This document shows positions 1-64,000 of a DNA stretch of 64,000 bases, one piece after another. This stretch comes from Enterobacter sp. 10-1 (lineage in GTDB: Bacteria > Pseudomonadota > Gammaproteobacteria > Enterobacterales > Enterobacteriaceae): contig NISF01000001.1 of assembly GCA_002270295.1 (NCBI GenBank), positions 1,116,001 through 1,180,000 of the forward strand, in the 5' to 3' direction. How positions within the stretch are numbered: the first letter of the stretch is position 1; each line of letters starts with the position of its first letter. The translations under genes and the position numbers were made by a program. Below the pieces are notes generated by a model. The model ran no database searches. It saw nothing but the letters and a program-made list of their open reading frames with translations, and was not told the origin of the DNA.

Positions 1-59
1 ATGTAGAGATACGCGTAAATGGCGGCCATAAAGCCGCCGCGCAGCAGTCGACCGGTCAT
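1..59 (-). CDS. potC: Spermidine/putrescine ABC permease PotC, N-terminal fragment
   Basis: Only the first 19 codons lie in the window; the gene runs off the left edge. The start [10 protein letters not shown] followed by MAAIYAYLYI matches the N terminus of E. coli PotC, an inner-membrane permease subunit of the PotABCD polyamine importer. Its ATG overlaps the TGA of potB (ATGA), the usual translational coupling in this operon. Confidence 0.9.
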   Translation of the reverse strand, partial: MTGRLLRGGFMAAIYAYLY

Positions 60-913
60 TCCAGATCCACCTTATTGTTGAGCAGTCTTGCCGCGCGCCA
101 GTAAATCAGCAGCATCAGGCCCATCACGAGGGTTAACGTAATGCTGGTGGCCGCGCCAAACGGCCAGTCGCGAATATTGAGGAACTGGCTCTTAATGACG
201 TTGCCGATCAGCAGGTTCTTCGCGCCGCCCATCAGGTCGGAGACGTAGAACAGCCCCATCGCCGGCAGCATCACCAGCAGGCAGCCGGCGATAATCCCCG
301 GCATGGTCAGCGGAATAATAATGCGGATAAAGGTTTGCAGCCGGCTGGCGCCGAGGTCTTTCGCCGCTTCCAGCAGCGGGCGATCCAGCTTCTCAATGCT
401 GGAGTAGAGCGGCATCACCATAAACGGCAGCAGAATGTAGACCAGGCCGATAATCACCGCCGACGGGGTGTACATGATGCGCAGAGGCGTTTCAATGACC
501 CCCAGCCACAGCAGAAACTCGTTGAGGTAGCCTTTGGTGCTGAGGAAGATTTTCAGCCCGTAGATACGGATCAGCGAGTTGGTCCAGAACGGGACGATCA
601 GCAAAAACAGCAGCAGCGGACGGACCTTCTCCGGCAGCCTGGCGAGAAACCAGGCAAAGGGATAGCCGAGCAGCAGGCAGGCGAGCGTCGCCAGCAGCGC
701 CATATTCAGCGAGTGCAGCAGCACGGCGTAGTAGAGCGGGTCCAGCAGGCGCGCATAGTTATCCAGCGTAAAGACCATTTTGACGAAGTTAGCGTCGTCG
801 CGGGTCAAAAAGCTGGTGCCGATAATCATCAGGTTGGGCAGGAAAACAAACAGCACCAGCCAGCCGACGATGGTGGCAATCACCACATTTTGGAATTTAC
901 TGGTGTTCTTCAT
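56..913 (-). CDS. potB: Spermidine/putrescine ABC permease PotB
   Basis: Inner-membrane permease subunit of the PotABCD polyamine importer, working with PotC, the ATPase PotA and the periplasmic PotD. The 285-residue product has six hydrophobic segments and the BPD permease loop (around EAAKDLGAS) that contacts the ATPase. It is nearly collinear with E. coli PotB. A start four codons upstream (925) is possible, but MKNTSKFQN is the conserved one. The 5' end overlaps the end of potA by 17 bp and the stop overlaps the start of potC, so the three are one transcript. Confidence 0.95.
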
Positions 914-2033
914 CAGCCAGTACAACCTCCCAGCTCTCTACCCAGTTAATGGCCATTTTCTGGTCAAGCGGGTGGTCAAAATCAGGATCGTCCTCGTTGA
1001 AGAATTCGCTGACCAGCACCATTTTGCCGTTTTCCAGTTCGACCACCGATTCCAGGGTCATGCCTTTGTAATTGCGTTCACGGATGTAACCGATCAGGCC
1101 ATCGGCTTCGCTGGCGTCGTGGACCTCATCGACGCGCAGGTCCTCAGGGCGCAGCATGACGTTCAGCGACTGCCCCTTCTCAACGGCAAAATTAACGTAG
1201 ATATTGCATTCGCGCCCTTCAACGCGGGCGCGGACGCGCTGCTCGTCGAGGCGCTCAATCACCGTCGCGTTAAAGATATTGATCTCGCCGATAAAGCTGG
1301 CAACGAACAGGTTCTTCGGCTCTTCGTAAATTTCGCGCGGGGTGCCGTCCTGCTCAATTTTGCCGTCGCGCATCACCACGATGCGATCGGACATCGTCAG
1401 CGCCTCTTCCTGATCGTGGGTGACGAAGACGAAGGTAATGCCGAGCTTGCGCTGGAGCGCTTTCAGCTCGTTCTGCATCTGCTTACGTAGCTTATAATCC
1501 AGCGCGGAGAGGGATTCATCGAGCAGCAGCAGGCGCGGCTTGTTGACCACCGCTCTGGCAATGGCCACGCGCTGCTGCTGGCCGCCGGAGAGCTGGTGCG
1601 GTTTGCGCTGGGCAAACTCTTCCAGCTGCACCATGCGCAGGGCATCGACGACGCGAGGCGCTATCTGCGCCGCCGGCGTTTTTTGCATCCGCAGGCCGAA
1701 GGCGACGTTTTCGAACACCGTCATATGCGGGAACAGGGCGTAGCTTTGAAAGACGGTATTGACGTGGCGGTTTTCCGCCGGAACGTGGGTGATGTCGTGG
1801 TCTTCGAGATGAATGTGTCCGCTATCGACATTTTCCAGCCCGGCAATAAGACGGAGAACGGTTGTTTTACCGCAGCCAGAAGGGCCAAGCAGAGTGAGAA
1901 ACTCACCGTTATTGATGGTCAGATTCAGGTCGGAGATCACCGTTTTGCCATCAAAGCTTTTGCCAATTCCCGCCAGTTGAACCAGCGGCGAACGCGAACG
2001 CGGTTGTATATTCAATTTTTGACTCTGTCCCAT
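897..2033 (-). CDS. potA: Spermidine/putrescine ABC transporter ATPase PotA
   Basis: Cytoplasmic ATPase of the polyamine importer, 378 residues. Visible motifs are Walker [10 protein letters not shown] (about residue 51), the Q-loop [10 protein letters not shown], the ABC signature LSGGQQQR, Walker [13 protein letters not shown] and the H-loop [10 protein letters not shown]-terminal TOBE-type regulatory domain follows. Residues match E. coli PotA almost throughout. It is the first gene of potABC(D), divergent from pepT with a 256-bp gap that must hold both promoters. Confidence 0.97.
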
Positions 2034-2289
2034 GTAGACGCAGCGGAAGGCTTACCGATGCGGGGTTTGTGGTTAACCACCTTTGGGGCTGCACATAATT
2101 AATAAGGGCAAGCATTCTACGGCAAACGCTACCGATCGCCAATCCTTGTCGCCTGCAGATACCTTACCTTTACAACATTACGCGAGTTAATGTATTAAAT
2201 TCCTGTTTGCCGGGCTAAAAATGACCTGACGCAATATTTGTCTTTTCTGGCTTATGAATAATGTTGTCACAAAAGATGAGGGTGGCCAC

Positions 2290-3522
2290 ATGGATAAATT
2301 GCTTGAGCGTTTTTTACAGTACGTTTCTTTAGATACGCAGTCGAAGGCTGGCGTGCGCCAGGTTCCGAGCACGGAAGGGCAGTGGAAGTTGTTGCGCCTG
2401 CTGCAGGCACAGCTGGAAGAAATGGGGCTGGTTAACGTGACGCTAAGTGAGAAAGGGACGGTGATGGGGACCCTGGCAGCGAACGTGGCGGGTGATATTC
2501 CCCCCATTGGCTTTATCTCCCACGTCGATACGGCTCCTGACTTCAGCGGTAAGCACGTCAACCCGCAAATAGTAGAAAACTACCGCGGCGGCGATATTGC
2601 GCTCGGCATCGGCGACGAGGTGCTCTCGCCGGTGATGTTCCCGGTGCTGCATCAGCTGCTGGGGCAAACGCTGATTACCACCGATGGTAAAACGCTGCTC
2701 GGCGCGGACGATAAGGCCGGTATTGCCGAGATCATGACCGCGCTGGCTACGCTGAAGGCGAAAAATATTGCCCACGGCGATATCCGCGTGGCGTTTACTC
2801 CGGACGAAGAGGTGGGGAAAGGGGCGAAGCACTTCGACGTTGCCGCCTTCGACGCGCGCTGGGCCTACACCGTTGACGGCGGCGGCGTGGGCGAGCTGGA
2901 GTTTGAAAACTTCAATGCCGCCTCGGTGACCATTAAGATCGTCGGCAATAACGTTCACCCCGGCACCGCCAAAGGCGTGATGGTCAACGCCCTGTCGCTG
3001 GCGGCAAGAATTCATGCCGAAGTCCCGGCCGATGAGGCGCCGGAAACCACCGAAGGCTATGAAGGCTTTTACCATCTGTCGAATATCAAAGGCACCGTCG
3101 ATCGCGCCGAGATGCACTACATTATTCGCGATTTTGACCGCAAGCAGTTTGAAGCCCGCAAGCGCAGGATGATGGAGATCGCCAAAAAGGTCGGCAAAGG
3201 GCTGCATCCGGACTGCTATATCGAGCTGGTGATTGAAGACAGCTACTACAATATGCATGAAAAAGTGATGGCGCATCCGCATGTCGTGGAGATCGCCCGC
3301 CAGGCGATGGTCGATTGCCACATCGAACCGGAAATGAAGCCCATCCGCGGCGGCACCGACGGGGCGCAGCTCTCTTTTATGGGATTACCCTGCCCGAACC
3401 TGTTTACCGGCGGCTACAACTACCACGGCAAGCATGAGTTTGTGACGCTGGAAGGGATGGAGAAGGCGGTACAGGTTATCGTGCGGATAGCCGAGCTGAC
3501 GGCGAAGCGGGGCGCGCGATAG
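2290..3522 (+). CDS. pepT: Peptidase T (tripeptide aminopeptidase)
   Basis: Cytoplasmic zinc metallopeptidase (M20 family) that removes the N-terminal residue from tripeptides. The 410-residue product is collinear with E. coli PepT (408). Metal and catalytic motifs are visible: [10 protein letters not shown] (His and Asp), GADDKAG (bridging Asp), PDEEVGKG (catalytic Glu), [10 protein letters not shown] and the C-terminal His in YNYHGKHEF. The start MDKLLERF was preferred over an ATG 12 codons upstream because it is the family start. It is divergent from potA. Confidence 0.96.
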
Positions 3523-3568
3523 CGCCTTGCTGAACCGGGCTACCGGCAACGCGCAGGGAGCCCGTAGT

Positions 3569-3598
3569 CCGGCCAGGGCGCTGGGCGCCGCAGGCCGG
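3569..3598. repeat. Nested palindrome between convergent pepT and roxA (REP-like)
   Basis: The arms CCGGCC and GGCCGG enclose a second inverted pair GGGCGC/GCGCC. It sits in the 87-bp gap between the convergent ends of pepT and roxA, a typical place for a REP unit or a shared terminator. No T-run follows on either strand. Confidence 0.5.
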
Positions 3599-3609
3599 GG
3601 AATGGTGCC

Positions 3610-4731
3610 TTAGTCTTCGAAGAACCAGTAGCCGCTGTTGACCAGCGCCGCCAGCATCGCGAGGAAGGACGGATCTTCCAGCGCATCGCCGAAGTGCGCC
3701 GCGTTGAGCGCCAGGTGCGTAGCCAGCGCGTCCAGCGCCGGACGATGCGGAGAGTTAATCTGCTCGCCGTTGACGAACACTTCGCCGTCAATGCGCACCA
3801 CGCGCAGCCCACCAAGCCTCACCAGCTTATCGCCCTGCTGCAGCGCGTCGTAAATTTCATCCGGCTGATAGGGCGGCTCCGCAGGGGCCACGTCCAGCTC
3901 GTGGCGGGACTGGGTAATAAACTCGCCAAACCACTGTTTGAAATGCTCTGGCTGATTAATCAGGCCCAGCATCATATCGCGCAGGCGATCCAGCTCGACC
4001 GGTAAAATATCCGCCGGATGGTCGCGCGACGGCACGTCGGGATCGGCATAGCGCTGGCTGCCGAGCTCGCGCTGCAGAATATAGTCGGCGAAACCGCTGA
4101 ACAGCTCGCGGGCGTTCGGCGCGCGGTAGCCCACGGAATAGTTAAGCGAGTTTTCCAGCGAATAGCCTTCGTGCGGGAATCCTGGCGGAATATAGAGGAT
4201 ATCGCCGGGCTCCATCTCTTCATCGATAATCGCTTCGAACGGGTCAACCTGCAGCAGATCCGGATGCGGGCAGTGCTGTTTCATCGGCACCTTGTCGCCC
4301 ACGCGCCAGCGGCGGCGGCCGGTCCCCTGAATAATAAACACGTCGTACTGATCGAGATGCGGGCCGACGCCGCCGCCGGGAACCGAGAAGGAGATCATCA
4401 GATCGTCGATGCGCCAGTCCGGCAGGGCGCGGAAGGGGTGCATCAGCGCCGCCGTCGGCTCGTGCCAGTTGTTGACCGCCTGCACCAGCAGCGACCAGTT
4501 GTTCTCGCTCAGGTGATCGTAGCTTTCGAACGGGCCGTGGCTGACCTGCCATTTTCCGTCCTGATGGCTGACCAGGCGGCTATCGACTTCGTTTTCCATC
4601 GCCAGCCCGGCCAGCTCATCCGGGCTAATGGGATCGACGAAATTGGCAAAGCCCCGCTTTAATACCACCGGGCGTTTTTGCCAGTAGCGTTCGATAAAGT
4701 CAGGCCAGTTAAGCGTTAATTGATAATCCAT
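3610..4731 (-). CDS. roxA: 50S ribosomal protein L16 3-hydroxylase RoxA (YcfD)
   Basis: 2-Oxoglutarate/Fe(II)-dependent JmjC-type oxygenase that hydroxylates an arginine of ribosomal protein L16. The 373-residue length equals E. coli YcfD. The iron-binding triad is visible as HLDQYD (His and Asp) and the His in FPHEGYS. A C-terminal winged-helix/dimerisation region follows. The start MDYQLTLNWP is chosen 15 codons inside the longest reading frame because it is the conserved family start. It lies downstream of phoQ on the same strand, separated by a hairpin. Confidence 0.95.
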   Translation of the reverse strand: MDYQLTLNWPDFIERYWQKRPVVLKRGFANFVDPISPDELAGLAMENEVDSRLVSHQDGKWQVSHGPFESYDHLSENNWSLLVQAVNNWHEPTAALMHPFRALPDWRIDDLMISFSVPGGGVGPHLDQYDVFIIQGTGRRRWRVGDKVPMKQHCPHPDLLQVDPFEAIIDEEMEPGDILYIPPGFPHEGYSLENSLNYSVGYRAPNARELFSGFADYILQRELGSQRYADPDVPSRDHPADILPVELDRLRDMMLGLINQPEHFKQWFGEFITQSRHELDVAPAEPPYQPDEIYDALQQGDKLVRLGGLRVVRIDGEVFVNGEQINSPHRPALDALATHLALNAAHFGDALEDPSFLAMLAALVNSGYWFFED

Positions 4732-4831
4732 TTTTATATTCCACAGCAGGTGTCTGTTTGGGATTATACACGCCATCCCTCAAACTGCCTCTTTGTTGGC
4801 AGCGTTTGTTCGTCGGGTCACAGAGATCCGC

Positions 4832-4854
4832 GACGCCCGCGGGACGCAGGCGTC
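4832..4854 (-). terminator. Hairpin downstream of phoQ
   Basis: GACGCC and GGCGTC form an inverted repeat in the gap between the phoQ stop and the roxA start. It lacks a clear T-run, so it could be a weak terminator or an RNA-stabilising hairpin. Confidence 0.35.
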
Positions 4855-4872
4855 ACTGGGAGAGAAAGGCGG

Positions 4873-6339
4873 TTAGCCTTCGGTCTCGTCGGGCAGCTGG
4901 CGGCCGAAAACCACCTCCATACAGGCGCCGCCGAGCAGGCTGTCGCCGGTAAGAATATCGCCGTCATACTGCTCGACAATATCGCGGGCGACGGCGAGGC
5001 CCACGCCCTGGCCGGGACGCAGCGTATCGGCACGCTGTCCGCGATCGAACACCACGCTTCGCTGGCTGTGCGGGATCCCCGGGCCATCGTCCTCCACCAG
5101 AATGTGCAGGTAATTATCGTTGGTCTGGCGTACGGAGACTTCAACAAACTCCAGACAATATTTACAGGCATTATCCAGCACGTTGCCCATCACCTCCATA
5201 AAGTCGTTCTGTTCGCCGACAAAGCTAATTTCGGGAGAGATATCGAGGGTGATGTTGACCCCTTTGCGCTGATATACCTTATTCAGCGCTGAGGTGAGGC
5301 TATCGAGCAGCGGGGCAATGGGATGCAGCTCGCGGCTGAGCAGGGTTCCGCCGCTGCGCATGCTGGCGCGATGCAGGTAGTAGCCAATCTGCTGCGAGAT
5401 GCGGCTGATCTGTTCCAGCATCACCGGCTCCGCCGCGTTGACGTCAATCTTTTCGCTACGCAGCGAGCGCAGGGTGCTTTGCATGACCGCCAGCGGCGTT
5501 TTCAGGCTGTGGGTCAGATCGGTCAGCGTCGTGCGGTATTTATCGTAGCGCTCGCGCTCGCTTTTCAGCAGGCGGTTCAGGTTGCTGACCAGCCGCGTCA
5601 GCTCCCGGGTGGTATTCGGGTTGAGCATTTCGCGATGGTGCTCTTCCAGCTCGCGGACCTCTTTCGCCAGCGATTCGATGGGCCGCAGGCTCCACCATGC
5701 GGCGACCCACAGCAGCGGAATCACCAGCAGCAGGTTGGCGACCAGCACGTAGATAAACCAGCTCCACACCATATAGGAGCGTTTGAGCTCCACCGGGATG
5801 GTGTCGACCACCACGATGCTCAGCTGCGGCATCTTGTCGGTTGCCGGATAGATATTGATGGCCACCGAGTGGGTCATCTCGGAACCATCGTCCTGCTGGC
5901 GCAATGCGTCCAGCTCCTCCTGCACTTCGTGGTTATTGCGCAGCAGCATGCTGGTGCTGTCGACGTCGGATTCAATTTCGTGAAAGCCGTTGCTTTTCAG
6001 CCATTCCGGCTGAATGCGTTTTGTCAGCCACGGTACGTCGTGCTGGGTCCACAGCAGCTTGCCGCTGGCGTCGTAGATCAGCGTGACCGTCGGGCTCTGC
6101 ATATTGAGGTTTTCGGGGATATCAACGTCAATACGGTTGTTCTCCCACTTCGCCAGCATATAGAACAAATTACTTTCGCCGCGCAGCAGGCGGAAGGTGG
6201 TTTTGTCGAAGCTGACGCTATAGCCGACCAGCGCGACCATGCCGTAGGCCAGCGAGAGCACCAGCACCACGGCAGCCGTCGCCAGCAGAAAGCGGACGCG
6301 CAGGGAAAGCGGCAAAATATGCCGTAGCGGACCTTTCAT
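4873..6339 (-). CDS. phoQ: Sensor histidine kinase PhoQ
   Basis: Inner-membrane sensor of low Mg2+, acid pH and cationic peptides that phosphorylates PhoP. The 488-residue product has a first transmembrane segment at about 15-38, a periplasmic PAS-like sensor domain, a second segment at about 195-215, then HAMP, the H-box [12 protein letters not shown], and an ATPase domain with N-box DNACKYC and G-boxes EDDGPGIP and GQGVGLAVA. It overlaps the end of phoP by 4 bp and is co-transcribed with it. The reading frame is intact with no disrupting change. Confidence 0.97.
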
Positions 6340-7010
6340 CCGCGCAGTTCAAATAAATAGCCCTGGCCGCGCACCGTGGTAATCACGTCGTGCGGATGCT
6401 GGGCCTGGATTTTTTTGCGCAGACGGCCCATCAGCACGTCGATGGTGTGGCTTTCGCGCAGCTCGGCGTCAGGATAGAGCTGCAGCATCAGCGAATCTTT
6501 GCTGACCACTTTGCCGCGGTTGCGGATCAGCGTTTCCATAATGGTGTACTCAAACGCCGTCAGCTTAATCGGCTGCTCGTTGACCGACAGCTCGCGCCGC
6601 GACAGGTCGACCTGGAAAGGCGGCAGGGAAATAACCTGCGACGCCAGGCCGCTGTTGCGGCGCAGCAGGGCCTGCATGCGGGCGGCGACCTCTTCGATAT
6701 GGAAGGGCTTGGTGACGTAGTCGTCCGCCCCGGCGCTCAGCACCTCGACCTTATCCTGCCAGCCTTCGCGGGCGGTGAGCACCAGCACCGGCACCGACAC
6801 CTCGTGGCTGCGCCAGCGGCGGATCAGCGACAGGCCGTCTTCATCCGGCAGGCCGAGGTCGACAATCGCGATATCCGGCACGTGTTCGCCGAGATAGTAA
6901 TCGGCTTCTTTTGCATCTTCCGCCGCATCGACCTGGTGGCCTAACTCCTGGAGCTGAACTTTCAGGTGATGGCGCAGTAAAGCGTTATCTTCAACCACGA
7001 GTACGCGCAT
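6336..7010 (-). CDS. phoP: Response regulator PhoP
   Basis: OmpR-type response regulator of 224 residues controlling Mg2+ homeostasis and lipid A modification genes. The receiver domain carries the acidic pair after VLVVED, the phospho-acceptor Asp51 in IVDLGLP, Thr in LTAREG and Lys in VTKPFH. The C-terminal winged-helix DNA-binding domain ends in the [10 protein letters not shown] motif. It is the first gene of phoPQ and has its own PhoP box and -10 element upstream, consistent with the known autoregulation. Confidence 0.98.
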
Positions 7011-7055
7011 GCCGGTTCTCCATATTCATTATTTGATTTGAATAGTTTAGCGCTA

Positions 7056-7089
7056 ATTATACACGTTGAATATAAACGGCTGTTAAATA
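7056..7089 (-). promoter_or_regulatory. Autoregulated phoP promoter: PhoP box and -10
   Basis: On the minus strand TATTTA-N5-CGTTTA (7089-7073) fits the PhoP direct repeat (G/T)GTTTA-N5-(G/T)GTTTA with one mismatch or so per half. It is followed 11 bp later by a perfect -10 hexamer TATAAT (7061-7056). The box replaces the -35, which is the arrangement of PhoP-activated promoters. It lies about 45 bp upstream of the phoP start codon. Confidence 0.7.
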
Positions 7090-7191
7090 ACGAATTTCAA
7101 TTGATTTTTCGCGAGTTTTCCCGCTGAGCCGCCATTTTTGTACCAGGTCATTGATAAGCTGGCGGAATATTGAAACGCGCGGCGCCGGCCG

Positions 7192-7644
7192 TTATCCGTC
7201 CGCCTGCACTTTGCGGACTTCGGTCGCCGAAGGCGCCAGCGGGGTGCCGTCTTCGGCAGCCGGCGCCATTGGCGGAACCGCCTGCCGCGTGCGCTTATCG
7301 ATCAGGACGGAATGAGGCTCGCCGCTGGCGAAAAGATAGTGCTCTCCCCACTGACGCAGCGCGACCACCAGGGGAAACAGGCTTTCTCCTTTTGCGGTCA
7401 GGACGTACTCCTGATACGCGGTGCCATCCGAGGCGGCCTGGGTCCTGAGAATACCGGCATTAACCAGCTTATGCAGGCGGTCAGAGAGAATATTGCGCGC
7501 CATTCCCAGGCTGCGCTGAAAGTCGCTAAACCGACTCATGCCATCAAAGGCGTCGCGCACGATCAGCAGCGACCAGCGATCGCCGATAATATCCACGCTG
7601 CGGGCGACGGGACAGGTTTCGTTTTTCATCATTTTACGTGGCAC
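7192..7644 (-). CDS. HxlR-family winged-helix regulator
   Basis: 150-residue HxlR/MarR-like transcription factor. The family signature is visible: an N-terminal Cys in CPVARSVDIIGDRWSLLIV, then the recognition helix region around SLGMARNILSDRLHKL. The tail after about residue 125 is Pro/Ala-rich and not part of the fold. It is divergent from an MFS exporter gene, and the gap between them holds a long inverted repeat. It most likely represses that exporter, possibly in response to an electrophile or drug. Confidence 0.85.
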   Translation of the reverse strand: MPRKMMKNETCPVARSVDIIGDRWSLLIVRDAFDGMSRFSDFQRSLGMARNILSDRLHKLVNAGILRTQAASDGTAYQEYVLTAKGESLFPLVVALRQWGEHYLFASGEPHSVLIDKRTRQAVPPMAPAAEDGTPLAPSATEVRKVQADG

Positions 7645-7669
7645 GATGCGCGCTCCTCGGCGTCATGTA

Positions 7670-7731
7670 ATCTGGTTGCATTTTAAAACTACATGTTCTA
7701 GCCTTCAAGTGGTTTTATTTTGAAACCAGAT
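7670..7731. promoter_or_regulatory. 23-bp inverted repeat, probable HxlR operator
   Basis: The left arm (7670-7692, ATCTGGTTGCATTTTAAAAC...) is an imperfect inverted copy of the right arm (7709-7731, ...TTTTGAAACCAGAT). The pair lies exactly between the divergent HxlR and MFS genes. Dyads of this kind are typical binding sites for dimeric HxlR proteins; that it controls both genes is inferred. Confidence 0.6.
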
Positions 7732-7748
7732 TGCCGAGGCCGAGAATC

Positions 7749-8963
7749 ATGAAGACATCCGTCGTATCGCTATCACCCACCGACCCGGCGGCGGCTATGC
7801 CCGCCGGCCTGGTATGGCTGTTCGCTATCGCCAGCGGCCTGAGCGTAGCAAACGTCTATTACGCCCAGCCGTTGCTCGATGCGCTGGCGCGGGAGTTTGC
7901 GATCAGCGACGCCGCCGTCGGAGGCGTGATAACGGCGACCCAGATCGGCTGCGCGCTGGCTCTGCTTCTGCTGGTGCCGCTTGGCGATCGGCTAAATCGC
8001 CGGCGGCTGATGGGCGCGCAGCTGATCCTGCTGATCGCCGCGCTGATTGCGGTCAGCGCGGCATCTTCTGCGCTTATGCTGCTGGGCAGCATGCTGGCGG
8101 TGGGCCTGCTGGGCACCGCGATGACGCAGGGCCTGATCGCCTATGCCGCCAGCGCGGCCAGGCCGCACGAGCAGGGGCGGGTGGTCGGAGCCGCGCAGAG
8201 CGGCGTATTTATCGGGCTGCTGTTGGCTCGGGTATTCTCCGGCGGCATTAGCGATCTCTTCGGCTGGCGCGGGGTTTATCTGTTCGCCGCGCTGCTGATG
8301 CTGGGTATTGCCCTTCCGCTTTGGCGACGGCTGCCGGCGCTGGCGGCGGCAAAGAGTACGCTGAGCTATCCCCAGCTGCTGGCATCGATGCTGACTCTGC
8401 TGCGTCAGGAGAAAATACTGCAGGTTCGCGGCGTGCTGGCGCTGCTGATGTTCGCCGCCTTCAATATTTTCTGGTCCGCGCTGGTGCTGCCGCTGAGCGC
8501 GCCGCCCTACGGCTTTTCCCATACCGCGATCGGCGCTTTGGGGCTGGCGGGGGTTATCGGGGCGCTGGCCGCCGGGCATGCCGGAAAGTGGGCCGACAGG
8601 GGCTACGGGCAGCGTACCAGCGCCGCGGCGCTGGTGATACTGCTGCTCGCCTGGTGGCCGCTATCGCTGATGGCGTGGTCGCCGGTAGCGCTGCTTATCG
8701 GGATCGTGCTGCTGGATCTGGGGGGCCAGGCGCTGCATGTGACTAACCAGAGTATGATTTTTCGTACCCGACCCAAAGCCCACGGCCGGCTGGTGGGTCT
8801 CTATATGCTGTTTTATGCGGTTGGCAGCGGCCTGGGGGCCGCCGGTACGACGGCGGTTTACGCCGTCGCCGGATGGCAAGGAGTGTGCATGCTGGGGGCC
8901 GCCGTCAGCCTGCTGGCGCTCATTTTCTGGTTTGCGACCCGCCGCGTGGCGTCCGGCAAATAA
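7749..8963 (+). CDS. MFS transporter, drug-exporter type
   Basis: 404-residue inner-membrane protein with about 12 hydrophobic segments. The signature loop between helices 2 and 3 reads VPLGDRLNRRRLM, as in the DHA1/YnfM-type MFS exporters. GLSVANVYYAQPLLD in the first helix is typical of this subgroup. The start MKTSVVSLSP was taken; an upstream ATG gives only six more residues. The substrate is unknown. It is paired with a divergent HxlR regulator, suggesting inducible efflux. Confidence 0.85.
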   Translation: MKTSVVSLSPTDPAAAMPAGLVWLFAIASGLSVANVYYAQPLLDALAREFAISDAAVGGVITATQIGCALALLLLVPLGDRLNRRRLMGAQLILLIAALIAVSAASSALMLLGSMLAVGLLGTAMTQGLIAYAASAARPHEQGRVVGAAQSGVFIGLLLARVFSGGISDLFGWRGVYLFAALLMLGIALPLWRRLPALAAAKSTLSYPQLLASMLTLLRQEKILQVRGVLALLMFAAFNIFWSALVLPLSAPPYGFSHTAIGALGLAGVIGALAAGHAGKWADRGYGQRTSAAALVILLLAWWPLSLMAWSPVALLIGIVLLDLGGQALHVTNQSMIFRTRPKAHGRLVGLYMLFYAVGSGLGAAGTTAVYAVAGWQGVCMLGAAVSLLALIFWFATRRVASGK

Positions 8964-8983
8964 AATCCATTCCCCGCGCGCGC

Positions 8984-9763
8984 TTATACGGTTGGGATGG
9001 TGCCGCCGTCAATAACGTACTCGGCGCCGGTTATGGCGCTGGCGCGGTCGGAGGCCAGAAAGGCGATCAGACTGGCTATCTCATCTGGCCGACACGGCCG
9101 GCCGAGCGGAATGCCGCCGAGGGCGTCCATAATGATCTTTTGTCCGCCGGCATAGTCGGTACCCGCCTGCGCCGCCAGCCGGTTGGCCAGGCCGACGGCG
9201 GCTTCAGTTTCAATCCAGCCGGGGGATATGCTAAGCACGCGCACGCCTGCCGGCGAGACCTCTTTGGACAGGCTTTTGCTGTACACCGATAGCGCGGCTT
9301 TGGCAGCGGCGTAGGCGGTGGTTGCTTCCGGCAGCGGCAGCGTCCGCTGAATGGACGAGACGTGGATGATCACCCCGGACTTCCTTTCGACCATCGCCGG
9401 CAGCAGCAGCCGATCCAGGCGCACCGCCGGAAACAGATTAAGCGCCAGCTCCCGCTGCCACTGCGCGTCGTCCAGCACGGCAAACCCGCCCGCCGGCGCG
9501 GAAGAGCCCCCAAGCATATGCACGATAATATCAACGCCCCCCAGCTGCTCCTGTACGCGCTTTGCCAGCAGGGCGCAGCCCGCTTCCTCGCTCAGATCGG
9601 CGGTGACAAAAAGCGCCTCGGCGGGGCCGGCGGGCGGATGGCGGGCGCAGGTTAGCACCCGCGCGCCGAGCTGGCTGAACAGCGCGACGGTGGCCGCGCC
9701 CGCGCCTTTGGTGCCGGAGGTGATCAGGACGCGTTTGCCGCTGAAGGTCAGAAAATCAGCCAT
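8984..9763 (-). CDS. Short-chain dehydrogenase/reductase
   Basis: 259-residue classical SDR. The cofactor-binding glycine motif is [12 protein letters not shown] near the N terminus, the active-site Ser is in HVSSIQRT and the Tyr-Lys pair is in YAAAKAAL. The C terminus ([16 protein letters not shown]) is the usual SDR ending. The substrate cannot be told. The start overlaps the stop of the NTF2-like gene by 1 nt (TAATG), so the two are coupled; both are divergent from a LysR gene that probably controls them. Confidence 0.88.
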
Positions 9764-10074
9764 TATTTAATCTCCAGACGGGCGATGCGCGCATCCGTCA
9801 GCTGAAAGCGGTAATCGAGCACCACCGGGCTGCCGGGGAAATTACCGCTCACCTTAGCGCGCACCGTAACGGTATCGTCACGGCTCAGCGCTTCAAAGGG
9901 TTCGGCAACGAACTGGTATTGCTCTCTGGCCGCGACCCGCCATGCCCGAATGGCCTGACGTCCGCGGTAGGTATGACCTTCATCGCGGACGACGGCGTCA
10001 GCGGTGAAGGCTTCGGCAATAGAATCCGCATCGTCGGCGGTGAAAAAAACCTGTACAGCTGCTGGCATATCCAT
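9763..10074 (-). CDS. SnoaL/NTF2-like fold protein
   Basis: 103-residue cone-shaped NTF2/SnoaL-like protein, recognisable from [36 protein letters not shown], the standard N-terminal half of the fold (given here as a description of residues 10-45). Members are small-molecule isomerases, hydrolases or binding proteins, so the activity is open. It is the first gene of a two-gene unit with the SDR, divergent from the LysR regulator at 10175. Confidence 0.75.
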
Positions 10075-10174
10075 CGATAAACTCCGGTAATTAAATGACC
10101 TGCTTACTGTAAGAACTCTTTATAATTTAAACAATTGGGCCCAACCGGGATGCCACAATGAAGGAATCGGGATA

Positions 10175-11092
10175 ATGTCGCGTATTGCGCTTACGGATTT
10201 AGATGCTGTTATGGCGATTGCCCGCCGCGGAACGTTTCGGGCGGCGGCCATTGAGCTCGGGGTGTCGACCACCGCGCTGAGTCACGCCGTCGCCAAATTT
10301 GAGGCCAGCCTCGGCGTGCGGTTATTTAATCGGACCTCGCGCAGCGTGGCGTTGACCGACGCCGGGCAGCTGTTTATTGCGCGAATGGGCCCCTCGCTGC
10401 AGGGCGTTCACGACGCGCTTGAAGAGGTTCGTTCGCGGCGGGAGACCCCTTCGGGCGTGCTGCGGATAAACGCGCCGCCGTTTGCCGGGCGCGCGATTCT
10501 GACGCCGCTGGTGCTGGAGTTCCTGCGGCGCTATCCGGAGATGCACGTTGATCTGGTGACGGAAGGTCGGCTGATTGATATCGTCGCCGAGGGGTTTGAT
10601 ATCGGCGTTCGCGTCGCGCATTTGATACCCAATGACATGATCGCGCTCTCCCTCGGGCAGCCGCAGCGCTATGCGGTGGTCGCATCTCCGGGCTATCTGA
10701 TGAACCGCGAGGCGCCGCGCGAGCCTGCGGATCTGCAAAATCATCCGTGCATTCGGGTGCGGCTGCCCGACGGCTCTCTCTATCGCTGGCATCTGGAAAA
10801 GCAGGGGGAGGTGGTCCATCCGCAGATCGATGGCCCGCTGACGCTGGATGAAGCTTCGCTGGCCCGCGCTGCGGTCCTTGAAAACGTCGGGATCGGTTTT
10901 TTTCTTGAGCAAAACGTGATTGACGATATTGCCGCCGGGCGGCTGGTTCGGCTGCTATCGGACTGGACGCCGCCGTTTCCGGGGCTGTGTCTTTACTATC
11001 CCGGAAGGCGCAATCCGTCTGCCGGGCTGGCCGCTTTTCTGGCGCTGGCGCGCGAGGTCGGAAAACCCTCTTCCCTTGCGGAAAGAGGGTAG
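10175..11092 (+). CDS. LysR-family transcriptional regulator
   Basis: 305-residue LTTR with an N-terminal winged helix (residues 4-62, recognition region [20 protein letters not shown] and [12 protein letters not shown]) and a C-terminal periplasmic-binding-fold sensor domain. It is divergent from the NTF2-like/SDR pair with a 100-bp gap, the standard layout for an LTTR and its target. Its stop codon lies inside a hairpin that terminates purB from the other side. Confidence 0.88.
11065..11090 (-). terminator. purB terminator
   Basis: Read on the minus strand, ACCCTCTT and AAGAGGGT form a stem followed by TTTT, 9 bp after the purB stop. The hairpin overlaps the last codons of the convergent LysR gene. 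Confidence 0.6.
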
Positions 11093-11098
11093 CGGGGC

Positions 11099-12472
<1,374 letters not shown>

Positions 12473-13114
12473 TCACAACTCCGGGGTTAAATGAGCAAGA
12501 ATTTGTTTTGCCTGGTTAACCAGACGATTACGAGAAAACATGAGCTGCAGACGTCCGCCGCCGACCTGGTTCCACAGCACCGCCGCGCGGATGCCGGCCA
12601 GCAGCGAGGCGCGAACTTTCGCCTGCACCTGCGGGCTTTGCAGCACGGCGGGAGAACCGGTGACCTGGATGCGCGGCCCCAGCGGGCTGATAACGTCTAC
12701 GTAGATGCCCGCCATCGCGCTAAGCAGGGTTTCGGACTGCAGATCGAAATGTTCCAGCTGGCGGTGCAGGCCGGCGATACGGTTGCCGAGGGTATCCATC
12801 GCGCCTTTGCCTGCCGCAAGCTTACGTTCAAGCACCATCATGCTTAAGGTGTAGCGGGTCAGTTCGGCGTTCAGCCCCTGACGGCTGCCGGTGTTGAGTA
12901 CGCCGAGCAGGGTTTCAAGCCCGAGGCGAAGATTGGCTTCACTGCCACCGAACACCGCCAGCGTTGAATCCGGGTTGAGGTCGATGATGCTGTTCAGCGA
13001 GACGTGCAGGGCATCGCTATCGCAATGCCCCTGGTGCGCCAGCTGCTGAACCAGACGGGCTGCCTGGCAAACGCCAGCCAGCGCCAGCGTGATGTCATAG
13101 TAATTCTTCGCCAC
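12473..13114 (-). CDS. hflD: High-frequency lysogenization protein HflD
   Basis: 213-residue helical membrane-associated protein known in E. coli to bind the lambda CII protein and influence lysogenization. Recognised by the N terminus [20 protein letters not shown] and the [17 protein letters not shown] region. It is located between mnmA and purB as in E. coli. Its normal cellular role is unclear. Confidence 0.93.
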
Positions 13115-13172
13115 ACGTACTCCTTGTAAGCCGCCGGTAGCCGGTTCAGCTATCGGCGGTAAAAACTGTCTG

Positions 13173-14387
<1,215 letters not shown>

Positions 14388-14464
14388 TTATCTCCGCAGG
14401 GGTAGCGCGCGTGCGCGACAAATGCGCCGCTGCGTCCCGGGAGCGCCGGCTCCGGTTTTGCGTG

Positions 14465-14911
14465 TTAAAACGGCCAGTTAAAGGCCCCGATCAGCGACAG
14501 CGGGTGGCGCTGATCGTGCTGATAGCTGCGGATACTTTCCGCTACCAGCTGCGAGCGCAGGTTGGGCGCATTGAGAATTTCCTCGGCGCTGAGCCACAGG
14601 CAGCGGTCGATATCGCTATCGTGCGGCTCGGTAGCGCACGTATCGTCAAGTTCGATGGCGAACAGAAAGCGCAAAAACGGCGTGCTGTCCGGCGCGATCC
14701 ACTGATGCATACGGATAAAGTGCTGCGGAGTGGCGCGGATCCCGGTCTCTTCCCACAGCTCGCGCTCGGCCGCCTGCACCAGGGTTTCATCTGCTTCAAG
14801 ATGACCGGCCGGCTGGTTCCACAGCGCCTTGCCGTTGATGGTCTCTTCGACCAGCAGAAATTTGTCTTTAGCGTGCACGATGCAGGCTACGGTGACGTGC
14901 GGTTTAAACAT
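14465..14911 (-). CDS. nudJ: Nudix phosphatase NudJ
   Basis: 148-residue Nudix hydrolase. The Nudix box is intact ([20 protein letters not shown] followed by TGI). E. coli NudJ (YmfB) removes phosphate from HMP-pyrophosphate and nucleoside di/triphosphates. It lies between rluE and mnmA as in E. coli. Confidence 0.93.
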
Positions 14912-14929
14912 ATTCCACTCCTGGGATGA

Positions 14930-15550
14930 TTATTCGACCTGGCGCCACTGGCCGTTGCTCAGGCCGTCGAGAGTATAGCCGCCCATAGCGTAGCGAATCA
15001 GGCGCAGCGTAGGATAGCCCACGTGCGCGGTCATGCGGCGCACCTGACGGTTGCGGCCTTCATAGAGGGTGATTTTCAGCCAGCTGGTGGGGATCGCCTT
15101 GCGTTCACGGATCGGGGGAGTGCGCGGCCACAGCCACTCAGGTTCCGCGACCCGTTCAATTTCTGCGGGCAGGGTGGGGCCGTCGTTGAGCGTAATGCCG
15201 TTGCGCAGCGCCTCCAGCGCCTCCAAAGTCGGCTCGCCTTCAACCTGAACGTAGTAAATTTTACCGGTGCGTTTGCCCGGCTGCGTGAGCCGCGCCTGGA
15301 GCGCGCCGTCGTTAGTTAACACCAGCAGCCCTTCGCTATCGCGGTCAAGCCGGCCCGCGGCGTAGACATCGGACTGCGGAATAAAATCTTTTAGCGTGCT
15401 GCGCCCGGCTTCGTCGGTAAACTGTGGCAACACATCGTAGGGTTTATTGAACAAGATCACGCGGGTTGGTTGGCGTTCTTTGCGTTGTCTGGTGACTTGT
15501 TGTGAGCTGAATCGCTCAACGCGATGTTTTCTAAATGAAGTTTTCTGCAT
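14930..15550 (-). CDS. rluE: 23S rRNA pseudouridine(2457) synthase RluE
   Basis: 206-residue RsuA-type pseudouridine synthase. The catalytic Asp is in the motif [17 protein letters not shown]. The N terminus is basic and the small S4-like domain of other RsuA members is absent, as in E. coli RluE. The start [14 protein letters not shown] was taken rather than an ATG ten codons earlier. It heads the rluE-nudJ-mnmA-hflD-purB run and is divergent from icd. Confidence 0.93.
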
Positions 15551-15813
15551 GGTATTTTCAGGCCCCGTCAATTGCCGCATTATAGCCTAATTACGAATGC
15601 CTTTCATGGACGCAAACATTCAGGTAGTATCGACAGGCTCATCACAATTTTTTAACAAAAATATTGCTCAAACTGATTCGCGCTACCAGAAGGCGGCACG
15701 GACGCGGATCTCCGGTTAGCGGGATCACCCGGTAGCGGAGTGGGCGGATAAAGCCAACGCTCGGTTAGTGTGAAAAGGAAGAGCAGAACCAGAAGCGCTC
15801 GAAGGAGAGGTTA

Positions 15814-17064
15814 ATGGAAAGCAAAGTAGTAGTTCCGGCGGAAGGTCAAAAAATCACCCTGCAAGATGGCAAGCTGAACGTCCCTAATAACCCGATTATC
15901 CCGTTTATCGAGGGTGATGGTATCGGTGTTGACGTGACCCCAGCGATGCTGAAAGTGGTGGATGCCGCCGTTGAGAAAGCCTATAAAGGCGAGCGTAAAA
16001 TTTCCTGGATGGAAGTTTACACCGGCGAAAAATCGACCCAGGTTTATGGCCAGGACGTCTGGCTGCCTGCCGAAACTCTTGATCTGATTCGTGATTATCG
16101 TGTTGCTATCAAAGGCCCTCTGACGACGCCAGTTGGCGGCGGTATTCGTTCTCTGAACGTTGCCCTGCGCCAGGAGCTGGATCTTTACGTCTGCCTGCGT
16201 CCGGTGCGCTACTACCAGGGTACACCGAGCCCGGTTAAACATCCTGAGCTGACCGATATGGTTATCTTCCGTGAAAACTCAGAAGATATCTATGCGGGCA
16301 TCGAATGGAAAGCTGACTCCGCTGAAGCCGAGAAAGTTATCAAATTCCTGCGTGATGAGATGGGCGTGAAGAAAATTCGCTTCCCGGAACATTGCGGCAT
16401 CGGCATTAAGCCGTGCTCCGAAGAAGGCACCAAACGCCTGGTTCGTGCTGCTATCGAATATGTCATTACCAATGACCGTGATTCGCTGACGCTGGTACAC
16501 AAAGGCAACATCATGAAGTTCACCGAAGGCGCCTTTAAAGACTGGGGCTACGAGCTGATTCGCGAAGAATTCGGCGGCGAACTGATTGACGGCGGCCCGT
16601 GGCAGAAGGTCAAAAACCCGAACACCGGTAAAGAGATCATCATCAAAGACGTTATCGCTGACGCCTTCCTGCAGCAGATCCTGCTGCGTCCGGCCGAGTA
16701 TGACGTTATTGCCTGTATGAACCTGAACGGCGACTACATCTCCGACGCCCTGGCGGCGCAGGTCGGCGGCATCGGTATTGCTCCGGGCGCTAACATCGGT
16801 GACGAGTGCGCGCTGTTCGAAGCGACTCACGGTACTGCACCGAAATATGCCGGCCAGGACAAAGTGAACCCAGGTTCCATTATCCTGTCCGCTGAGATGA
16901 TGCTGCGCCACCTGCAGTGGTTCGAAGCCGCAGACCTGATCGTTAAAGGCACCGAAGGCGCTATCGCCGCTAAGACCGTGACCTATGACTTTGAACGTCT
17001 GATGGAAGGCGCTAAGCTGCTGAAATGTAGCGAGTTTGGCGACGCGATTATCGCGAACATGTAA
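15814..17064 (+). CDS. icd: Isocitrate dehydrogenase (NADP+)
   Basis: 416 residues, full length; oxidatively decarboxylates isocitrate to 2-oxoglutarate in the TCA cycle. Visible are the N terminus [16 protein letters not shown], the phosphorylatable Ser loop in [16 protein letters not shown], the metal-binding Asps in [14 protein letters not shown]-type sequence and the NADP site around [17 protein letters not shown] good ribosome site (GGAGAGG) precedes the ATG. The last 164 bp are phage-supplied: two integrations at this site each carried a synonymous copy of the 3' end, so the enzyme stays whole. Confidence 0.98.
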
Positions 17065-17090
17065 TCAGCGATCGCTGATTAAAGACAGAA

Positions 17091-17114
17091 GGGAGCCTGG
17101 TGGCTCCCTTTTTT
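17091..17114 (+). terminator. Phage-supplied icd terminator (copy 1)
   Basis: GGGAGCC-TGGT-GGCTCCC followed by seven T, 26 bp after the icd stop. It comes with the phage copy of the icd end; the original host terminator is now at 51476. Confidence 0.9.
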
Positions 17115-17177
17115 ACGATCGTTCAAAATCTTTCCCCAAAACTTTCCCCAAAATTATTCCCCAAAACTGGCTTAAAA

Positions 17178-17334
17178 TCATACTGCTTTTTGACCTACAA
17201 CGAGCCAGTCTTTACCCCGGTCATCGTTGTATTTATCCGTCATTTTTTTCGATTTGTGGCCCAATAACTTCTGAGTATCTAAGCCTTGCTCCCGGTATAG
17301 CCGTTCTGAAAGAGATCTCTGTTCGTGGAAGGTT
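17178..17334 (-). pseudogene. Phage integrase, C-terminal scrap (element A)
   Basis: About 52 codons encoding the end of a tyrosine recombinase, ending in TDKYNDDRGKDWLVV. It is nearly identical to the integrase tail at 24889, with the same HKSKKM region and the tyrosine in DKYNDD. The homology stops abruptly at 17334, three bases before a tRNA-like gene, where a deletion or recombination has removed the rest. Confidence 0.85.
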
Positions 17335-17337
17335 TGT

Positions 17338-17413
17338 GGGCTGTTAGCTCAGTTGGTAGAGCACTGGACTCTTAATCCATTGGTCGCGGGTTCGACCCCC
17401 TCACAGCCCACCA
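17338..17413 (+). tRNA. tRNA-like gene, anticodon CTT (Lys)
   Basis: 76 nt including encoded CCA. The acceptor stem GGGCTGT/ACAGCCC is perfect and D stem GCTC/GAGC is perfect. The anticodon loop CTCTTAA gives CTT. There is one mismatch in the anticodon stem (27C-43T) and one in the T stem (C-T), so it may be a weak or degenerate tRNA. It is butted exactly between an integrase scrap and an HNH scrap. The anticodon reads AAG, normally served by tRNA-Lys(UUU) in enterics. Confidence 0.7.
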
Positions 17414-17636
17414 CTCCTTGATACCTTTCGAACCAGAAAACCACCGGCGCATTAGTCGGGTGGACCAGTCCGAACGATTCCGCAGTGCGGTAACTTCTCG
17501 ACGCCCGGCGCGTCACATCAACCTGGGTAGCAATACGATTGCGAAAATCCTCAACCGTGCTGCACATTTTGAACAGGTTGCAGGGGATGCAGGCTGGTAC
17601 CATATTGTCGATGGTGTCGTTTTCTGGCTTATCCAT
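17414..17636 (-). pseudogene. HNH endonuclease, truncated
   Basis: Encodes the C-terminal part of a phage HNH endonuclease: DTIDNMVPACIPCNLFKMCS carries the zinc/HNH Cys-x2-Cys and Asn motif, ending at WFERYQ. The N-terminal half (with the first His) is missing at the junction with the invertase scrap, and the end runs into the tRNA-like gene, which supplies an artificial stop. Such genes normally sit beside phage packaging genes. Confidence 0.7.
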
Positions 17637-17641
17637 CGCGT

Positions 17642-17893
17642 ACTGGCCGCTTCTTCTTCCACGTCATGAGCGCGTTGGCGGAAATGGAGCGCGAATTGAT
17701 AGTGGAGAGGACTCGCGCAGGGCTGGCGGCGGCGAGAGAACAGGGGCGTATTGGCGGCCGCCGGCGGGTTATGACACCGGGGGTTGTCGATCGTGCGCGC
17801 CGAATGCTGGAGAATGGCGCTACCCGGCAGCAGGTGGCCGATGTAATCGGGGTGGCGGTGAAGACAATTTATAAGTATTTCCCCGCGGGGTAA
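17642..17893 (+). pseudogene. Serine recombinase/DNA invertase (Pin-like), C-terminal remnant
   Basis: Open frame starting at GRFFFHVMSALAEMERELIV and running through the helix E region to a Hin/Pin-type helix-turn-helix (GATRQQVADVIGVAVKTIYK). The catalytic N-terminal domain with the active Ser is absent. Invertase genes sit next to the tail-fibre region at the right end of e14- and Mu-like prophages, so this marks the old right end of phage A. An internal ATG gives 75 residues, but it cannot be catalytic. Confidence 0.8.
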
Positions 17894-18016
17894 GGCTGAT
17901 CATCTACGGGCCATATGCAAGAGCCAGTAGGTGATCAATGGCTACATTGGCAGATGCAGCCGAGGGATTTTTTACTGGTGCCATCTCTTCTGAAGAAGCC
18001 TAGATTCTCTTACAGT

Positions 18017-18045
18017 ACACAATAAAATCTGACAGTCTGCTTTGA
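18017..18045. repeat. 29-bp repeat shared by both elements (copy A)
   Basis: ACACAATAAAATCTGACAGTCTGCTTTGA matches 27 of 29 bases at 48098-48126. In both elements it marks the step from phage remnant to cargo. Confidence 0.7.
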
Positions 18046-18101
18046 GCGGCCTGCAAACATTGCTAACAGCGTTCTGTGTGAATAAACAGGGAGCAGGTCA
18101 G

Positions 18102-19844
18102 ATGTTATCTCCTAAGAAAAATGATACATTTAATGAAAATCTAATATGGATGTTCATGATGACCCCTGAAAATAAGCCACTGATTTATCTGTTAAATACC
18201 TCTAAAACCGTTGAGAAGGCTCTTAGCCCGGGCTTCAATGTAAGCCATTGTTGGATGAATGGATATAAAATATATGAAGCAGCCAGCCATCGTCCTTTAG
18301 AAATACCCTATTCTTCTGAAATCCCCTCAAACTTACATGAAGCAGAAATAGTAGTTATTGATACAGGTTTAAGAGAGGGTTTTATTAAAGGTCATTCATC
18401 TATAAAAATAATTTATAGACATACGCCTAGCGTTGTTGACCTGTTTCCTCTGGATATGAACACTGCTCTTTCTAATATTTTCTCTACTGATAAACTTCAA
18501 CTGCTATTTGTTTTTTGTGAAAGCAATAATGATGAGGTTTATACACTTCAGAATGAAGCAGGCAAAAGCAGTCAGTATCAAAGTAATACTTATTGTTTTC
18601 CAAACTATTATGGCGCCTCTCCTTCTATAAGAGTTGGAAACAGAATGAAGGTGGTTGAAGGAGAGGAAGGAATAGAGATAAAGCAATGTCTCGAAAAATA
18701 CCTTCCACAATCAAGCTATAAATTAGTTTTCCAGATGTATCAAGGTAAAGAGTCTCCAGAGATCCCTTTGCTCGTTAATGAAGCTGGAGAATGTGTTGCT
18801 TTTTTAAGAAGAATGGGTTCTAAGGTTATTTTCTTCTTTCCAGAAATATATGACAAGGCCGGTTTGTTATTAGATCTTTTTAATAATGTTTTGCCGGATA
18901 TTGGTTTTTGTGGTGAAATATTCCCAAATCATGGAAGCTTCAAATGGATTAACGATTTTTCATATATCTCTTTAGATGAAAGAAATAAACTAATAGATAT
19001 TGATAATGAAATAAAAAGACACGAAGAAACCTTGTCATCTCTGAAAGAAGAATATGGACGAGTTCATTCCAAAGATGAAAATGTAAAGCTCAGGGCTATG
19101 CTAAAAGAAACCGGGGATGACCTTGTATCTGCAGTTAAGTGGTTTCTTGAGTATATCGGTTTCACTAATGTGGTAGATCCAGATAAAGATGTTGATGTAG
19201 ACGCTGGAGAAGTGTTTGAGGAAGATTTGAACTTTGAGCATAACGGCGTTCACTTCTTGCTGGAAGTGAAAGGGATTGGAGGCACTTCAACAGATGCTCA
19301 GTGTGCTCAAATCTCCAAGATTGCCTTACGTAGGAAGAAAGCTAATCAGGGAAATACATACAAAGCCGTCTACATAGTCAATCACCGTAGATACAAAGCG
19401 CCAAAAGAAAGAGAGGTTATCCCTTTCAATGATAACCAGATTGAAGATGCTGAGATGGCTCAACGCGGCATGACATTTACTTATGAGCTGTTTAACATCT
19501 ATTACATGATAGAAGCAGGTGTTATCAGTAAAGAAGCAGCTCGTGATGCCTTTAAGCAAGAGGGACTCATTAACTTCAGACAAAGCCTTCATAAGCTTGA
19601 GTTCAATCACTGCTACAAAGGGGTATTAGTCTACTCTTTAGTCATACCCGAAGGCGGTTCATTTACTATCACTAAAGCTGACAAAATCGCTATTCAAGAT
19701 AATGAAAACCACTGGCATCGGTTGTCTATTGAAAGCTTACAGATAGACCGGCTTGATCATGACGAAGTCAGAAATGGTAAAGTTGGCATCAAGGTTGATA
19801 GGCTAGTGTCTGGAGCAAGAGAATACTATGTAGTGAAAGCTTAA
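18102..19844 (+). CDS. Large protein with C-terminal PD-(D/E)XK nuclease-like domain
   Basis: 580 residues, AT-rich compared with the backbone. I do not recognise the whole protein. The N-terminal ~300 residues look like mixed alpha/beta (hydrophobic strands AEIVVIDTG, KLQLLFVFC, KVIFFFPE). A charged, probably coiled-coil stretch follows at about 305-345. The C-terminal part has a restriction-endonuclease-like core: helix with E (LKETGDDLVSAVKWFLEYIG), D375 in EEDLNFE, and E388-x-K390 in LLEVKG. The start follows GGAGCAGGTCAG; an upstream ATG in frame at 18042 lacks a ribosome site. A terminator follows. As lone cargo at a prophage end it is a plausible anti-phage nuclease; this is inference. 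Confidence 0.7.
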   Translation: MLSPKKNDTFNENLIWMFMMTPENKPLIYLLNTSKTVEKALSPGFNVSHCWMNGYKIYEAASHRPLEIPYSSEIPSNLHEAEIVVIDTGLREGFIKGHSSIKIIYRHTPSVVDLFPLDMNTALSNIFSTDKLQLLFVFCESNNDEVYTLQNEAGKSSQYQSNTYCFPNYYGASPSIRVGNRMKVVEGEEGIEIKQCLEKYLPQSSYKLVFQMYQGKESPEIPLLVNEAGECVAFLRRMGSKVIFFFPEIYDKAGLLLDLFNNVLPDIGFCGEIFPNHGSFKWINDFSYISLDERNKLIDIDNEIKRHEETLSSLKEEYGRVHSKDENVKLRAMLKETGDDLVSAVKWFLEYIGFTNVVDPDKDVDVDAGEVFEEDLNFEHNGVHFLLEVKGIGGTSTDAQCAQISKIALRRKKANQGNTYKAVYIVNHRRYKAPKEREVIPFNDNQIEDAEMAQRGMTFTYELFNIYYMIEAGVISKEAARDAFKQEGLINFRQSLHKLEFNHCYKGVLVYSLVIPEGGSFTITKADKIAIQDNENHWHRLSIESLQIDRLDHDEVRNGKVGIKVDRLVSGAREYYVVKA

Positions 19845-19863
19845 AGCTGTTCTACCATTAGCT

Positions 19864-19884
19864 AAGCCCCGAAAGGGGCTTTTG
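19864..19884 (+). terminator. Terminator after the nuclease-like gene
   Basis: AAGCCCC-GAAA-GGGGCTTTT, a tight tetraloop hairpin with T-run, 19 bp after the stop of the 580-aa gene. Confidence 0.85.
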
Positions 19885-19921
19885 CTGAGCTGATACACCA
19901 AATGTAGATATTGTTCATAAA

Positions 19922-20164
19922 CTACTGCCAAACTTTTTCGCCGATTTTCACAGCTGCCAGGATGGCCTGTTCGGTTTCTTTGTAAAAATTTGGCGTTGCC
20001 AGCTCCCAGCGTCCATTCCTGTGCACCATAAGCAGGTAGTCAGAGATAAGTCCTGGATCCTTAACTACGGCGAAAGTTAGCATATCCGTTGAGGGCTTGG
20101 GCAAAACGTTATCTGGAGGAAGGTAGATCCGTACCCCGGAGACAATCACATTCGCAATTTCCAT
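19922..20164 (-). CDS. Hypothetical protein coupled to dinI-like gene
   Basis: 80 residues starting [19 protein letters not shown]. Family not recognised. The ATG overlaps the stop of the dinI-like gene (TGATG), and GGAGG at the end of that gene is its ribosome site, so it is translationally coupled and must share the LexA-controlled promoter. The C-terminal half (KETEQAILAAVKIGEKVW) looks helical. Probably an SOS-induced accessory protein; no function can be assigned. Confidence 0.65.
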   Translation of the reverse strand: MEIANVIVSGVRIYLPPDNVLPKPSTDMLTFAVVKDPGLISDYLLMVHRNGRWELATPNFYKETEQAILAAVKIGEKVWQ

Positions 20165-20406
20165 CACTCCTCCATCATCCACATATCAGCCTCTTCAAAC
20201 ATCTCCTGGACAACCCTGCTGATCTGCTCTTTTTCGTGCTTGCTGCCATCGGTATTGATTGCTAGTAAGGTCATCATCGGCTTAACACGGACATCGGCAT
20301 CGGGAAAAATCCTGTGAACTCGCTTAGTTAATTCAGCCGTAATTGTCTCCCTTGCACCAGCCAGCCCCTCAAAGTTTCTCTTGTCGTAAATCAGTTCCAC
20401 AAACAT
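20164..20406 (-). CDS. DinI-like family protein
   Basis: 80 residues in the DinI/ImpC-like fold: [12 protein letters not shown], then the long helix with [19 protein letters not shown], and an acidic C-terminal helix ending [10 protein letters not shown]. DinI binds RecA filaments through that acidic helix and dampens or stabilises the SOS response. It is divergent from umuDC, with two LexA boxes in the shared 78-bp promoter gap. Prophage copies like this are common at right ends of lambdoid phages. Confidence 0.85.
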
Positions 20407-20420
20407 TTTTCGTCCCTCTT

Positions 20421-20464
20421 TACTGGATATAATTACAGTATATATACTGTATGTATGAACAGTG
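20421..20464. promoter_or_regulatory. Two tandem LexA boxes
   Basis: TACTGGATATAATTACAGTA (20421-20440) and TACTGTATGTATGAACAGTG (20445-20464) both fit CTG-N10-CAG with AT-rich spacers. They are four bases apart, centred between the divergent dinI-like and umuD genes. Two boxes imply tight SOS control, likely one per promoter. Confidence 0.88.
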
Positions 20465-20484
20465 TCAACATGAGGAAGTGCGTT

Positions 20485-20904
20485 ATGAAGTTTTACACAC
20501 CAACTGAGATCCGAGAGGTCCTATTAGTGCCGCTATTCAGTGACCCGGTGCAGTGCGGATTTCCCAGCCCGGCGCAGGATTATGTTGAACAGCGAAACGA
20601 CCTCAACGAGCTGTTGATTAACCACCCCAGCGCAACCTATTTCGTTAAGGCCGCCGGAGATAGCATGATCGAAGGTGGTATCAGTGAGGGCGATCTCCTG
20701 GTCGTCGATAGCTCGCGTAAGGCTGAGCATGGCGATATTGTGATCGCTGCTGTAGATGGTGAATTTACTGCCAAAAAGCTGCAGCTACGGCCGACGGTCC
20801 AGCTTAACCCGATGAACAGCGCGTATTCACCGATTGTCGTTGGTAGCGAAGACACGCTCGATGTGTTCGGCGTCGTTACCTATATCATTAAAGCGGCGGG
20901 CTGA
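20485..20904 (+). CDS. umuD: UmuD-type SOS mutagenesis/autopeptidase protein
   Basis: 139-residue LexA/UmuD-family serine autopeptidase; the RecA-activated cleaved form partners UmuC in DNA polymerase V. The cleavage site is at about Cys-Gly (VQCGFPSP). The catalytic Ser is in [12 protein letters not shown] and the Lys is in [14 protein letters not shown]. The start MKFYTPTEI was chosen over one ten codons upstream, which overlaps the LexA box. It is followed one base later by umuC. Confidence 0.92.
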
Positions 20905-20905
20905 G

Positions 20906-22186
20906 ATGTTCGCGCTCTGTGATGTGAACTCGTTTTATGCGAGCTGCGAGACAGTATTCCGGCCAGATTTGAAAGGGCGACCGGTGGTCGTCCTGTCGAA
21001 TAACGACGGTTGTGTGATTGCACGTTCTGCGGAAGCAAAGCCGTTCGTGAAGATGGGGGAGCCGTACTTTAAACAAAAGGAGCAGTTCCGCCGGCATGGT
21101 GTTATTTGCTTCAGCAGTAATTATGAGCTCTACGCGGATATGTCGAATCGCGTGATGACGACGCTGGAAGAGCTCTCACCGCGGTGCGAAATTTACAGTA
21201 TCGATGAAGCTTTTTGCGACCTGACAGGGGTCCGTAATTGCCGGGATCTTACCGATTTTGGCTGGGAGATACGTGAAACGGTGTTACGCAGGACACACCT
21301 AACCGTAGGTGTGGGAATCGCCCAAACAAAAACACTCGCGAAGCTGGCCAACCATGCTGCAAAACAATGGCAGCGGCAGACCGGCGGGGTCGTGGATCTT
21401 TCCAATATTGAGAAGCAGCGCAAATTGATGGGCGCACTGCCGGTTGATGAAGTCTGGGGCGTCGGGCGCCGCATCAGTAAAAAACTAGAGGCTATGGGGA
21501 TTAAAACTGTGCTGCAGCTGGCTGATACTGATATCCGTTTTATCCGGAAGCATTTTAATGTGGTGCTGGAGCGAACCGTGCGGGAGCTACGCGGGGAGCC
21601 TTGCCTCGGTCTGGAGGAGTTCGCGCCGGTAAAACAGGAAATAGTCTGCAGCCGTTCGTTCGGTGGGCGTATCACGGAATATCATGAGATGAGGCAGGCG
21701 ATATGCAGTTACGCATCGCGCGCAGCCGAGAAACTCCGTAGTGAGCATCAGTATTGTCGATTTATCTCGGCGTTTGTTAAAACAAGCCCCTTTGCGTTGA
21801 ACGAGCCGTATTACGGCAACAGCGCATCGGTAAAGCTGCTGACCCCGACACAGGACAGCAGGGACATTATCGCAGCGGCTACTAGGTGCCTTGACGCAAT
21901 CTGGAAAGATGGACACAGGTACCAGAAAGCAGGGGTGATGCTTGGCGACTTCCACAGCCAGGGCGTAGCGCAACTCAACCTCTTCGACGACAACGCACCA
22001 CGGCCAAACAGCGAAAAGTTAATGGAAGTTCTCGACCATCTCAATGCGAAGGATGGCAGGGGGACGCTCTATTTTGCAGGGCAGGGGGATCCAGACAGCC
22101 TGGCAGATGAGGCGAGAAATGCTCTCACCTCGCTATACTACAAGATTCAGCGACCTGCTGAAGGTGTGGTGAAATTCAAATCATGA
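20906..22186 (+). pseudogene. umuC: UmuC (DNA polymerase V catalytic subunit), frameshifted near the C terminus
   Basis: Y-family polymerase. The catalytic core is intact: MFALCDVNSFYASCE, YSIDEAFCDL with the metal-binding Asp-Glu, and GIAQTKTLAKLANHAAK. A run of five G at 22084-22088 shifts the frame: the ORF then reads out to 22186. With one G fewer the sequence reads through GIQTAWQMRREMLSPRYTTR and stops at 22172, the normal UmuC ending. About the last 30 residues, which include the beta-clamp-distal C terminus that binds UmuD', are therefore altered. This could be a real homopolymer mutation or a read error. Confidence 0.85.
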
Positions 22187-22273
22187 TATATTTCTGGTTA
22201 TATTGATTGTGATGCGAATGCGGATTCTATATCGTGGCGAATCATGCCCAATTGACTGATGTTGCAATTTTTG

Positions 22274-23062
22274 CTAATTAAATTTCTTCTTTATTGGATG
22301 AAAGAAATTTAGAACATAAAGATCATCATCAAGGAGCTTACTGCATTTCTTGCCGAAATCCTCTGTGTTTGATTTGAATGTTTCTGAATGTGATTTGATA
22401 ATTTCTAGTAAATCCTCTTGCGAGGTTTGATTGTAAGGGGTAGGAATGATATTTTGTTGGTTGTCATAAAAATCTTTAGTTAGTCCTAATAACTGTTGTG
22501 ATGCATAAAAAACAGGGTAAATAATTGGGAAGGCATTGTTGATTATGGATATTACCTCTTGTATTTTATCTTTTTTATCATCAGATACTTCCCACCCGAC
22601 ACTATTCAAGTTTCTAAATGATATTTCTAACTCACGAGTGCAGATCTTCATTCTTTCAATTAAAAGACCTATGTTTTCAGTGTTATTTATTGCGAAATCT
22701 TTACTTGTGATATTCATTACTGGAATGACAGCCGATTTATTGTGTAAAGCATTGAGTACACATGGATATGCTATTTCAACATTAGAAAAAGAATGGGATA
22801 GCATTCTTAGGTTATGCAATTTTTCGTCTTTTATTTCAAGGGCTATTTTGTAACCATCGCCTCTAGTTAAATCATCTTTCCAGCTATTTGCTAAAATAAA
22901 ACCTTTGTACGCGAATAGAGCAAGAGATAGATTTATAATAACTGATAACCAGTCTGTGATTTTTACATCTTTGTGCATGCTAGGGAATTGGGTGGACATA
23001 AAAAAAAGGAAAATGAATAACGTTATAATAAAGAGGAGGTGATCTCCCTTGGTAAATTTCAT
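22274..23062 (-). CDS. Membrane-anchored hypothetical protein
   Basis: 262 residues, AT-rich. Two N-terminal transmembrane segments (about 8-25 LLFIITLFIFLFFMS and 38-55) are followed by a long soluble, mostly helical cytoplasmic part with no motif I recognise. The minus-strand start has a modest ribosome site (GGAGATCACC region). It stands alone between umuC and a dead SRAP gene in element A. A two-helix anchor plus helical domain occurs in several phage-exclusion proteins, but nothing here proves that role. Confidence 0.65.
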   Translation of the reverse strand: MKFTKGDHLLFIITLFIFLFFMSTQFPSMHKDVKITDWLSVIINLSLALFAYKGFILANSWKDDLTRGDGYKIALEIKDEKLHNLRMLSHSFSNVEIAYPCVLNALHNKSAVIPVMNITSKDFAINNTENIGLLIERMKICTRELEISFRNLNSVGWEVSDDKKDKIQEVISIINNAFPIIYPVFYASQQLLGLTKDFYDNQQNIIPTPYNQTSQEDLLEIIKSHSETFKSNTEDFGKKCSKLLDDDLYVLNFFHPIKKKFN

Positions 23063-23230
23063 ACAGCTATCCTAGTTTGTTGTTGCATCATATAAATTAA
23101 AGTTTTCATGATATATACTCTATACAAACGCATGGTGAAAGTCTATATTTTTAGCTGAGAATGGATATCCCATAAAATGGGAGGCCCTATGCTTCACTTT
23201 TTCATATTGCCGATAGACCGAGATAGTAAA

Positions 23231-23741
23231 TTACAGGTTCACCGATACAAGACTGACAGGGTTAGTGAATGCCGATAAGTTCTGGCAAACAATTGCAGTG
23301 ACTATCAAACATTCCTCGGTTTCATTGCCCCGTTCGAAAGGTACGCTACCGATCGCTGCCATGAATATGGGCTTGCCGTCTTTTCTATGGATGAAGTAAG
23401 GGTGCTTCTTATCGCCTTCCTTTTCCATTCAAACCAACCGTCAGCGAAATAGATAGCCCGGCCATGTTGCCATAGTGGCTTAACATTCTGCTTGTCGCAG
23501 CGGTTTCTACACGAGCATTGATGAGCGCAGGGTTATCCCACTACACGGGTGCATATCCCCAGTGAACCGGATCGAGGTGTAGTTCTTCATTGCGTTCGCT
23601 CAGCAGCAGGACTTTGGTGCTTAGCGCGATGTTGTAACGGCCGATCTGTTAGGGGTCAAAGGCGATATGCCGCTCGGCTCCTTCTGCCAGATAAACTAGG
23701 AATTCTTCTCGGGTTTGTGATTGGGAAAATCGTCCGCACAT
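23231..23741 (-). pseudogene. SRAP-domain protein (YedK/HMCES-like), inactivated
   Basis: Starts MCGRFSQSQTREEFL with the catalytic Cys2 used to crosslink abasic sites in ssDNA. It then hits an in-frame stop after HIAFDP and another after HWGYAPV, and a frameshift before the segment KEGDKKHPYFIHRKDG and PIFMAAIGSVPFERG. The end of the protein (HDRMPVILP-like motif) is missing. Prophage and SOS-island copies of yedK are common; this one is clearly dead. Confidence 0.85.
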
Positions 23742-23875
23742 GATTATCTCCAATAGTCAAACTGAAAGTATTGAAGACAGAAAGTTGAATATTTCTTTGG
23801 GAGAAAAATAGCCTCGGAAAAGTTGTCATTGACGGGGGGGCTCCCCCATTGACTCCCCGCACAAAAAGCAGGCAT

Positions 23876-23902
23876 AAAAAAACCAGCCATAATAGGCTGG
23901 TT
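23876..23902 (-). terminator. Minus-strand terminator
   Basis: AACCAGCC-ATAATA-GGCTGGTT, followed on the minus strand by a run of seven T (plus-strand A-run). It ends the transcript of the 137-aa phage gene at 23969. Confidence 0.85.
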
Positions 23903-23915
23903 TAATTGGGATTTT

Positions 23916-23940
23916 TGGTCTACGTGAGGATTTGAACCTC
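23916..23940 (-). other. tRNA-like 3' fragment
   Basis: On the minus strand GAGGTTCAAATCCTCACGTA followed by GACCA looks like a T arm (GAGG/CCTC around TTCAAAT) and an acceptor 3' strand with CCA. No matching 5' half (expected TCTACGT near the start) is present upstream. It lies between the phage gene and its terminator, so it is a tRNA relic or a tRNA-mimic in the 3' UTR. Confidence 0.4.
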
Positions 23941-23968
23941 CGCCCCCCGACACCCCATGACGGGGAGA

Positions 23969-24382
23969 CTATTTAACGTATGCAGCACAGGTATTACATT
24001 TGTATTTGCCGGCGAAACTAAAATGGCCGCTAACACTACTCATGGAAGAAAGTTTTTTCCCTGGCCCTTCATAGCATTTGGGGCAAAAAGGTCCATTTGG
24101 CTTACCTTCAATAGGATTTGCTCGCCAATATACAGAATCGCGAAACTCAAGTTCATCAGAAGCGTTGAGTTTCTCTTGCAACTCTTCAATTTTCTGTTTC
24201 ATCTCGAACATTTCAATCTGAGCATCAGCTAGGTCGATCTTAGCATTAGACAACGCTGAATAAAGCTCGCTAAACTTAAGCCTCATCTCAGCATCATTAT
24301 ATGCGCTAGTCGCATTTTTAAGATCTTTGGCTAAATCAAAGGCTGTTTTTAGTGCTGCTAAACCAGAAACGATATCTGCCAT
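23969..24382 (-). CDS. Small phage protein with coiled coil and zinc ribbon
   Basis: 137 residues. The N terminus MADIVSGLAALKTAFDLAKD is shared with many lambdoid-prophage proteins of unknown role. A coiled coil follows (IEMFEMKQKIEELQEKL), and the C terminus has a four-Cys zinc ribbon (FCPKC ... YKCNTC). It lies near the right end of element A, transcribed toward the element interior, with its own terminator. Confidence 0.75.
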   Translation of the reverse strand: MADIVSGLAALKTAFDLAKDLKNATSAYNDAEMRLKFSELYSALSNAKIDLADAQIEMFEMKQKIEELQEKLNASDELEFRDSVYWRANPIEGKPNGPFCPKCYEGPGKKLSSMSSVSGHFSFAGKYKCNTCAAYVK

Positions 24383-24624
24383 GCTTCATACCTCTCGTCT
24401 ATGCGATGCCCAAAGAATTTCACTCAGGAAGCGCATTGTACATTGGAGTAAGTATGAGCATATGTGATTACCGTCAACTTAGTTTCCTAAAATTCATTCC
24501 CCAAAACGAAGATTTAAATTTGCTAAATCAACAAGTTAAAAAATGAAGTTTAAGGTAAAAAACATTCAATAAACTGGTAAAAAAACAATAAAATCAATTG
24601 GTTAAATATTTATGGTGTAGATAT

Positions 24625-25045
24625 TGCTGCGCCACCTGCAGTGGTTCGAAGCCGCAGACCTGATCGTTAAAGGCACTGAAGGCGCTATCGCCGCTAAGAC
24701 CGTGACCTATGACTTTGAACGTCTGATGGAAGGCGCTAAACTGCTGAAATGTAGCGAGTTTGGCGACGCGATTATCGCGAACATGTAATCAGCGATCGCT
24801 GATTAATGACAGAAGGGAGCCTGGTGGCTCCCTTTTTTACGATCGTTCAAAATCTTTCCCCAAAACTTTCCCCAAAACTGGCTTAAAATCATACTGCTTT
24901 TTGACCTACAACGAGCCAGTCTTTACCCCGGTCATCGTTGTATTTATCCGTCATTTTTTTCGATTTGTGGCCCAATAACTTCTGAGTATCTAAGCCTTGC
25001 TCCCGGTATAGCCGTTCTGAAAGAGATCTCTGTTCGTGGAAGGTT
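24625..25045. repeat. Direct repeat copy 2: icd 3' end plus integrase tail (att)
   Basis: 421 bp almost identical to 16901-17334. It forms the right end of element A and the left end of element B. The icd part (24625-24788) is a non-translated 3' fragment with no start. Confidence 0.9.
24815..24838 (+). terminator. Phage-supplied icd terminator (copy 2)
   Basis: Same GGGAGCC-TGGT-GGCTCCC hairpin and T-run as at 17091. Confidence 0.85.
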
Positions 25046-25188
25046 GGGGCGCTTCCTTCATCCCATGCAAGACAACTTTTGTCCCGAGCTTTTTTAAATG
25101 TAGAAGTCAGAGTTTTCGTGGATACCTGATCACCTCGGTTAGCCTGAGAGGTGGTATGTCTGAAATGGAGCAGATATTTACTAACCAC
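24889..25188 (-). pseudogene. Phage integrase, C-terminal fragment (element B)
   Basis: 99 codons of a lambda-type tyrosine recombinase. The conserved box HEQRSLSERLYREQG holds the HxxR pair, LLGHKS the second His, and DKYNDDRG the nucleophilic Tyr. The N-terminal DNA-binding and most of the catalytic domain are missing: upstream sequence is unrelated. icd-adjacent integrase transcribed toward icd is the P21/e14 arrangement. Confidence 0.88.
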
Positions 25189-25237
25189 TACAATTCCGTC
25201 GTTTACCAGCCAGGAAGAAACCAGTGCATTTTCTGAG

Positions 25238-25375
25238 ATGCTGACAGCGGTAAATCGTGAGATCCGCCGTACGCGTGAAAAGTCTGAACGCCTCGCCGAA
25301 CTCAGGGAAGGGATCCGCCATGTTCGTAAGCACGAGAATTTGCTTCAGGAGGTGATGGCGTGGCAGGACTGGTAA
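25238..25375 (+). CDS. Small phage protein
   Basis: 45 residues (MLTAVNREIRRTREKSERLA and on), highly charged and helical, ending in MAWQDW. Its stop overlaps the GTG start of the next gene by 16 bp, a phage-like packing. Function unknown. Confidence 0.5.
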   Translation: MLTAVNREIRRTREKSERLAELREGIRHVRKHENLLQEVMAWQDW

Positions 25376-25590
25376 AACCATCCAGATGCCCGGTGTGTCA
25401 CTGGGCATCGGAATCTCGCTGGAAAAACAATACATTTGGTGCCTGTTTCGGTTCGCTGAGATGTCCGAACGGGCACTATGAAGTCCGTATAACGTACATG
25501 GCTGGTGCAGAAAGCAAGGCCCGAAAAAAGTTAACAGAACAGTGGAATGCCGAGATTAGAGGACGATCAATGGTTTTCTCGGAACAGTAA
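25360..25590 (+). CDS. Zinc-ribbon phage protein, Lar-like
   Basis: 76 residues from a GTG start behind CAGGAGG. Two Cys pairs (SRCPVCHW and SLRCPNGH) and a C-terminal WNAEIRG segment resemble the restriction-alleviation (Lar) type of small lambdoid early proteins. The similarity is by motif and size only. It overlaps the 45-aa gene upstream. Confidence 0.5.
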   Translation: MAGLVKPSRCPVCHWASESRWKNNTFGACFGSLRCPNGHYEVRITYMAGAESKARKKLTEQWNAEIRGRSMVFSEQ

Positions 25591-26148
25591 GATTCCATCT
25601 GGAACAGGGCAGGTTTTCGAGTTACCACATGTTAAAACTGGCCTGGGGTGGGCCAGATTCTTACCAGAAAGCATGATTCATGCTAACCGAATTATTTTTT
25701 CCTCGCTGGTAAATTTTTTTTACGATTATCCTGTACATAGGAATACATACAGTATGCTGAAATACCAACAAGTATTAGTGCGGCAATAATCAAAAAAAAT
25801 ACAAAACTTATCCTCCGGTAAATAAAGTATCTCAGCAATCATAGCGCTGCGGAGGTAAGATATTATAGGTACAGCTAGGTAAATACTGGATAAACGTTAT
25901 GGTTGATTCCTGTGCCCTGGTTATTGGTTTTAACAGTAAAGTTGGATACCTGTAACTTCATATGGCTGGGAGGGCAATCTATAGAAAAGCCGTTCCAGGC
26001 GAAATGCTACGTTGTCGCTTAACGCCCATCACTACGAAATTCCGGTACTATAGACGAAAACTTACTATCACTTAGTAGACGTTTTGTTGAAGAAAGATGA
26101 TATAGAATCGCAGGTCGCTGCCGTCATCAATCTTTATATTGGGAGACT
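25591..26148. other. No gene seen
   Basis: 558 bp of AT-rich sequence with only short broken frames; I see no promoter, repeat or RNA that I can support. Confidence 0.6.
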
Positions 26149-26427
26149 ATGCGTATGGCTATCGAGACGTTGCACAGACTGATTATCACATTTGACATTA
26201 AAAAAGAAGACATTCATGGTGAGATTGACGCAATAGATAAGATTGGCAGCTTTGTTTTTGATATATCTGAACGACTCAGACTTGATGACTGCTTCGTTAA
26301 TTATGGTGGCGCTGCGCATCTCCCATATTGCATGTTAGAACATAGTGAAAGAGCTTGTCTGGAAAAGGCAGAGTGTGAAATTCAAGCTTATATAGGGCAT
26401 TTTATAAGACACAAAACTGAAATCTGA
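26149..26427 (+). CDS. Hypothetical phage protein
   Basis: 92 residues starting MRMAIETLHRLIITFDIKKED; ribosome site TGGGAG 7 bases upstream. Soluble, acidic, no motif recognised. It stands alone in the decayed left arm of element B. Confidence 0.45.
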   Translation: MRMAIETLHRLIITFDIKKEDIHGEIDAIDKIGSFVFDISERLRLDDCFVNYGGAAHLPYCMLEHSERACLEKAECEIQAYIGHFIRHKTEI

Positions 26428-27301
26428 ACCAGTGGGTTTAAATACATTCGCCAGAGAACGATCAGAACAACAAAATTCATGCTCTGTACCGATTGTTGGA
26501 TGCCATTAACACGCCCGATCTCAAAACATCTGGGTTGAAGTTCAGCAAGCTTTCGTTATTTCCGGATGGTTATATGATGGTTCTCAAGGATCCTAAGGTA
26601 GAAATGTAGATAGCAGGCCTTAGCGCCGCCAGTGTATCAGTGCAACTCCCTGCGAATGTCTGGCATCCATTGTTATAATGCCATGTGAGCATCTGTTCCC
26701 TCAGACCTGACTCAGTTATATCTTTTTTACAAGTGGATACCAACATTCAACGAATTAGACAAAGCAGGTATTGATGTAACGACAGCCCGTCTTTACAAAG
26801 ATAAACAAAGGTTGAAATAAATTCTCTTCTGGCGATGCTAATATCAATTCAGCATTGAAGGATAAGCTACGGAATAGTTAGGCAATATCTACCTGGAGAG
26901 TTTTATGGAAAAATCTACTCGAAAATCCCTTTGTACCAAACGATGGTCACGGAGACCTGAATCACAGGACCTTCAAAAAGACCAACTTGATAAGCTCTGG
27001 ACAAGGCGAAAAGACGGTAATTGTAGTAAAAATGCATGGAAAAGGAGAGGGAGTGATGCGACAGGAGATACGGGGAAAAGTGTAACCTCAGAGCCTTGCC
27101 TTTTGGATTGAATGCATAAGATGATGACTTAGTCTGTGGAGGCTGAGGTAGTACGCTCAACTATAGAGAGCCACCAAGGCACTAAGAGTAGGTAGTCGTG
27201 TTATTGTTTTTATATTAGTAGAATGTGGCTGTTGGTGTATCAATAGCCACATATTTTCAGAAAAGCAAAAGAATAGTGGCTTTACTGAGCCCATACTGTG
27301 A
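26428..27301. other. Decayed phage DNA with two start-less frames
   Basis: An open frame without a start (26882-27091) encodes ENPFVPNDGHGDLNHRTFKK and continues to KTVIVVKMHGKG. Another ends at 26609 with LFPDGYMMVLKDPKVEM. Both look like ends of real proteins whose 5' parts are gone. An 8-bp stem (ATGTGGCT/AGCCACAT, 27223-27252) lies near the end. No intact gene. Confidence 0.5.
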
Positions 27302-27442
27302 TTATTTGCGCTTTCTCGCCTTTTGACGCAACTTTTCTTTGACTTGTTGCAGAAAGGGTTCAAGCATGAATTTTAATGGTTTGGTGTCAGACTCATCAAC
27401 TGAGTTCTTTTGTAAGTGAATGATTTTCTGTTTTTTTGTCAT
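27302..27442 (-). CDS. Small basic hypothetical protein
   Basis: 46 residues, MTKKQKIIHLQKNSVDESDT to a Lys/Arg-rich tail. It starts after AAAAGGGAATGGCAT, a usable ribosome site. Isolated, function unknown; could be a chance frame. Confidence 0.35.
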   Translation of the reverse strand: MTKKQKIIHLQKNSVDESDTKPLKFMLEPFLQQVKEKLRQKARKRK

Positions 27443-27514
27443 ATGCCATTCCCTTTTGTTGAGCAATTCTACCCGGTAGTTGTATATGAAACATGTATTG
27501 CTTGGAAATCCCAA

Positions 27515-27917
27515 AGCTCGTTCGTCGTGGTATTAGTTAGCCTCAGGCAGCAATGAAAATAATGAACCTGTATTGAAACTAAGCGTTCATTACCAATGTA
27601 CCGTCATTCAATTTTAACATTAAATGGTTTTTGCACTGTAATCTCTGGTTGTTGATTGTTAGTTTATTTTTGTTGTGAATATGATGCAGATAAATTATTA
27701 GGTGTCAATATTTAGATTTCGTTAGTGCCCTGAGAATACTAAATCGTTGCGTTTTGGTCATACCTTTAACATCATTATGTATGGACGGATAGTATGCCGT
27801 GGAAAATGAAGGTTTGTTCCTTTCTAAACGATCGTCAAATGAAACTTAATTAGAATTCGTATTTCAGTTATTCTTTGCTTACATCATTGTATTACCAGTT
27901 GATGCGTTCAGCACATT
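27515..27917. other. No gene seen
   Basis: AT-rich spacer in element B without a supportable frame or site. Confidence 0.5.
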
Positions 27918-28016
27918 GTGAACTGTTATCTCACAAATATAATCCGCCACGATAAGCCGCGTGCAGGGAAGGGAGGGACAGGGCCTGTAACGGCAATACT
28001 TTATGTTGGAAGTTAT

Positions 28017-28139
28017 ATGAATATCGAAGAACTGCTTCAGTTTATTACTATCGTTGGTCGCTATGAAGTCATTACTAGTTTGGATGGTACGTATGCGGTG
28101 ATACCGATCCCAGCAGAGGCAATTCTTATTACCAAGTAA
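28017..28139 (+). CDS. Small hypothetical phage protein
   Basis: 40 residues, MNIEELLQFITIVGRYEVIT and on. An in-frame ATG 33 codons upstream exists, but this one has GGAAG in front and gives an acidic, compact product. Followed by an inverted repeat (CTGACGAG/CTCGTCAG, 28171-28203) that may end the transcript. Confidence 0.4.
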   Translation: MNIEELLQFITIVGRYEVITSLDGTYAVIPIPAEAILITK

Positions 28140-28328
28140 TCACACCAACAACTTTCGACGCACTTTAAGCCTGACGAGTTGTGACGTATACTAACCTCGT
28201 CAGCCTGAACACCAGATAACCTGTCGCACCATCACGGAGATAACAGTGGTGGCGCATCAAAAACAGAACTTCTTCCCACACCGCACATCCTGTCGCGGTG
28301 TATTTGTCTTTTCTGCTGGTGGCTCGGC

Positions 28329-28640
28329 ATGACTAAGGCAGAACGCATATATCTTTCACGAGTGTCTGCACTGGGCTGCATAGTGTGCCGTAACCTCTGT
28401 CTGGGGGATACGCCGGCGGAGATTCATCATATCCGGACTGGGCAGGGCACCAGCCAGCGGGCCGATCACTATAAAACAATCCCACTTTGCCACATCCACC
28501 ATCGCACCGGTGGTTACGCTGTGGCTTTCCATGCTGGCCGCCGTATCTGGGAGTCTAAGTTCGGTACTGAAGCGGAGCTATTGCTGCAGGTTTACAATGA
28601 GCTGGGGGGCCTGAATTATTTCGTAACCGGCCCCGGGTAG
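28329..28640 (+). CDS. Ref-family recombination-enhancement nuclease
   Basis: 103 residues matching the RecA-dependent nuclease family (phage P1 Ref, lambdoid homologues). HNH-type metal-binding motifs are visible: CIVCRNLC, EIHHIRTG and the distal PLCHIHHRTGG. In lambdoid phages this gene sits in the nin region just before rusA and Q, exactly as here. It would cut DNA at RecA filaments during recombination. Appears intact. Confidence 0.85.
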   Translation: MTKAERIYLSRVSALGCIVCRNLCLGDTPAEIHHIRTGQGTSQRADHYKTIPLCHIHHRTGGYAVAFHAGRRIWESKFGTEAELLLQVYNELGGLNYFVTGPG

Positions 28641-28673
28641 CTCAATACCTTGTCACCCCATTGGGCAAACCTC

Positions 28674-28978
28674 GGATGACCCAGTCGGACAGGTGGAAAG
28701 AACGTCCACCTGTTGTCCGGTACCGGCATTATTGTGATGACGTTCGTCTCCATGAGATCCGGGTACCGGAGGCGGGCGCCCATATCACTTTCGTTCTGCC
28801 GATGCCGAAAAGCTGGAGCAAAAAGAAACGAGCTGAGATGGATGGTCAACCGCACCAGCAAAAACCGGACATCGACAACCTCACTAAAGCTCTGCTGGAT
28901 GCGTTGTTCGAGGACGATGCACACATATGGGATGTTCGAACATCGAAGCGCTGGGGTGAAATCGGGATGAGAGACTGA
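28674..28978 (+). CDS. rusA: RusA-type Holliday junction resolvase, ends altered
   Basis: The acidic active-site region is intact (KPDIDNLTKALLDALFEDDA with paired Asp residues and Lys). Homology extends upstream of this ATG (VTPLGKPRM...) back to about 28640 with no clear start codon. The C terminus is cut short (GEIGMRD and stop, where relatives continue), consistent with a small deletion. It lies between Ref and Q. Whether it is active is doubtful. Confidence 0.75.
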
Positions 28979-28989
28979 AGGGGAACATA

Positions 28990-29334
28990 ATGCGTGATAT
29001 TCAACAGGTGCTGGAACGCTGGGGGGCTGGGCGTCAAACGAAGGCTCCCAGGTAGATTGGTCACCGATTGATGCTGGGTTTAAAGGTCTGCTCCAGAAAG
29101 AGGGCAAATCGCGGCCATCATGCTGTGACGACGACGGTAGGTATGTTGAGAAAGACAGGACGCAATAATGAACTTGAGTTGATTATGCTTCACTACATGT
29201 ACGGTGTATCCAAGTCCACAATTTCCCGCTGGAAGAAATGTTCTGAAGGAAAAATTAGGCAAAGACTGATGATAGCGGAGACGTTTATTGCCGCCTGCAT
29301 CATCATGTCGGGGGCAAAGCTTGAGATCACGTAG
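28990..29334 (+). pseudogene. Phage late antiterminator Q (phage 82 type), frameshifted
   Basis: MRDIQQVLERWG starts in frame from 28990. A one-base loss at about 29020 shifts it (the other frame reads WASNEGSQVDWSPIDAGF), and a second lesion near 29135 moves it again to MLRKTGRNNELELIMLHYMY and a helix-turn-helix-like ISRWKKCSEGKIRQ. Two lesions in 350 bp make it non-functional, so late genes of this prophage cannot be switched on normally. Confidence 0.85.
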
Positions 29335-29521
29335 CTGGATAATGAAAGTTGCATAAAAAGCTATTCGTAACGAATTATACTCGCTATTGTGCTAAGAGTA
29401 ATGACTTCGACTTAACCCTTAACAGTTCTGGAATATCTATAGTCCAATGGATAAATCATTGAAACTGTTTGTGACAATAATGTTGCATTGTGATTCCATT
29501 TGTCGTTTAACTGTTATTAAA

Positions 29522-29567
29522 GAAGGTGAGAAGGTGAGAAGGTGAGAAGGTGAGAAGGTGAGAAGGT
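29522..29567. repeat. Octanucleotide tandem repeat (GAAGGTGA)n
   Basis: Five perfect GAAGGTGA units and a partial sixth, about 90 bp upstream of the 214-aa membrane gene. No other tandem repeat of this type occurs nearby. Confidence 0.95.
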
Positions 29568-29657
29568 TTGTAATGATTCTTAATGAATATAAAGTTGCGA
29601 GAGGTTCTGTTTAGAAATTATGAGCTATCCTGATATTTTTTATTTGGATGGCTTTTT

Positions 29658-30302
29658 ATGTCTAGAAAAAATACTGGCAGATATTATGTTGTTATTCAAT
29701 CTTTCTTTATCTTTGTTGCGGTTGCGTTCCTTTTTGTTGTCGGAATGTTACTTGTCAATGAGTTTTCATCGGAAAACGACTTCATTCATCATAAGATAAA
29801 TAACATCATCAAACATGTAGACAGTGGCTTTGAAAACGATGAGCTTCTTAAAGTCTTTCATGATCTCAGTAATGAATGTGACGATCACTCAACAATAAAT
29901 GTAGATTCGATTCCAGAAAATGAGTTGAACGAGTTGTATCAGTTTCTAACGCAAAATGATGCGCATATAAAACTTGATGCGAAACGTCAGTCCGAGAGCG
30001 ATTTGGTTGTCTGTGCTATATCTGCAGCGGAAAATATTGGTGTTCCTGCTGATATGCTTACGGAATTTATTGGCTATACGCTTACGACAGCATCTCAGTC
30101 CAATCAACATTTTGAACCTGATGCCTTTCTTGTTTATGCCGCAGAGAATTTTGTGAACACTCATAATGAGTATGGGGTGGAAGGGTATGATTTCTCAATG
30201 ATTTACAACTCATTGGATGTTATTTTTGAGTTTATGGTTTACCTTCTTCTGGTTACATTTTTGTTTCTACTGATGCGAATAGAAAGGAATACAAGGAAGT
30301 GA
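29658..30302 (+). CDS. Bitopic membrane protein, unknown
   Basis: 214 residues: N-terminal transmembrane helix (about 12-32, VIQSFFIFVAVAFLFVVGM), a ~150-residue soluble central part rich in Asp/Glu/Asn, and a C-terminal transmembrane helix (about 188-206). With both ends cytoplasmic the middle would be periplasmic. AT-rich, intact, positioned between Q and lysis genes where phages carry lysogenic-conversion or exclusion genes. Family not recognised. Confidence 0.65.
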   Translation: MSRKNTGRYYVVIQSFFIFVAVAFLFVVGMLLVNEFSSENDFIHHKINNIIKHVDSGFENDELLKVFHDLSNECDDHSTINVDSIPENELNELYQFLTQNDAHIKLDAKRQSESDLVVCAISAAENIGVPADMLTEFIGYTLTTASQSNQHFEPDAFLVYAAENFVNTHNEYGVEGYDFSMIYNSLDVIFEFMVYLLLVTFLFLLMRIERNTRK

Positions 30303-30710
30303 ATAAGTTATTTAAGATAGGTTTGGTTTTATCACGTTAATATCATTGGCGTTGTGGTGATGTTCATCTTCGGGTGAGGCGTAATCAGTCAGTCGACGGT
30401 AAAGTTAAAAACAGTTGGTAGCAATCTCGCGGGTTAGGTGACTGATCTAGATCCACCAGTTATTCTGGCCCAACAACACATTTACGTTATTTAGCGGTCG
30501 ATGATCTTTGAAAGCTTAACTAATCATGGTTGCTGACCAAAGGTTTACATAAGAGGCTCTCAGTACCACGCCTCTATTTGAGCCCATGCTTATGCGTGGG
30601 CTTTTTCATTTGTTCTGTCAGAAAGTTAATCACTCTGTGTTTGTCGTATTTAGGTGTACAAAATACAGGGTTGAATGCGAGTATTCATGACGATATCCTT
30701 ATCTTCTATT
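30303..30710. other. No protein gene seen
   Basis: 408 bp between the membrane gene and the tRNA-like gene. In lambdoid phages this span holds the Q-utilisation site and late promoter; I cannot point to one. Confidence 0.4.
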
Positions 30711-30791
30711 CCGCCATTAGCTCAGCCAGGCAAGAGCATTGCTTTGTGACAGGAAGTAGGGGCCGGGGTTCGAGGCCCCGATGGCGGACCA
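30711..30791 (+). tRNA. tRNA-like gene, anticodon GTG (His), degenerate
   Basis: Acceptor stem CCGCCAT/ATGGCGG, D stem GCTC/GAGC and T stem CGGGG/CCCCG are perfect, with encoded CCA. The anticodon arm TTGCT-TTGTGAC-AGGAA has one mismatch and the variable loop is long (8 nt), so total length is 81. A tRNA between Q and the lysis genes is normal for lambdoid phages. Identity His is only from the loop and could be wrong. Confidence 0.5.
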
Positions 30792-30793
30792 GT

Positions 30794-31072
30794 TTATCTA
30801 ATCTTCGCCATTTCTCTCTGATAGTCCGGATACCTGATGATAATCTGGCGTCCGTATTTGCTTCTTGCGATATACATGAGGAAGCCTGTCGTTTCATCAT
30901 GGCACACATGAAGTGTCCAGCCCCTTTCAGCCAGACATAACTCAATTGCTGCACATTGATGCATTATCAGGGTGTTACGGAAGATTTCCCACGGGAAATG
31001 AATGGACTGTGATTCGGTTAGCAACGTATACCGGGCTGAATACCGGCTTAGCTGTTTCCTCAGACTGTACAT
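30794..31072 (-). CDS. Hypothetical phage protein
   Basis: 92 residues starting MYSLRKQLSRYSARYTLLTE behind GGCGAGGATGCC. Contains WTLHVCHDETTGFLMYIARS and ends basic. No family recognised. It runs against the late operon and ends 3 bp from the tRNA-like gene. Confidence 0.5.
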   Translation of the reverse strand: MYSLRKQLSRYSARYTLLTESQSIHFPWEIFRNTLIMHQCAAIELCLAERGWTLHVCHDETTGFLMYIARSKYGRQIIIRYPDYQREMAKIR

Positions 31073-31129
31073 GGCATCCTCGCCGAAAAAAAGCCCATAG
31101 TGGGAACTGTGGGGCAGCAAATTATGCAA

Positions 31130-31417
31130 TAAAGCATTAAGGGCCGGAATGTCTGTCTACCGGATACGAAGATGATAGTTATTCTCATTTAGCATGTAAA
31201 CAACCTTTCGAAACATAGTGATATGTTGTTTGGGAATTATTTATTCACGACGGGGTATTTTCTTCTGCGTTGTGGTGAATCCCCCTAAGCGGAGGGGCCA
31301 AAACAGCAGCCATAGCCGCTAGTTTATGGATACTCACTACTCGCGAGCCACGGAGGCTGTCCAAATGCTCACCGGGAGGCACCCGGCACCACAATATTGC
31401 ACGATACCTTTCAAAGG
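31130..31417. other. No gene seen
   Basis: Spacer upstream of the lysis region; no supportable frame. Confidence 0.4.
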
Positions 31418-31442
31418 CTCACTTCGGTGGGCCTTTTTCTTT
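31418..31442 (+). terminator. Terminator upstream of the lysis region
   Basis: GGCTCAC-TTCG-GTGGGCC followed by TTTTTCTTTTTC. A phage Q protein would be needed to read through to the lysis genes beyond. Confidence 0.75.
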
Positions 31443-31523
31443 TTCAGGCCCGCGGGTATCAATATCCGGTCGCTTTGTTGTCAATCCAGCCCGACGGGCT
31501 GAACCACTTTCCCGGTTTAATCC

Positions 31524-31906
31524 ATGAATAAAAAATACCTGTATATCGCGGGCGGCATTGTCGTTGCCGCGTTGCTGCTGCACGCCTGTCGTGACGATAA
31601 CGAATACACCGCGGGCACGCCGGCATCTCGCTGGTGGTTCTGTCTCAGCCGCAGGCACAGCAGTCTGTCATCGTTCAGAGCCAGACACCGTCGGTGGTGG
31701 TGCATGACCATGACAGTGGTTTTCTCAGCGGTATGCTGATGGGCCACCTGATGAGCGGTGGCGGCCACAACTACCACAGCCACACAACTGTGGTACATCA
31801 CTACAGCACGCCACGCTATACCGGACCAAAAAGCTATTACGGCTCTCGCTCCCGGACGGTCACCCATTCCCGTACCACCTACCGCCGTTACGGTCGCCGT
31901 CGTTAA
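31524..31906 (+). pseudogene. Phage lipoprotein-like gene, frameshifted
   Basis: The first frame starts MNKKYLYIAGGIVVAALLLH with a lipobox-like LLLHAC. Near 31620 it shifts to a frame reading SLVVLSQPQAQQSVIVQSQT and on through a His-rich middle (HSHTTVVHHYS) to an Arg-rich end (RRYGRRR). Together they make one protein of about 125 residues preceding the holin. Confidence 0.65.
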
Positions 31907-31917
31907 GGGAGCAGTCA

Positions 31918-32106
31918 ATGAACACGCATCACGTGACGACCGCCACCTCCTATGGCGTGGCCATCGGTTCTTTTGTCACCGGGCTGCTGAATTACTTCAC
32001 TCCGGAAGAGTGGAGTGCTGTCGGTGTACTGGGCGGAATTATTGTGGCGGTAGTGATATCAGTGATTAACGCTCATTTCCGCAATCTTGACAGCAGGGCT
32101 TACTGA
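31918..32106 (+). CDS. Phage holin (class II)
   Basis: 62 residues with two hydrophobic segments (about 8-27 and 38-53) separated by FTPEEWSAVG, a motif shared with P21-type holins. It times cell lysis by releasing or activating the endolysin. It directly precedes the endolysin gene and looks intact. Confidence 0.75.
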   Translation: MNTHHVTTATSYGVAIGSFVTGLLNYFTPEEWSAVGVLGGIIVAVVISVINAHFRNLDSRAY

Positions 32107-32164
32107 GAGCATCTGGCCCGGCAGCAGAAAGACGCGCTACCACCAGAACAGGGCCGGGGACAGG

Positions 32165-32701
32165 ATGATGGCAAGAGCCTCTAAGGGTCATATCGGCGTT
32201 GCCGTCGTCGCCTGCTCGGTGACGTTGATTATCAATATTGTGTTGTCACACGGCACACTGCGGACCAACCGGGAAGGGCTGGAGCTGATCGGCAACGCTG
32301 AAGGCTGCCGCCGTGACCCGTACACCTGCCCGGCAGGCATCATTACCGACGGTATCGGGAACATGCACAACGTGAAGCCGGGCGCCCCGAAGACCGACCA
32401 GCAAATCGCCCGGGACTGGGAAAAGAACATCGGTGCTGCTAAATGGTGCGTAAATGAGTATGTCGACGGCAAATCGCTGACGGATGACACCTTCTCGGCA
32501 GTGATGTCCATCACATTCAATGTGGGATGCCCGACGATGCGCCGTTCGATGCTGTTTGCGCTGCTGAGCAAAGGTCAGGTGATGCAGGCCTGTAATTAGT
32601 TCACCCGCTGGATTTACGGTGGTGGTGTGGTGTTACCCGGTCTGGTGGAACGCCGTGGCAAAGAGAAAACGCTGTGCCTGAAGGGGCTAAGGAATGAATA
32701 A
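32165..32701 (+). pseudogene. SAR endolysin (GH24 lysozyme), amber-interrupted
   Basis: N-terminal signal-anchor (HIGVAVVACSVTLIINIVL) followed by the lysozyme catalytic Glu region EGLELIGNAEGCRRDPYTCP with the downstream Asp/Thr. At 32597-32599 a TAG interrupts ACN*FTRWIYGGG, where relatives have Glu (GAG). The frame continues cleanly to 32701 and ends inside the Rz start, so a single G-to-T change explains it. The product lacks the last 34 residues. Confidence 0.85.
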
Positions 32702-33272
32702 ATATCTTATTGCCGCGCTCGCCGCTGCCGTTCTTTCACTGGGCTGGGTAGTTGACCACTACCACGGCAAGGCAGTCGGCTGGCGTGCCATGGCACACTG
32801 GGCACAGAAAGCCGTTAACAGTCTGGCTGCCACCATCACCGATATGCAGGTACGCCAGGAACAACTGGCACAGCTCGACCGAAAACACACACAGGAATTA
32901 GCTGATGCGTATCACGATATCAATGTTTTGCAGCGCGATGTTGACGTTGGCCGTCAGCAGTTGCAGCTCCACGCCACCTGTCCAGCCCTGCCAGCGGGTA
33001 CCCGTTGTGGGGCGGCAGGAGATAACCAGAGTCTGGAACGCACCCTGATTATGATCGCTCACTGGATGCGTCAGGGGCAGCGGGTGACGTTTACCGAATA
33101 TGCCAGCCAGTGGACTGAGGCACAGAAACACAGGAAAGACGGTAACCAGTCAACGCCTGAGATGGCGGAGGCCTGGCCTTTTCGTGGGAAACGCTGTATC
33201 AGCCCCGGCGGCTCCGATTACTTTGCGCAAGGAGTCCGGGGGGGGAACGTGTCGACGATGAGACGGAAATAA
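32694..33272 (+). CDS. Rz i-spanin, C terminus replaced
   Basis: Inner-membrane spanin: N-terminal anchor MNKYLIAALAAAVLSLGWVV and a long periplasmic helix up to about residue 100. After about residue 115 the sequence no longer resembles Rz and appears fused to unrelated phage DNA, so the C-terminal segment that binds Rz1 is probably lost. The start overlaps the endolysin end. Contains the Rz1 gene in the +1 frame. Confidence 0.7.
   Translation: MNKYLIAALAAAVLSLGWVVDHYHGKAVGWRAMAHWAQKAVNSLAATITDMQVRQEQLAQLDRKHTQELADAYHDINVLQRDVDVGRQQLQLHATCPALPAGTRCGAAGDNQSLERTLIMIAHWMRQGQRVTFTEYASQWTEAQKHRKDGNQSTPEMAEAWPFRGKRCISPGGSDYFAQGVRGGNVSTMRRK
32905..33048 (+). CDS. Rz1 outer-membrane spanin lipoprotein (embedded in Rz)
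   Basis: 47 residues in a different frame inside Rz: MRITISMFCSAMLTLAVSSC, a signal peptide with lipobox LAVSSC, then a Pro-rich periplasmic stub (SSTPPVQPCQRVPV). Nested Rz1 is a hallmark of lambdoid lysis cassettes. Too short for usual ORF thresholds. It is intact. Confidence 0.85.
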   Translation: MRITISMFCSAMLTLAVSSCSSTPPVQPCQRVPVVGRQEITRVWNAP

Positions 33273-33330
33273 GGCATGCGGTAACGGATTACTGGCCAAT
33301 TATCCGGCGTTTAACGGTGATGGTCTGGAG

Positions 33331-33672
33331 TTGCATAACCGGGGAAGTACGTGGGTTCACCCCGCCGAAAAGCCGGCGTTTATGACGGCGGCGATCAGCT
33401 GCCTGGACTGGATCCGACGGTTCGGGCTGCTGAACAGTCAGGTGAAGTATTTCAATACCGACAATCCGACATCGTACGGTCTTAAACATCACATTGAGGA
33501 TTTTAACAGGCAAAACCACGGGCAGAGCGTTTCTCACCCGGCATACATCATGAACGGAGCGGTGATGGTGGCGATGGTGGTAAGCGGATATAGGGTAAAA
33601 CAGGCCACCCGAATGAATGTGTGGTTTAACATCTCACGAAAGACGTTAACGTTCGCCATGAATAAAAAATAA
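33331..33672 (+). pseudogene. Phage protein fragment
   Basis: Frame containing PTSYGLKHHIEDFNRQNHG and VAMVVSGYRVKQATRMNVWF. It continues upstream in frame as NYPAFNGDGLELHNRGS without a start, and a further upstream part (DETEIRHAVTDYW) is one base out of frame. So this is a 5'-damaged gene at the end of the phage part. Function unknown. Confidence 0.5.
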
Positions 33673-34467
33673 GCGTGTGGTATGGGTTGGGACAGGGCGG
33701 GAGGGATAATTTCACTGCCCTGTACCACCCTCCAGCCCACGCCATTAAAGGAATTGTGTACAGGCGGCTTAGGTGGGATAGCCAAAACGGTGATTTTCTT
33801 TATATACGGTTAAAATAGCCCTGTTTTTCGTAAATATATTTCTCAGATGTTAATTATATGATTCTGGTTCAGTCGGGACATTCTTAGGCAGGACAAATCT
33901 CAGCATACGGCCGCAAGGTGGACAACCCACAAACCAGCCAAGGGTACGAATATGGTAATGGCCCGGATGGACGTTCCCGAATTTGGTAAACAGGCTGACG
34001 TGCTGGCGAAACACAGAAAAGGGACCTTGTGAGCGTGGTGGACTATATGCAGACCAATCACTGGCCGATGTCATGATGCATTAGGGGGAGCCGTTAGGAT
34101 AGGAAGGAAATGCTGTGTATAAGGAAAGCAAGTATAAAAGCAGTTCGGGGCCTTCCGCACCGGAGTAGGACGCGCATAACACACCAGAGGATTTCTGAAT
34201 ACTTCCAGATCTCTGTTCTATAACGAAAGGAATCGTAGCAGTGGAGGCTGCTTGTCCTGCAATGACTAATAGTCAGGACAGGCTTACGAGTTGCTCATGA
34301 CTGAAGGAGATTACCTCAATCACTCCGCGCAATTGGGTCTATCCTTCAGCATCCAGAATTACCTGCTAACCATATGCGTATATAATTATGATATTAAATT
34401 CTTTCAGTTACATTCACGAAACTCATAACCTGAAAATTAATTTCTGTACTTTATGGTTTTTGCACCT
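33673..34467. other. Junction region, no intact gene
   Basis: Phage-like scraps (for example GKQADVLAKHRKGT near 34000 followed by a stop) give way to AT-rich DNA before the LysR gene. This is where the transport cluster was inserted; I see no inverted repeats or transposase marking the join. Confidence 0.5.
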
Positions 34468-35403
34468 ATGAATATTGAACTGCGCCAACTTCGCCATTTC
34501 GTTGCGCTCGTTGAATTCCGTAACTTTACAACGGCAGCGCAGGCAATGAAGATCTCGCAACCTGCTTTTAGTCGAAGTATTCAGTCGTTGGAACAAACGG
34601 TTGGTGCACGACTCATCAACCGTCAGAATCCACTTGAGCCCACCAAAAAAGGCCTGCTGGTGCTGGAACATGCCCGCCAGCTTTTACAGCACAGTCAGGA
34701 TCTCCTTAACGATATTGCCGCATTTAATGAAAAAGACGACGGTGAAATTCGTTTTGGTCTTGGGCCTGCTCCCGCAGCCTGGTTATTACCGCAGGTGATG
34801 GGGGCGTTCTCCCGCGATTATCCGCGCGTACGTTTGCTATTTCGCGTGGATAACTGGCAGGCGTTGGGCGAAAAATTACAGGCGGGGGAGTTCGGATTTA
34901 TTGTTGCCGATACGCGTAATTTTGAATTTGATACACGCTTTCAGGTTCAACCGCTGATCCGCCACCGCTGGGGTTTTTGCTGTCGCCAGCAACATCCACT
35001 GGCACACCTGGACGAAATAACTGTTGAACAACTGTTCAGTTACCCGCTGGCCGCCACGATCCGCCCGCCGAACTTGCACCGGGCGTTGGTACAGCTTAGT
35101 GGGCGTCAGGATATTCGTACCAGTATTGAATGTGAAAATGGCTACAGTCTGCTTGAGGTGGTTCGTCATTCGGATGCGATTGGCACCACCAATTACTCAC
35201 AGGATGCCGCGCAACAAGGGCTGAATATGCTGAAAATCGCCGGGCTGGATGACGATACCGACGAGTTTTATACCCACTATGGCATTGTTTCGCTGGCGGG
35301 TGCGCGCTTGTCGTGGCTGACGCGCACCCTGATGGAAACGTTTATGCACGTGGATGAAGCCATTCACGGTCAGCGTGAGACGGCTACAACGGCGTTACTC
35401 TAA
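34468..35403 (+). CDS. LysR-family regulator of the transport cluster
   Basis: 311 residues. The N-terminal HTH (residues 3-60: LRQLRHFVALVEFRNFTTAA, then QPAFSRSIQSLEQTVGARL) is followed by the two-lobed effector domain. The start MNIELRQLRH was preferred to an ATG five codons earlier. It converges on the DUF6250 gene (20-bp overlap of ends) and is the only regulator in the cluster, so it probably controls the divergent promoters at 42107-42345. In layout it recalls SftR of Pseudomonas sulfate-ester clusters. Confidence 0.88.
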   Translation: MNIELRQLRHFVALVEFRNFTTAAQAMKISQPAFSRSIQSLEQTVGARLINRQNPLEPTKKGLLVLEHARQLLQHSQDLLNDIAAFNEKDDGEIRFGLGPAPAAWLLPQVMGAFSRDYPRVRLLFRVDNWQALGEKLQAGEFGFIVADTRNFEFDTRFQVQPLIRHRWGFCCRQQHPLAHLDEITVEQLFSYPLAATIRPPNLHRALVQLSGRQDIRTSIECENGYSLLEVVRHSDAIGTTNYSQDAAQQGLNMLKIAGLDDDTDEFYTHYGIVSLAGARLSWLTRTLMETFMHVDEAIHGQRETATTALL

Positions 35404-36046
35404 AATTGCGGATCACCTGCCGCGACCACACAGTTCGAAATGCAAAATATCCGGGCGCGGGCGGCGAGGTGTAGGCCGCGCTGAACCACAATTCACCGTC
35501 TACCCACAGGCGGGTGGCGTTGTTCGCCACTTCAATCACCATATGATAAGCGTGGTGCGGGCGTAGCAACCGGCTGGCATCGGTGAATTCCTCAAGCAAC
35601 TGGCGCTTACCGCGACCGTCGTAACGGCGAAAACGGCTGGTGGTATTCCAGTTGCCGCCAATACCGGCGTAATACAGCTCCAGCGCGTCGTACTGGCTTA
35701 ACTCGCCGTCGCGAGTAAATAGGTCCGGGTTGGCCGGATCGCGCGCCGCCCAGAACAGGTTAACGTCAGACAGTCGGTCATGAGGGCGGTTTTGCATCAT
35801 GACTTCGCGGGTAAAACTAATGCGATAGGTGCCGGACAGGGGCTTGTTCAGCCACATAGTTAACCCGGCGGCGCTGTCTATCTCCAGGGTATTGGCATCC
35901 ACGAATATCGCTGTATCCTGCGGTTTCTCCTGCTCTACGCGCCATCGTTGTGGCTGGCCTTGCTCATCTCGTCCCCAACTCAACACATATTGGTGCTGGG
36001 GGCCGTGACATCGTTCGATCCCTGCACTGTAACTTAAATCCGTCAT
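35384..36046 (-). CDS. DUF6250 (beta-sandwich, polysaccharide-associated) protein
   Basis: 220 residues, no signal peptide. It matches the DUF6250 family through PHDRLSDVNLFWAARDPANP, YYAGIGGNWNTTSRFRRYDG and the C-terminal WVDGELWFSAAY ... GYFAFRTVWSRQ. The family has a concanavalin-like sandwich and is common in Bacteroidetes pectin/rhamnogalacturonan loci. Here it follows the lyase-like gene by 13 bp in one transcript. Lack of a signal peptide suggests cytoplasmic action or an unseen start. Confidence 0.8.
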   Translation of the reverse strand: MTDLSYSAGIERCHGPQHQYVLSWGRDEQGQPQRWRVEQEKPQDTAIFVDANTLEIDSAAGLTMWLNKPLSGTYRISFTREVMMQNRPHDRLSDVNLFWAARDPANPDLFTRDGELSQYDALELYYAGIGGNWNTTSRFRRYDGRGKRQLLEEFTDASRLLRPHHAYHMVIEVANNATRLWVDGELWFSAAYTSPPAPGYFAFRTVWSRQVIRNFRVTPL

Positions 36047-36059
36047 GGTTTTTCCTGCA

Positions 36060-38810
36060 TTATTTATCCGAAGGGGTGTTCAGCAGTGCCAGCAACGAGA
36101 GCGCTGTGAGTCCCCACTGCGCAACGGCGTTGGTGGCAAGATTGGTCTCACCGGTGCTGCCAGAACGTTTATCAATATTGGAGTCGATGGCGGCTTCCCG
36201 CACCGGGTACAGCACTTCTGGCGGTCGGATCAGGCGCTGCTGCTGATTGGGATGGGCAATGCCGCCTTCGCCGCTGTCAAATTCGCGCCAGGCACGTTTC
36301 GCCAGCGCATTATCGTGCTGGTACCAGGCGGCAAACGCGGTTAGACGGGCGTGGCCCTGTACCAGATTGAGTTTTTTCACCTCTTTGCCAACTGTCTTAC
36401 TCAATGCAGGCAGATCGTTGTACAGGCGACAGTAATCAAGCCATGCCTGGGTGAAGTCTTCATCCGGCAGCAGTTGCAGTAATTCACTGCAAATCTCCGC
36501 CAGCCCGAACACGGCGCTTAAGTGGGAGATAAATAACTGATCCACCGGGGCGGGCTTAAATTCGCCGCTGTCGGCGTTCATTTCGGCTAAGCCGGTGAAA
36601 AAGCCATGTGGCTGTGCGGCAATGGATCGCATGCTGGCGAGCAGTCGTTGGCGCATGGCGTCATCATTACGCCGTTCCCATGCCGTTAGCCACGCAGCGG
36701 CCACGGCGCTCCAGTCCGTGCCGAAATAGAGGCTGACAAAACGGGGATCTGCCGCGGGCTGCTGTCCGATTTTGCGCCCAGGCGACACGCTTTTTAGCGT
36801 CCGCACCCCTTCGATCTGCTCATCCATCAAATCGCCAATCCGCTCGTCAGCAGTGAGGTAAAAGAGAAAGCGGCGGTTTGCCACGGTGGAGATACGCAGT
36901 TGCTTGGCACTGTCGCCCCAGTGGCGTACGTTATGGCGTGAACCGAGCGGTGCAAAACGCCCCAGATGATAAACATCCACTTCCCCGGTGTGGCGCGTCA
37001 TCGCCTCCGCCATGCGGAACACATCGGCGCGCCCGCTATGTAAAAAGTAGTACCACAGCCACAGATCGGTGCTCAGCTCTGAGTTATCCCACGCATAACC
37101 GCCAACATCGTAACGCCAGACGTGGCGATCGCCATCGTAGGTGTGCATTACGTCGCCAAAATCCCAGAAACCGTACCATTTACGCTGTTCCACTTCCCGG
37201 CGATAAAAGTCGAAATACCAGCCCAACTGCTCGCGCAGCGGCTGATGCTGCTTGCCGAGAACGCTGGCCGGTGCCCATACCGGGCCAAACACACCTGCCC
37301 GCCACAGGTCTTCCCCCTGCGCCACCAGCAGCGGCGGTTGTTGCATACGTTGCGCGATTGCCACCAGATGGCTGTCATCAGGCGTGCGTGGCAGTAAGTC
37401 GATAAACAACTCACTGGTGCGCGCTACGCCGTGCGGCGTATCGAAACCGGGTTCATAATCTTCGTAGGTGATATCCAGCGCATCGCGCTGGGCGGTAAAG
37501 CTGCCGAGCCCCATTTCATCATGCCAGCTACGCATATCCATCGCTTCCGCCCACGGTGACCACAGCCACAGCGTCACCGTGGCGAGATCGGTGTGCGCGC
37601 GGGCAATCTCGAGGCTGGCCGGGTAACTCTGCCAGAAGTTGCGCAGACCAAACGCTACGCCGCCCTGCGCTGAGCCAAGATAGCCGACGCCACCGGCACG
37701 CGTGCCGGTGGCCGACAGCACCCAGCCCTGATTTTCGCCGGTGCGTTTGTGGATATGGTAACCATCGGGGTGGTGCTGCGTCAGGCGATAGCTGCCAAAT
37801 GCCGGGATCGTTGCCAGCCGTTCGGCAACAATTGGCGTAAAGTCACTCAGGGCAGGCGTTGCAGCACCTTGCAATTGTGCTGCGATCACCGCGCTGCCGG
37901 GATCTCGACGCAGGCCGGTCAGACCACGTATCGCTTCGCGAAAGATCCCGCCCTGGTCGGAAACAAAACGCACGTGCCGATCGTGAAGCGCCGCCTGCTG
38001 CGGTGTATCAAATGCCAGTCCCACACCGCTGATTGCCCGCTGTGGCCGCTCGTTGTCGTAGAGAAGGGTATGCATCACGCGCACCGTTCCGGATCCTGCA
38101 TACCAGTACAGCCGTACCACAAACTGAATCACGGCATCGCTGCCTTTGCGGTGCGTTCCCCGTAGCGTCAGCACCGCACGTTGTGGGCCATTTTGTTCCA
38201 GCACGACTGAATCTGCATGACCGGCCAGCGTGTCGACCGTCTGCGTTTCATCGGCTTCGTCACTGGTGCGAGTGCGTAACACCAGTCGTCCATTGGTCAG
38301 CGCCAGGCGTTGATCCTGCCAAATCTCTTTCACCAACGTGTCGCCGCGGCGGGCGATCACTGCCCGCACAGTGCCGGTATCAATGATCCAGCCACTGTCG
38401 GTTTCTGTGGCGATGCACACCCCGACGGGTTTCTCCGGCACAGGTACCACGCTCAGCTGTGCGCCACATGGAACCTCTCCCCCCAGCGCGTGAGCCGACC
38501 ATTTAACGGAGCCGTCCGGCCACCAGGCCAGCGGCCAGCTTTGCAGATCGCGCTCGCCGCCTTGCTCCTGCAGTACAAACGCACTCTGCGCTTGTACTGC
38601 GCCCTGTGTCCACGGAACGCCCCAGGTCACGCCGCTAAATGACGCTGGCTGTTGTTGCTCCAGCCAGTGTAGTTGCACCTTCACTGGTATTGCACTGGCC
38701 TCATTTTTCCGGGGGGCGGCAAGGCCCGAGCCTGACCATAGCGGCAGTGCCAGGCTGAGCAGGGCGCTGTCACGCAGGAAGTGACGGCGTGAGTACGGAA
38801 AATAGCTCAT
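36060..38810 (-). CDS. Tat-exported exo-rhamnogalacturonan lyase-like protein (PcRGLX/YetA family)
   Basis: 916 residues. A twin-arginine signal is clear: SRRHFLRDSALLSLALPLWS then an Ala cleavage region. An N-terminal beta-rich part is followed by an alpha/alpha-barrel part with WYYFLHSGRADVFRMAEAMT and YHLGRFAPLGSRHNVRHWGD, typical of PcRGLX-like proteins (exo-acting rhamnogalacturonan lyases of fungi and bacteria). It would work in the periplasm on saccharide that the receptor lets in. The ATG is 5 bp after the receptor stop (receptor, lyase, DUF6250 in order). Substrate not proven. Confidence 0.78.
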   Translation of the reverse strand: MSYFPYSRRHFLRDSALLSLALPLWSGSGLAAPRKNEASAIPVKVQLHWLEQQQPASFSGVTWGVPWTQGAVQAQSAFVLQEQGGERDLQSWPLAWWPDGSVKWSAHALGGEVPCGAQLSVVPVPEKPVGVCIATETDSGWIIDTGTVRAVIARRGDTLVKEIWQDQRLALTNGRLVLRTRTSDEADETQTVDTLAGHADSVVLEQNGPQRAVLTLRGTHRKGSDAVIQFVVRLYWYAGSGTVRVMHTLLYDNERPQRAISGVGLAFDTPQQAALHDRHVRFVSDQGGIFREAIRGLTGLRRDPGSAVIAAQLQGAATPALSDFTPIVAERLATIPAFGSYRLTQHHPDGYHIHKRTGENQGWVLSATGTRAGGVGYLGSAQGGVAFGLRNFWQSYPASLEIARAHTDLATVTLWLWSPWAEAMDMRSWHDEMGLGSFTAQRDALDITYEDYEPGFDTPHGVARTSELFIDLLPRTPDDSHLVAIAQRMQQPPLLVAQGEDLWRAGVFGPVWAPASVLGKQHQPLREQLGWYFDFYRREVEQRKWYGFWDFGDVMHTYDGDRHVWRYDVGGYAWDNSELSTDLWLWYYFLHSGRADVFRMAEAMTRHTGEVDVYHLGRFAPLGSRHNVRHWGDSAKQLRISTVANRRFLFYLTADERIGDLMDEQIEGVRTLKSVSPGRKIGQQPAADPRFVSLYFGTDWSAVAAAWLTAWERRNDDAMRQRLLASMRSIAAQPHGFFTGLAEMNADSGEFKPAPVDQLFISHLSAVFGLAEICSELLQLLPDEDFTQAWLDYCRLYNDLPALSKTVGKEVKKLNLVQGHARLTAFAAWYQHDNALAKRAWREFDSGEGGIAHPNQQQRLIRPPEVLYPVREAAIDSNIDKRSGSTGETNLATNAVAQWGLTALSLLALLNTPSDK

Positions 38811-38815
38811 AGTCC

Positions 38816-41080
38816 TTACCCTTTGAAGTCCCAACCCACGGTGACGCCGAACAGACGTTCGTCCGCAAGTTGCCCGTAGGCGGAGCCGTAATCACCGGCT
38901 TTGATTACCCGGTAGTAAGATTTATTCAACGCGTTTTGCAACCACAGTGAGACGCGCCAGGTGTGGTTATCCTGCTTACCGCTTAACCCGGTGGAGAGGT
39001 TAAGTACGCCGTAAGACGGAATGCGCGTGTAGTCGGAGTTATCGACCGTGCCGTAGGTCCAGCTGCGCCAGGAGTATTGACCTGAAACAAACACCTGCAG
39101 GTTATCAAAGGCGTTCCACTCGTAACGGGCGCGGGCGTTCCAGCTCAGTCGTGGCGAGCTAAAGACGCGTTTACCGGTTAGATCGCAGGTGGCGGGTGCA
39201 TTTGCCTGCAACGAGATTTCAGCCGGGCATTTGGCATTTTTGAAATCCAGGTAGCTGGCATCAAGCAGGGTGCCATTCAGGGCGAGGCTCAGGCCTTCTG
39301 TCGGGTAAAGCGCCAGTTGTGACTCAATGCCACGGCTGCGGTATTTACCCGCGTTAATCAGATAACTGCTGAGCGTCTCTTCATCATAGGCGGTGGTCTG
39401 GAAGTCACGCACTTCACTCCAGAACAACGCGGTATTCCATTCAACTTTACGTTGCAGCCAGTGGGTTTTGACCCCCAGTTCAACCGAACGGGTTTTCTCC
39501 GGATCGATATACAGCGAATCCGTACCGGCTTTTGATGCTGCGCCGGAGGAGATATTCAGACCTCCGGATTTCTCGGCATAGGCCAGCGTCAGGTAAGGGG
39601 TGATATTGGGTGTCGCATACCAGTTGAGGCTGGCGGTAGCAGCAGGCAGGTGGTTGGTTTGCGACAGCTTGCCGGAATCAAAATCGTTTTTGTTGATCCG
39701 GCGGAAAGAGCCAGTTTTCTTCTCGTAAGTGCCGCGCAGGCCGGTAATCAGGTCCCACTGCTCGTTCAGGTGCCATGTGCTGTTGGCGTAGAGCGAGACG
39801 GCATTGTCATTCAGCTTGCCAAAACGCTGTACATATTTACCGGTGTTGCTGGTATTGCCGTACCAGGTTGTGACTCTGGAACCACTGTAATAGTGGTCAT
39901 GGGCGAAGGTATCGAGGTTTTCGCCCCAGTAATCGATACCGACGGTGTAGTCGACGACGCCGCCTTTAGGCGAATCGAACCAGAAACGCTGTTCCCAGAT
40001 GCGATCGTGCACATCTGCGCCACTGTTGGCATACAGCGGGATACTCAGGCCATCGGCACTTTGCGGCAGAAAGCGGAAATAACGCCAGGATGAGAGTGAA
40101 TGCAGCGTGTAACCGCTATCCAGGCGCAGATCCGCCGCCAGTGAGGTGCCGCCTTGGGTGACGCGGGTTTTGGACTCATCGTCCAGCGCCACCTTGCGGC
40201 CTTTCACCACCGTTGCGCCGACCTGGCTTGCCCGATTAAGGAACGTATCGTTTCCGTTCACCGCATGGGTATCGACCAGCGACATCACCGGGAAGCTTGT
40301 GGCTTCGCTGTAGTCGCCAATAAAGCGCACATCGAGGTTATCTGCCGGTTGCCACAATAACTGGCCCCGTACACCATTGCTACGGCTGCCGCCGAGCTTA
40401 TTGCCGGTTTGCACATTATCGACGTAACCGCCTTTTTCAGTGTGGGAGAGATTGATGCGCCCGGCGAGGGTATCGGTCAGCGCGCCGGAGGCCATCAGCT
40501 TTGACTGCACATAACCCCGCTGGCCAACGGATTGCTCAAGCGAATATTCCGGGGTGAAGGTCGGTTTGCGGCTGCGGATATCAATGGCACCCGCGCTGGT
40601 ATTAAAGCCATACAGCGTGCCCTGCGGGCCTTTTAAGACATTGACGCTGTCTATATCCAGCAGATCGTTGGCCAGCATTCCCGGCCGCGACAGGCGCACG
40701 CCGTCGAGAAATTGACCGACGCTACTGGGCATACCGATATTGATTTCGCTGCCTCCGCCATCGCCAATGCCGCGAATGGTGACCCGGGTGTCGAGTGCGT
40801 CGGTGGCGGCAATATCCACGCCGCTGATGGCCTGGGAAAGATCTTCAAACCGATACAGTCGATCCTGCTCCAGCGTTTTGCCCTCCACACGTGAAGAGAG
40901 GGTGGTTTGCTGGCGTACCTGTGGCCGCGAAGCACTGACTTTCACTTTTTTCAGTTGCACTGTGGTGTCAGTTGCACTGTTGCTGGTGGTTGTCCCGGTG
41001 GTATCAGTCGCCTGCGCGGTCGATAATCCCGCCAGAATACTGGCGGTAAGCAGTGAATAATGCCATTTGCTTCTCATCAT
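38816..41080 (-). CDS. TonB-dependent outer-membrane receptor
   Basis: 754 residues. Signal peptide (cleavage after about STAQA), Thr/Ser-rich linker, TonB-box-like KKVKVSA, plug domain (LSQAISGVDIAA ... RVTIRGIGDGG ... VNVLKGPQGTLYGFNTSAGA) and a 22-strand barrel ending in Phe-Lys-Gly. The plug is of the non-siderophore 'iron complex receptor-like' type seen with sulfate-ester and saccharide systems. It lies 15 bp after the binding-protein gene, and its private TonB-ExbBD is divergent from it. No Fur box is seen, which argues against iron. Confidence 0.85.
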   Translation of the reverse strand: MMRSKWHYSLLTASILAGLSTAQATDTTGTTTSNSATDTTVQLKKVKVSASRPQVRQQTTLSSRVEGKTLEQDRLYRFEDLSQAISGVDIAATDALDTRVTIRGIGDGGGSEINIGMPSSVGQFLDGVRLSRPGMLANDLLDIDSVNVLKGPQGTLYGFNTSAGAIDIRSRKPTFTPEYSLEQSVGQRGYVQSKLMASGALTDTLAGRINLSHTEKGGYVDNVQTGNKLGGSRSNGVRGQLLWQPADNLDVRFIGDYSEATSFPVMSLVDTHAVNGNDTFLNRASQVGATVVKGRKVALDDESKTRVTQGGTSLAADLRLDSGYTLHSLSSWRYFRFLPQSADGLSIPLYANSGADVHDRIWEQRFWFDSPKGGVVDYTVGIDYWGENLDTFAHDHYYSGSRVTTWYGNTSNTGKYVQRFGKLNDNAVSLYANSTWHLNEQWDLITGLRGTYEKKTGSFRRINKNDFDSGKLSQTNHLPAATASLNWYATPNITPYLTLAYAEKSGGLNISSGAASKAGTDSLYIDPEKTRSVELGVKTHWLQRKVEWNTALFWSEVRDFQTTAYDEETLSSYLINAGKYRSRGIESQLALYPTEGLSLALNGTLLDASYLDFKNAKCPAEISLQANAPATCDLTGKRVFSSPRLSWNARARYEWNAFDNLQVFVSGQYSWRSWTYGTVDNSDYTRIPSYGVLNLSTGLSGKQDNHTWRVSLWLQNALNKSYYRVIKAGDYGSAYGQLADERLFGVTVGWDFKG

Positions 41081-41095
41081 TATTATTCCCGTCTT

Positions 41096-42106
41096 TTAAT
41101 TTGTTTTTAAAAACGAACTGTCCAGCCATTGATTCACATCGACAGGCTGACGAATTAGTTTCGTCTGCCGGGCAATATCGATCGAGTTGGTTAATTGCGA
41201 TACAAATTGCGCATCCAGGTCAGGAGATAACCGCTGGGATAATGGCGGTAAACCATCCCATTCTTCGCGCAACAGGGTTTGTGGGTAGCCAGATTGATTA
41301 GCCAACAACTGAATAAACGCGTCTTTATTTTTATCTTCGCTGGCCCACGCCGCTGCTTTACGTTGCACTTCAACGATCCTCTGCAAAATATCGCTATTGG
41401 CACGAGCGAACTGCCCCTCAACGAGGATCAGACCACTTAATTGACCGGCTCCATTTAGATCGCGAGTCGACAGTGGAATATCCGCCACGCCCTTATCCCG
41501 CAGCGCTAGTGTGTTATTCCCGCCCCAGGTAGCGTCAATTTGTTTCGCGGCCAGCGCTGCGCTGGCCGCGGCAAAGTCGAGGTTGATGATTTTCACCTCG
41601 CTGGCTTTCAGACCCTGCGACTCCAGCGCAGAAACGAACGATAATTCTGCTGCGGTACCGCGAAATAAACCGATGCGTTTGCCTTTTAAATCCTCCAGCG
41701 TATGAATGTTGGTGCCTTTTGCCACCGCCAGGTAGTGGTTAATACCACGAGCGGCAACGCCAATGACTTTACTGTCCAGTCCACGCGAACGCCCGACAAT
41801 GCTGGCGAGATCGCCAAGGTAGGCCATATCAATTTGATGGTTGGCGAAACCTTCGTTAATCACCGGCCCGGCACCTTTAATAAACAGCCAGCGCACCGAA
41901 ATACCACTGCGACCAAACTCCTGCTCCAGCAATTTCTGGCTGTAAATCACATCCACCAGCCCGCCGCCTGCGGGTTTATCTCCGGCACCAATATCCGATA
42001 CCGCAATACGAATCTCATTGGCTGTCGCACCAGCCAGTGTCGACCAGGCCAGGCTTAAACTGACCAAGGCATTCATCAGCCATTTCGGAGAAAGAACACA
42101 TTTCAC
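41096..42106 (-). CDS. ABC transporter periplasmic binding protein, SsuA/TauA/AtsR type
   Basis: 336 residues with a signal peptide (cleavage near ATANE). The two-lobed NMT1/SsuA-like fold is recognisable from NEIRIAVSDIGAG, YLGDLASIVG, LEDLKGKRIGLFRGTAAELS and DATWGGNNTLALRDKG. Such proteins feed sulfonate, taurine, sulfate-ester or nitrate importers. It is the first gene of the minus-strand unit, divergent from tonB; its permease and ATPase partners are at the end of the plus-strand unit. Confidence 0.85.
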   Translation of the reverse strand: MKCVLSPKWLMNALVSLSLAWSTLAGATANEIRIAVSDIGAGDKPAGGGLVDVIYSQKLLEQEFGRSGISVRWLFIKGAGPVINEGFANHQIDMAYLGDLASIVGRSRGLDSKVIGVAARGINHYLAVAKGTNIHTLEDLKGKRIGLFRGTAAELSFVSALESQGLKASEVKIINLDFAAASAALAAKQIDATWGGNNTLALRDKGVADIPLSTRDLNGAGQLSGLILVEGQFARANSDILQRIVEVQRKAAAWASEDKNKDAFIQLLANQSGYPQTLLREEWDGLPPLSQRLSPDLDAQFVSQLTNSIDIARQTKLIRQPVDVNQWLDSSFLKTN

Positions 42107-42345
42107 GCTGCCACCCGCTATTTATTGATTATCCAGGCGGCAAGATTTAAAGGATGGTTATTCTGCTGGCTAATATAAAAATCGGCATTGTATTTTTGGA
42201 TATTCGCTAAATCAGGCATAGCGCGAAAGTAAGCGGTCATGCATAGAATGGAAATAAACTATGCGAAATACGCATTAGCCATGTTGGCAATTTGCTTTTA
42301 AATAGCAGAGACCTAAGAAAATATTAATGCCAGGAGTTGTAGAGA
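42107..42345. promoter_or_regulatory. Divergent promoter region with dyad
   Basis: 239 bp between the binding-protein gene and tonB. GCATAG-N12-CTATGC (42241-42264) is a perfect 6-bp dyad, and a third GCATAG lies at 42216. Such a set of half-sites suits LysR regulation. A ribosome site (AGGAG) precedes tonB. No Fur box. Confidence 0.5.
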
Positions 42346-43113
42346 ATGACGCAGATTGTCTGTGCCGGTGAACCTGGAATTACCGGGAATGCATTATTGA
42401 CGCCGAAAAAAACACGCCGGGTTTTTACCCCGGTAGACCAGTTGCTGGCGCTGGCGGTTGCTGTGGGATTACACGCGGCAATTTTGCCGTGGCTGCTCAC
42501 TGCGCCACCCGCGGTGCCGCCGGTCAGCGTACCGCAGGCCTTACCGATGGAGATTGAATTTGCTGGGCCACAGCCGGTTGCCGTTGAGGCGCCACCACCG
42601 GAGGTGGTGTCTGAACCGGTTGTGGAACCGCCGCCTGCACCGCCAGAGGTGGATGAAAATGCGCTCGCCGCCGCGAAACCGAAAGTGCGGCCTGAGACGA
42701 AAGCGAAACCTAAGCCGGTGAAGAAGAGGGCCGTGCCGAAACCGAAACCACAACCGGCGGCAGCGGTGGCGAATAAACCGCTACATGCGGCGGTGGCACC
42801 GGAAAACCCGGCACCGCCGGTAACGTCGGTCACGCCGCCGCTGGCGAACGCCAATTACTTGCACAACCCTGCGCCTGAGTACCCCGAAAGTGCCATTAAC
42901 CGGGGGCTGGAGGGAACCGTATTGCTCAAAGTGCAGGTCAGCCCGGCAGGGAAAGTAACGGAAATCCAGATTTACAAATCCAGCGGTGTAAGCGCACTCG
43001 ATGAGGCGGCGCTTGGCACTGTCAGGCGCTGGTCGTTTGTTCCGGCTAAACGGGGCAGTGAGGCCGTGAGCGGCCAGGTCATTGTTCCGATCGATTTTTC
43101 GCTTAATTCATGA
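42346..43113 (+). CDS. TonB-like energy transducer (cluster-specific)
   Basis: 255 residues. A cytoplasmic N terminus is followed by a transmembrane helix at about 32-50 containing the functional His (VGLHAAI), then a long Pro/Lys-rich periplasmic spacer (EPPPAPPEV, KAKPKPVKKRAVPKPKPQPA) and a C-terminal TonB fold (APEYPESAINRGLEG, VSPAGKVTEIQIYKSSG). It would carry proton-motive energy from ExbBD to the receptor. It is additional to the chromosomal tonB and stands first in a five-gene plus-strand operon. Confidence 0.92.
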   Translation: MTQIVCAGEPGITGNALLTPKKTRRVFTPVDQLLALAVAVGLHAAILPWLLTAPPAVPPVSVPQALPMEIEFAGPQPVAVEAPPPEVVSEPVVEPPPAPPEVDENALAAAKPKVRPETKAKPKPVKKRAVPKPKPQPAAAVANKPLHAAVAPENPAPPVTSVTPPLANANYLHNPAPEYPESAINRGLEGTVLLKVQVSPAGKVTEIQIYKSSGVSALDEAALGTVRRWSFVPAKRGSEAVSGQVIVPIDFSLNS

Positions 43114-43123
43114 GGTACTTTTG

Positions 43124-43804
43124 ATGACTCCCGAACATTTTAACCTAACTTCACCGGAAGGCGCGGTCATTGCCGTACTGGTGCTGTTTTCACTGTTCAC
43201 GTGGACGGTTGGCGCGCTGAAACTGGTGCAGTATTTGCGTTTGCAGCGTCGTAATCAGCAGTTTCGCCGCCTGTTCTGGCAGCAGGAAGATCTGCGTCAG
43301 GCACTGGCACAAAACTCAACGCCCGGTGCGCTGGCAAACCTGGCGCAGGCGGCACTGCATGCACCGGAGCGCCTGAAAGGGCGTAATACGCTGGAAGTGC
43401 AGTTGCCGGATCGCGTTGAGCGTGCGTTGCAACAGCAGATCCAGCGTGAGCGGCGTACGCTAGAATCCGGGCTGGCACTGCTTGCGAGTATCGGTACCAC
43501 TTCACCGTTTATTGGTCTGTTCGGTACGGTATGGGGAATTATGGCCGCCCTACGGAATATTGGTCTTGCGGGTTCCGCCAGCCTGGATACTGTCGCCGGG
43601 CCCATTGGCAGCGCACTGGTGGCAACCGGCATTGGTATTGCCGTCGCGGTTCCGGCGGTGCTGATTTACAACTACTTCCAAAGGCGTCTGAAACTGGCGG
43701 TCGCGGACATGGATGACTTCGCGCATGACGTCTACAGCCTGATGCAGGCGCAGGGTTTTCAGGGGGCCGCCTTTACGGTCGACGGGTTGAGGGGGGCGGC
43801 ATAA
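43124..43804 (+). CDS. exbB: ExbB-like proton channel subunit
   Basis: 226 residues of the MotA/TolQ/ExbB family with three transmembrane helices (about 17-37, 125-147, 160-185). The conserved TSPFIGLFGTVWGIM and ALVATGIGIAVAVPAVLIYN segments are present. It pairs with ExbD to power TonB. The start MTPEHFNLTS follows GAGGTAC; 14 earlier codons in frame overlap tonB and are ignored. The stop is adjacent to the exbD start. Confidence 0.93.
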   Translation: MTPEHFNLTSPEGAVIAVLVLFSLFTWTVGALKLVQYLRLQRRNQQFRRLFWQQEDLRQALAQNSTPGALANLAQAALHAPERLKGRNTLEVQLPDRVERALQQQIQRERRTLESGLALLASIGTTSPFIGLFGTVWGIMAALRNIGLAGSASLDTVAGPIGSALVATGIGIAVAVPAVLIYNYFQRRLKLAVADMDDFAHDVYSLMQAQGFQGAAFTVDGLRGAA

Positions 43805-44206
43805 ATGGCATTCTCTTCGAACAATCACGACGATATTATGAGCGAAATGAATATCACGCCGCTGGTGGATGTGATGCTGGTGCTGCTGGTGGTGTTTATT
43901 GTTACCGCTCCGATGCTGACCAACGCGATTCCTGTCAACCTGCCTAAAACCTCTGCCGTGGCCCCGGCGGATCGACCCGATCCGTTGGTGGTTAGCGTCG
44001 ATGGCACGCAGCAGCTGTTTTTGAATAAACAGGCGATGGCGCGTGAACAACTACTGAGCCAGTTGACGGAGGCGCAGCGCGCCAACAGCGACGTAGTGGT
44101 GCAGGTGCAGGCGGATAAAGATGCCAGCTACGGCACAGTGGCAGCGTTGCTGGCGGATATTGAGCAGTCCGGCATTCACCGCCTGGCACTGTTAACGCAG
44201 AAATAG
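43805..44206 (+). CDS. exbD: ExbD-like proton channel subunit
   Basis: 133 residues of the ExbD/TolR family. A single N-terminal transmembrane helix carries the essential Asp in NITPLVDVMLVLLVVFIV. The periplasmic domain ends in YGTVAALLADIEQSGIHRLA. It starts immediately after the exbB stop (TAA-ATG) and is followed 3 bp later by the permease gene, so translation is tightly coupled. Confidence 0.93.
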   Translation: MAFSSNNHDDIMSEMNITPLVDVMLVLLVVFIVTAPMLTNAIPVNLPKTSAVAPADRPDPLVVSVDGTQQLFLNKQAMAREQLLSQLTEAQRANSDVVVQVQADKDASYGTVAALLADIEQSGIHRLALLTQK

Positions 44207-44209
44207 CCG

Positions 44210-45751
44210 ATGCTCAGTGCTAAGCAGCGTTTACTTCAGCAGGGCAGCGGCTGGCTGTTACCTGTCGGGCTATTAGTCTGCTGGTGGCAGGCCAGCCTTC
44301 ATGGCTGGATGTCCGAGCAGATTTTACCCTCCCCGGCGCTGGTGCTGGAGAGCGCCCGTGACTTTATTGGCGAGGATCTGCTGCGCGAGTTGCCCATCAG
44401 TCTGTGGCGGTTGGCCGTGGGGCTGGCGGGCGGCATTGCGCAGGGTTTTTTGCTCGGCATGGTCTTTGGTTTGAGCCAGACGGTTCATCGCCTGTTGATG
44501 CCGCTCTTTACCGTGCTGGTGCAGATCCCGACGCTGGCGTGGATCCCGCTGTTAATGCTGATGCTTGGTATCGGTGAAGCATTGAAGCTCACTGTGCTGA
44601 TCAAAGCGGTGACCGTGCCAGTGGCGCTTTATACCTGTGCGGGCGTGCAGCAGATCCCCCCGGGACTGAAGGAGGTGGCGCGCAGCTTGCGCCTTTCACC
44701 ATGGGTATATGGGCAGCGGCTGGTATTACCCTCGCTGTTGCCCTTCCTGATGACCGGCATCCGGCTGGCGTTTTCCCAGGGTTGGGTGTCGCTAATTGCG
44801 GTTGAGTTACTCGCCTCCAGTGAAGGGCTGGGTTATTTGCTGGTGCAGAGCCGGCAGTTGTTTATGCTCGATCTGGTGTATGTCTGCGTGGTGGTTATCG
44901 GTGTGCTGGGGTTTGCTGGCGAGGGGTTGCTGCTATCACTCAGCCGACGCTGGATCTCCTGGCCTGCTCCGGTCACTGGGGCGGGAAAGGTAACGTCTCC
45001 CGTCACGCGCGATCTTTATGGCTGGCTGCTGCCGCTGACATTAATCATGATCTGGCAACTGGCTTGTGCCGTTGGCTGGCTGAACAGCGCCTTTTTCGCT
45101 TCACCGCTGACGGTAGGGCAAACGCTCTGCTCCGGGTTGTTGCAGGGCATACTGGCCAGCGAACTGGCTGCCAGCCTGTGGCGTATGCTGCTGGGGTTTG
45201 CGGTGGGAGCTGTTGCCGGGTTACTGCTGGGCGGGTTTACAGGCAGCAGCGTGTGGGCTGACCGTGTGTTCACACCGCTATTTTCTGCGCTACGCAGCGT
45301 GGCTATTTTTGCCTGGCTGCCGCTGATCACTGCATGGTTTGGCCTCGGGGAGAGTGCGCGGGTGGCTTTTATTTCGCTGGCGAGCTTTTTCCCTGTGCTG
45401 TTAGCAACGCACCAGGGGATCGCCCAGTTGCCGCCAACGTTACAGGAAGTCGCCACGGCTTTGCGCCTGTCGCCATTATCCCGCTTGCGTCACCTGGTGC
45501 TGCCAGGAATGTTGCCACACCTGTTTACCGGGCTGCGTCTCGGCATGATGCATGCGTGGGTGGGGACCATTGGCGCGGAGTATTTCGTCTCATCGGGCGA
45601 AGGGCTGGGCAGCATGATGATGCGCGCCCAGCAGCTGCTGGCGGCGGATCGCATCCTTGCGGGGATTGTGTTGATTGCGCTGGTGGCCGCTTTTATTTCC
45701 TGGGCCATCGGTCGGATTGAGCGCCGCCTGACTGCCTGGCGCTACGACTGA
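44210..45751 (+). CDS. Fused double ABC permease (SsuC/TauC type)
   Basis: 513 residues made of two tandem SsuC-like permease domains (about 1-250 and 265-513). Each has its own N-terminal PSP-x-V segment, six or so helices and an ATPase-contact loop: GLKEVARSLRLSPW in the first half, TLQEVATALRLSPL in the second. Most importers of this family use a homodimer of a ~260-residue protein; here one chain supplies both halves. It is followed 13 bp later by the ATPase. Confidence 0.88.
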   Translation: MLSAKQRLLQQGSGWLLPVGLLVCWWQASLHGWMSEQILPSPALVLESARDFIGEDLLRELPISLWRLAVGLAGGIAQGFLLGMVFGLSQTVHRLLMPLFTVLVQIPTLAWIPLLMLMLGIGEALKLTVLIKAVTVPVALYTCAGVQQIPPGLKEVARSLRLSPWVYGQRLVLPSLLPFLMTGIRLAFSQGWVSLIAVELLASSEGLGYLLVQSRQLFMLDLVYVCVVVIGVLGFAGEGLLLSLSRRWISWPAPVTGAGKVTSPVTRDLYGWLLPLTLIMIWQLACAVGWLNSAFFASPLTVGQTLCSGLLQGILASELAASLWRMLLGFAVGAVAGLLLGGFTGSSVWADRVFTPLFSALRSVAIFAWLPLITAWFGLGESARVAFISLASFFPVLLATHQGIAQLPPTLQEVATALRLSPLSRLRHLVLPGMLPHLFTGLRLGMMHAWVGTIGAEYFVSSGEGLGSMMMRAQQLLAADRILAGIVLIALVAAFISWAIGRIERRLTAWRYD

Positions 45752-45764
45752 CAGTGAGAACCTT

Positions 45765-46499
45765 ATGACCTTACAATTTCGCCATATTCATAAAACGTTT
45801 ACTGTTAACCAGCAGCCGATGGCCGCGCTGGAGGACATTGACCTGACTCTGGCACCGGGTGAACTGGTGGCGATTATTGGTGCCAGCGGCTGTGGTAAAT
45901 CGACGCTACTGAGGCTTGCCGCCGGACTGGAGCGTGCGGAGCTGGGAACAATTACCGTCAATGATCAGCCATTACAGGGGATACCGTCACAGGTAAGTCT
46001 GGTGTTTCAGGAGGCGCGGTTGTTCCCATGGCTGACTGTGGCGCAGAACATTGAACTGGGCATGGAGCAACTTTCGCTGACGCCGGAGTATAAAGCGAAA
46101 CAGGTGGAATATTATCTGTCCATGATGGGATTAAACGGGTTTGGTCGTGTATTTCCCCATCAGTTATCCGGCGGGATGGCACAGCGCGTGGCGATTGCTC
46201 GTGGTCTTGCCACTCAGCCGGAAATATTGCTGCTGGATGAGCCTTTCGGGGCGCTGGATGCGTTAAAGCGACAGCAGTTGCAGGATGTACTGGTGACCAT
46301 TCGTCAGCATACACCGTTGAGTATTTTGCTGGTGACACACGATGTGGAAGAAGCTCTATACCTTGCCGATCGTGTGGTGGTTATGTCTCCGAGACCAGGG
46401 CGAATCCGAGCCACATTGCCTATTACGTTGCCCTGGCCTCGAAGCCGCACCGACAGTGCATTGCAATCACAGCGTCAGCAGTTGTGCGATTTATTATAA
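45765..46499 (+). CDS. ABC transporter ATPase (SsuB/TauB type)
   Basis: 244 residues with Walker A GASGCGKST, Q-loop VFQEARLFPWLTV, signature LSGGMAQRVAIARGLA, Walker B ILLLDEPFGALD and H-loop VTHDVEEALYLADRV. The VFQEARLFPW Q-loop is characteristic of sulfonate/taurine/nitrate importers. It closes the five-gene operon tonB-exbB-exbD-permease-ATPase. Confidence 0.92.
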   Translation: MTLQFRHIHKTFTVNQQPMAALEDIDLTLAPGELVAIIGASGCGKSTLLRLAAGLERAELGTITVNDQPLQGIPSQVSLVFQEARLFPWLTVAQNIELGMEQLSLTPEYKAKQVEYYLSMMGLNGFGRVFPHQLSGGMAQRVAIARGLATQPEILLLDEPFGALDALKRQQLQDVLVTIRQHTPLSILLVTHDVEEALYLADRVVVMSPRPGRIRATLPITLPWPRSRTDSALQSQRQQLCDLL

Positions 46500-47161
46500 T
46501 TGTTTTATGTTTCCATTTAGATTTGTCCTTTGAATTTTGAGACACTTCGATGCTCTTAAATTAATGACTAGCCTTAAACCAGTCATTAGACCAAGCCGGA
46601 GTTAAATATGATCGAAGTAAGGTTGACGTATTACGTTAATCTGCAGGTTGGTTCTGGCCTGCTGGTCACGACTATGGGGATTTTCTCTGGTATGTAGGGG
46701 GCCCTACCTAACCTCTGCTCATACCTGGATCTCGGAACAGAAGCTGAAGGTGACCCCGTGGCTGGGCTTGGGTTAGGAACGCCCGGCAGAACCGCAGGGA
46801 AAGTGATTTATGTCTCTGCCTTTAGATCGATACCGCCAGCCAGACACAGGTGCAGGCCTAAAAAACGGGCGTACTGGATATCGATGTTCTCAAATGGCTG
46901 TGTTCGCCGGCATCGGCATCTCGGTTTAGTCACTGGCCAAGGTGTAAGGAAAACAAAATGCAGCAGGCTAATGAATACAACGATCTGATGGAAGGGAAGC
47001 CGCTGAACTCATATATCCGGACAAAGCTCATCAGGAGCTGATGGATATCATGGACATAATGAACCGCAGCGAAAGTCTGGTGACAATAAAGCAGCTGGCA
47101 GAGATATTCACGCTGAGCCGTCGGATGCTACTGATCAAGGCGCGACGAGTTTCATTTTCAG
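46500..47161. other. Phage scraps right of the transport cluster
   Basis: Short broken frames only: MIEVRLTYYVNLQVGSGLLV (46608 on, ending at a stop after about 29 codons), MQQANEYNDLMEGKPLNS (46958 on, frameshifted into MDIMDIMNRSESLVTIKQ). They look like remains of small phage genes. No intact gene. Confidence 0.5.
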
Positions 47162-47536
47162 CTACAGCTCACTCATTTCTTGTATTGCCGCAGGAGCGCC
47201 AAGTCCAACAGGTGGGGCATCTACTGTTTCTTGAAATTTTTCAATCAATTCCGCTGGTATGCCTAAAGGAAATAGCGTTTGGTAAACACCTAACATCGTT
47301 CTAATTCTTGGATTTAAATTTTGGGTGTCTTCTCCAGGATTAATCAATTCTGCTATCAACTTGCGAGCTAAAGCTTTACCGATATTAACCTCGTTAATTC
47401 CTGCCATGACTTCTCTTGGAACATCAAAGGGATCATTAAATATGACCGGGGAACTCCATCTAAGGCTACATGAATCAAGAACAATCTTTCCCGTATTCAA
47501 CGGCATATACTTAAAAAATGTCGAACGTTCATGCAT
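47162..47536 (-). pseudogene. DUF2971 protein, N-terminal fragment
   Basis: 124 codons. MHERSTFFKYMPLNTGKIVL, then LRWSSPVIFNDPFDVP is the N-terminal signature of DUF2971 proteins, which are normally about twice this length. The frame stops where phage scrap begins at 47161, so the C-terminal half is lost. Confidence 0.7.
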
Positions 47537-47714
47537 TCTGTGGGGTGAGTGCATAGATTCCTCTTGTTAAATGTGCGATGGCTTTCATCAATGTATTGCA
47601 CGTTGTATTGCATCCAAAGATTTCCCATTTCAATTCTATAGCTAAAACGCAATGAAATCATTCACATCCTTTCGTATTTGACTCATGTAGCTGAAACACG
47701 AGGTTAATCCGCAG

Positions 47715-47975
47715 ATGACCCTGCGCCGCCTGCCGGACGAGGATCCGCAAAAACTGGCCGACCCGGCCTACCGCCGCCGTCTCATTCTGCAAAATATGGG
47801 CGATGAGGAACTGGCAATCGCGCAGGAGGTAGAAAAGGTGCTGCCGGAGCTGGTGAACACACTGAGCGACGGCCACAAGGCGCTGGATCCGCTGGAAGTG
47901 CTGGGCCTGCTGCTGGCAGCGAACAAGGAACTGCTGGCGCGGGTGGAAACGCTCGAGGAGCGGCTGTCCGGATAG
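47715..47975 (+). CDS. Small helical phage protein
   Basis: 86 residues, MTLRRLPDEDPQKLADPAYR and on, with a C-terminal amphipathic helix (LLLAANKELLARVETLEERL). GC-rich relative to its surroundings. A conserved hypothetical type found near tail genes of Klebsiella-group prophages, judged by composition and position only. Confidence 0.55.
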   Translation: MTLRRLPDEDPQKLADPAYRRRLILQNMGDEELAIAQEVEKVLPELVNTLSDGHKALDPLEVLGLLLAANKELLARVETLEERLSG

Positions 47976-47994
47976 TGAGCTGAACAACATGCTG

Positions 47995-48023
47995 AAAAAA
48001 GCCCCTCATCAGGTGTGAGGGGC
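47995..48023 (-). terminator. Minus-strand terminator
   Basis: GCCCCTCA/TGAGGGGC stem; on the minus strand it is followed by six T. It would end the transcript of the DJ-1/PfpI gene at 48135. Confidence 0.8.
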
Positions 48024-48097
48024 GGGGAAGTAATAATACAAATCAGGGCTGTTTAATGTATTAGCTCAGACTTGATCTGACGGTTTTCACTAACAGC

Positions 48098-48126
48098 ACA
48101 CAATCAAATCTGACAATCTGCTTTGA
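48098..48126. repeat. 29-bp repeat shared by both elements (copy B)
   Basis: 27 of 29 bases match 18017-18045. As in element A, it lies just before right-end cargo. Confidence 0.7.
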
Positions 48127-48134
48127 AAAGCGGA

Positions 48135-48746
48135 CTACATTATTCCGGCTGGATCGATAGAGAGGGATTCAAATCCCATTCCTTCTTTTATTCGTTCAAC
48201 ATTAGCTCTTGATGTCAGCTTTTCTATTAAAGTAAATGCAACATTAATAGCTGTTGCCGGACTCTGAGACGTAATAATATTTCCGTCCACCACTATGGGG
48301 CGCTGAACAACATTGACTCCCATTTCTAGCAACTGCGCTTGACGCTTACTGCTCAGATGATACGTTGTGCCCGCTCTTCCTTGTAGAGCGCCACTCTTTG
48401 CAATTGCTAAGGCACCTACGCAAACAGAAGCAATAATTTTGTTTTTTGCGTTAAATTTTCGGATAAGATTTAGAAGCCGCTCATCAAATGCATCTTCATA
48501 AAAGCCGGCCCGACTCATCCCCCCTGGAATAGCTATGGCGTCAAAGCCATCATCATCAATTTCATGTAGTTGATATTCTGGTTCGATAGTGAAATTCCAG
48601 GCGCATTTAACTTTTTGACGTAGACCAACTGTCACTAATTTTATGGGTTCTAATCCGTATGTTGTTGTCCAGCCAATGGTATCTGTGAATACACTAGCCT
48701 CATACTCTTCTAATCCCTGGCAAAGGAATAAGATAACTTTCTTCAT
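48135..48746 (-). CDS. DJ-1/PfpI family protein
   Basis: 203 residues. The nucleophile elbow carries Cys109 in ASVCVGALAIAKSG, and the usual acidic and glycine motifs are present (LCQGLEEYEASVFTD, AIPGGMSRAGFYED). The family includes glyoxalases, chaperones and peptidase-like proteins; a closer identity cannot be given. The start MKKVILFLCQ is preferred over an ATG 20 codons upstream. Cargo at the right end of element B. Confidence 0.85.
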   Translation of the reverse strand: MKKVILFLCQGLEEYEASVFTDTIGWTTTYGLEPIKLVTVGLRQKVKCAWNFTIEPEYQLHEIDDDGFDAIAIPGGMSRAGFYEDAFDERLLNLIRKFNAKNKIIASVCVGALAIAKSGALQGRAGTTYHLSSKRQAQLLEMGVNVVQRPIVVDGNIITSQSPATAINVAFTLIEKLTSRANVERIKEGMGFESLSIDPAGIM

Positions 48747-48897
48747 CTTATGATGTCCATGATAACTATACAAATTCACAGTGACGATAGCATAAACACT
48801 CTGCATTTTTAACCTGTTGTCGGTACGGTTTTAATCTACCACTTGAGAGACTACGGAGTGAATGTCTGCTTCACGCCCTGAGATATTCGACAAGTTT

Positions 48898-49110
48898 TTA
48901 TGGCTTTAGTAAGGGCGACTTTCGCGCTTCCAGTGCCAGCAAATATTTCGCTTCGTCGTACCGGGTTTTGGCCTTCCAGCAGCGGTAAATTATCCTTATC
49001 CATTTAAACACCAAAGCCCGGATAGCTGCTTGATGCGATTTTCCTTTTTCTCGCTGGCCCTGGTAATACAGTCTGGCCCAGTATGATGAGTTAACCGTCT
49101 TCGCAGTCCA
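48898..49110 (-). pseudogene. IS110-family transposase, C-terminal remnant
   Basis: An open frame without start reads SSYWARLYYQGQREKGKSHQ, then AAIRALVFKWIRIIYRCWKA and ARKSPLLKP to a stop at 48898. This is the C-terminal domain of IS116/IS110/IS902 transposases. The catalytic N-terminal DEDD domain and both IS ends are absent. It shows that an IS110 element passed through the cargo region. Confidence 0.7.
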
Positions 49111-49163
49111 TTATCAGGTACACTTTCATCGTCTATTCTGACGTCTGGTATCAGTTCTGTCCA

Positions 49164-49589
49164 TCAAGTCTTGTACCACTCAGGCAGACCTTTAATCCAC
49201 CAGTCAGGAGGATTATAAGATAATTGAGTCGAGAGAAATTGTCGGCTTTTTTTAGATGCGAGATTTGATCCATCCCCTTCTTCAACGATCCGCGCAGCAA
49301 TCAATCTGCCGAAAGGAGTTAACCTGATGGCTAATTTATCACCATAAATGTGTGTCAGATTTAACAAGCCCGAGTATTCCATTCTCTGGCAAGAACTTTG
49401 AAGGCTCGAGACATGTATCGGACAAGACATTTTTTCACTCAGTAACGTTCGGATCGTACGGAGAGTCACTGCTCCTTCATTATGTATCGTCAATGACGAA
49501 AGTATAGACAAAATATTACATTGCAGGGGGGAAGACCGTCGTTTTGTGATGATTTTTTCGATAATGTTAGTTTTCTTTCTGTCCAACAA
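49164..49589 (-). CDS. Winged-helix-like hypothetical regulator
   Basis: 141 residues, basic N terminus, with a putative winged helix (VTLRTIRTLLSEKMSCPIHV, SLQSSCQRMEYSGLLNLTHI, then RLTPFGRLIAARI). AT-rich. It is located upstream of nothing obvious on its own strand; its neighbour is a membrane gene also on the minus strand. Family not recognised; DNA binding is inferred from the pattern. Confidence 0.55.
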   Translation of the reverse strand: MLDRKKTNIIEKIITKRRSSPLQCNILSILSSLTIHNEGAVTLRTIRTLLSEKMSCPIHVSSLQSSCQRMEYSGLLNLTHIYGDKLAIRLTPFGRLIAARIVEEGDGSNLASKKSRQFLSTQLSYNPPDWWIKGLPEWYKT

Positions 49590-49675
49590 TGATGCCCTCT
49601 CAATTTAGATTTAGAAAACAGTTAATGAGTTGATGACAACCAATTGCTATTTTAGTATGTGATTAGAATCTGAAT

Positions 49676-49697
49676 AAGGCCGCAAGTCTGCGGCCTT
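49676..49697 (-). terminator. Hairpin after the membrane gene
   Basis: AAGGCCGCA-AGTC-TGCGGCCTT, 28 bp beyond the stop of the 177-aa membrane gene. Short T stretch only. Confidence 0.65.
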
Positions 49698-49724
49698 AAA
49701 CATTATTTAGGCTTCGTTTTTTTG

Positions 49725-50258
49725 TCAGAGGCGATTGCCTGCCTGATGATTTTTTTTTGGTATGAACAACCAGGAAAGCAATGATATTATTCCTAAAATT
49801 AGTCCTCCACATCCTACATGTGTCAATAATTCTACCGGTAGTACGCTATGGGCTGCTTTTTTCCCGATCACAGGGGCGTAGAAGAACATAGCAAGCCAGG
49901 CAAGGGGATAAAATACGGACAGTCCCAAAAGGATGGACGTTATTTTTTTTCTCAAATAGCTCATGTCTGTTAATGCAGTAATGATGACCATGCCCAGCAC
50001 ATAAGCGCCGATTCCACCCGCATGATAATGAGCGCGTTGCACCATCTTCCACATTGTGATGCTATCTTTTTTTGCATTGGGGAAAAGATCGGGATGTAGC
50101 GACATACCTGAGTGGATATAATTTTTGAAAAACTCATCGCATACGCCGAACAATATTCCCATGATTATATTCATTAAGAGCATTGAAATGGCGAGTGCAA
50201 GACCGATCTTAACAGGGGAAAGATCGATTCCTGGTTTGATTCCTTTTAGGGTAGTCAT
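49725..50258 (-). CDS. Four-helix integral membrane protein, unknown
   Basis: 177 residues with four hydrophobic segments (about 18-38, 82-102, 106-128, 143-163). A His-rich motif VQRAHYHAGGIGAYVLGMV sits at the start of helix 2 and another His in LLTHVGCGG starts helix 4, so heme or metal ligation is conceivable. AT-rich. Good ribosome site (AAGGCTTTTT then ATG is weak). Right-end cargo of element B. Confidence 0.65.
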   Translation of the reverse strand: MTTLKGIKPGIDLSPVKIGLALAISMLLMNIIMGILFGVCDEFFKNYIHSGMSLHPDLFPNAKKDSITMWKMVQRAHYHAGGIGAYVLGMVIITALTDMSYLRKKITSILLGLSVFYPLAWLAMFFYAPVIGKKAAHSVLPVELLTHVGCGGLILGIISLLSWLFIPKKNHQAGNRL

Positions 50259-50948
50259 AAAAAGCCTTGTTATGAATGTGTGAAAATATTTGTATATTGT
50301 TACGAGGTTGTGTTATTGCCTACATGTCAATCATTCCTAAAAAGAGAATCATTCGTATAATCATCCATATTTTATTTAAACGAAACGTATACGACTGATG
50401 TTTATACAAAATACTCTATCCATTAGTAGTGCGGAGTTATAAACGATACTACATCTTGTGTTGTATATTTCTGTTCATCATAGGTTTGATGTGTTTTGAA
50501 TATTTTAACAATTTATTTTCAATTATATACTGGTAGGTATGATTGATGGTTGCATATCAAAATAGAGGTGATGTGAGTATATGAAATAATAAGAAAAAGA
50601 GCCTCAGCACCAGGAATCACATACTGAGGCAAAACAGCAGTTACAGAATTAATCCAGCAAATGGTGTATTTCCATTAGCTGATAATGAAATTACCTAAAT
50701 AATAATCAACAGGGCATCAACAAATTGTTCATTCTTGTCATTAATTACAATTTGATACTGTTTATGAAACAATAAAATAAAACTTATTCACAGATGCTTA
50801 TCATTTTTATTGTGATATTAACACGAGATCAAAATTTGTATTTTATAATATCGAGTACTGTCAGATAGACAGGTTTTCGTTTTACTGCTGTTTTGCACTC
50901 ATGAAGTATAATAGAAGATGTGATAATTATATGAGGCAATATAGATAT
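50259..50948. other. AT-rich spacer, no gene seen
   Basis: 690 bp, strongly AT-rich. No convincing frame, hairpin or repeat that I can support. Confidence 0.5.
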
Positions 50949-51074
50949 ATGCTGTCAAAAATAAAAAATAATGTCGAAACAATTATTTTCGTGGTATTGG
51001 CTGGCATCTATCTGCTGGCGATGGACGCTGGTGTTGAGTATGTCAATCATGGGCACTGGTTTGTCGTTAGGTGA
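50949..51074 (+). CDS. 41-aa single-helix membrane protein
   Basis: MLSKIKNNVETIIFVVLAGI followed by YLLAMDAGVEYV and a short tail ending WFVVR. A positively charged start, one transmembrane helix and a clean stop suggest a real small protein; GAGG lies about 13 bp upstream. It is the last gene before the right icd copy. Confidence 0.5.
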   Translation: MLSKIKNNVETIIFVVLAGIYLLAMDAGVEYVNHGHWFVVR

Positions 51075-51288
51075 AAGGTATAGTCAAGAGATGGCGACGT
51101 CTTCACTGATGTATGATTAGACGATGGTCGGGTGCTTGATGCATTAATCATCAGAGATACTTCTGCAAAACTAATTTTATTAATATATATCAATACGTTA
51201 AAGTTACGATGGAATGCAATAACTTAACGCGTTGCAACCCACTAAAACGCATTATAAACATAATGTTATGTGACTTTCAGAGTAATAC

Positions 51289-51452
51289 TGCTGCGCCACC
51301 TGCAGTGGTTCGAAGCCGCAGACCTGATCGTTAAAGGCACCGAAGGCGCTATCGCCGCTAAGACCGTGACCTATGACTTTGAACGTCTGATGGAAGGCGC
51401 TAAACTGCTGAAATGTAGCGAGTTTGGCGACGCGATTATCGCGAACATGTAA
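51289..51452. repeat. Direct repeat copy 3: original host icd 3' end
   Basis: The same 164 bp as at 16901 and 24625, but followed by different DNA and by a different terminator. It is therefore the displaced host end of icd, left without a start after integration (an icdC-like relic). Confidence 0.9.
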
Positions 51453-51475
51453 TCCAGCCTCTGGGTTAGACAAAA

Positions 51476-51503
51476 ACGGGAGCCAATGAGCTCCCGTTTT
51501 TTA
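51476..51503 (+). terminator. Original host icd terminator
   Basis: AACGGGAGC-CAATGA-GCTCCCGTT with a T-run, directly after the displaced icd 3' end. Confidence 0.9.
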
Positions 51504-51509
51504 TTATAT

Positions 51510-51805
51510 GCTGTTCATTTTTGACTTTTATTAGTTTCAATTATCCGGTTTTTTTCTTACTTAAAATCATCTTAAAGCGACTTACCTCGCGGGTAAAAGC
51601 GTAAAACAATTTCGCATGCTTCCTCTATTAACCCGGTCAGGCATCTCTGCTCAGTTTACGCTTTATTCAAAATTAAGTTGGCTCACTATATCCACGATAG
51701 TGAAAAGGCTATTTGACCCTGGGCCCTGACCGGAAATTCCTGATTATGAGCGAGGCCAGGTCACAACCTCAGATTTAACTGATTCACCCGACCGGTATTA
51801 CGGCG
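51510..51805. other. Backbone spacer, no gene seen
   Basis: The host side of the icd site. No frame of note. Confidence 0.4.
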
Positions 51806-51898
51806 TTACCAGGCGGTAACCCGTGCACTATTGTTGATGAGGGAACGCATCAGCGAAATAATGACGATCAATGTAAAGGTTTGTATGATCCTGAGCAC
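51806..51898 (-). CDS. Possible 30-aa hydrophobic small protein
   Basis: GTG start seven bases after a strong TGAGGAGAAA ribosome site, encoding MLRIIQTFTLIVIISLMRSL and ten more residues. One transmembrane helix. The ribosome site is the main support; no family known to me. Confidence 0.4.
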   Translation of the reverse strand: MLRIIQTFTLIVIISLMRSLINNSARVTAW

Positions 51899-52164
51899 AG
51901 TTTCTCCTCAATTTACCCGCACCCAGGGACGCTGTTTCAGGCGTAACGCCGAAGTTAAATGAAAAGCCAGATAATTTCAATACGTTATTACTATTCCCAT
52001 TGCTATGATTTATAAGCATATTAGTGACTTTTTTTTTGCCTGCTTATTATAGGTGTCGTTTTGCGATTTTACTTATTAGCGCACTTACGTTTATTTACAT
52101 ATAAAGCGCAAAGCCATCAAATAATGTAGAAAAAAAGGAGGAGCTATTTCACTGTGTGTACAGT

Positions 52165-52183
52165 GATAATCATTCTCATTATC
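52165..52183. promoter_or_regulatory. Fur box
   Basis: GATAATCATTCTCATTATC matches the 19-bp Fur consensus (GATAATGATAATCATTATC) at 17 of 19 positions or close to it. It is 46 bp upstream of the receptor start, so the receptor is iron-repressed. Confidence 0.9.
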
Positions 52184-52228
52184 ATAAGCATTTACTTACA
52201 AATATTAACTCTTCTGGGGATTATCTAA

Positions 52229-54403
52229 GTGAATGTAACTTTATGTAAGAAGCGCCCGATTGCGCTGTTTTTGGCTGGCTTCCTCACCTCACCGGCTTTT
52301 GCGGAAGAACCCACGGAGAAACTGGCTGACGATGAAACGATGCTCGTCACCGCTGAGCAGGGCCTGAAACAGCAGCCCGGCGTCTCGATCATCACCGAAG
52401 AAGACATTCAAAAAAGCCCTCCAGTGAACGATCTCTCCGACATCATCCGCAAAATGCCCGGCGTGAACCTGACCGGCAATGGCGCCAGCGGCAGCCGCGG
52501 TAACAACCGTCAAATCGATATCCGTGGTATGGGGCCGGAAAATACCCTGGTGCTGGTTGATGGCGTGCCGGTGAGTTCTCGTAACTCCGTGCGCTACAGC
52601 TGGCGCGGCGAACGCGATTCTCGCGGCGATACCAACTGGGTGCCAGCGGAAATGGTGGAACGTATTGAAGTGATCCGCGGCCCGGCAGCGGCCCGCTATG
52701 GTTCTGGCGCTGCGGGTGGCGTGGTAAATATTATTACTAAACGCCCCACCAATGACTGGCACGGCTCGCTGTCACTTTTCACCAATCAGCCGGAAAACAG
52801 CAAAGAAGGTGACACCCGCCGCGCGAACTTCAACCTCAGCGGCCCGCTGGCGGGTGACGCGCTAACGATGCGTCTGTATGGCAATATCAACCGCACCGAT
52901 GCCGATGCCTATGACATAAATACCGCACAAAACGGCTCCTATGCTGCCGGTCGCGAAGGCGTGCGTAATAAAGATATCAGCGGCGTGCTGTCCTGGAAAA
53001 TGACGCCAGCCCAGATCGTTGATTTCTCCTATAGCTATAGCCGTCAGGGCAATATTTATGCGGGTGATACGCAAAACAGCAATGGTAATAGCAGCGCTGG
53101 CGGTTTAGTTGAGTCGCTGTATGGCAATGAAACCAACCGTTTATATCGCCAAAACTATGGCATCACCCACAACGGTATTTGGGATTGGGGAACGTCCAGA
53201 CTTAATTTTAACTATGAAAAGACCAATAACACGCGTTTAAAAGAAGGTACTGCCGGCAGCGTTGAAGGGATGATCAACAGCGATGTCTATTCGACCAGCC
53301 GTCTGGAAAGCTATCGCGCGGGCGGAGAAATCAACTTCCCGCTGCAGCTGCTGGTTGATCAAACGGTGACCCTGGGCGCGGAGTGGAACCGCGATGAGCT
53401 CAACGATCCGGCCTCCATGCAGTCGTCAAGCACTAACTTCTATTTACCGGGTAGCTCAGGCGATCCTTCTCAACGCAGCAGTAAAAATTCCGCAACGATT
53501 AGCTCGCTCTATTTCGAGGATAATATTGCCGCGACCGACAGCACCGAGATTATTCCGGGGCTGCGCTTTGACTATCACGATAATTTCGGCGCGAACTGGA
53601 GTCCAGGCCTGAATATTTCGCAGGGACTGGGGGAATATTTCACCATGAAAGCCGGTATTGCACGCTCGTTCAAGGCGCCAAATCTGTATCAGTCAACGCC
53701 GGGCTACCTACTTTCCACGCGCGGCAACGGCTGTCCGATTGGTCTTAGCAACTGCTATTTACTGGGTAACGACAACCTCGATCCTGAAATTAGCGTTAAC
53801 AAAGAGGTGGGGATTGAATTCAGTCATGCCGGCTACGCCGCTGGCATTACCTACTTCCGCAATGACTACAAAAACAAAATCGTGTCCGGCACTTCTGTCG
53901 TTTACAGCAGCAGCGACTATAACGTGCTGCAGTGGGAGAACGGGGGTAAGGCCATCGTTGAAGGGCTGGAAGGCAACCTGACCATTCCTCTGATTGCCGA
54001 TACGCTGGAGTGGCGCTCTAACGCCACCTACATGTTCCGTTCTGAAAGCAAGAAGACCGGCAATCCGCTGTCGGTGATCCCGGAATTTACCATCAACTCC
54101 CAGCTGGAATGGCAGGCCACTGAAGATCTGAGCGCGAACGTTAACTGGACGCAATATGGTCGCCAGAAACCGCGCCAGTATGCGGAAACGTCCCTTGAAA
54201 GCAGGAATGGCCTTTCACAACGTGAAATTAGTCCTTATTCCATCGTTGGCCTGAACGTTAACTACGATATCACCAAAAATCTGCGCGCCAATGCGGGTAT
54301 CAACAACCTGTTTGATAAGCAGATCTACCGTGAGAACGCGGGGGCTTCAACCTATAACGAACCGGGGCGCGCTTATTACGCCGGCGTAACCATGTCGTTT
54401 TAA
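52229..54403 (+). CDS. iroN: Catecholate siderophore receptor, IroN/FepA family
   Basis: 724-residue TonB-dependent receptor for ferric enterobactin/salmochelin-type siderophores. Signal peptide to about AFA-EE, TonB box DDETMLVTA, plug with PPVNDLSDIIRKMPGVNLTG, GNNRQIDIRGMGPENTLVLV and ARYGSGAAGGVVNIITKRP, and a barrel ending in YYAGVTMSF. The plug is closer to IroN than to FepA. It is Fur-regulated through the box at 52165. No iroBCDE genes accompany it, so it imports rather than makes siderophore. Confidence 0.9.
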   Translation: MNVTLCKKRPIALFLAGFLTSPAFAEEPTEKLADDETMLVTAEQGLKQQPGVSIITEEDIQKSPPVNDLSDIIRKMPGVNLTGNGASGSRGNNRQIDIRGMGPENTLVLVDGVPVSSRNSVRYSWRGERDSRGDTNWVPAEMVERIEVIRGPAAARYGSGAAGGVVNIITKRPTNDWHGSLSLFTNQPENSKEGDTRRANFNLSGPLAGDALTMRLYGNINRTDADAYDINTAQNGSYAAGREGVRNKDISGVLSWKMTPAQIVDFSYSYSRQGNIYAGDTQNSNGNSSAGGLVESLYGNETNRLYRQNYGITHNGIWDWGTSRLNFNYEKTNNTRLKEGTAGSVEGMINSDVYSTSRLESYRAGGEINFPLQLLVDQTVTLGAEWNRDELNDPASMQSSSTNFYLPGSSGDPSQRSSKNSATISSLYFEDNIAATDSTEIIPGLRFDYHDNFGANWSPGLNISQGLGEYFTMKAGIARSFKAPNLYQSTPGYLLSTRGNGCPIGLSNCYLLGNDNLDPEISVNKEVGIEFSHAGYAAGITYFRNDYKNKIVSGTSVVYSSSDYNVLQWENGGKAIVEGLEGNLTIPLIADTLEWRSNATYMFRSESKKTGNPLSVIPEFTINSQLEWQATEDLSANVNWTQYGRQKPRQYAETSLESRNGLSQREISPYSIVGLNVNYDITKNLRANAGINNLFDKQIYRENAGASTYNEPGRAYYAGVTMSF

Positions 54404-54409
54404 TTAATG

Positions 54410-54434
54410 GTGGGCGGCCTGAGGGCTGCCCCCA
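54410..54434 (+). terminator. Hairpin after iroN
   Basis: GTGGGCGGCC ... GGCTGCCCCCAC stem a few bases past the stop, followed by an A/T-rich stretch. Confidence 0.5.
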
Positions 54435-54620
54435 CTATTATTTACGGTCCGGCCGATTAATGCGCGATAGCGTTCCTGGCGATGGCTCCCGTTTCTTATG
54501 CCGCGCAAAAATTCCCCTCAGCCCTGCTAACCAAACTGGCCGCTACTGAGCCTGTTTTCGCGTCAACGATGATTTGCCTGGGTGGCTTTTGTTTTATCGG
54601 CCAGCTATTGGCGCGTGAGC

Positions 54621-54962
54621 TCAATCAGGGCGCTGATCGGATGAAGGGGAGGCGTTATCCGCCGCTTCCTGGTTTATCTCATCGCCATGCGTGCTGATCA
54701 GCTGCGTTAGCGCGATTTGCTCATGGAATTTTGTCAAAAGAAGCTCAGCGTCCGTTTTCAGGAGGTCTTCGGAAGATTCAAGAACCGAATTTATCGCCTT
54801 AGAGACGCTGCCTACCAGTTCTGATACGCCGCCTTCTTTGCCGATGGCAAGCATTAAGGCGCTGATCAGTAAAGACTGTGCTTCAACCTGAGCCGCAAGC
54901 TGTTTGCTCTCTGCGTCCATAGAAGAGATTTTCGCGATGATGCTGAGAATGACATTGTTCAT
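54621..54962 (-). CDS. iraP: IraP-like anti-adapter
   Basis: 113 residues. The N-terminal coiled coil IIAKISSMDAESKQLAAQVE and the acidic DAELLLTKFHEQ segment parallel E. coli IraP (86 residues), which blocks RssB and so stabilises sigma S. The C terminus is longer than IraP and Asp/Ser-rich. The start MNNVILSIIAK was chosen 27 codons inside the longest frame, behind GAGGAGTATC. Similarity is moderate, so the name is tentative. In Salmonella iraP is PhoP-controlled. Confidence 0.6.
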   Translation of the reverse strand: MNNVILSIIAKISSMDAESKQLAAQVEAQSLLISALMLAIGKEGGVSELVGSVSKAINSVLESSEDLLKTDAELLLTKFHEQIALTQLISTHGDEINQEAADNASPSSDQRPD

Positions 54963-55151
54963 GATACTCCTCAAATCAATAAGATAAACGGGGTTGCCGA
55001 TGGCTATCTTCGTTGTTGGTACGGCGAAATACCCATAGCACATAAATATGCCAGAAAAAATATCTTCAGTGTTAGCAGGGCCGCGATCTTGCAGGAATGC
55101 CGCAAGGAAACGGGCGAATATGCTTAACCGCGGTTCATCCGCGCGCGAGGA

Positions 55152-55946
55152 TCAGGAAGCCGCCTTTTTGCGTTCGGCAAAATAGTGCGCCGGCGTGCTG
55201 CCCATCATTTTTCTGAACATGGTTATGAAGGCATTAACGGACTCATAGCCTAATTGCGTCGCGACGTTTTGTACGGACGTACCGCTGGCCAGCTCCTGTA
55301 GCGCAATAATCAAATGCAGCTGCTGGCGCCAGCGCCCGAAGGTCAGTCCCGTCTCCCGCTGCATCAACCGCGCCAACGAGCGCTCGCTGAGCGCCAGCCG
55401 CTTCGCCCACTCTTGCTGCGTGCTGCGATCTTCCGGATGGCTCACCAGCGCATCGGCCATAGCGCGTATTTTGGCATTGGCTGAGACCGGCAGGCTGAAG
55501 TTCTGCTGCGGCATAGCGGCTAACTCATCGAGCGTCACCCGGGTCAGCCTGGCCGCATGGCTATCCGCTGGATACCCGACGTCCTCGCGGGTTAACCGCT
55601 CGACCAGCTCTTTGATCAGCGGAGAAACCTCGAGGGTACAGCAGCTATCCGGGAGCGCCGCGGCCCCGGGTTCAATAAATAAATAGTTGAGGTGTGCATT
55701 CCAGGTGGCTTTAGCGCTATGGGGGATGCCGCCGGGGACCCACACGGCACAGTCGGGGGGGACGATCCACAGGTTATTTTCCGCGCGACAGATAACGGCG
55801 CCGTAAAGCGCGATGATCAGCTGCCCCTTACGGTGGGTGTGGACCGGCACTTCCGCGGCGTAGTCAACGAAATCAAGATGCCGGGCGACCGCCGGGCACC
55901 CGGCGGCGTCAGGATCAAAGAAGGTGGTGGCGTATTGAGGTTGCAT
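55152..55946 (-). CDS. AraC-family regulator with cupin domain
   Basis: 264 residues: N-terminal cupin-type sensing domain (VHTHRKGQLIIALYGAVICR, VPPDCAVWVPGGIPHSA) and a C-terminal double HTH (LALSERSLARLMQRETGLTF and NVATQLGYESVNAFITMFRK). Divergent from the aaeXAB-like efflux genes, which it presumably controls. Its first 25 codons are inside a 79-bp tandem duplication; the nearer ATG gives an intact protein, the farther copy is out of frame. Confidence 0.88.
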   Translation of the reverse strand: MQPQYATTFFDPDAAGCPAVARHLDFVDYAAEVPVHTHRKGQLIIALYGAVICRAENNLWIVPPDCAVWVPGGIPHSAKATWNAHLNYLFIEPGAAALPDSCCTLEVSPLIKELVERLTREDVGYPADSHAARLTRVTLDELAAMPQQNFSLPVSANAKIRAMADALVSHPEDRSTQQEWAKRLALSERSLARLMQRETGLTFGRWRQQLHLIIALQELASGTSVQNVATQLGYESVNAFITMFRKMMGSTPAHYFAERKKAAS

Positions 55947-56031
55947 CGTATTCAAGATGCCGGGCGACCGCCGGGCACCCGGCGGCGTCAGGATCAAAGA
56001 AGGTGGTGGCGTATTGAGGTTGCATCGTATT
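55874..56031. repeat. 79-bp tandem duplication at an AraC gene start
   Basis: Two adjacent, essentially perfect copies (55874-55952 and 55953-56031). Each holds the start codon and first codons of the AraC regulator. 79 is not a multiple of three, so the upstream copy cannot extend the protein in frame. It also moves the promoter 79 bp away. Confidence 0.95.
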
Positions 56032-56102
56032 GGCAGTATTTGGGTATTTTTTGACAGAATATAGTATTTAATGAGATGTACAAGCCGGTAATAATTGCCG
56101 GT

Positions 56103-58172
56103 ATGAGCAAAATATACGTTCGTCCGTCCCGCCTGCTGCGGGCTAAAAGCGTGGTCTTCCGTCATGCGGGAGCGATACTGGCCTCGCCCGCCTTCCTGAG
56201 CGATGCCAATGCCTTGCTGTACTCCGCCAGGAGCTTTGCGGCCGCGATGCTGGCTTATTACATCGCCTTATCTATTGGCCTGGAAAGGCCCTCCTGGGCC
56301 ATCATTACCGTCTATATTGTGTCGCAAACGTCGGTTGGCGCGTCGCTGAGCAGATGCGTCTATCGTCTGACAGGGACGCTGGCGGGCGCCGGGGCAACCG
56401 TTTTAATCGTGCCGGTTTTTGTCAATACGCCGATAGTTTGCAGCGTGGTGCTCACCGGCTGGATTACCTTCTGCCTTTTCCTGTCGCTGCTTGAACGCAC
56501 GCCCCGCGCTTATGCCTATGTATTGGCCGGTTACACCGCCAGCCTGATTGGCTTTCCCGCGGTACTCGCTCCCGGCACAATTTTTGATGTCGCCATCACC
56601 CGGGTGCAGGAGATCGCGATCGGCATCCTCTGCGCCGCCCTTGTCCACAGGTACGTTTTGCCAAAACGGCTATCAGGACTGTTTAACGGCAAGGTAGCGG
56701 AAACGCTGGGTTCTGTACGCCAGACGATCGCCCGCGCGCTAACGGGTAAACCCGATGAGGCCTCAGAGAGCCTGCGGCTGGCGCTGGCGCTGCAGTTCCT
56801 GCAGGGGGTCAATCACCATCTCCCCTATGACTTTGCGCTCCCGGGTTCCGCCCTGAAGGGGAGAAAAGCCATCCATGACCGGCTGGCGCAGCTGCTGGTG
56901 GTCAGCGGCGAATTGCGCGATCGCCTGCAGACGATCGATGCCGTACCTGGCGACCTGCAGCGGCTGCTGGACGATGTCATAAAATGGCTGGCCTGCGAGG
57001 AGGCGGGAGAGCGAAAAATAGCGGGAGAAGCGCTGGAAGAACGCAGCGCCCGGCTAACGGCGCGGCTCGCTTCGGATGCGCAGACGTTCGCACAAGAGCT
57101 GCAGGTGAGCCTGGCCCGTCATCTCCGGCAGGCAATCAGCCTGCTGCTGCAGTGCGAACGACTCGCTGACGCCATCCGCCATGCGCAACCCGCGCAAATA
57201 CCGACCGAAAGCAGGGCGGTAAAGGGCTACGTTTTCCACCGCGACGGCCTCGCGGCTGCGCGTACCGCGCTGGGGGCTTTCACGATAATACTGAGCGGCT
57301 GCCTGGTATGGATTTACTCTGCCTGGCCCGATGGCGGCACGGCGGTTTCCATTCTCGGGGTCTGCTGCACGCTGTTTGGCAGTTTCGATACTCCGGCACC
57401 CCATATCGTGAAGTATATCGTCGGCTCAGCCTATGGCGTGACGGCGAGCCTGATCTACAGCTTCGTCCTCCTTCCTCAGATTACCGATTTCAACGTGCTG
57501 GTTGCGGCGCTTGCTCCGGTCTATTTACTGGCCGGATCGCTGCAGGCGCGGCCGCCCACCACGTTTATGGCTATGGGGATTACGCTGACGCTGCCCATTT
57601 TGTGCGAGCTAGGCGCCCACTACAGCGGAGACTTCGCCGTGGCGGTCAATACGGCCATCGCCCTATTTGCCGCGACCGGTTTTGCCGTGGTGAGCATGAG
57701 CGCGCTGCAAACGGTGCAGGCAGACTCCGCCATCAATCGCCTGCTGCGCATTTGCCGGCGCGACGTCAGGCGCAGCCTGAAGGGGACTTTTGCGCCGGAT
57801 GAGGCGCGGTGGACGAATTTGATGATCGACCGAACGGCGCTCCTGCTGCCGCGCCTGCAGCGAAGCCGGCAATCGTCGGGGCAGGCGCTCAACCAAATGC
57901 TGCACCATCTGCGCGTGGGGCTCTGCGTTATGCGGTTACGCCGTTTATGCCTTCAGATGGGGAGTGAAGCGGTAACGGAGATTGACGAGCTGCTTTCCCG
58001 GCTGGCCCGCAGGGAAAACACCGCGGCGTTACGCCAGCGAATCGAAGCCATAGCTGAGCGTTATTCTCCGACGACGGTTGAGCCATCGCGCCGGCTGACA
58101 GACGGGCTGGTTGATCTGCACTGTGCCTTGAGAGAACAAAACAGGGAGCCATCCGATGATGAGCGACGTTAA
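56103..58172 (+). CDS. FUSC-family efflux protein (AaeB-like)
   Basis: 689 residues, two repeats of a hydrophobic domain (about 45-190 and 395-540), each followed by a soluble part, typical of FUSC/AaeB proteins that export aromatic carboxylates (p-hydroxybenzoate, fusaric acid). SWAIITVYIVSQTSVGASLS is the first-domain signature. An ATG at 56076 is in frame; neither has a strong ribosome site. It overlaps the DUF1656 gene by 17 bp. With that gene and the HlyD-type gene it forms a three-part pump. Confidence 0.88.
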   Translation: MSKIYVRPSRLLRAKSVVFRHAGAILASPAFLSDANALLYSARSFAAAMLAYYIALSIGLERPSWAIITVYIVSQTSVGASLSRCVYRLTGTLAGAGATVLIVPVFVNTPIVCSVVLTGWITFCLFLSLLERTPRAYAYVLAGYTASLIGFPAVLAPGTIFDVAITRVQEIAIGILCAALVHRYVLPKRLSGLFNGKVAETLGSVRQTIARALTGKPDEASESLRLALALQFLQGVNHHLPYDFALPGSALKGRKAIHDRLAQLLVVSGELRDRLQTIDAVPGDLQRLLDDVIKWLACEEAGERKIAGEALEERSARLTARLASDAQTFAQELQVSLARHLRQAISLLLQCERLADAIRHAQPAQIPTESRAVKGYVFHRDGLAAARTALGAFTIILSGCLVWIYSAWPDGGTAVSILGVCCTLFGSFDTPAPHIVKYIVGSAYGVTASLIYSFVLLPQITDFNVLVAALAPVYLLAGSLQARPPTTFMAMGITLTLPILCELGAHYSGDFAVAVNTAIALFAATGFAVVSMSALQTVQADSAINRLLRICRRDVRRSLKGTFAPDEARWTNLMIDRTALLLPRLQRSRQSSGQALNQMLHHLRVGLCVMRLRRLCLQMGSEAVTEIDELLSRLARRENTAALRQRIEAIAERYSPTTVEPSRRLTDGLVDLHCALREQNREPSDDERR

Positions 58173-58371
58173 TTTTGGCGGAGTCTTCGTCCCCGGTCTG
58201 CTGGTGGTCGCTCTGGTGGCCTTAGCGTGTACGCTGCTGCTGGTGCCGCTTTTCACTTTCAGCAGGCTGTACCGCAGTTTGCCCGCTCGCCCGCTGATCG
58301 GGTTCGCAACTTATATTTTTACCTTTTTCCTGCTTATGCAGGGACTTAACGCGCTGGGGTTATTAGCATGA
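58156..58371 (+). CDS. DUF1656 small membrane protein (AaeX-like)
   Basis: 71 residues with two transmembrane helices, starting MMSDVNFGGVFVPGLLVVAL. AaeX-like proteins always accompany FUSC and HlyD-type partners. It overlaps both neighbours (17 bp before, 4 bp after), so the three are translated together. Confidence 0.9.
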   Translation: MMSDVNFGGVFVPGLLVVALVALACTLLLVPLFTFSRLYRSLPARPLIGFATYIFTFFLLMQGLNALGLLA

Positions 58372-59231
58372 AGTCATTTCTATCTCTGTTGAGCCGCTAC
58401 GCGCTGACGCTAAGCGCGGTCGCGGCGGCGTCCATTCTGGCTTTCACGATGTGGCAGCATTATGCCGAGAAACCCTGGACCCGGGATGGTCGGGTTCGTG
58501 CGGATGTGGTGCGGATTGCGCCGGATGTTTCCGGGCCCGTAAACGGCGTGGCAGTGAGGGATAATCAGTGGGTCAATCAGGGCGATATTCTCTATACGAT
58601 CGATCCGCACTGGCTGAAGCTGGCGGTGGTAAGCGCCCAGGCCGAAGTTGAAGCCAGGCGCCATGAGATGTCCATGCGCCAGGATGCCGCCCGTAGACGC
58701 GCGCAGCTCAGAAGCGTGATTTCAAAAGAGGATCTCCAGCAAACGGACAGCGCGGCGAACGTCGCGGCGGCGAACTATCATGGCGCGCTGGCGTCGCTGG
58801 AGCTGGCGCAGCTTAACTTATCCCACGCCACGGTTCGGGCGCCGGTCGCGGGCTACGTCACGCATCTCAGGCTGCGTCCCGGTGATTACGCCACCGCCGG
58901 AGTGACCACCGTTGCCGTTATCGATGCGCAGAGCTTCTGGATTGTGGGCTATTTTGAGGAGACGAAGCTGCGTCATATTCGCGTGGGCGATACCGCGCAG
59001 ATCGCGCTGATGGGATTTGAACCGACCATAACCGGCCACGTTGAGAGTATCGGACGCGGGATAGGCGACAGCAATGACGAGACGGGCGGGCTGGGTCTAC
59101 CGGAGGTAAACCCGACCTTTAGCTGGGTGCGGCTTGCGCAGCGAGTGCCGGTACGTATCCATATAGACACGCTACCGGCGGGGATCGAGCTCGTCGCCGG
59201 CCTGTCCGCGAGTATCGCCATCATCCCTTAA
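58368..59231 (+). CDS. HlyD-family periplasmic adaptor (AaeA-like)
   Basis: 287 residues with an N-terminal membrane anchor and the lipoyl/barrel motifs TRDGRVRADVVRIAPDVSGP and ATVRAPVAGYVTHLRLRPGD. It links the inner-membrane FUSC pump to an outer-membrane channel such as TolC. ATGA overlap with the DUF1656 gene. Third gene of the operon. Confidence 0.92.
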   Translation: MKSFLSLLSRYALTLSAVAAASILAFTMWQHYAEKPWTRDGRVRADVVRIAPDVSGPVNGVAVRDNQWVNQGDILYTIDPHWLKLAVVSAQAEVEARRHEMSMRQDAARRRAQLRSVISKEDLQQTDSAANVAAANYHGALASLELAQLNLSHATVRAPVAGYVTHLRLRPGDYATAGVTTVAVIDAQSFWIVGYFEETKLRHIRVGDTAQIALMGFEPTITGHVESIGRGIGDSNDETGGLGLPEVNPTFSWVRLAQRVPVRIHIDTLPAGIELVAGLSASIAIIP

Positions 59232-59251
59232 TGGCGAATAATCTGGCGATG

Positions 59252-60283
59252 TTACTTGTTTGCAAGTTCCCGGCGAACGATCTCTGCGCCTGCGCTTAAG
59301 GCATGGAGTTTACCCGTGGCTACCCGGCGGGAGAGGGGAGCCATGCCGCAGTTGGTAGAAGGATAGAGCTTGTCGGCATCGACAAACTGCAGCGCCTTAC
59401 GCAGGGTACTGGCGACCTCTTCTGCCGTCTCGATGGTGTTGGTCGCCACGTCGATGGCCCCGACCATCACTTTTTTACCGCGGATCAGCTCAAGCAGATC
59501 CATGGGAACGCGCGAGTTATGGCACTCCAGGGAGATGATATCAATATTAGAGGTTTGCAGTTTAGGAAACGCTTCTTCATATTGGCGCCACTCTGAGCCT
59601 AAGGTCTTTTTCCAGTCGGTGTTGGCCTTGATGCCATATCCATAGCAGATATGTACCGCTGTTTCGCATTTCAGCCCTTCAACGGCTCTTTCTAAAGCGG
59701 CGATCCCCCAGTCATTGACCTCATCAAAAAAGACGTTAAAGGCGGGCTCATCGAACTGAATAATATCGACCCCGGCCGCTTCCAGCTCTTTCGCTTCCTG
59801 ATTGAGAATTTTTGCGAATTCCCAGGCGAGTTTTTCGCGGCTTTTGTAGTGGTTATCGTACAGCGTATCGATCATCGTCATGGGGCCAGGCAGGGCCCAT
59901 TTAATCGGTTGAGTGGTCAGCTGACGTAAAAATCGGGCATCTTCGACAAAAACGGGCTTTTGCCGAGCCACGGCGCCAACCACCGTCGGCACGCTCGCAT
60001 CATAGCGATTACGAATTTTAACGACCTCGCGTTTCTCAAAATCAACTCCGCTGAGATGCTCAATAAACGTGGTGACAAAGTGCTGCCGCGTTTGCTCGCC
60101 GTCGCTGACGATGTCGATGCCCGCACGCAGCTGGTCTTCCAGGGACAAGCGCAGAGCATCCTGTTTCCCCTCGACGAGTTCTTCGTTGTGCAATTTCCAC
60201 GGCGACCACAGGGTCTCAGGCTGCGCAAGCCAGGAAGGTTTAGGTAAGCTGCCGGCGGTTGAAGTCGGTAATAACGTTTTCAT
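59252..60283 (-). CDS. mesD: Core methionine synthase MesD
   Basis: 343 residues corresponding to only the C-terminal catalytic barrel of MetE. Zinc ligands are visible as the His/Cys in ETAVHICYGYG and the Cys in LYPSTNCGMAPLSRRV, and the substrate Asp in IIQFDEPAF. MesD-type core-MetE proteins make methionine without folate and, in Acinetobacter baylyi, depend on MesX and oxygen. It lies 26 bp after mesX. Confidence 0.85.
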   Translation of the reverse strand: MKTLLPTSTAGSLPKPSWLAQPETLWSPWKLHNEELVEGKQDALRLSLEDQLRAGIDIVSDGEQTRQHFVTTFIEHLSGVDFEKREVVKIRNRYDASVPTVVGAVARQKPVFVEDARFLRQLTTQPIKWALPGPMTMIDTLYDNHYKSREKLAWEFAKILNQEAKELEAAGVDIIQFDEPAFNVFFDEVNDWGIAALERAVEGLKCETAVHICYGYGIKANTDWKKTLGSEWRQYEEAFPKLQTSNIDIISLECHNSRVPMDLLELIRGKKVMVGAIDVATNTIETAEEVASTLRKALQFVDADKLYPSTNCGMAPLSRRVATGKLHALSAGAEIVRRELANK

Positions 60284-60309
60284 AATGGATGACCTTTATT
60301 TTCTATTAA

Positions 60310-61287
60310 TCAAAGAGGGCAGCTAGCAGACCATTGCGCAAGAATATTCTGGTATGGTTTGATGAAATGCTCTTCGGTAAATTTTCCCTGTTCAATAGCC
60401 AGCCGGCTACGCTCTTCCCGGTCATAAACGATTTTGGTCAATGAATGATCCTGGTGATTCAGGTTGGGCTGATAGTATTGTCCTGCCGCCGAGTTGGCAT
60501 TGTAAATCTCCGGGCGGTAAATCTTTTGGAAGGTCTCCATTGTGCTGATGGTGGCGATCAGCTCAAGATCGGTGTAGTCACTCAGCAAATCCCCGGTGAA
60601 ATAAAAGGCCAAAGGCGCGGCGCTATTTTTAGGCATGAAATAGCGAACCGCTAAGCCCATTTTGCCAAAATACTCTTCGGTCAAAGATGAACCATTTTGC
60701 TGGTATTCGATGCCTAATACCGGATGCTGATTGCCGGTCCGCTGATAGGTGTCCTTACTTGAAATACTTAAACATATAACCGGTGATTTTTTAAACTTCT
60801 CTTTATACTGGGTGGAGTTGACAAAATGTTTAAATATATTGCCATGCAGAACGCCAAAGTTGTCCGGGATGCTAAATTGTGCCTGGTTCTTATTGTGCTC
60901 TAACAGCACGACGCTAAAGTCATAATCTCTCACGTAGGACGAGAAATTATTCCCCGCAATACCGTCAAGGCGTTGCTGGGTCTTTTTATCGATAATATTA
61001 GTTTTCAGTATTTCGATCGCCGGGAAGGTTTCGCCATTGGCTTCGAGATTCATTTCAACAGAAATAATTTCAAGTTCAACCGCATAACGATCGCCTTTAG
61101 GGTTATCCCAATGCGCCAGCGTATTGAAACGATTGTCAATCATCACTAAGGTGTTGCGCAAATTCTGCTGGCGGTCTTTCCCTCGGGCTAAATTCGCGAA
61201 GTTGGTGGTAATACGCGTATTTTCAGAAGGGTTATAGTTTTCATCGAAAACCGTGCTCTTAACCGTAAACGTAAAGTCTTTATTCAT
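60310..61287 (-). CDS. mesX: MesX (DUF1852), partner of MesD
   Basis: 325 residues beginning MNKDFTFTVKSTVFDENYNP, with ITTNFANLARGKDRQQNLRN and the HWDNPKGDRYAVELEI segment; this is the DUF1852 family. MesX is required with MesD and oxygen for methionine synthesis from an unknown methyl donor. First gene of the two-gene operon. No signal peptide. Confidence 0.88.
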   Translation of the reverse strand: MNKDFTFTVKSTVFDENYNPSENTRITTNFANLARGKDRQQNLRNTLVMIDNRFNTLAHWDNPKGDRYAVELEIISVEMNLEANGETFPAIEILKTNIIDKKTQQRLDGIAGNNFSSYVRDYDFSVVLLEHNKNQAQFSIPDNFGVLHGNIFKHFVNSTQYKEKFKKSPVICLSISSKDTYQRTGNQHPVLGIEYQQNGSSLTEEYFGKMGLAVRYFMPKNSAAPLAFYFTGDLLSDYTDLELIATISTMETFQKIYRPEIYNANSAAGQYYQPNLNHQDHSLTKIVYDREERSRLAIEQGKFTEEHFIKPYQNILAQWSASCPL

Positions 61288-61480
61288 CGCGATCTTGTAT
61301 CCCAGGTTCTGACATGAAAACTGAATTTCTTCGGTGGTTTTTCAGCAGCGGTTGGTTTGCTCAGCCACCACTCTTCATGTTGTCAATAAGTTAATATTGT
61401 GTATTTTATGCCAGAGGCGTTGGATGAGTGAAAGCGACTTAATTTCATTACAACATGAGCCATCTTCATGATCCGGGATG

Positions 61481-61517
61481 AGGCCGGGGACGGCGGCGTC
61501 GCACGCGCCCCCGGCCT
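61481..61517. repeat. GC-rich palindrome
   Basis: AGGCCGGGG and CCCCGGCCT enclose a GC-rich core between the convergent-looking end of the glyoxalase-like gene and mesX. REP-like; may protect or end the glyoxalase transcript. Confidence 0.5.
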
Positions 61518-61576
61518 GCAAGATTTCCCCCGGAAATCGACGGGGGAAGGGCGCTGCGCGGAGGCGTTAGCGGGGA

Positions 61577-62107
61577 TTAGCTTTGGCAGAAACGCAGCCT
61601 GTTGCCAAAGGGATCGTGAACCTCAAGGGTTTTCCCCCAATCCTGGTGCGCGATTTCTGGCCGTCCGTAGCCGTAATTTTTGTGCCTTAACTCATCCCTG
61701 AATAATTCAATGTTGCGCATCGGTATAAAAATTGTCGCACCCGGGCTGGCGTCGCCGTGATGTTCTGAGAGGTGCAGCTGCAGGCCGTTTCGGCCGATGC
61801 CCATATAAAGGGGGAGGTCAGCCGCAAAACGATGTTCAAATTCAACGCTGAAGGCGAGAAAATCTACATAGAATTCCCGCGCCTTGCGCTCGTCAAACAT
61901 GCGTAAAATGGGAATGCTTTTTTCAAAAGACACGGCCGCCGGCGCCGCCGGGGGATCTAACCGTGCCGATGCCGTATTCCAGTCCTTATAGCCCAGCTGC
62001 TGCGCCACGATTTCAAGCGCGGAAGAGTGGGTTATTTTGACATTGCGCGACTCAAGCGAGTTGCGCAGTTTTGTCGCCATAAGTTTTGCCTGCTCGATCG
62101 AAAACAT
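61577..62107 (-). CDS. Glyoxalase/bleomycin-resistance superfamily protein
   Basis: 176 residues. The N-terminal ~55 residues (AKLMATKLRNSLESRNVKIT, ALEIVAQQLGYKDWNTASAR) form the glyoxalase-associated helical domain. The rest is a VOC fold (IPILRMFDERKAREFYVDFL, LQLHLSEHHGD, WGKTLEVHDPFGNRLRF with the metal-binding Glu region). Often annotated as bleomycin-resistance related; substrate unknown. Confidence 0.82.
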   Translation of the reverse strand: MFSIEQAKLMATKLRNSLESRNVKITHSSALEIVAQQLGYKDWNTASARLDPPAAPAAVSFEKSIPILRMFDERKAREFYVDFLAFSVEFEHRFAADLPLYMGIGRNGLQLHLSEHHGDASPGATIFIPMRNIELFRDELRHKNYGYGRPEIAHQDWGKTLEVHDPFGNRLRFCQS

Positions 62108-62435
62108 CTTTTCTCCTGTCGTCAGGGTATTTTGGCGCTCGCATTACCAAACCCCGATCGTCACAAGATGTGAGCTAAGCAACGTGGGATAATGACGTGC
62201 TTTCACCCTTTCCCGAAGGAAGCGAGCGGCAGGCAGCACGGGCCGAAGATTAAAATATATAATGAGAGTTAAGGACGCAAGCGCTACGCCAGGCATCCGG
62301 GACGTCGGTCCGGGATTAAAGGAGTCGATAAACGCGGGCGTCGCTTTCTTCACCCGACCGGCGCCAGCAGCCTGGTACATCGGCAAAAATTACAGGTATA
62401 ATCCCACGCATTATTCAACGGGTTCAGAAGCGGAA

Positions 62436-62975
62436 ATGACAAAACTTACCTTACAAGAGCAGATGCTAAAAGCGGGTCTGGTGACCAGCAAAAAAATGGC
62501 TAAAGTCCAAAGAACGGCCAAAAAATCACGCGTTCAGGCGCGTGAGGCGAGAGAGGCGGTGGAAGAAAACAAAAAGGCGCAGCTTGAGCGCGATAAGCAG
62601 CTAAGCGAACAACAAAAACAGGCCGCCTTATCTAAAGAGTATAAGGCTCAGGTGAAGCAGCTGATTGAAATGAACCGAATCAGCGTCTCAAGAGGCAATA
62701 TCGATTTTAACTTCACCGATAACAATTTAATTAAAAAAATCGTGGTCGATAAGCCGACCCACGCCCAGCTGATTAACGGCCGCCTCGCTATTGCGCGCCT
62801 GATTGCTGAGGGCAGCGGCGAGAGTGAATACGCGATTATCCCCGCCGTCGTCGCCGATAAAATTGCGCAGCGCGATGCGAACAGTATTGTCTTAAACAGC
62901 GCGCTGAGTCAGGAAGAGCAGGATGAAGACGATCCGTACGCCGACTTTAAAGTGCCTGATGATTTGATGTGGTAA
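62436..62975 (+). CDS. yaiL: DUF2058 protein YaiL
   Basis: 179 residues, MTKLTLQEQMLKAGLVTSKK then a long Lys/Arg/Glu-rich helix and the DUF2058 core (VVDKPTHAQLINGRLAIARL). A conserved gamma-proteobacterial nucleoprotein-like family of unknown role. The start is 58 codons inside the longest frame; upstream sequence is not conserved-looking. Confidence 0.9.
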   Translation: MTKLTLQEQMLKAGLVTSKKMAKVQRTAKKSRVQAREAREAVEENKKAQLERDKQLSEQQKQAALSKEYKAQVKQLIEMNRISVSRGNIDFNFTDNNLIKKIVVDKPTHAQLINGRLAIARLIAEGSGESEYAIIPAVVADKIAQRDANSIVLNSALSQEEQDEDDPYADFKVPDDLMW

Positions 62976-63000
62976 GCCGGCTTTCGCCGCGGCTTGCAGA

Positions 63001-63024
63001 TGAAAAGTCCTGCAGGACTTTTCA
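63001..63024. terminator. Bidirectional terminator
   Basis: TGAAAAGTCC-TGCA-GGACTTTTCA, a perfect 24-bp palindrome with A- and T-runs in the arms, between the convergent yaiL and cold-shock-domain genes. Confidence 0.8.
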
Positions 63025-63097
63025 TTCAGTTTTGCGGGCGGAGAGCTTTTGGCGAACGTGGCCCTGGCCCTTCGGCACGGGGCCGCTCCGCGCGATC

Positions 63098-63580
63098 TCA
63101 GACCTTGAGCATTTTCACCGTGGCATCGACGTCTATCTCATCTTCCGAGAAGATTAGCGTCGTTCCCTGGAAGGTGGTGATCGCCAGTTTTTTCAGCGCG
63201 CGCATTTCACCCGGCTCGGCGGCTGACTTCGGCCGGATACTCCCCATCAGCGCCCCCACCGAGAGCACCGCATTTTCTTTATCGATACGGATATCGGCAG
63301 GCACTTCTTCGCTGTAGACCAGGTAAGACTTGATCGACGTGAGCTTAATGCGCTCGCCGGCGATATAGATATATTTGCTTTCCGGGACGACCTTCACCGC
63401 ATAGGCCGACAGGCCCTTGTTATTGGTCGTGGGTTCGAAAGTCACCGCCGCATCTTTCTTAATCAGCTCCGGATTGGCGACCTTAATCACATGAAAATAA
63501 CGGTTATCGCCGTTTTCATCTTTGATAAATCCAAAACCTTTATCTTTAAACCAGGTTGTGATTGTTCCGTTCATCGCCAT
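63098..63580 (-). CDS. Cold-shock-domain protein
   Basis: 160 residues. An N-terminal CSD of about 65 residues (NGTITTWFKDKGFGFIKDEN, with RNP1-like GFGFI and RNP2-like RYFHV) is followed by about 95 residues of unknown fold. Longer than CspA proteins (70). It probably binds RNA or ssDNA. Confidence 0.8.
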   Translation of the reverse strand: MAMNGTITTWFKDKGFGFIKDENGDNRYFHVIKVANPELIKKDAAVTFEPTTNNKGLSAYAVKVVPESKYIYIAGERIKLTSIKSYLVYSEEVPADIRIDKENAVLSVGALMGSIRPKSAAEPGEMRALKKLAITTFQGTTLIFSEDEIDVDATVKMLKV

Positions 63581-63771
63581 TACCGCCTACTTAATCGTTT
63601 ATCTACTGAGTTTTTGCAGCGCGCAGTGTAAAGCACAATGCCTGCGCAGACTACGTCTTTGCTTTAAGTCTGGATGATAAATTTCAGGTATGCGAGCAGG
63701 CGGCGGCCGGCTAACGGCGAATCAGCCGCGGCCTGGCTCATTGAGCACGGGTTGACAAGCGCATACGTCGT

Positions 63772-64000
63772 TCAGGGAATGAGCCTCATCTGGCGAAACC
63801 GGGTAAACAGCTGATAGAACATCTGCTCGGTTTCACGGTAATCATGGAAGCCGGCGCGGCGGATCTTGCTGCCATCGGCGAACATGTCGTAGTCCCAGCT
63901 AAAAACAAAATCGACGAATTCCCAGCCGGTAATTTGGCCGATATCGCTCTCCCTGAGCCGATATTTTGCCGCCATTTTTTGCCAGATGGCCGCTTTATCC
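63772..64000 (-). CDS. SDR/NAD(P)-dependent epimerase-like protein, C-terminal part
   Basis: The frame is open to the right edge of the window, so the start lies beyond it. The visible 75 residues (WQKMAAKYRLRESDIGQITG, WEFVDFVFSWDYDMFADGSK, HDYRETEQMFYQLFTRFRQM) match the C-terminal end of extended SDR proteins related to plant progesterone 5-beta-reductase-like enzymes. Confidence 0.65.
   Translation of the reverse strand, partial: DKAAIWQKMAAKYRLRESDIGQITGWEFVDFVFSWDYDMFADGSKIRRAGFHDYRETEQMFYQLFTRFRQMRLIP

Follow-up and report, generated by a model that had tools for sequence, protein, structure and literature searches.

Within the 64,000-nucleotide stretch of Enterobacter sp. 10-1 DNA analysed here (the window), a ten-gene cassette combines an enzyme family directed at rhamnogalacturonan-I (RG-I), PL26, with an uptake system consisting of a TonB-dependent receptor (TBDR) and an ABC transporter, and the locus raises the question of what these genes import. 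We propose, with a probability of about 0.6, that they form a self-powered system that takes up RG-I oligosaccharides and trims them; RG-I as the predicted substrate is well supported by homology and genomic context.

Gene content and prophage setting

The segment from 34468 to 46499 contains ten intact open reading frames, and the open reading frame list together with Pfam and NCBIfam profile searches confirmed the frames and families of the initial annotation, which had described two divergent units and one regulator (Table 1). The transcription units diverge from the 42107–42345 region, the gene for the SsuA-type substrate-binding protein (SBP) lies in the same predicted operon as the TBDR and PL26 genes, and the LysR gene is convergent with the DUF6250 gene, with a 20 bp overlap. 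The cassette TonB is one of five TonB_C matches genome-wide. No sulfatase, sulfate-ester dioxygenase, or sulfotransferase/arylsulfotransferase was found among the ten genes using Pfam and NCBIfam profiles. The description of the system as 'closed' was overstated, as the cluster contains no cytosolic enzyme and a GH105-type gene with an adjacent GPH transporter gene is located elsewhere in the genome; because the product of this gene scores above the threshold of a beta-galactosidase model, an unsaturated disaccharide may not be its substrate.

Table 1. Features of the cassette and of its surroundings, in window positions
Feature	Position	Strand	Basis
icd, integration site	15814..17064	+	PRK07006 848 bits
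Left icd 3'-end repeat of cassette-bearing element	24621..24790	.	self-BLAST 98.8% to 51285-51454
Integrase C-terminal fragment	24889..25188	-	phrog_1 2e-11, phrog_216 1e-8
Holin-, endolysin-, Rz-like genes, prophage remnant	31918..33272	+	phrog_20, phrog_7, phrog_13
LysR-type regulator	34468..35403	+	Pfam LysR_substrate + HTH_1
DUF6250 protein	35384..36046	-	ConA-like jelly roll, signal peptide absent
PL26 (PcRGLX-like) exo-rhamnogalacturonan-lyase-type protein	36060..38834	-	PcRGLX_1st, 2nd, 3rd above cut-off
TBDR	38816..41080	-	Plug + barrel domains; overlaps lyase frame
SsuA-type SBP	41096..42106	-	SsuA-type fold
Divergent promoter region	42107..42345	.	operator-like conserved block 42252-42278
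TonB	42346..43113	+	TonB_C 3.4e-25
ExbB	43124..43804 (frame open from 43082; likely ATG 43124)	+	MotA_ExbB 9e-35
ExbD	43805..44206	+	PF02472 1e-28
Fused double SsuC-type permease	44210..45751	+	two BPD_transp_1 stretches
SsuB-type ATPase	45765..46499	+	ABC_tran
Right icd 3'-end repeat	51285..51454	.	self-BLAST

The prophage setting proposed earlier holds: an integrase fragment and matches to holin, endolysin and Rz genes lie on the left side of the cassette, and duplications of the icd attachment site flank it. Copies of the icd 3' end (166–170 bp, 98.8–99.4% identical) are positioned at 16901–17066, 24621–24790 and 51285–51454, and the GC content of the cassette is 56.6% compared with 42–46% for the surrounding element. 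Phage searches with the flanks yielded short matches only, in one search best placed in lysozyme genes and in the other, among the matches listed, to the icd 3' repeat in lambda-like records. Megablast searches of plasmids and E. coli genomes gave no match for the cassette, and E. coli likewise gave none for the chromosomal flank on the right.

Distribution, conservation and regulation

Of the 15 other enterobacterial loci examined, 13 have all ten genes in detectable form and in this order, although three of those 13 (L011, L026 and L027) are broken; the remaining two (L008 and L009) lack the ATPase only. The SBP gene stays with the TBDR and PL26 genes in all 15, although it is fragmented in one. 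Tblastn identified the cassette with ten unbroken genes in eight named Pectobacterium loci. PL26 is present in 6 of 295 family genomes (counting this one); the TBDR is found at E ≤1e-150 in five of these six, is fragmented in the sixth, and occurs in no other of the 295, and SBP orthologues (69–100% identity) are in exactly the same six. Linkage is therefore favoured over a mostly independent occurrence of the receptor and ABC genes from the lyase and TonB genes, and the view of receptor, energiser, ABC transporter and lyase as one unit is borne out by their being kept together in other enterobacteria.

The arrangement is not as novel as was first thought. A 2014 machine-learning list of candidates apparently includes this gene set from D. 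dadantii 3937, with no substrate given there (PMC4079955). Features ABF-0019115 to 0019125 comprise two hypotheticals, sftP, atsR, ExbB, ExbD and astB, names and feature numbers that fit the cassette, the comparison being one of names and numbers; the paired feature numbers for P. carotovorum WPP14 are scattered, unlike those of D. dadantii 3937 (PMC4079955). A literature search, with most subscription journals outside its scope, found no published substrate. The cassette itself also occurs in soft-rot bacteria (Pectobacterium and, apparently, the Dickeya of the list), and its interpretation as a putative RG-I uptake system is proposed here.

The LysR regulator is 72–78% identical and in the same position in all 15 other enterobacterial loci. 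The operator-like block in the divergent promoter is conserved in an alignment of 15 sequences, and in six of six genomes it is a single site (0–1 mismatch), always in the cassette promoter; LysR probably acts locally.

The predicted lyase, its probable partner and the uptake genes

The PL26 protein scores above the gathering score for PF19501, PF21345 and PF21346, corresponding to the RIFT barrel, beta sandwich and alpha/alpha toroid of PcRGLX, and its best PDB match is this fungal enzyme (5xq3, E 7e-203, residues 54–883). The PcRGLX structures (5XQ3, 5XQG, 5XQJ and 5XQO) are of the exo-rhamnogalacturonan lyase from Penicillium chrysogenum. The two proteins have a common three-domain architecture matching along nearly the whole length, but the cassette protein is bacterial, has a twin-arginine motif (SRRHFLRD; likely ATG at 38810) and is encoded next to receptor and transporter genes; its lyase activity is predicted. 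There are 121 invariant columns across 15 aligned PL26 proteins, with strong conservation of the toroid segment.

The predicted model of the DUF6250 protein is a jelly roll closest to YesU, a likeness of fold only, as 1oq1 was absent, up to E 10, from the PDB sequences listed by a DUF6250 profile search, which gave no convincing sequence relative. It is a probable carbohydrate-binding partner of the lyase and, with no signal peptide in any of the 13 enterobacterial sequences examined, is perhaps exported on PL26 through Tat.

PL26 and DUF6250 relatives elsewhere are mostly in RG-I or pectin loci, including those of Burkholderiales, Belliella, Alteromonas and the B. subtilis yes/yet region (where DUF6250 itself was not found and a YesU-like protein is present), with PL4-, PL11- or acetylesterase-like neighbours and, in several, a TBDR. 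Together with the PcRGLX match, these relatives make an acidic, rhamnose-containing saccharide probable, and this part of the initial annotation stands. Its suggestion of sulfation is not supported: no sulfatase, dioxygenase or sulfotransferase is encoded, and the link to sulfur lies in how the ABC/LysR half resembles an arylsulfotransferase-linked cassette. Counted against the RG-I interpretation are the occurrence of PL26 and DUF6250 apart (either is present without the other in 2 of 7), the housekeeping neighbours of one PL26 gene (L061), and the fold-only link to YesU.

The TBDR shares 43–45% identity, along most of its length, with TBDRs adjoining PL26 in Burkholderiales (L020, L023 and L025); its only two PDB sequence relatives at an E threshold of 0.001, the pesticin receptor and Fiu, were uninformative as to ligand. 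By structure comparison the SBP has an SsuA-type fold nearest SsuA itself. The SBP (TIGR01728, 141 bits against 163.5), the permease (SsuC PRK11365, 273 against 347) and the ATPase (SsuB PRK11247, 193 against 395) score below the curated cut-offs of sulfonate-transporter models; for the ATPase, SaoA is the best among the 25 NCBIfam models listed (227 of 360 bits). An enzymatic role for the SBP, whose fold is shared by DszB and Thi5, was set aside in view of the permease and ATPase genes encoded alongside it and of the hydrophobic N-terminus of the protein. The ligands of the best-matching SBP structures are sulfonates, taurine or small anions, and this, with the arylsulfotransferase of the sister cassettes, was counted against RG-I uptake. 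None of the best 50 structure matches listed is a sugar-binding SBP, although this does not exclude sugar binding, and sugar binding is not known to us for any SBP of the SsuA group.

In origin, the cassette appears to combine an RG-I module (TBDR-PL26-DUF6250) with an uptake module (LysR-SBP-TonB-ExbBD-permease-ATPase) that also occurs in arylsulfotransferase cassettes. In two such cassettes (L039 in the same genome and L044 in G087) the LysR, SBP, fused permease and ATPase are 37–54% identical to those here, with an arylsulfotransferase in place of PL26/DUF6250; L044 also carries TonB, ExbB, ExbD and a distantly related TBDR. An arylsulfotransferase is present in all six sister cassettes examined, of 15 paralogues found. 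The LysR-SsuABC-type half was not found in the RG-I/pectin loci read, except for an SsuABC/TauD-like operon beside L025. At that locus PL26 is adjoined by SsuBC-like genes and by genes for an NMT1-type SBP and a taurine-dioxygenase-like protein; unlike the cassette, L025 also includes a FecR-like gene, and its receptor is of the STN type. The Pseudomonas SftR-SftP-AtsRBC sulfate-ester system is similar in gene content, with LysR, TBDR and SsuA-type ABC genes in one locus, but the cassette has its own TonB-ExbBD and PL26/DUF6250 and lacks a sulfatase or dioxygenase.

A proposed route and its alternatives

We infer the PL26 activity, the TBDR and ABC cargoes, the role and export of DUF6250, and LysR binding. 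RG lyases encoded elsewhere would release acidic, often branched GalA-Rha oligosaccharides, and the TBDR, powered by its own TonB-ExbB-ExbD, would bring pieces too big for porins into the periplasm. The Tat-exported PL26 exo-lyase and its DUF6250 partner would there release unsaturated galacturonosyl-rhamnose, a carboxylate disaccharide that the SsuA-type SBP, fused permease and ATPase would take up and a cytosolic GH105-type enzyme would split, with LysR sensing a product and acting at the single conserved site of the divergent promoter. More tentatively, and with considerable doubt, we suggest that the SsuA-type importer was recruited from sulfate-ester uptake for the unsaturated acidic disaccharide and that DUF6250, lacking a signal peptide, is carried out by the Tat-exported lyase.

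An unlikely alternative, which the initial annotation gave as its second option, is sulfur scavenging. Here the cargo of the receptor and of the SsuABC-type transporter would be a sulfate ester or a sulfonate, possibly in the form of an acidic glycoside conjugate whose uronate-rhamnose part is cut off by the lyase in the periplasm. The resemblance of the SBP, permease, ATPase, LysR, ExbB and ExbD to arylsulfotransferase-linked cassettes, the SsuA-like SBP fold, a sister cassette about 18 kb from the PL26 cassette in G208, and the name sftP of the apparent Dickeya receptor in the list (PMC4079955) are consistent with this, but no sulfur-releasing enzyme is among the ten genes, and PL26/DUF6250 loci elsewhere resemble RG-I or pectin loci. 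The receptor is distant (25–34% over parts) from that of the only sister cassette with its own receptor, and RG-I is not known to be sulfated. Flanks of nine loci were inspected by eye. In favour of sulfur, there are MetN-like transport genes no more than 20 kb away in L008 and in L009 and a second ABC transporter of Ssu-like type at such a distance in L007, with an oxygenase-like gene lacking an NCBIfam match near the MetN-like genes of L008. These, like the TauD-/SsuABC-like genes of L025, were set aside as a guide to function because the neighbours vary between loci; the genes of this kind near L025 and L008, and the missing ATPase in L008 and L009, were nonetheless counted against the RG-I interpretation.

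It is quite unlikely that the duties are split, with TBDR, PL26 and DUF6250 processing RG-I, the GPH transporter taking in the disaccharide, and the ABC transporter importing an accompanying compound such as a small anion or an aromatic acid. The GPH transporter adjoins the GH105-type gene, so the ABC transporter may be redundant for the disaccharide, and the ABC half is of different evolutionary source; against this, the SBP gene shares its predicted operon with the TBDR and PL26 genes and accompanies both in all 15 other enterobacterial loci, in one of them in pieces. That the cassette is a prophage passenger without function in its Enterobacter host is highly improbable, notwithstanding its location in a prophage remnant, the lack of PL26 in all 19 further genomes searched within the genus, and the broken copies in three loci. 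The conserved operator-like block argues against it, as do the clean frames, earlier taken to imply selection; this view is upheld by their integrity and by low dN/dS against the nearest relative, G087 (dN 0.14–0.40, dS 0.95–2.5 across the ten genes by NG86, with dS near saturation), although this ratio is not datable to after integration. Constraint is visible in that comparison by sequence, and most of this history must predate the prophage.

The use of RG-I by soft-rot and plant-associated Enterobacterales is usually described in terms of porins and Rhi enzymes. If the SsuA-type importer does carry the disaccharide, it would be, to our knowledge, the first sugar importer of its family, and the RG-I interpretation would correct homology-given 'sulfonate/sulfate ester' names; the SBP, TBDR and DUF6250 are proteins with measurable ligands. 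Two unrelated uptake modules would have been united, with a prophage as their carrier, and the conserved TonB-powered cassette with its periplasmic exo-lyase would provide Enterobacterales with a TonB-energised route for pectin RG-I, adding active uptake of large branched fragments.

Layout and regulation of the cassette

All ten genes of the cassette were recovered where the initial annotation had placed them, each with an open reading frame, and searches with Pfam and NCBIfam confirmed the families that it had named. The minus-strand unit encodes an SsuA-type binding protein (SBP), a TonB-dependent receptor (TBDR), the PcRGLX-like lyase-type protein PL26 and a DUF6250 protein, and the plus-strand unit encodes TonB, ExbB, ExbD, the permease and the ATPase. 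These two divergent units are separated by 239 bp, and the LysR gene, distal in the minus unit, is transcribed convergently to it. A twin-arginine motif, SRRHFLRD, stands at the start of the PL26 protein.

A conserved block is located in the divergent region, and a pattern derived from it identifies, in every one of six genomes, a single site with zero or one mismatch, which in all cases is in the divergent region of the cassette; this pattern was built from these same loci, and only the absence of further near-perfect sites is informative. Five sites have three mismatches, equal to the count with a reversed control pattern. Because no further near-perfect sites are present, the regulator looks local to the cassette.

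The prophage setting at icd

The 3′ end of icd, the prophage integration site, is found in extra copies, and the region apparently comprises two elements in tandem, with the cassette in the second, of about 26.7 kb. The first element (about 17.1–24.6 kb) contains a umuC homologue together with genes without a family match, and the second has matches to integrase, holin, endolysin and Rz. A tRNA-His called by ARAGORN within the prophage remnant is possibly spurious or phage-borne.

Coordinates of features in the window and in the loci examined for comparison
Sequence	Feature	Positions
Window	icd	15814-17064
Window	icd 3′ end, icd's own	16901-17066
Window	icd 3′ end, extra copy	24621-24790
Window	icd 3′ end, extra copy	51285-51454
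Window	tRNA-His call	30711-30791
Window	ten-gene cassette	34468-46499
L016, Pectobacterium aroidearum	IS110-type transposase	14742-15791
L025, Paraburkholderia sp. BCC1886	NMT1-type SBP and taurine-dioxygenase-like gene	14528-16571
L042, own genome	GPH transporter and GH105-type gene	9025-11812
L044 (G087:C1:1586000-1605900)	sister cassette	3665-15547

Another genome of the genus, G310, has DNA 94–96% identical to nearly all of window positions 1–17333, interrupted by some 5 kb of other sequence, followed by 3.3 kb of other DNA and then by sequence 87–93% identical to pieces of window positions 51605–56708. PL26 is present in just one of 20 genomes of the genus, namely the window's own, and in view of this and of the G310 comparison at icd, the cassette looks like a recent arrival carried by a prophage.

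Distribution and integrity among enterobacteria

Among 295 genomes of the family, PL26 is found in six (the window's own included), and SBP orthologues, at 69–100% identity, occur in exactly these six. The TBDR is present at an E-value of 1e-150 or better in five of them and in no other genome of the family; G167, the sixth, has it in fragmented form. Scanning across named genomes turned up 22 loci. In the comparison set of 15 enterobacterial loci besides the window (L007–L019, L026 and L027), within which L010 could duplicate one of the named Pectobacterium lineages, all ten genes are detectable in the same order at 13, and the ATPase is missing from the other two (L008 and L009). Three of the 13 ten-gene loci (L011, L026 and L027) are visibly broken, and the other ten are not, as viewed by tblastn.

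The two loci lacking the ATPase come from two genomes of one genus, and each has one TGA inside the TBDR match, perhaps upstream of the true start. In G208, no more than about 20 kb separate the PL26 cassette from the ATPase (53% identity) of a sister cassette (an arylsulfotransferase-linked LysR–SBP–fused permease–ATPase cassette), and the ATPase-less cassette might share it. The cassette is decaying in Candidatus Symbiopectobacterium (L026) and at L011, with the TBDR in pieces in both; the SBP and PL26 are likewise fragmented in the former, and a stop lies within the DUF6250 stretch of the latter. In Pectobacterium aroidearum an IS110-type transposase adjoins the cassette.

A 2014 study (PMC4079955) lists Dickeya dadantii 3937 features 0019115–0019125 as predicted host-interaction factors, named as two hypotheticals, sftP, atsR, ExbB, ExbD and astB. 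These apparently fit the cassette, as judged by their names; the paired features listed there for Pectobacterium carotovorum WPP14 have numbers that are far apart. No substrate for the cassette is given in the literature searched.

The lyase and the probable substrate

The best PDB match of the lyase is PcRGLX, a PL26 exo-rhamnogalacturonan lyase; the match spans residues 54–883, with identity at 72 of 103 residues in one row of the alignment. Alignment of 15 PL26 proteins (12 from Proteobacteria, one from Belliella and two from Paenibacillus) has 121 invariant columns. PL26 and DUF6250 are each present in seven of 398 genomes of the phylum; five have both, adjacent in four, and in Duganella (L020) the two form one protein.

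Elsewhere, PL26 and DUF6250 mostly occur in a rhamnogalacturonan-I (RG-I) or pectin setting. Near them lie PL11 in Belliella (L024) and, in Paraburkholderia, PL4 (L023 and L025); in G087 the cassette has PL4 and KdgM porin genes nearby, and the neighbours at three further loci (L058–L060) are acetylesterase-, PL22-, GH28- or PL11-like, as judged by eye. At L061, PL26 has no neighbours of the RG-I or pectin type. Growth on rhamnogalacturonan of an Alteromonas strain with a PL22–PL26–GH88 locus is described in PMC6972757. Elsewhere in the window's own genome (L042), a GPH transporter is paired with a GH105-type gene that also scores above the cut-off for the BglB (beta-galactosidase) model.

The sister cassette of G087 (L044) combines TonB, ExbB, ExbD, TBDR, SBP, fused permease and ATPase genes with a pair of arylsulfotransferases, of which one seems to have a signal peptide; it may be a self-powered aryl-sulfate system. 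In Paraburkholderia sp. BCC1886, the NMT1-type SBP and taurine-dioxygenase-like gene that adjoin the PL26 locus could reflect either chance or a sulfur link.

The initial annotation had suggested a sulfated or acidic rhamnose-containing saccharide fragment, or a sulfate-ester glycoside, as the substrate. The main rival to an RG-I substrate is that the cassette has a sulfate-ester role, which we consider rather unlikely; the weak link of the RG-I interpretation is the unsaturated disaccharide as the cargo of the SsuA-type transporter. Our best reading, to which we assign a probability of roughly 0.6, is that the cassette serves in uptake of RG-I oligosaccharides, which PL26 would trim in the periplasm.
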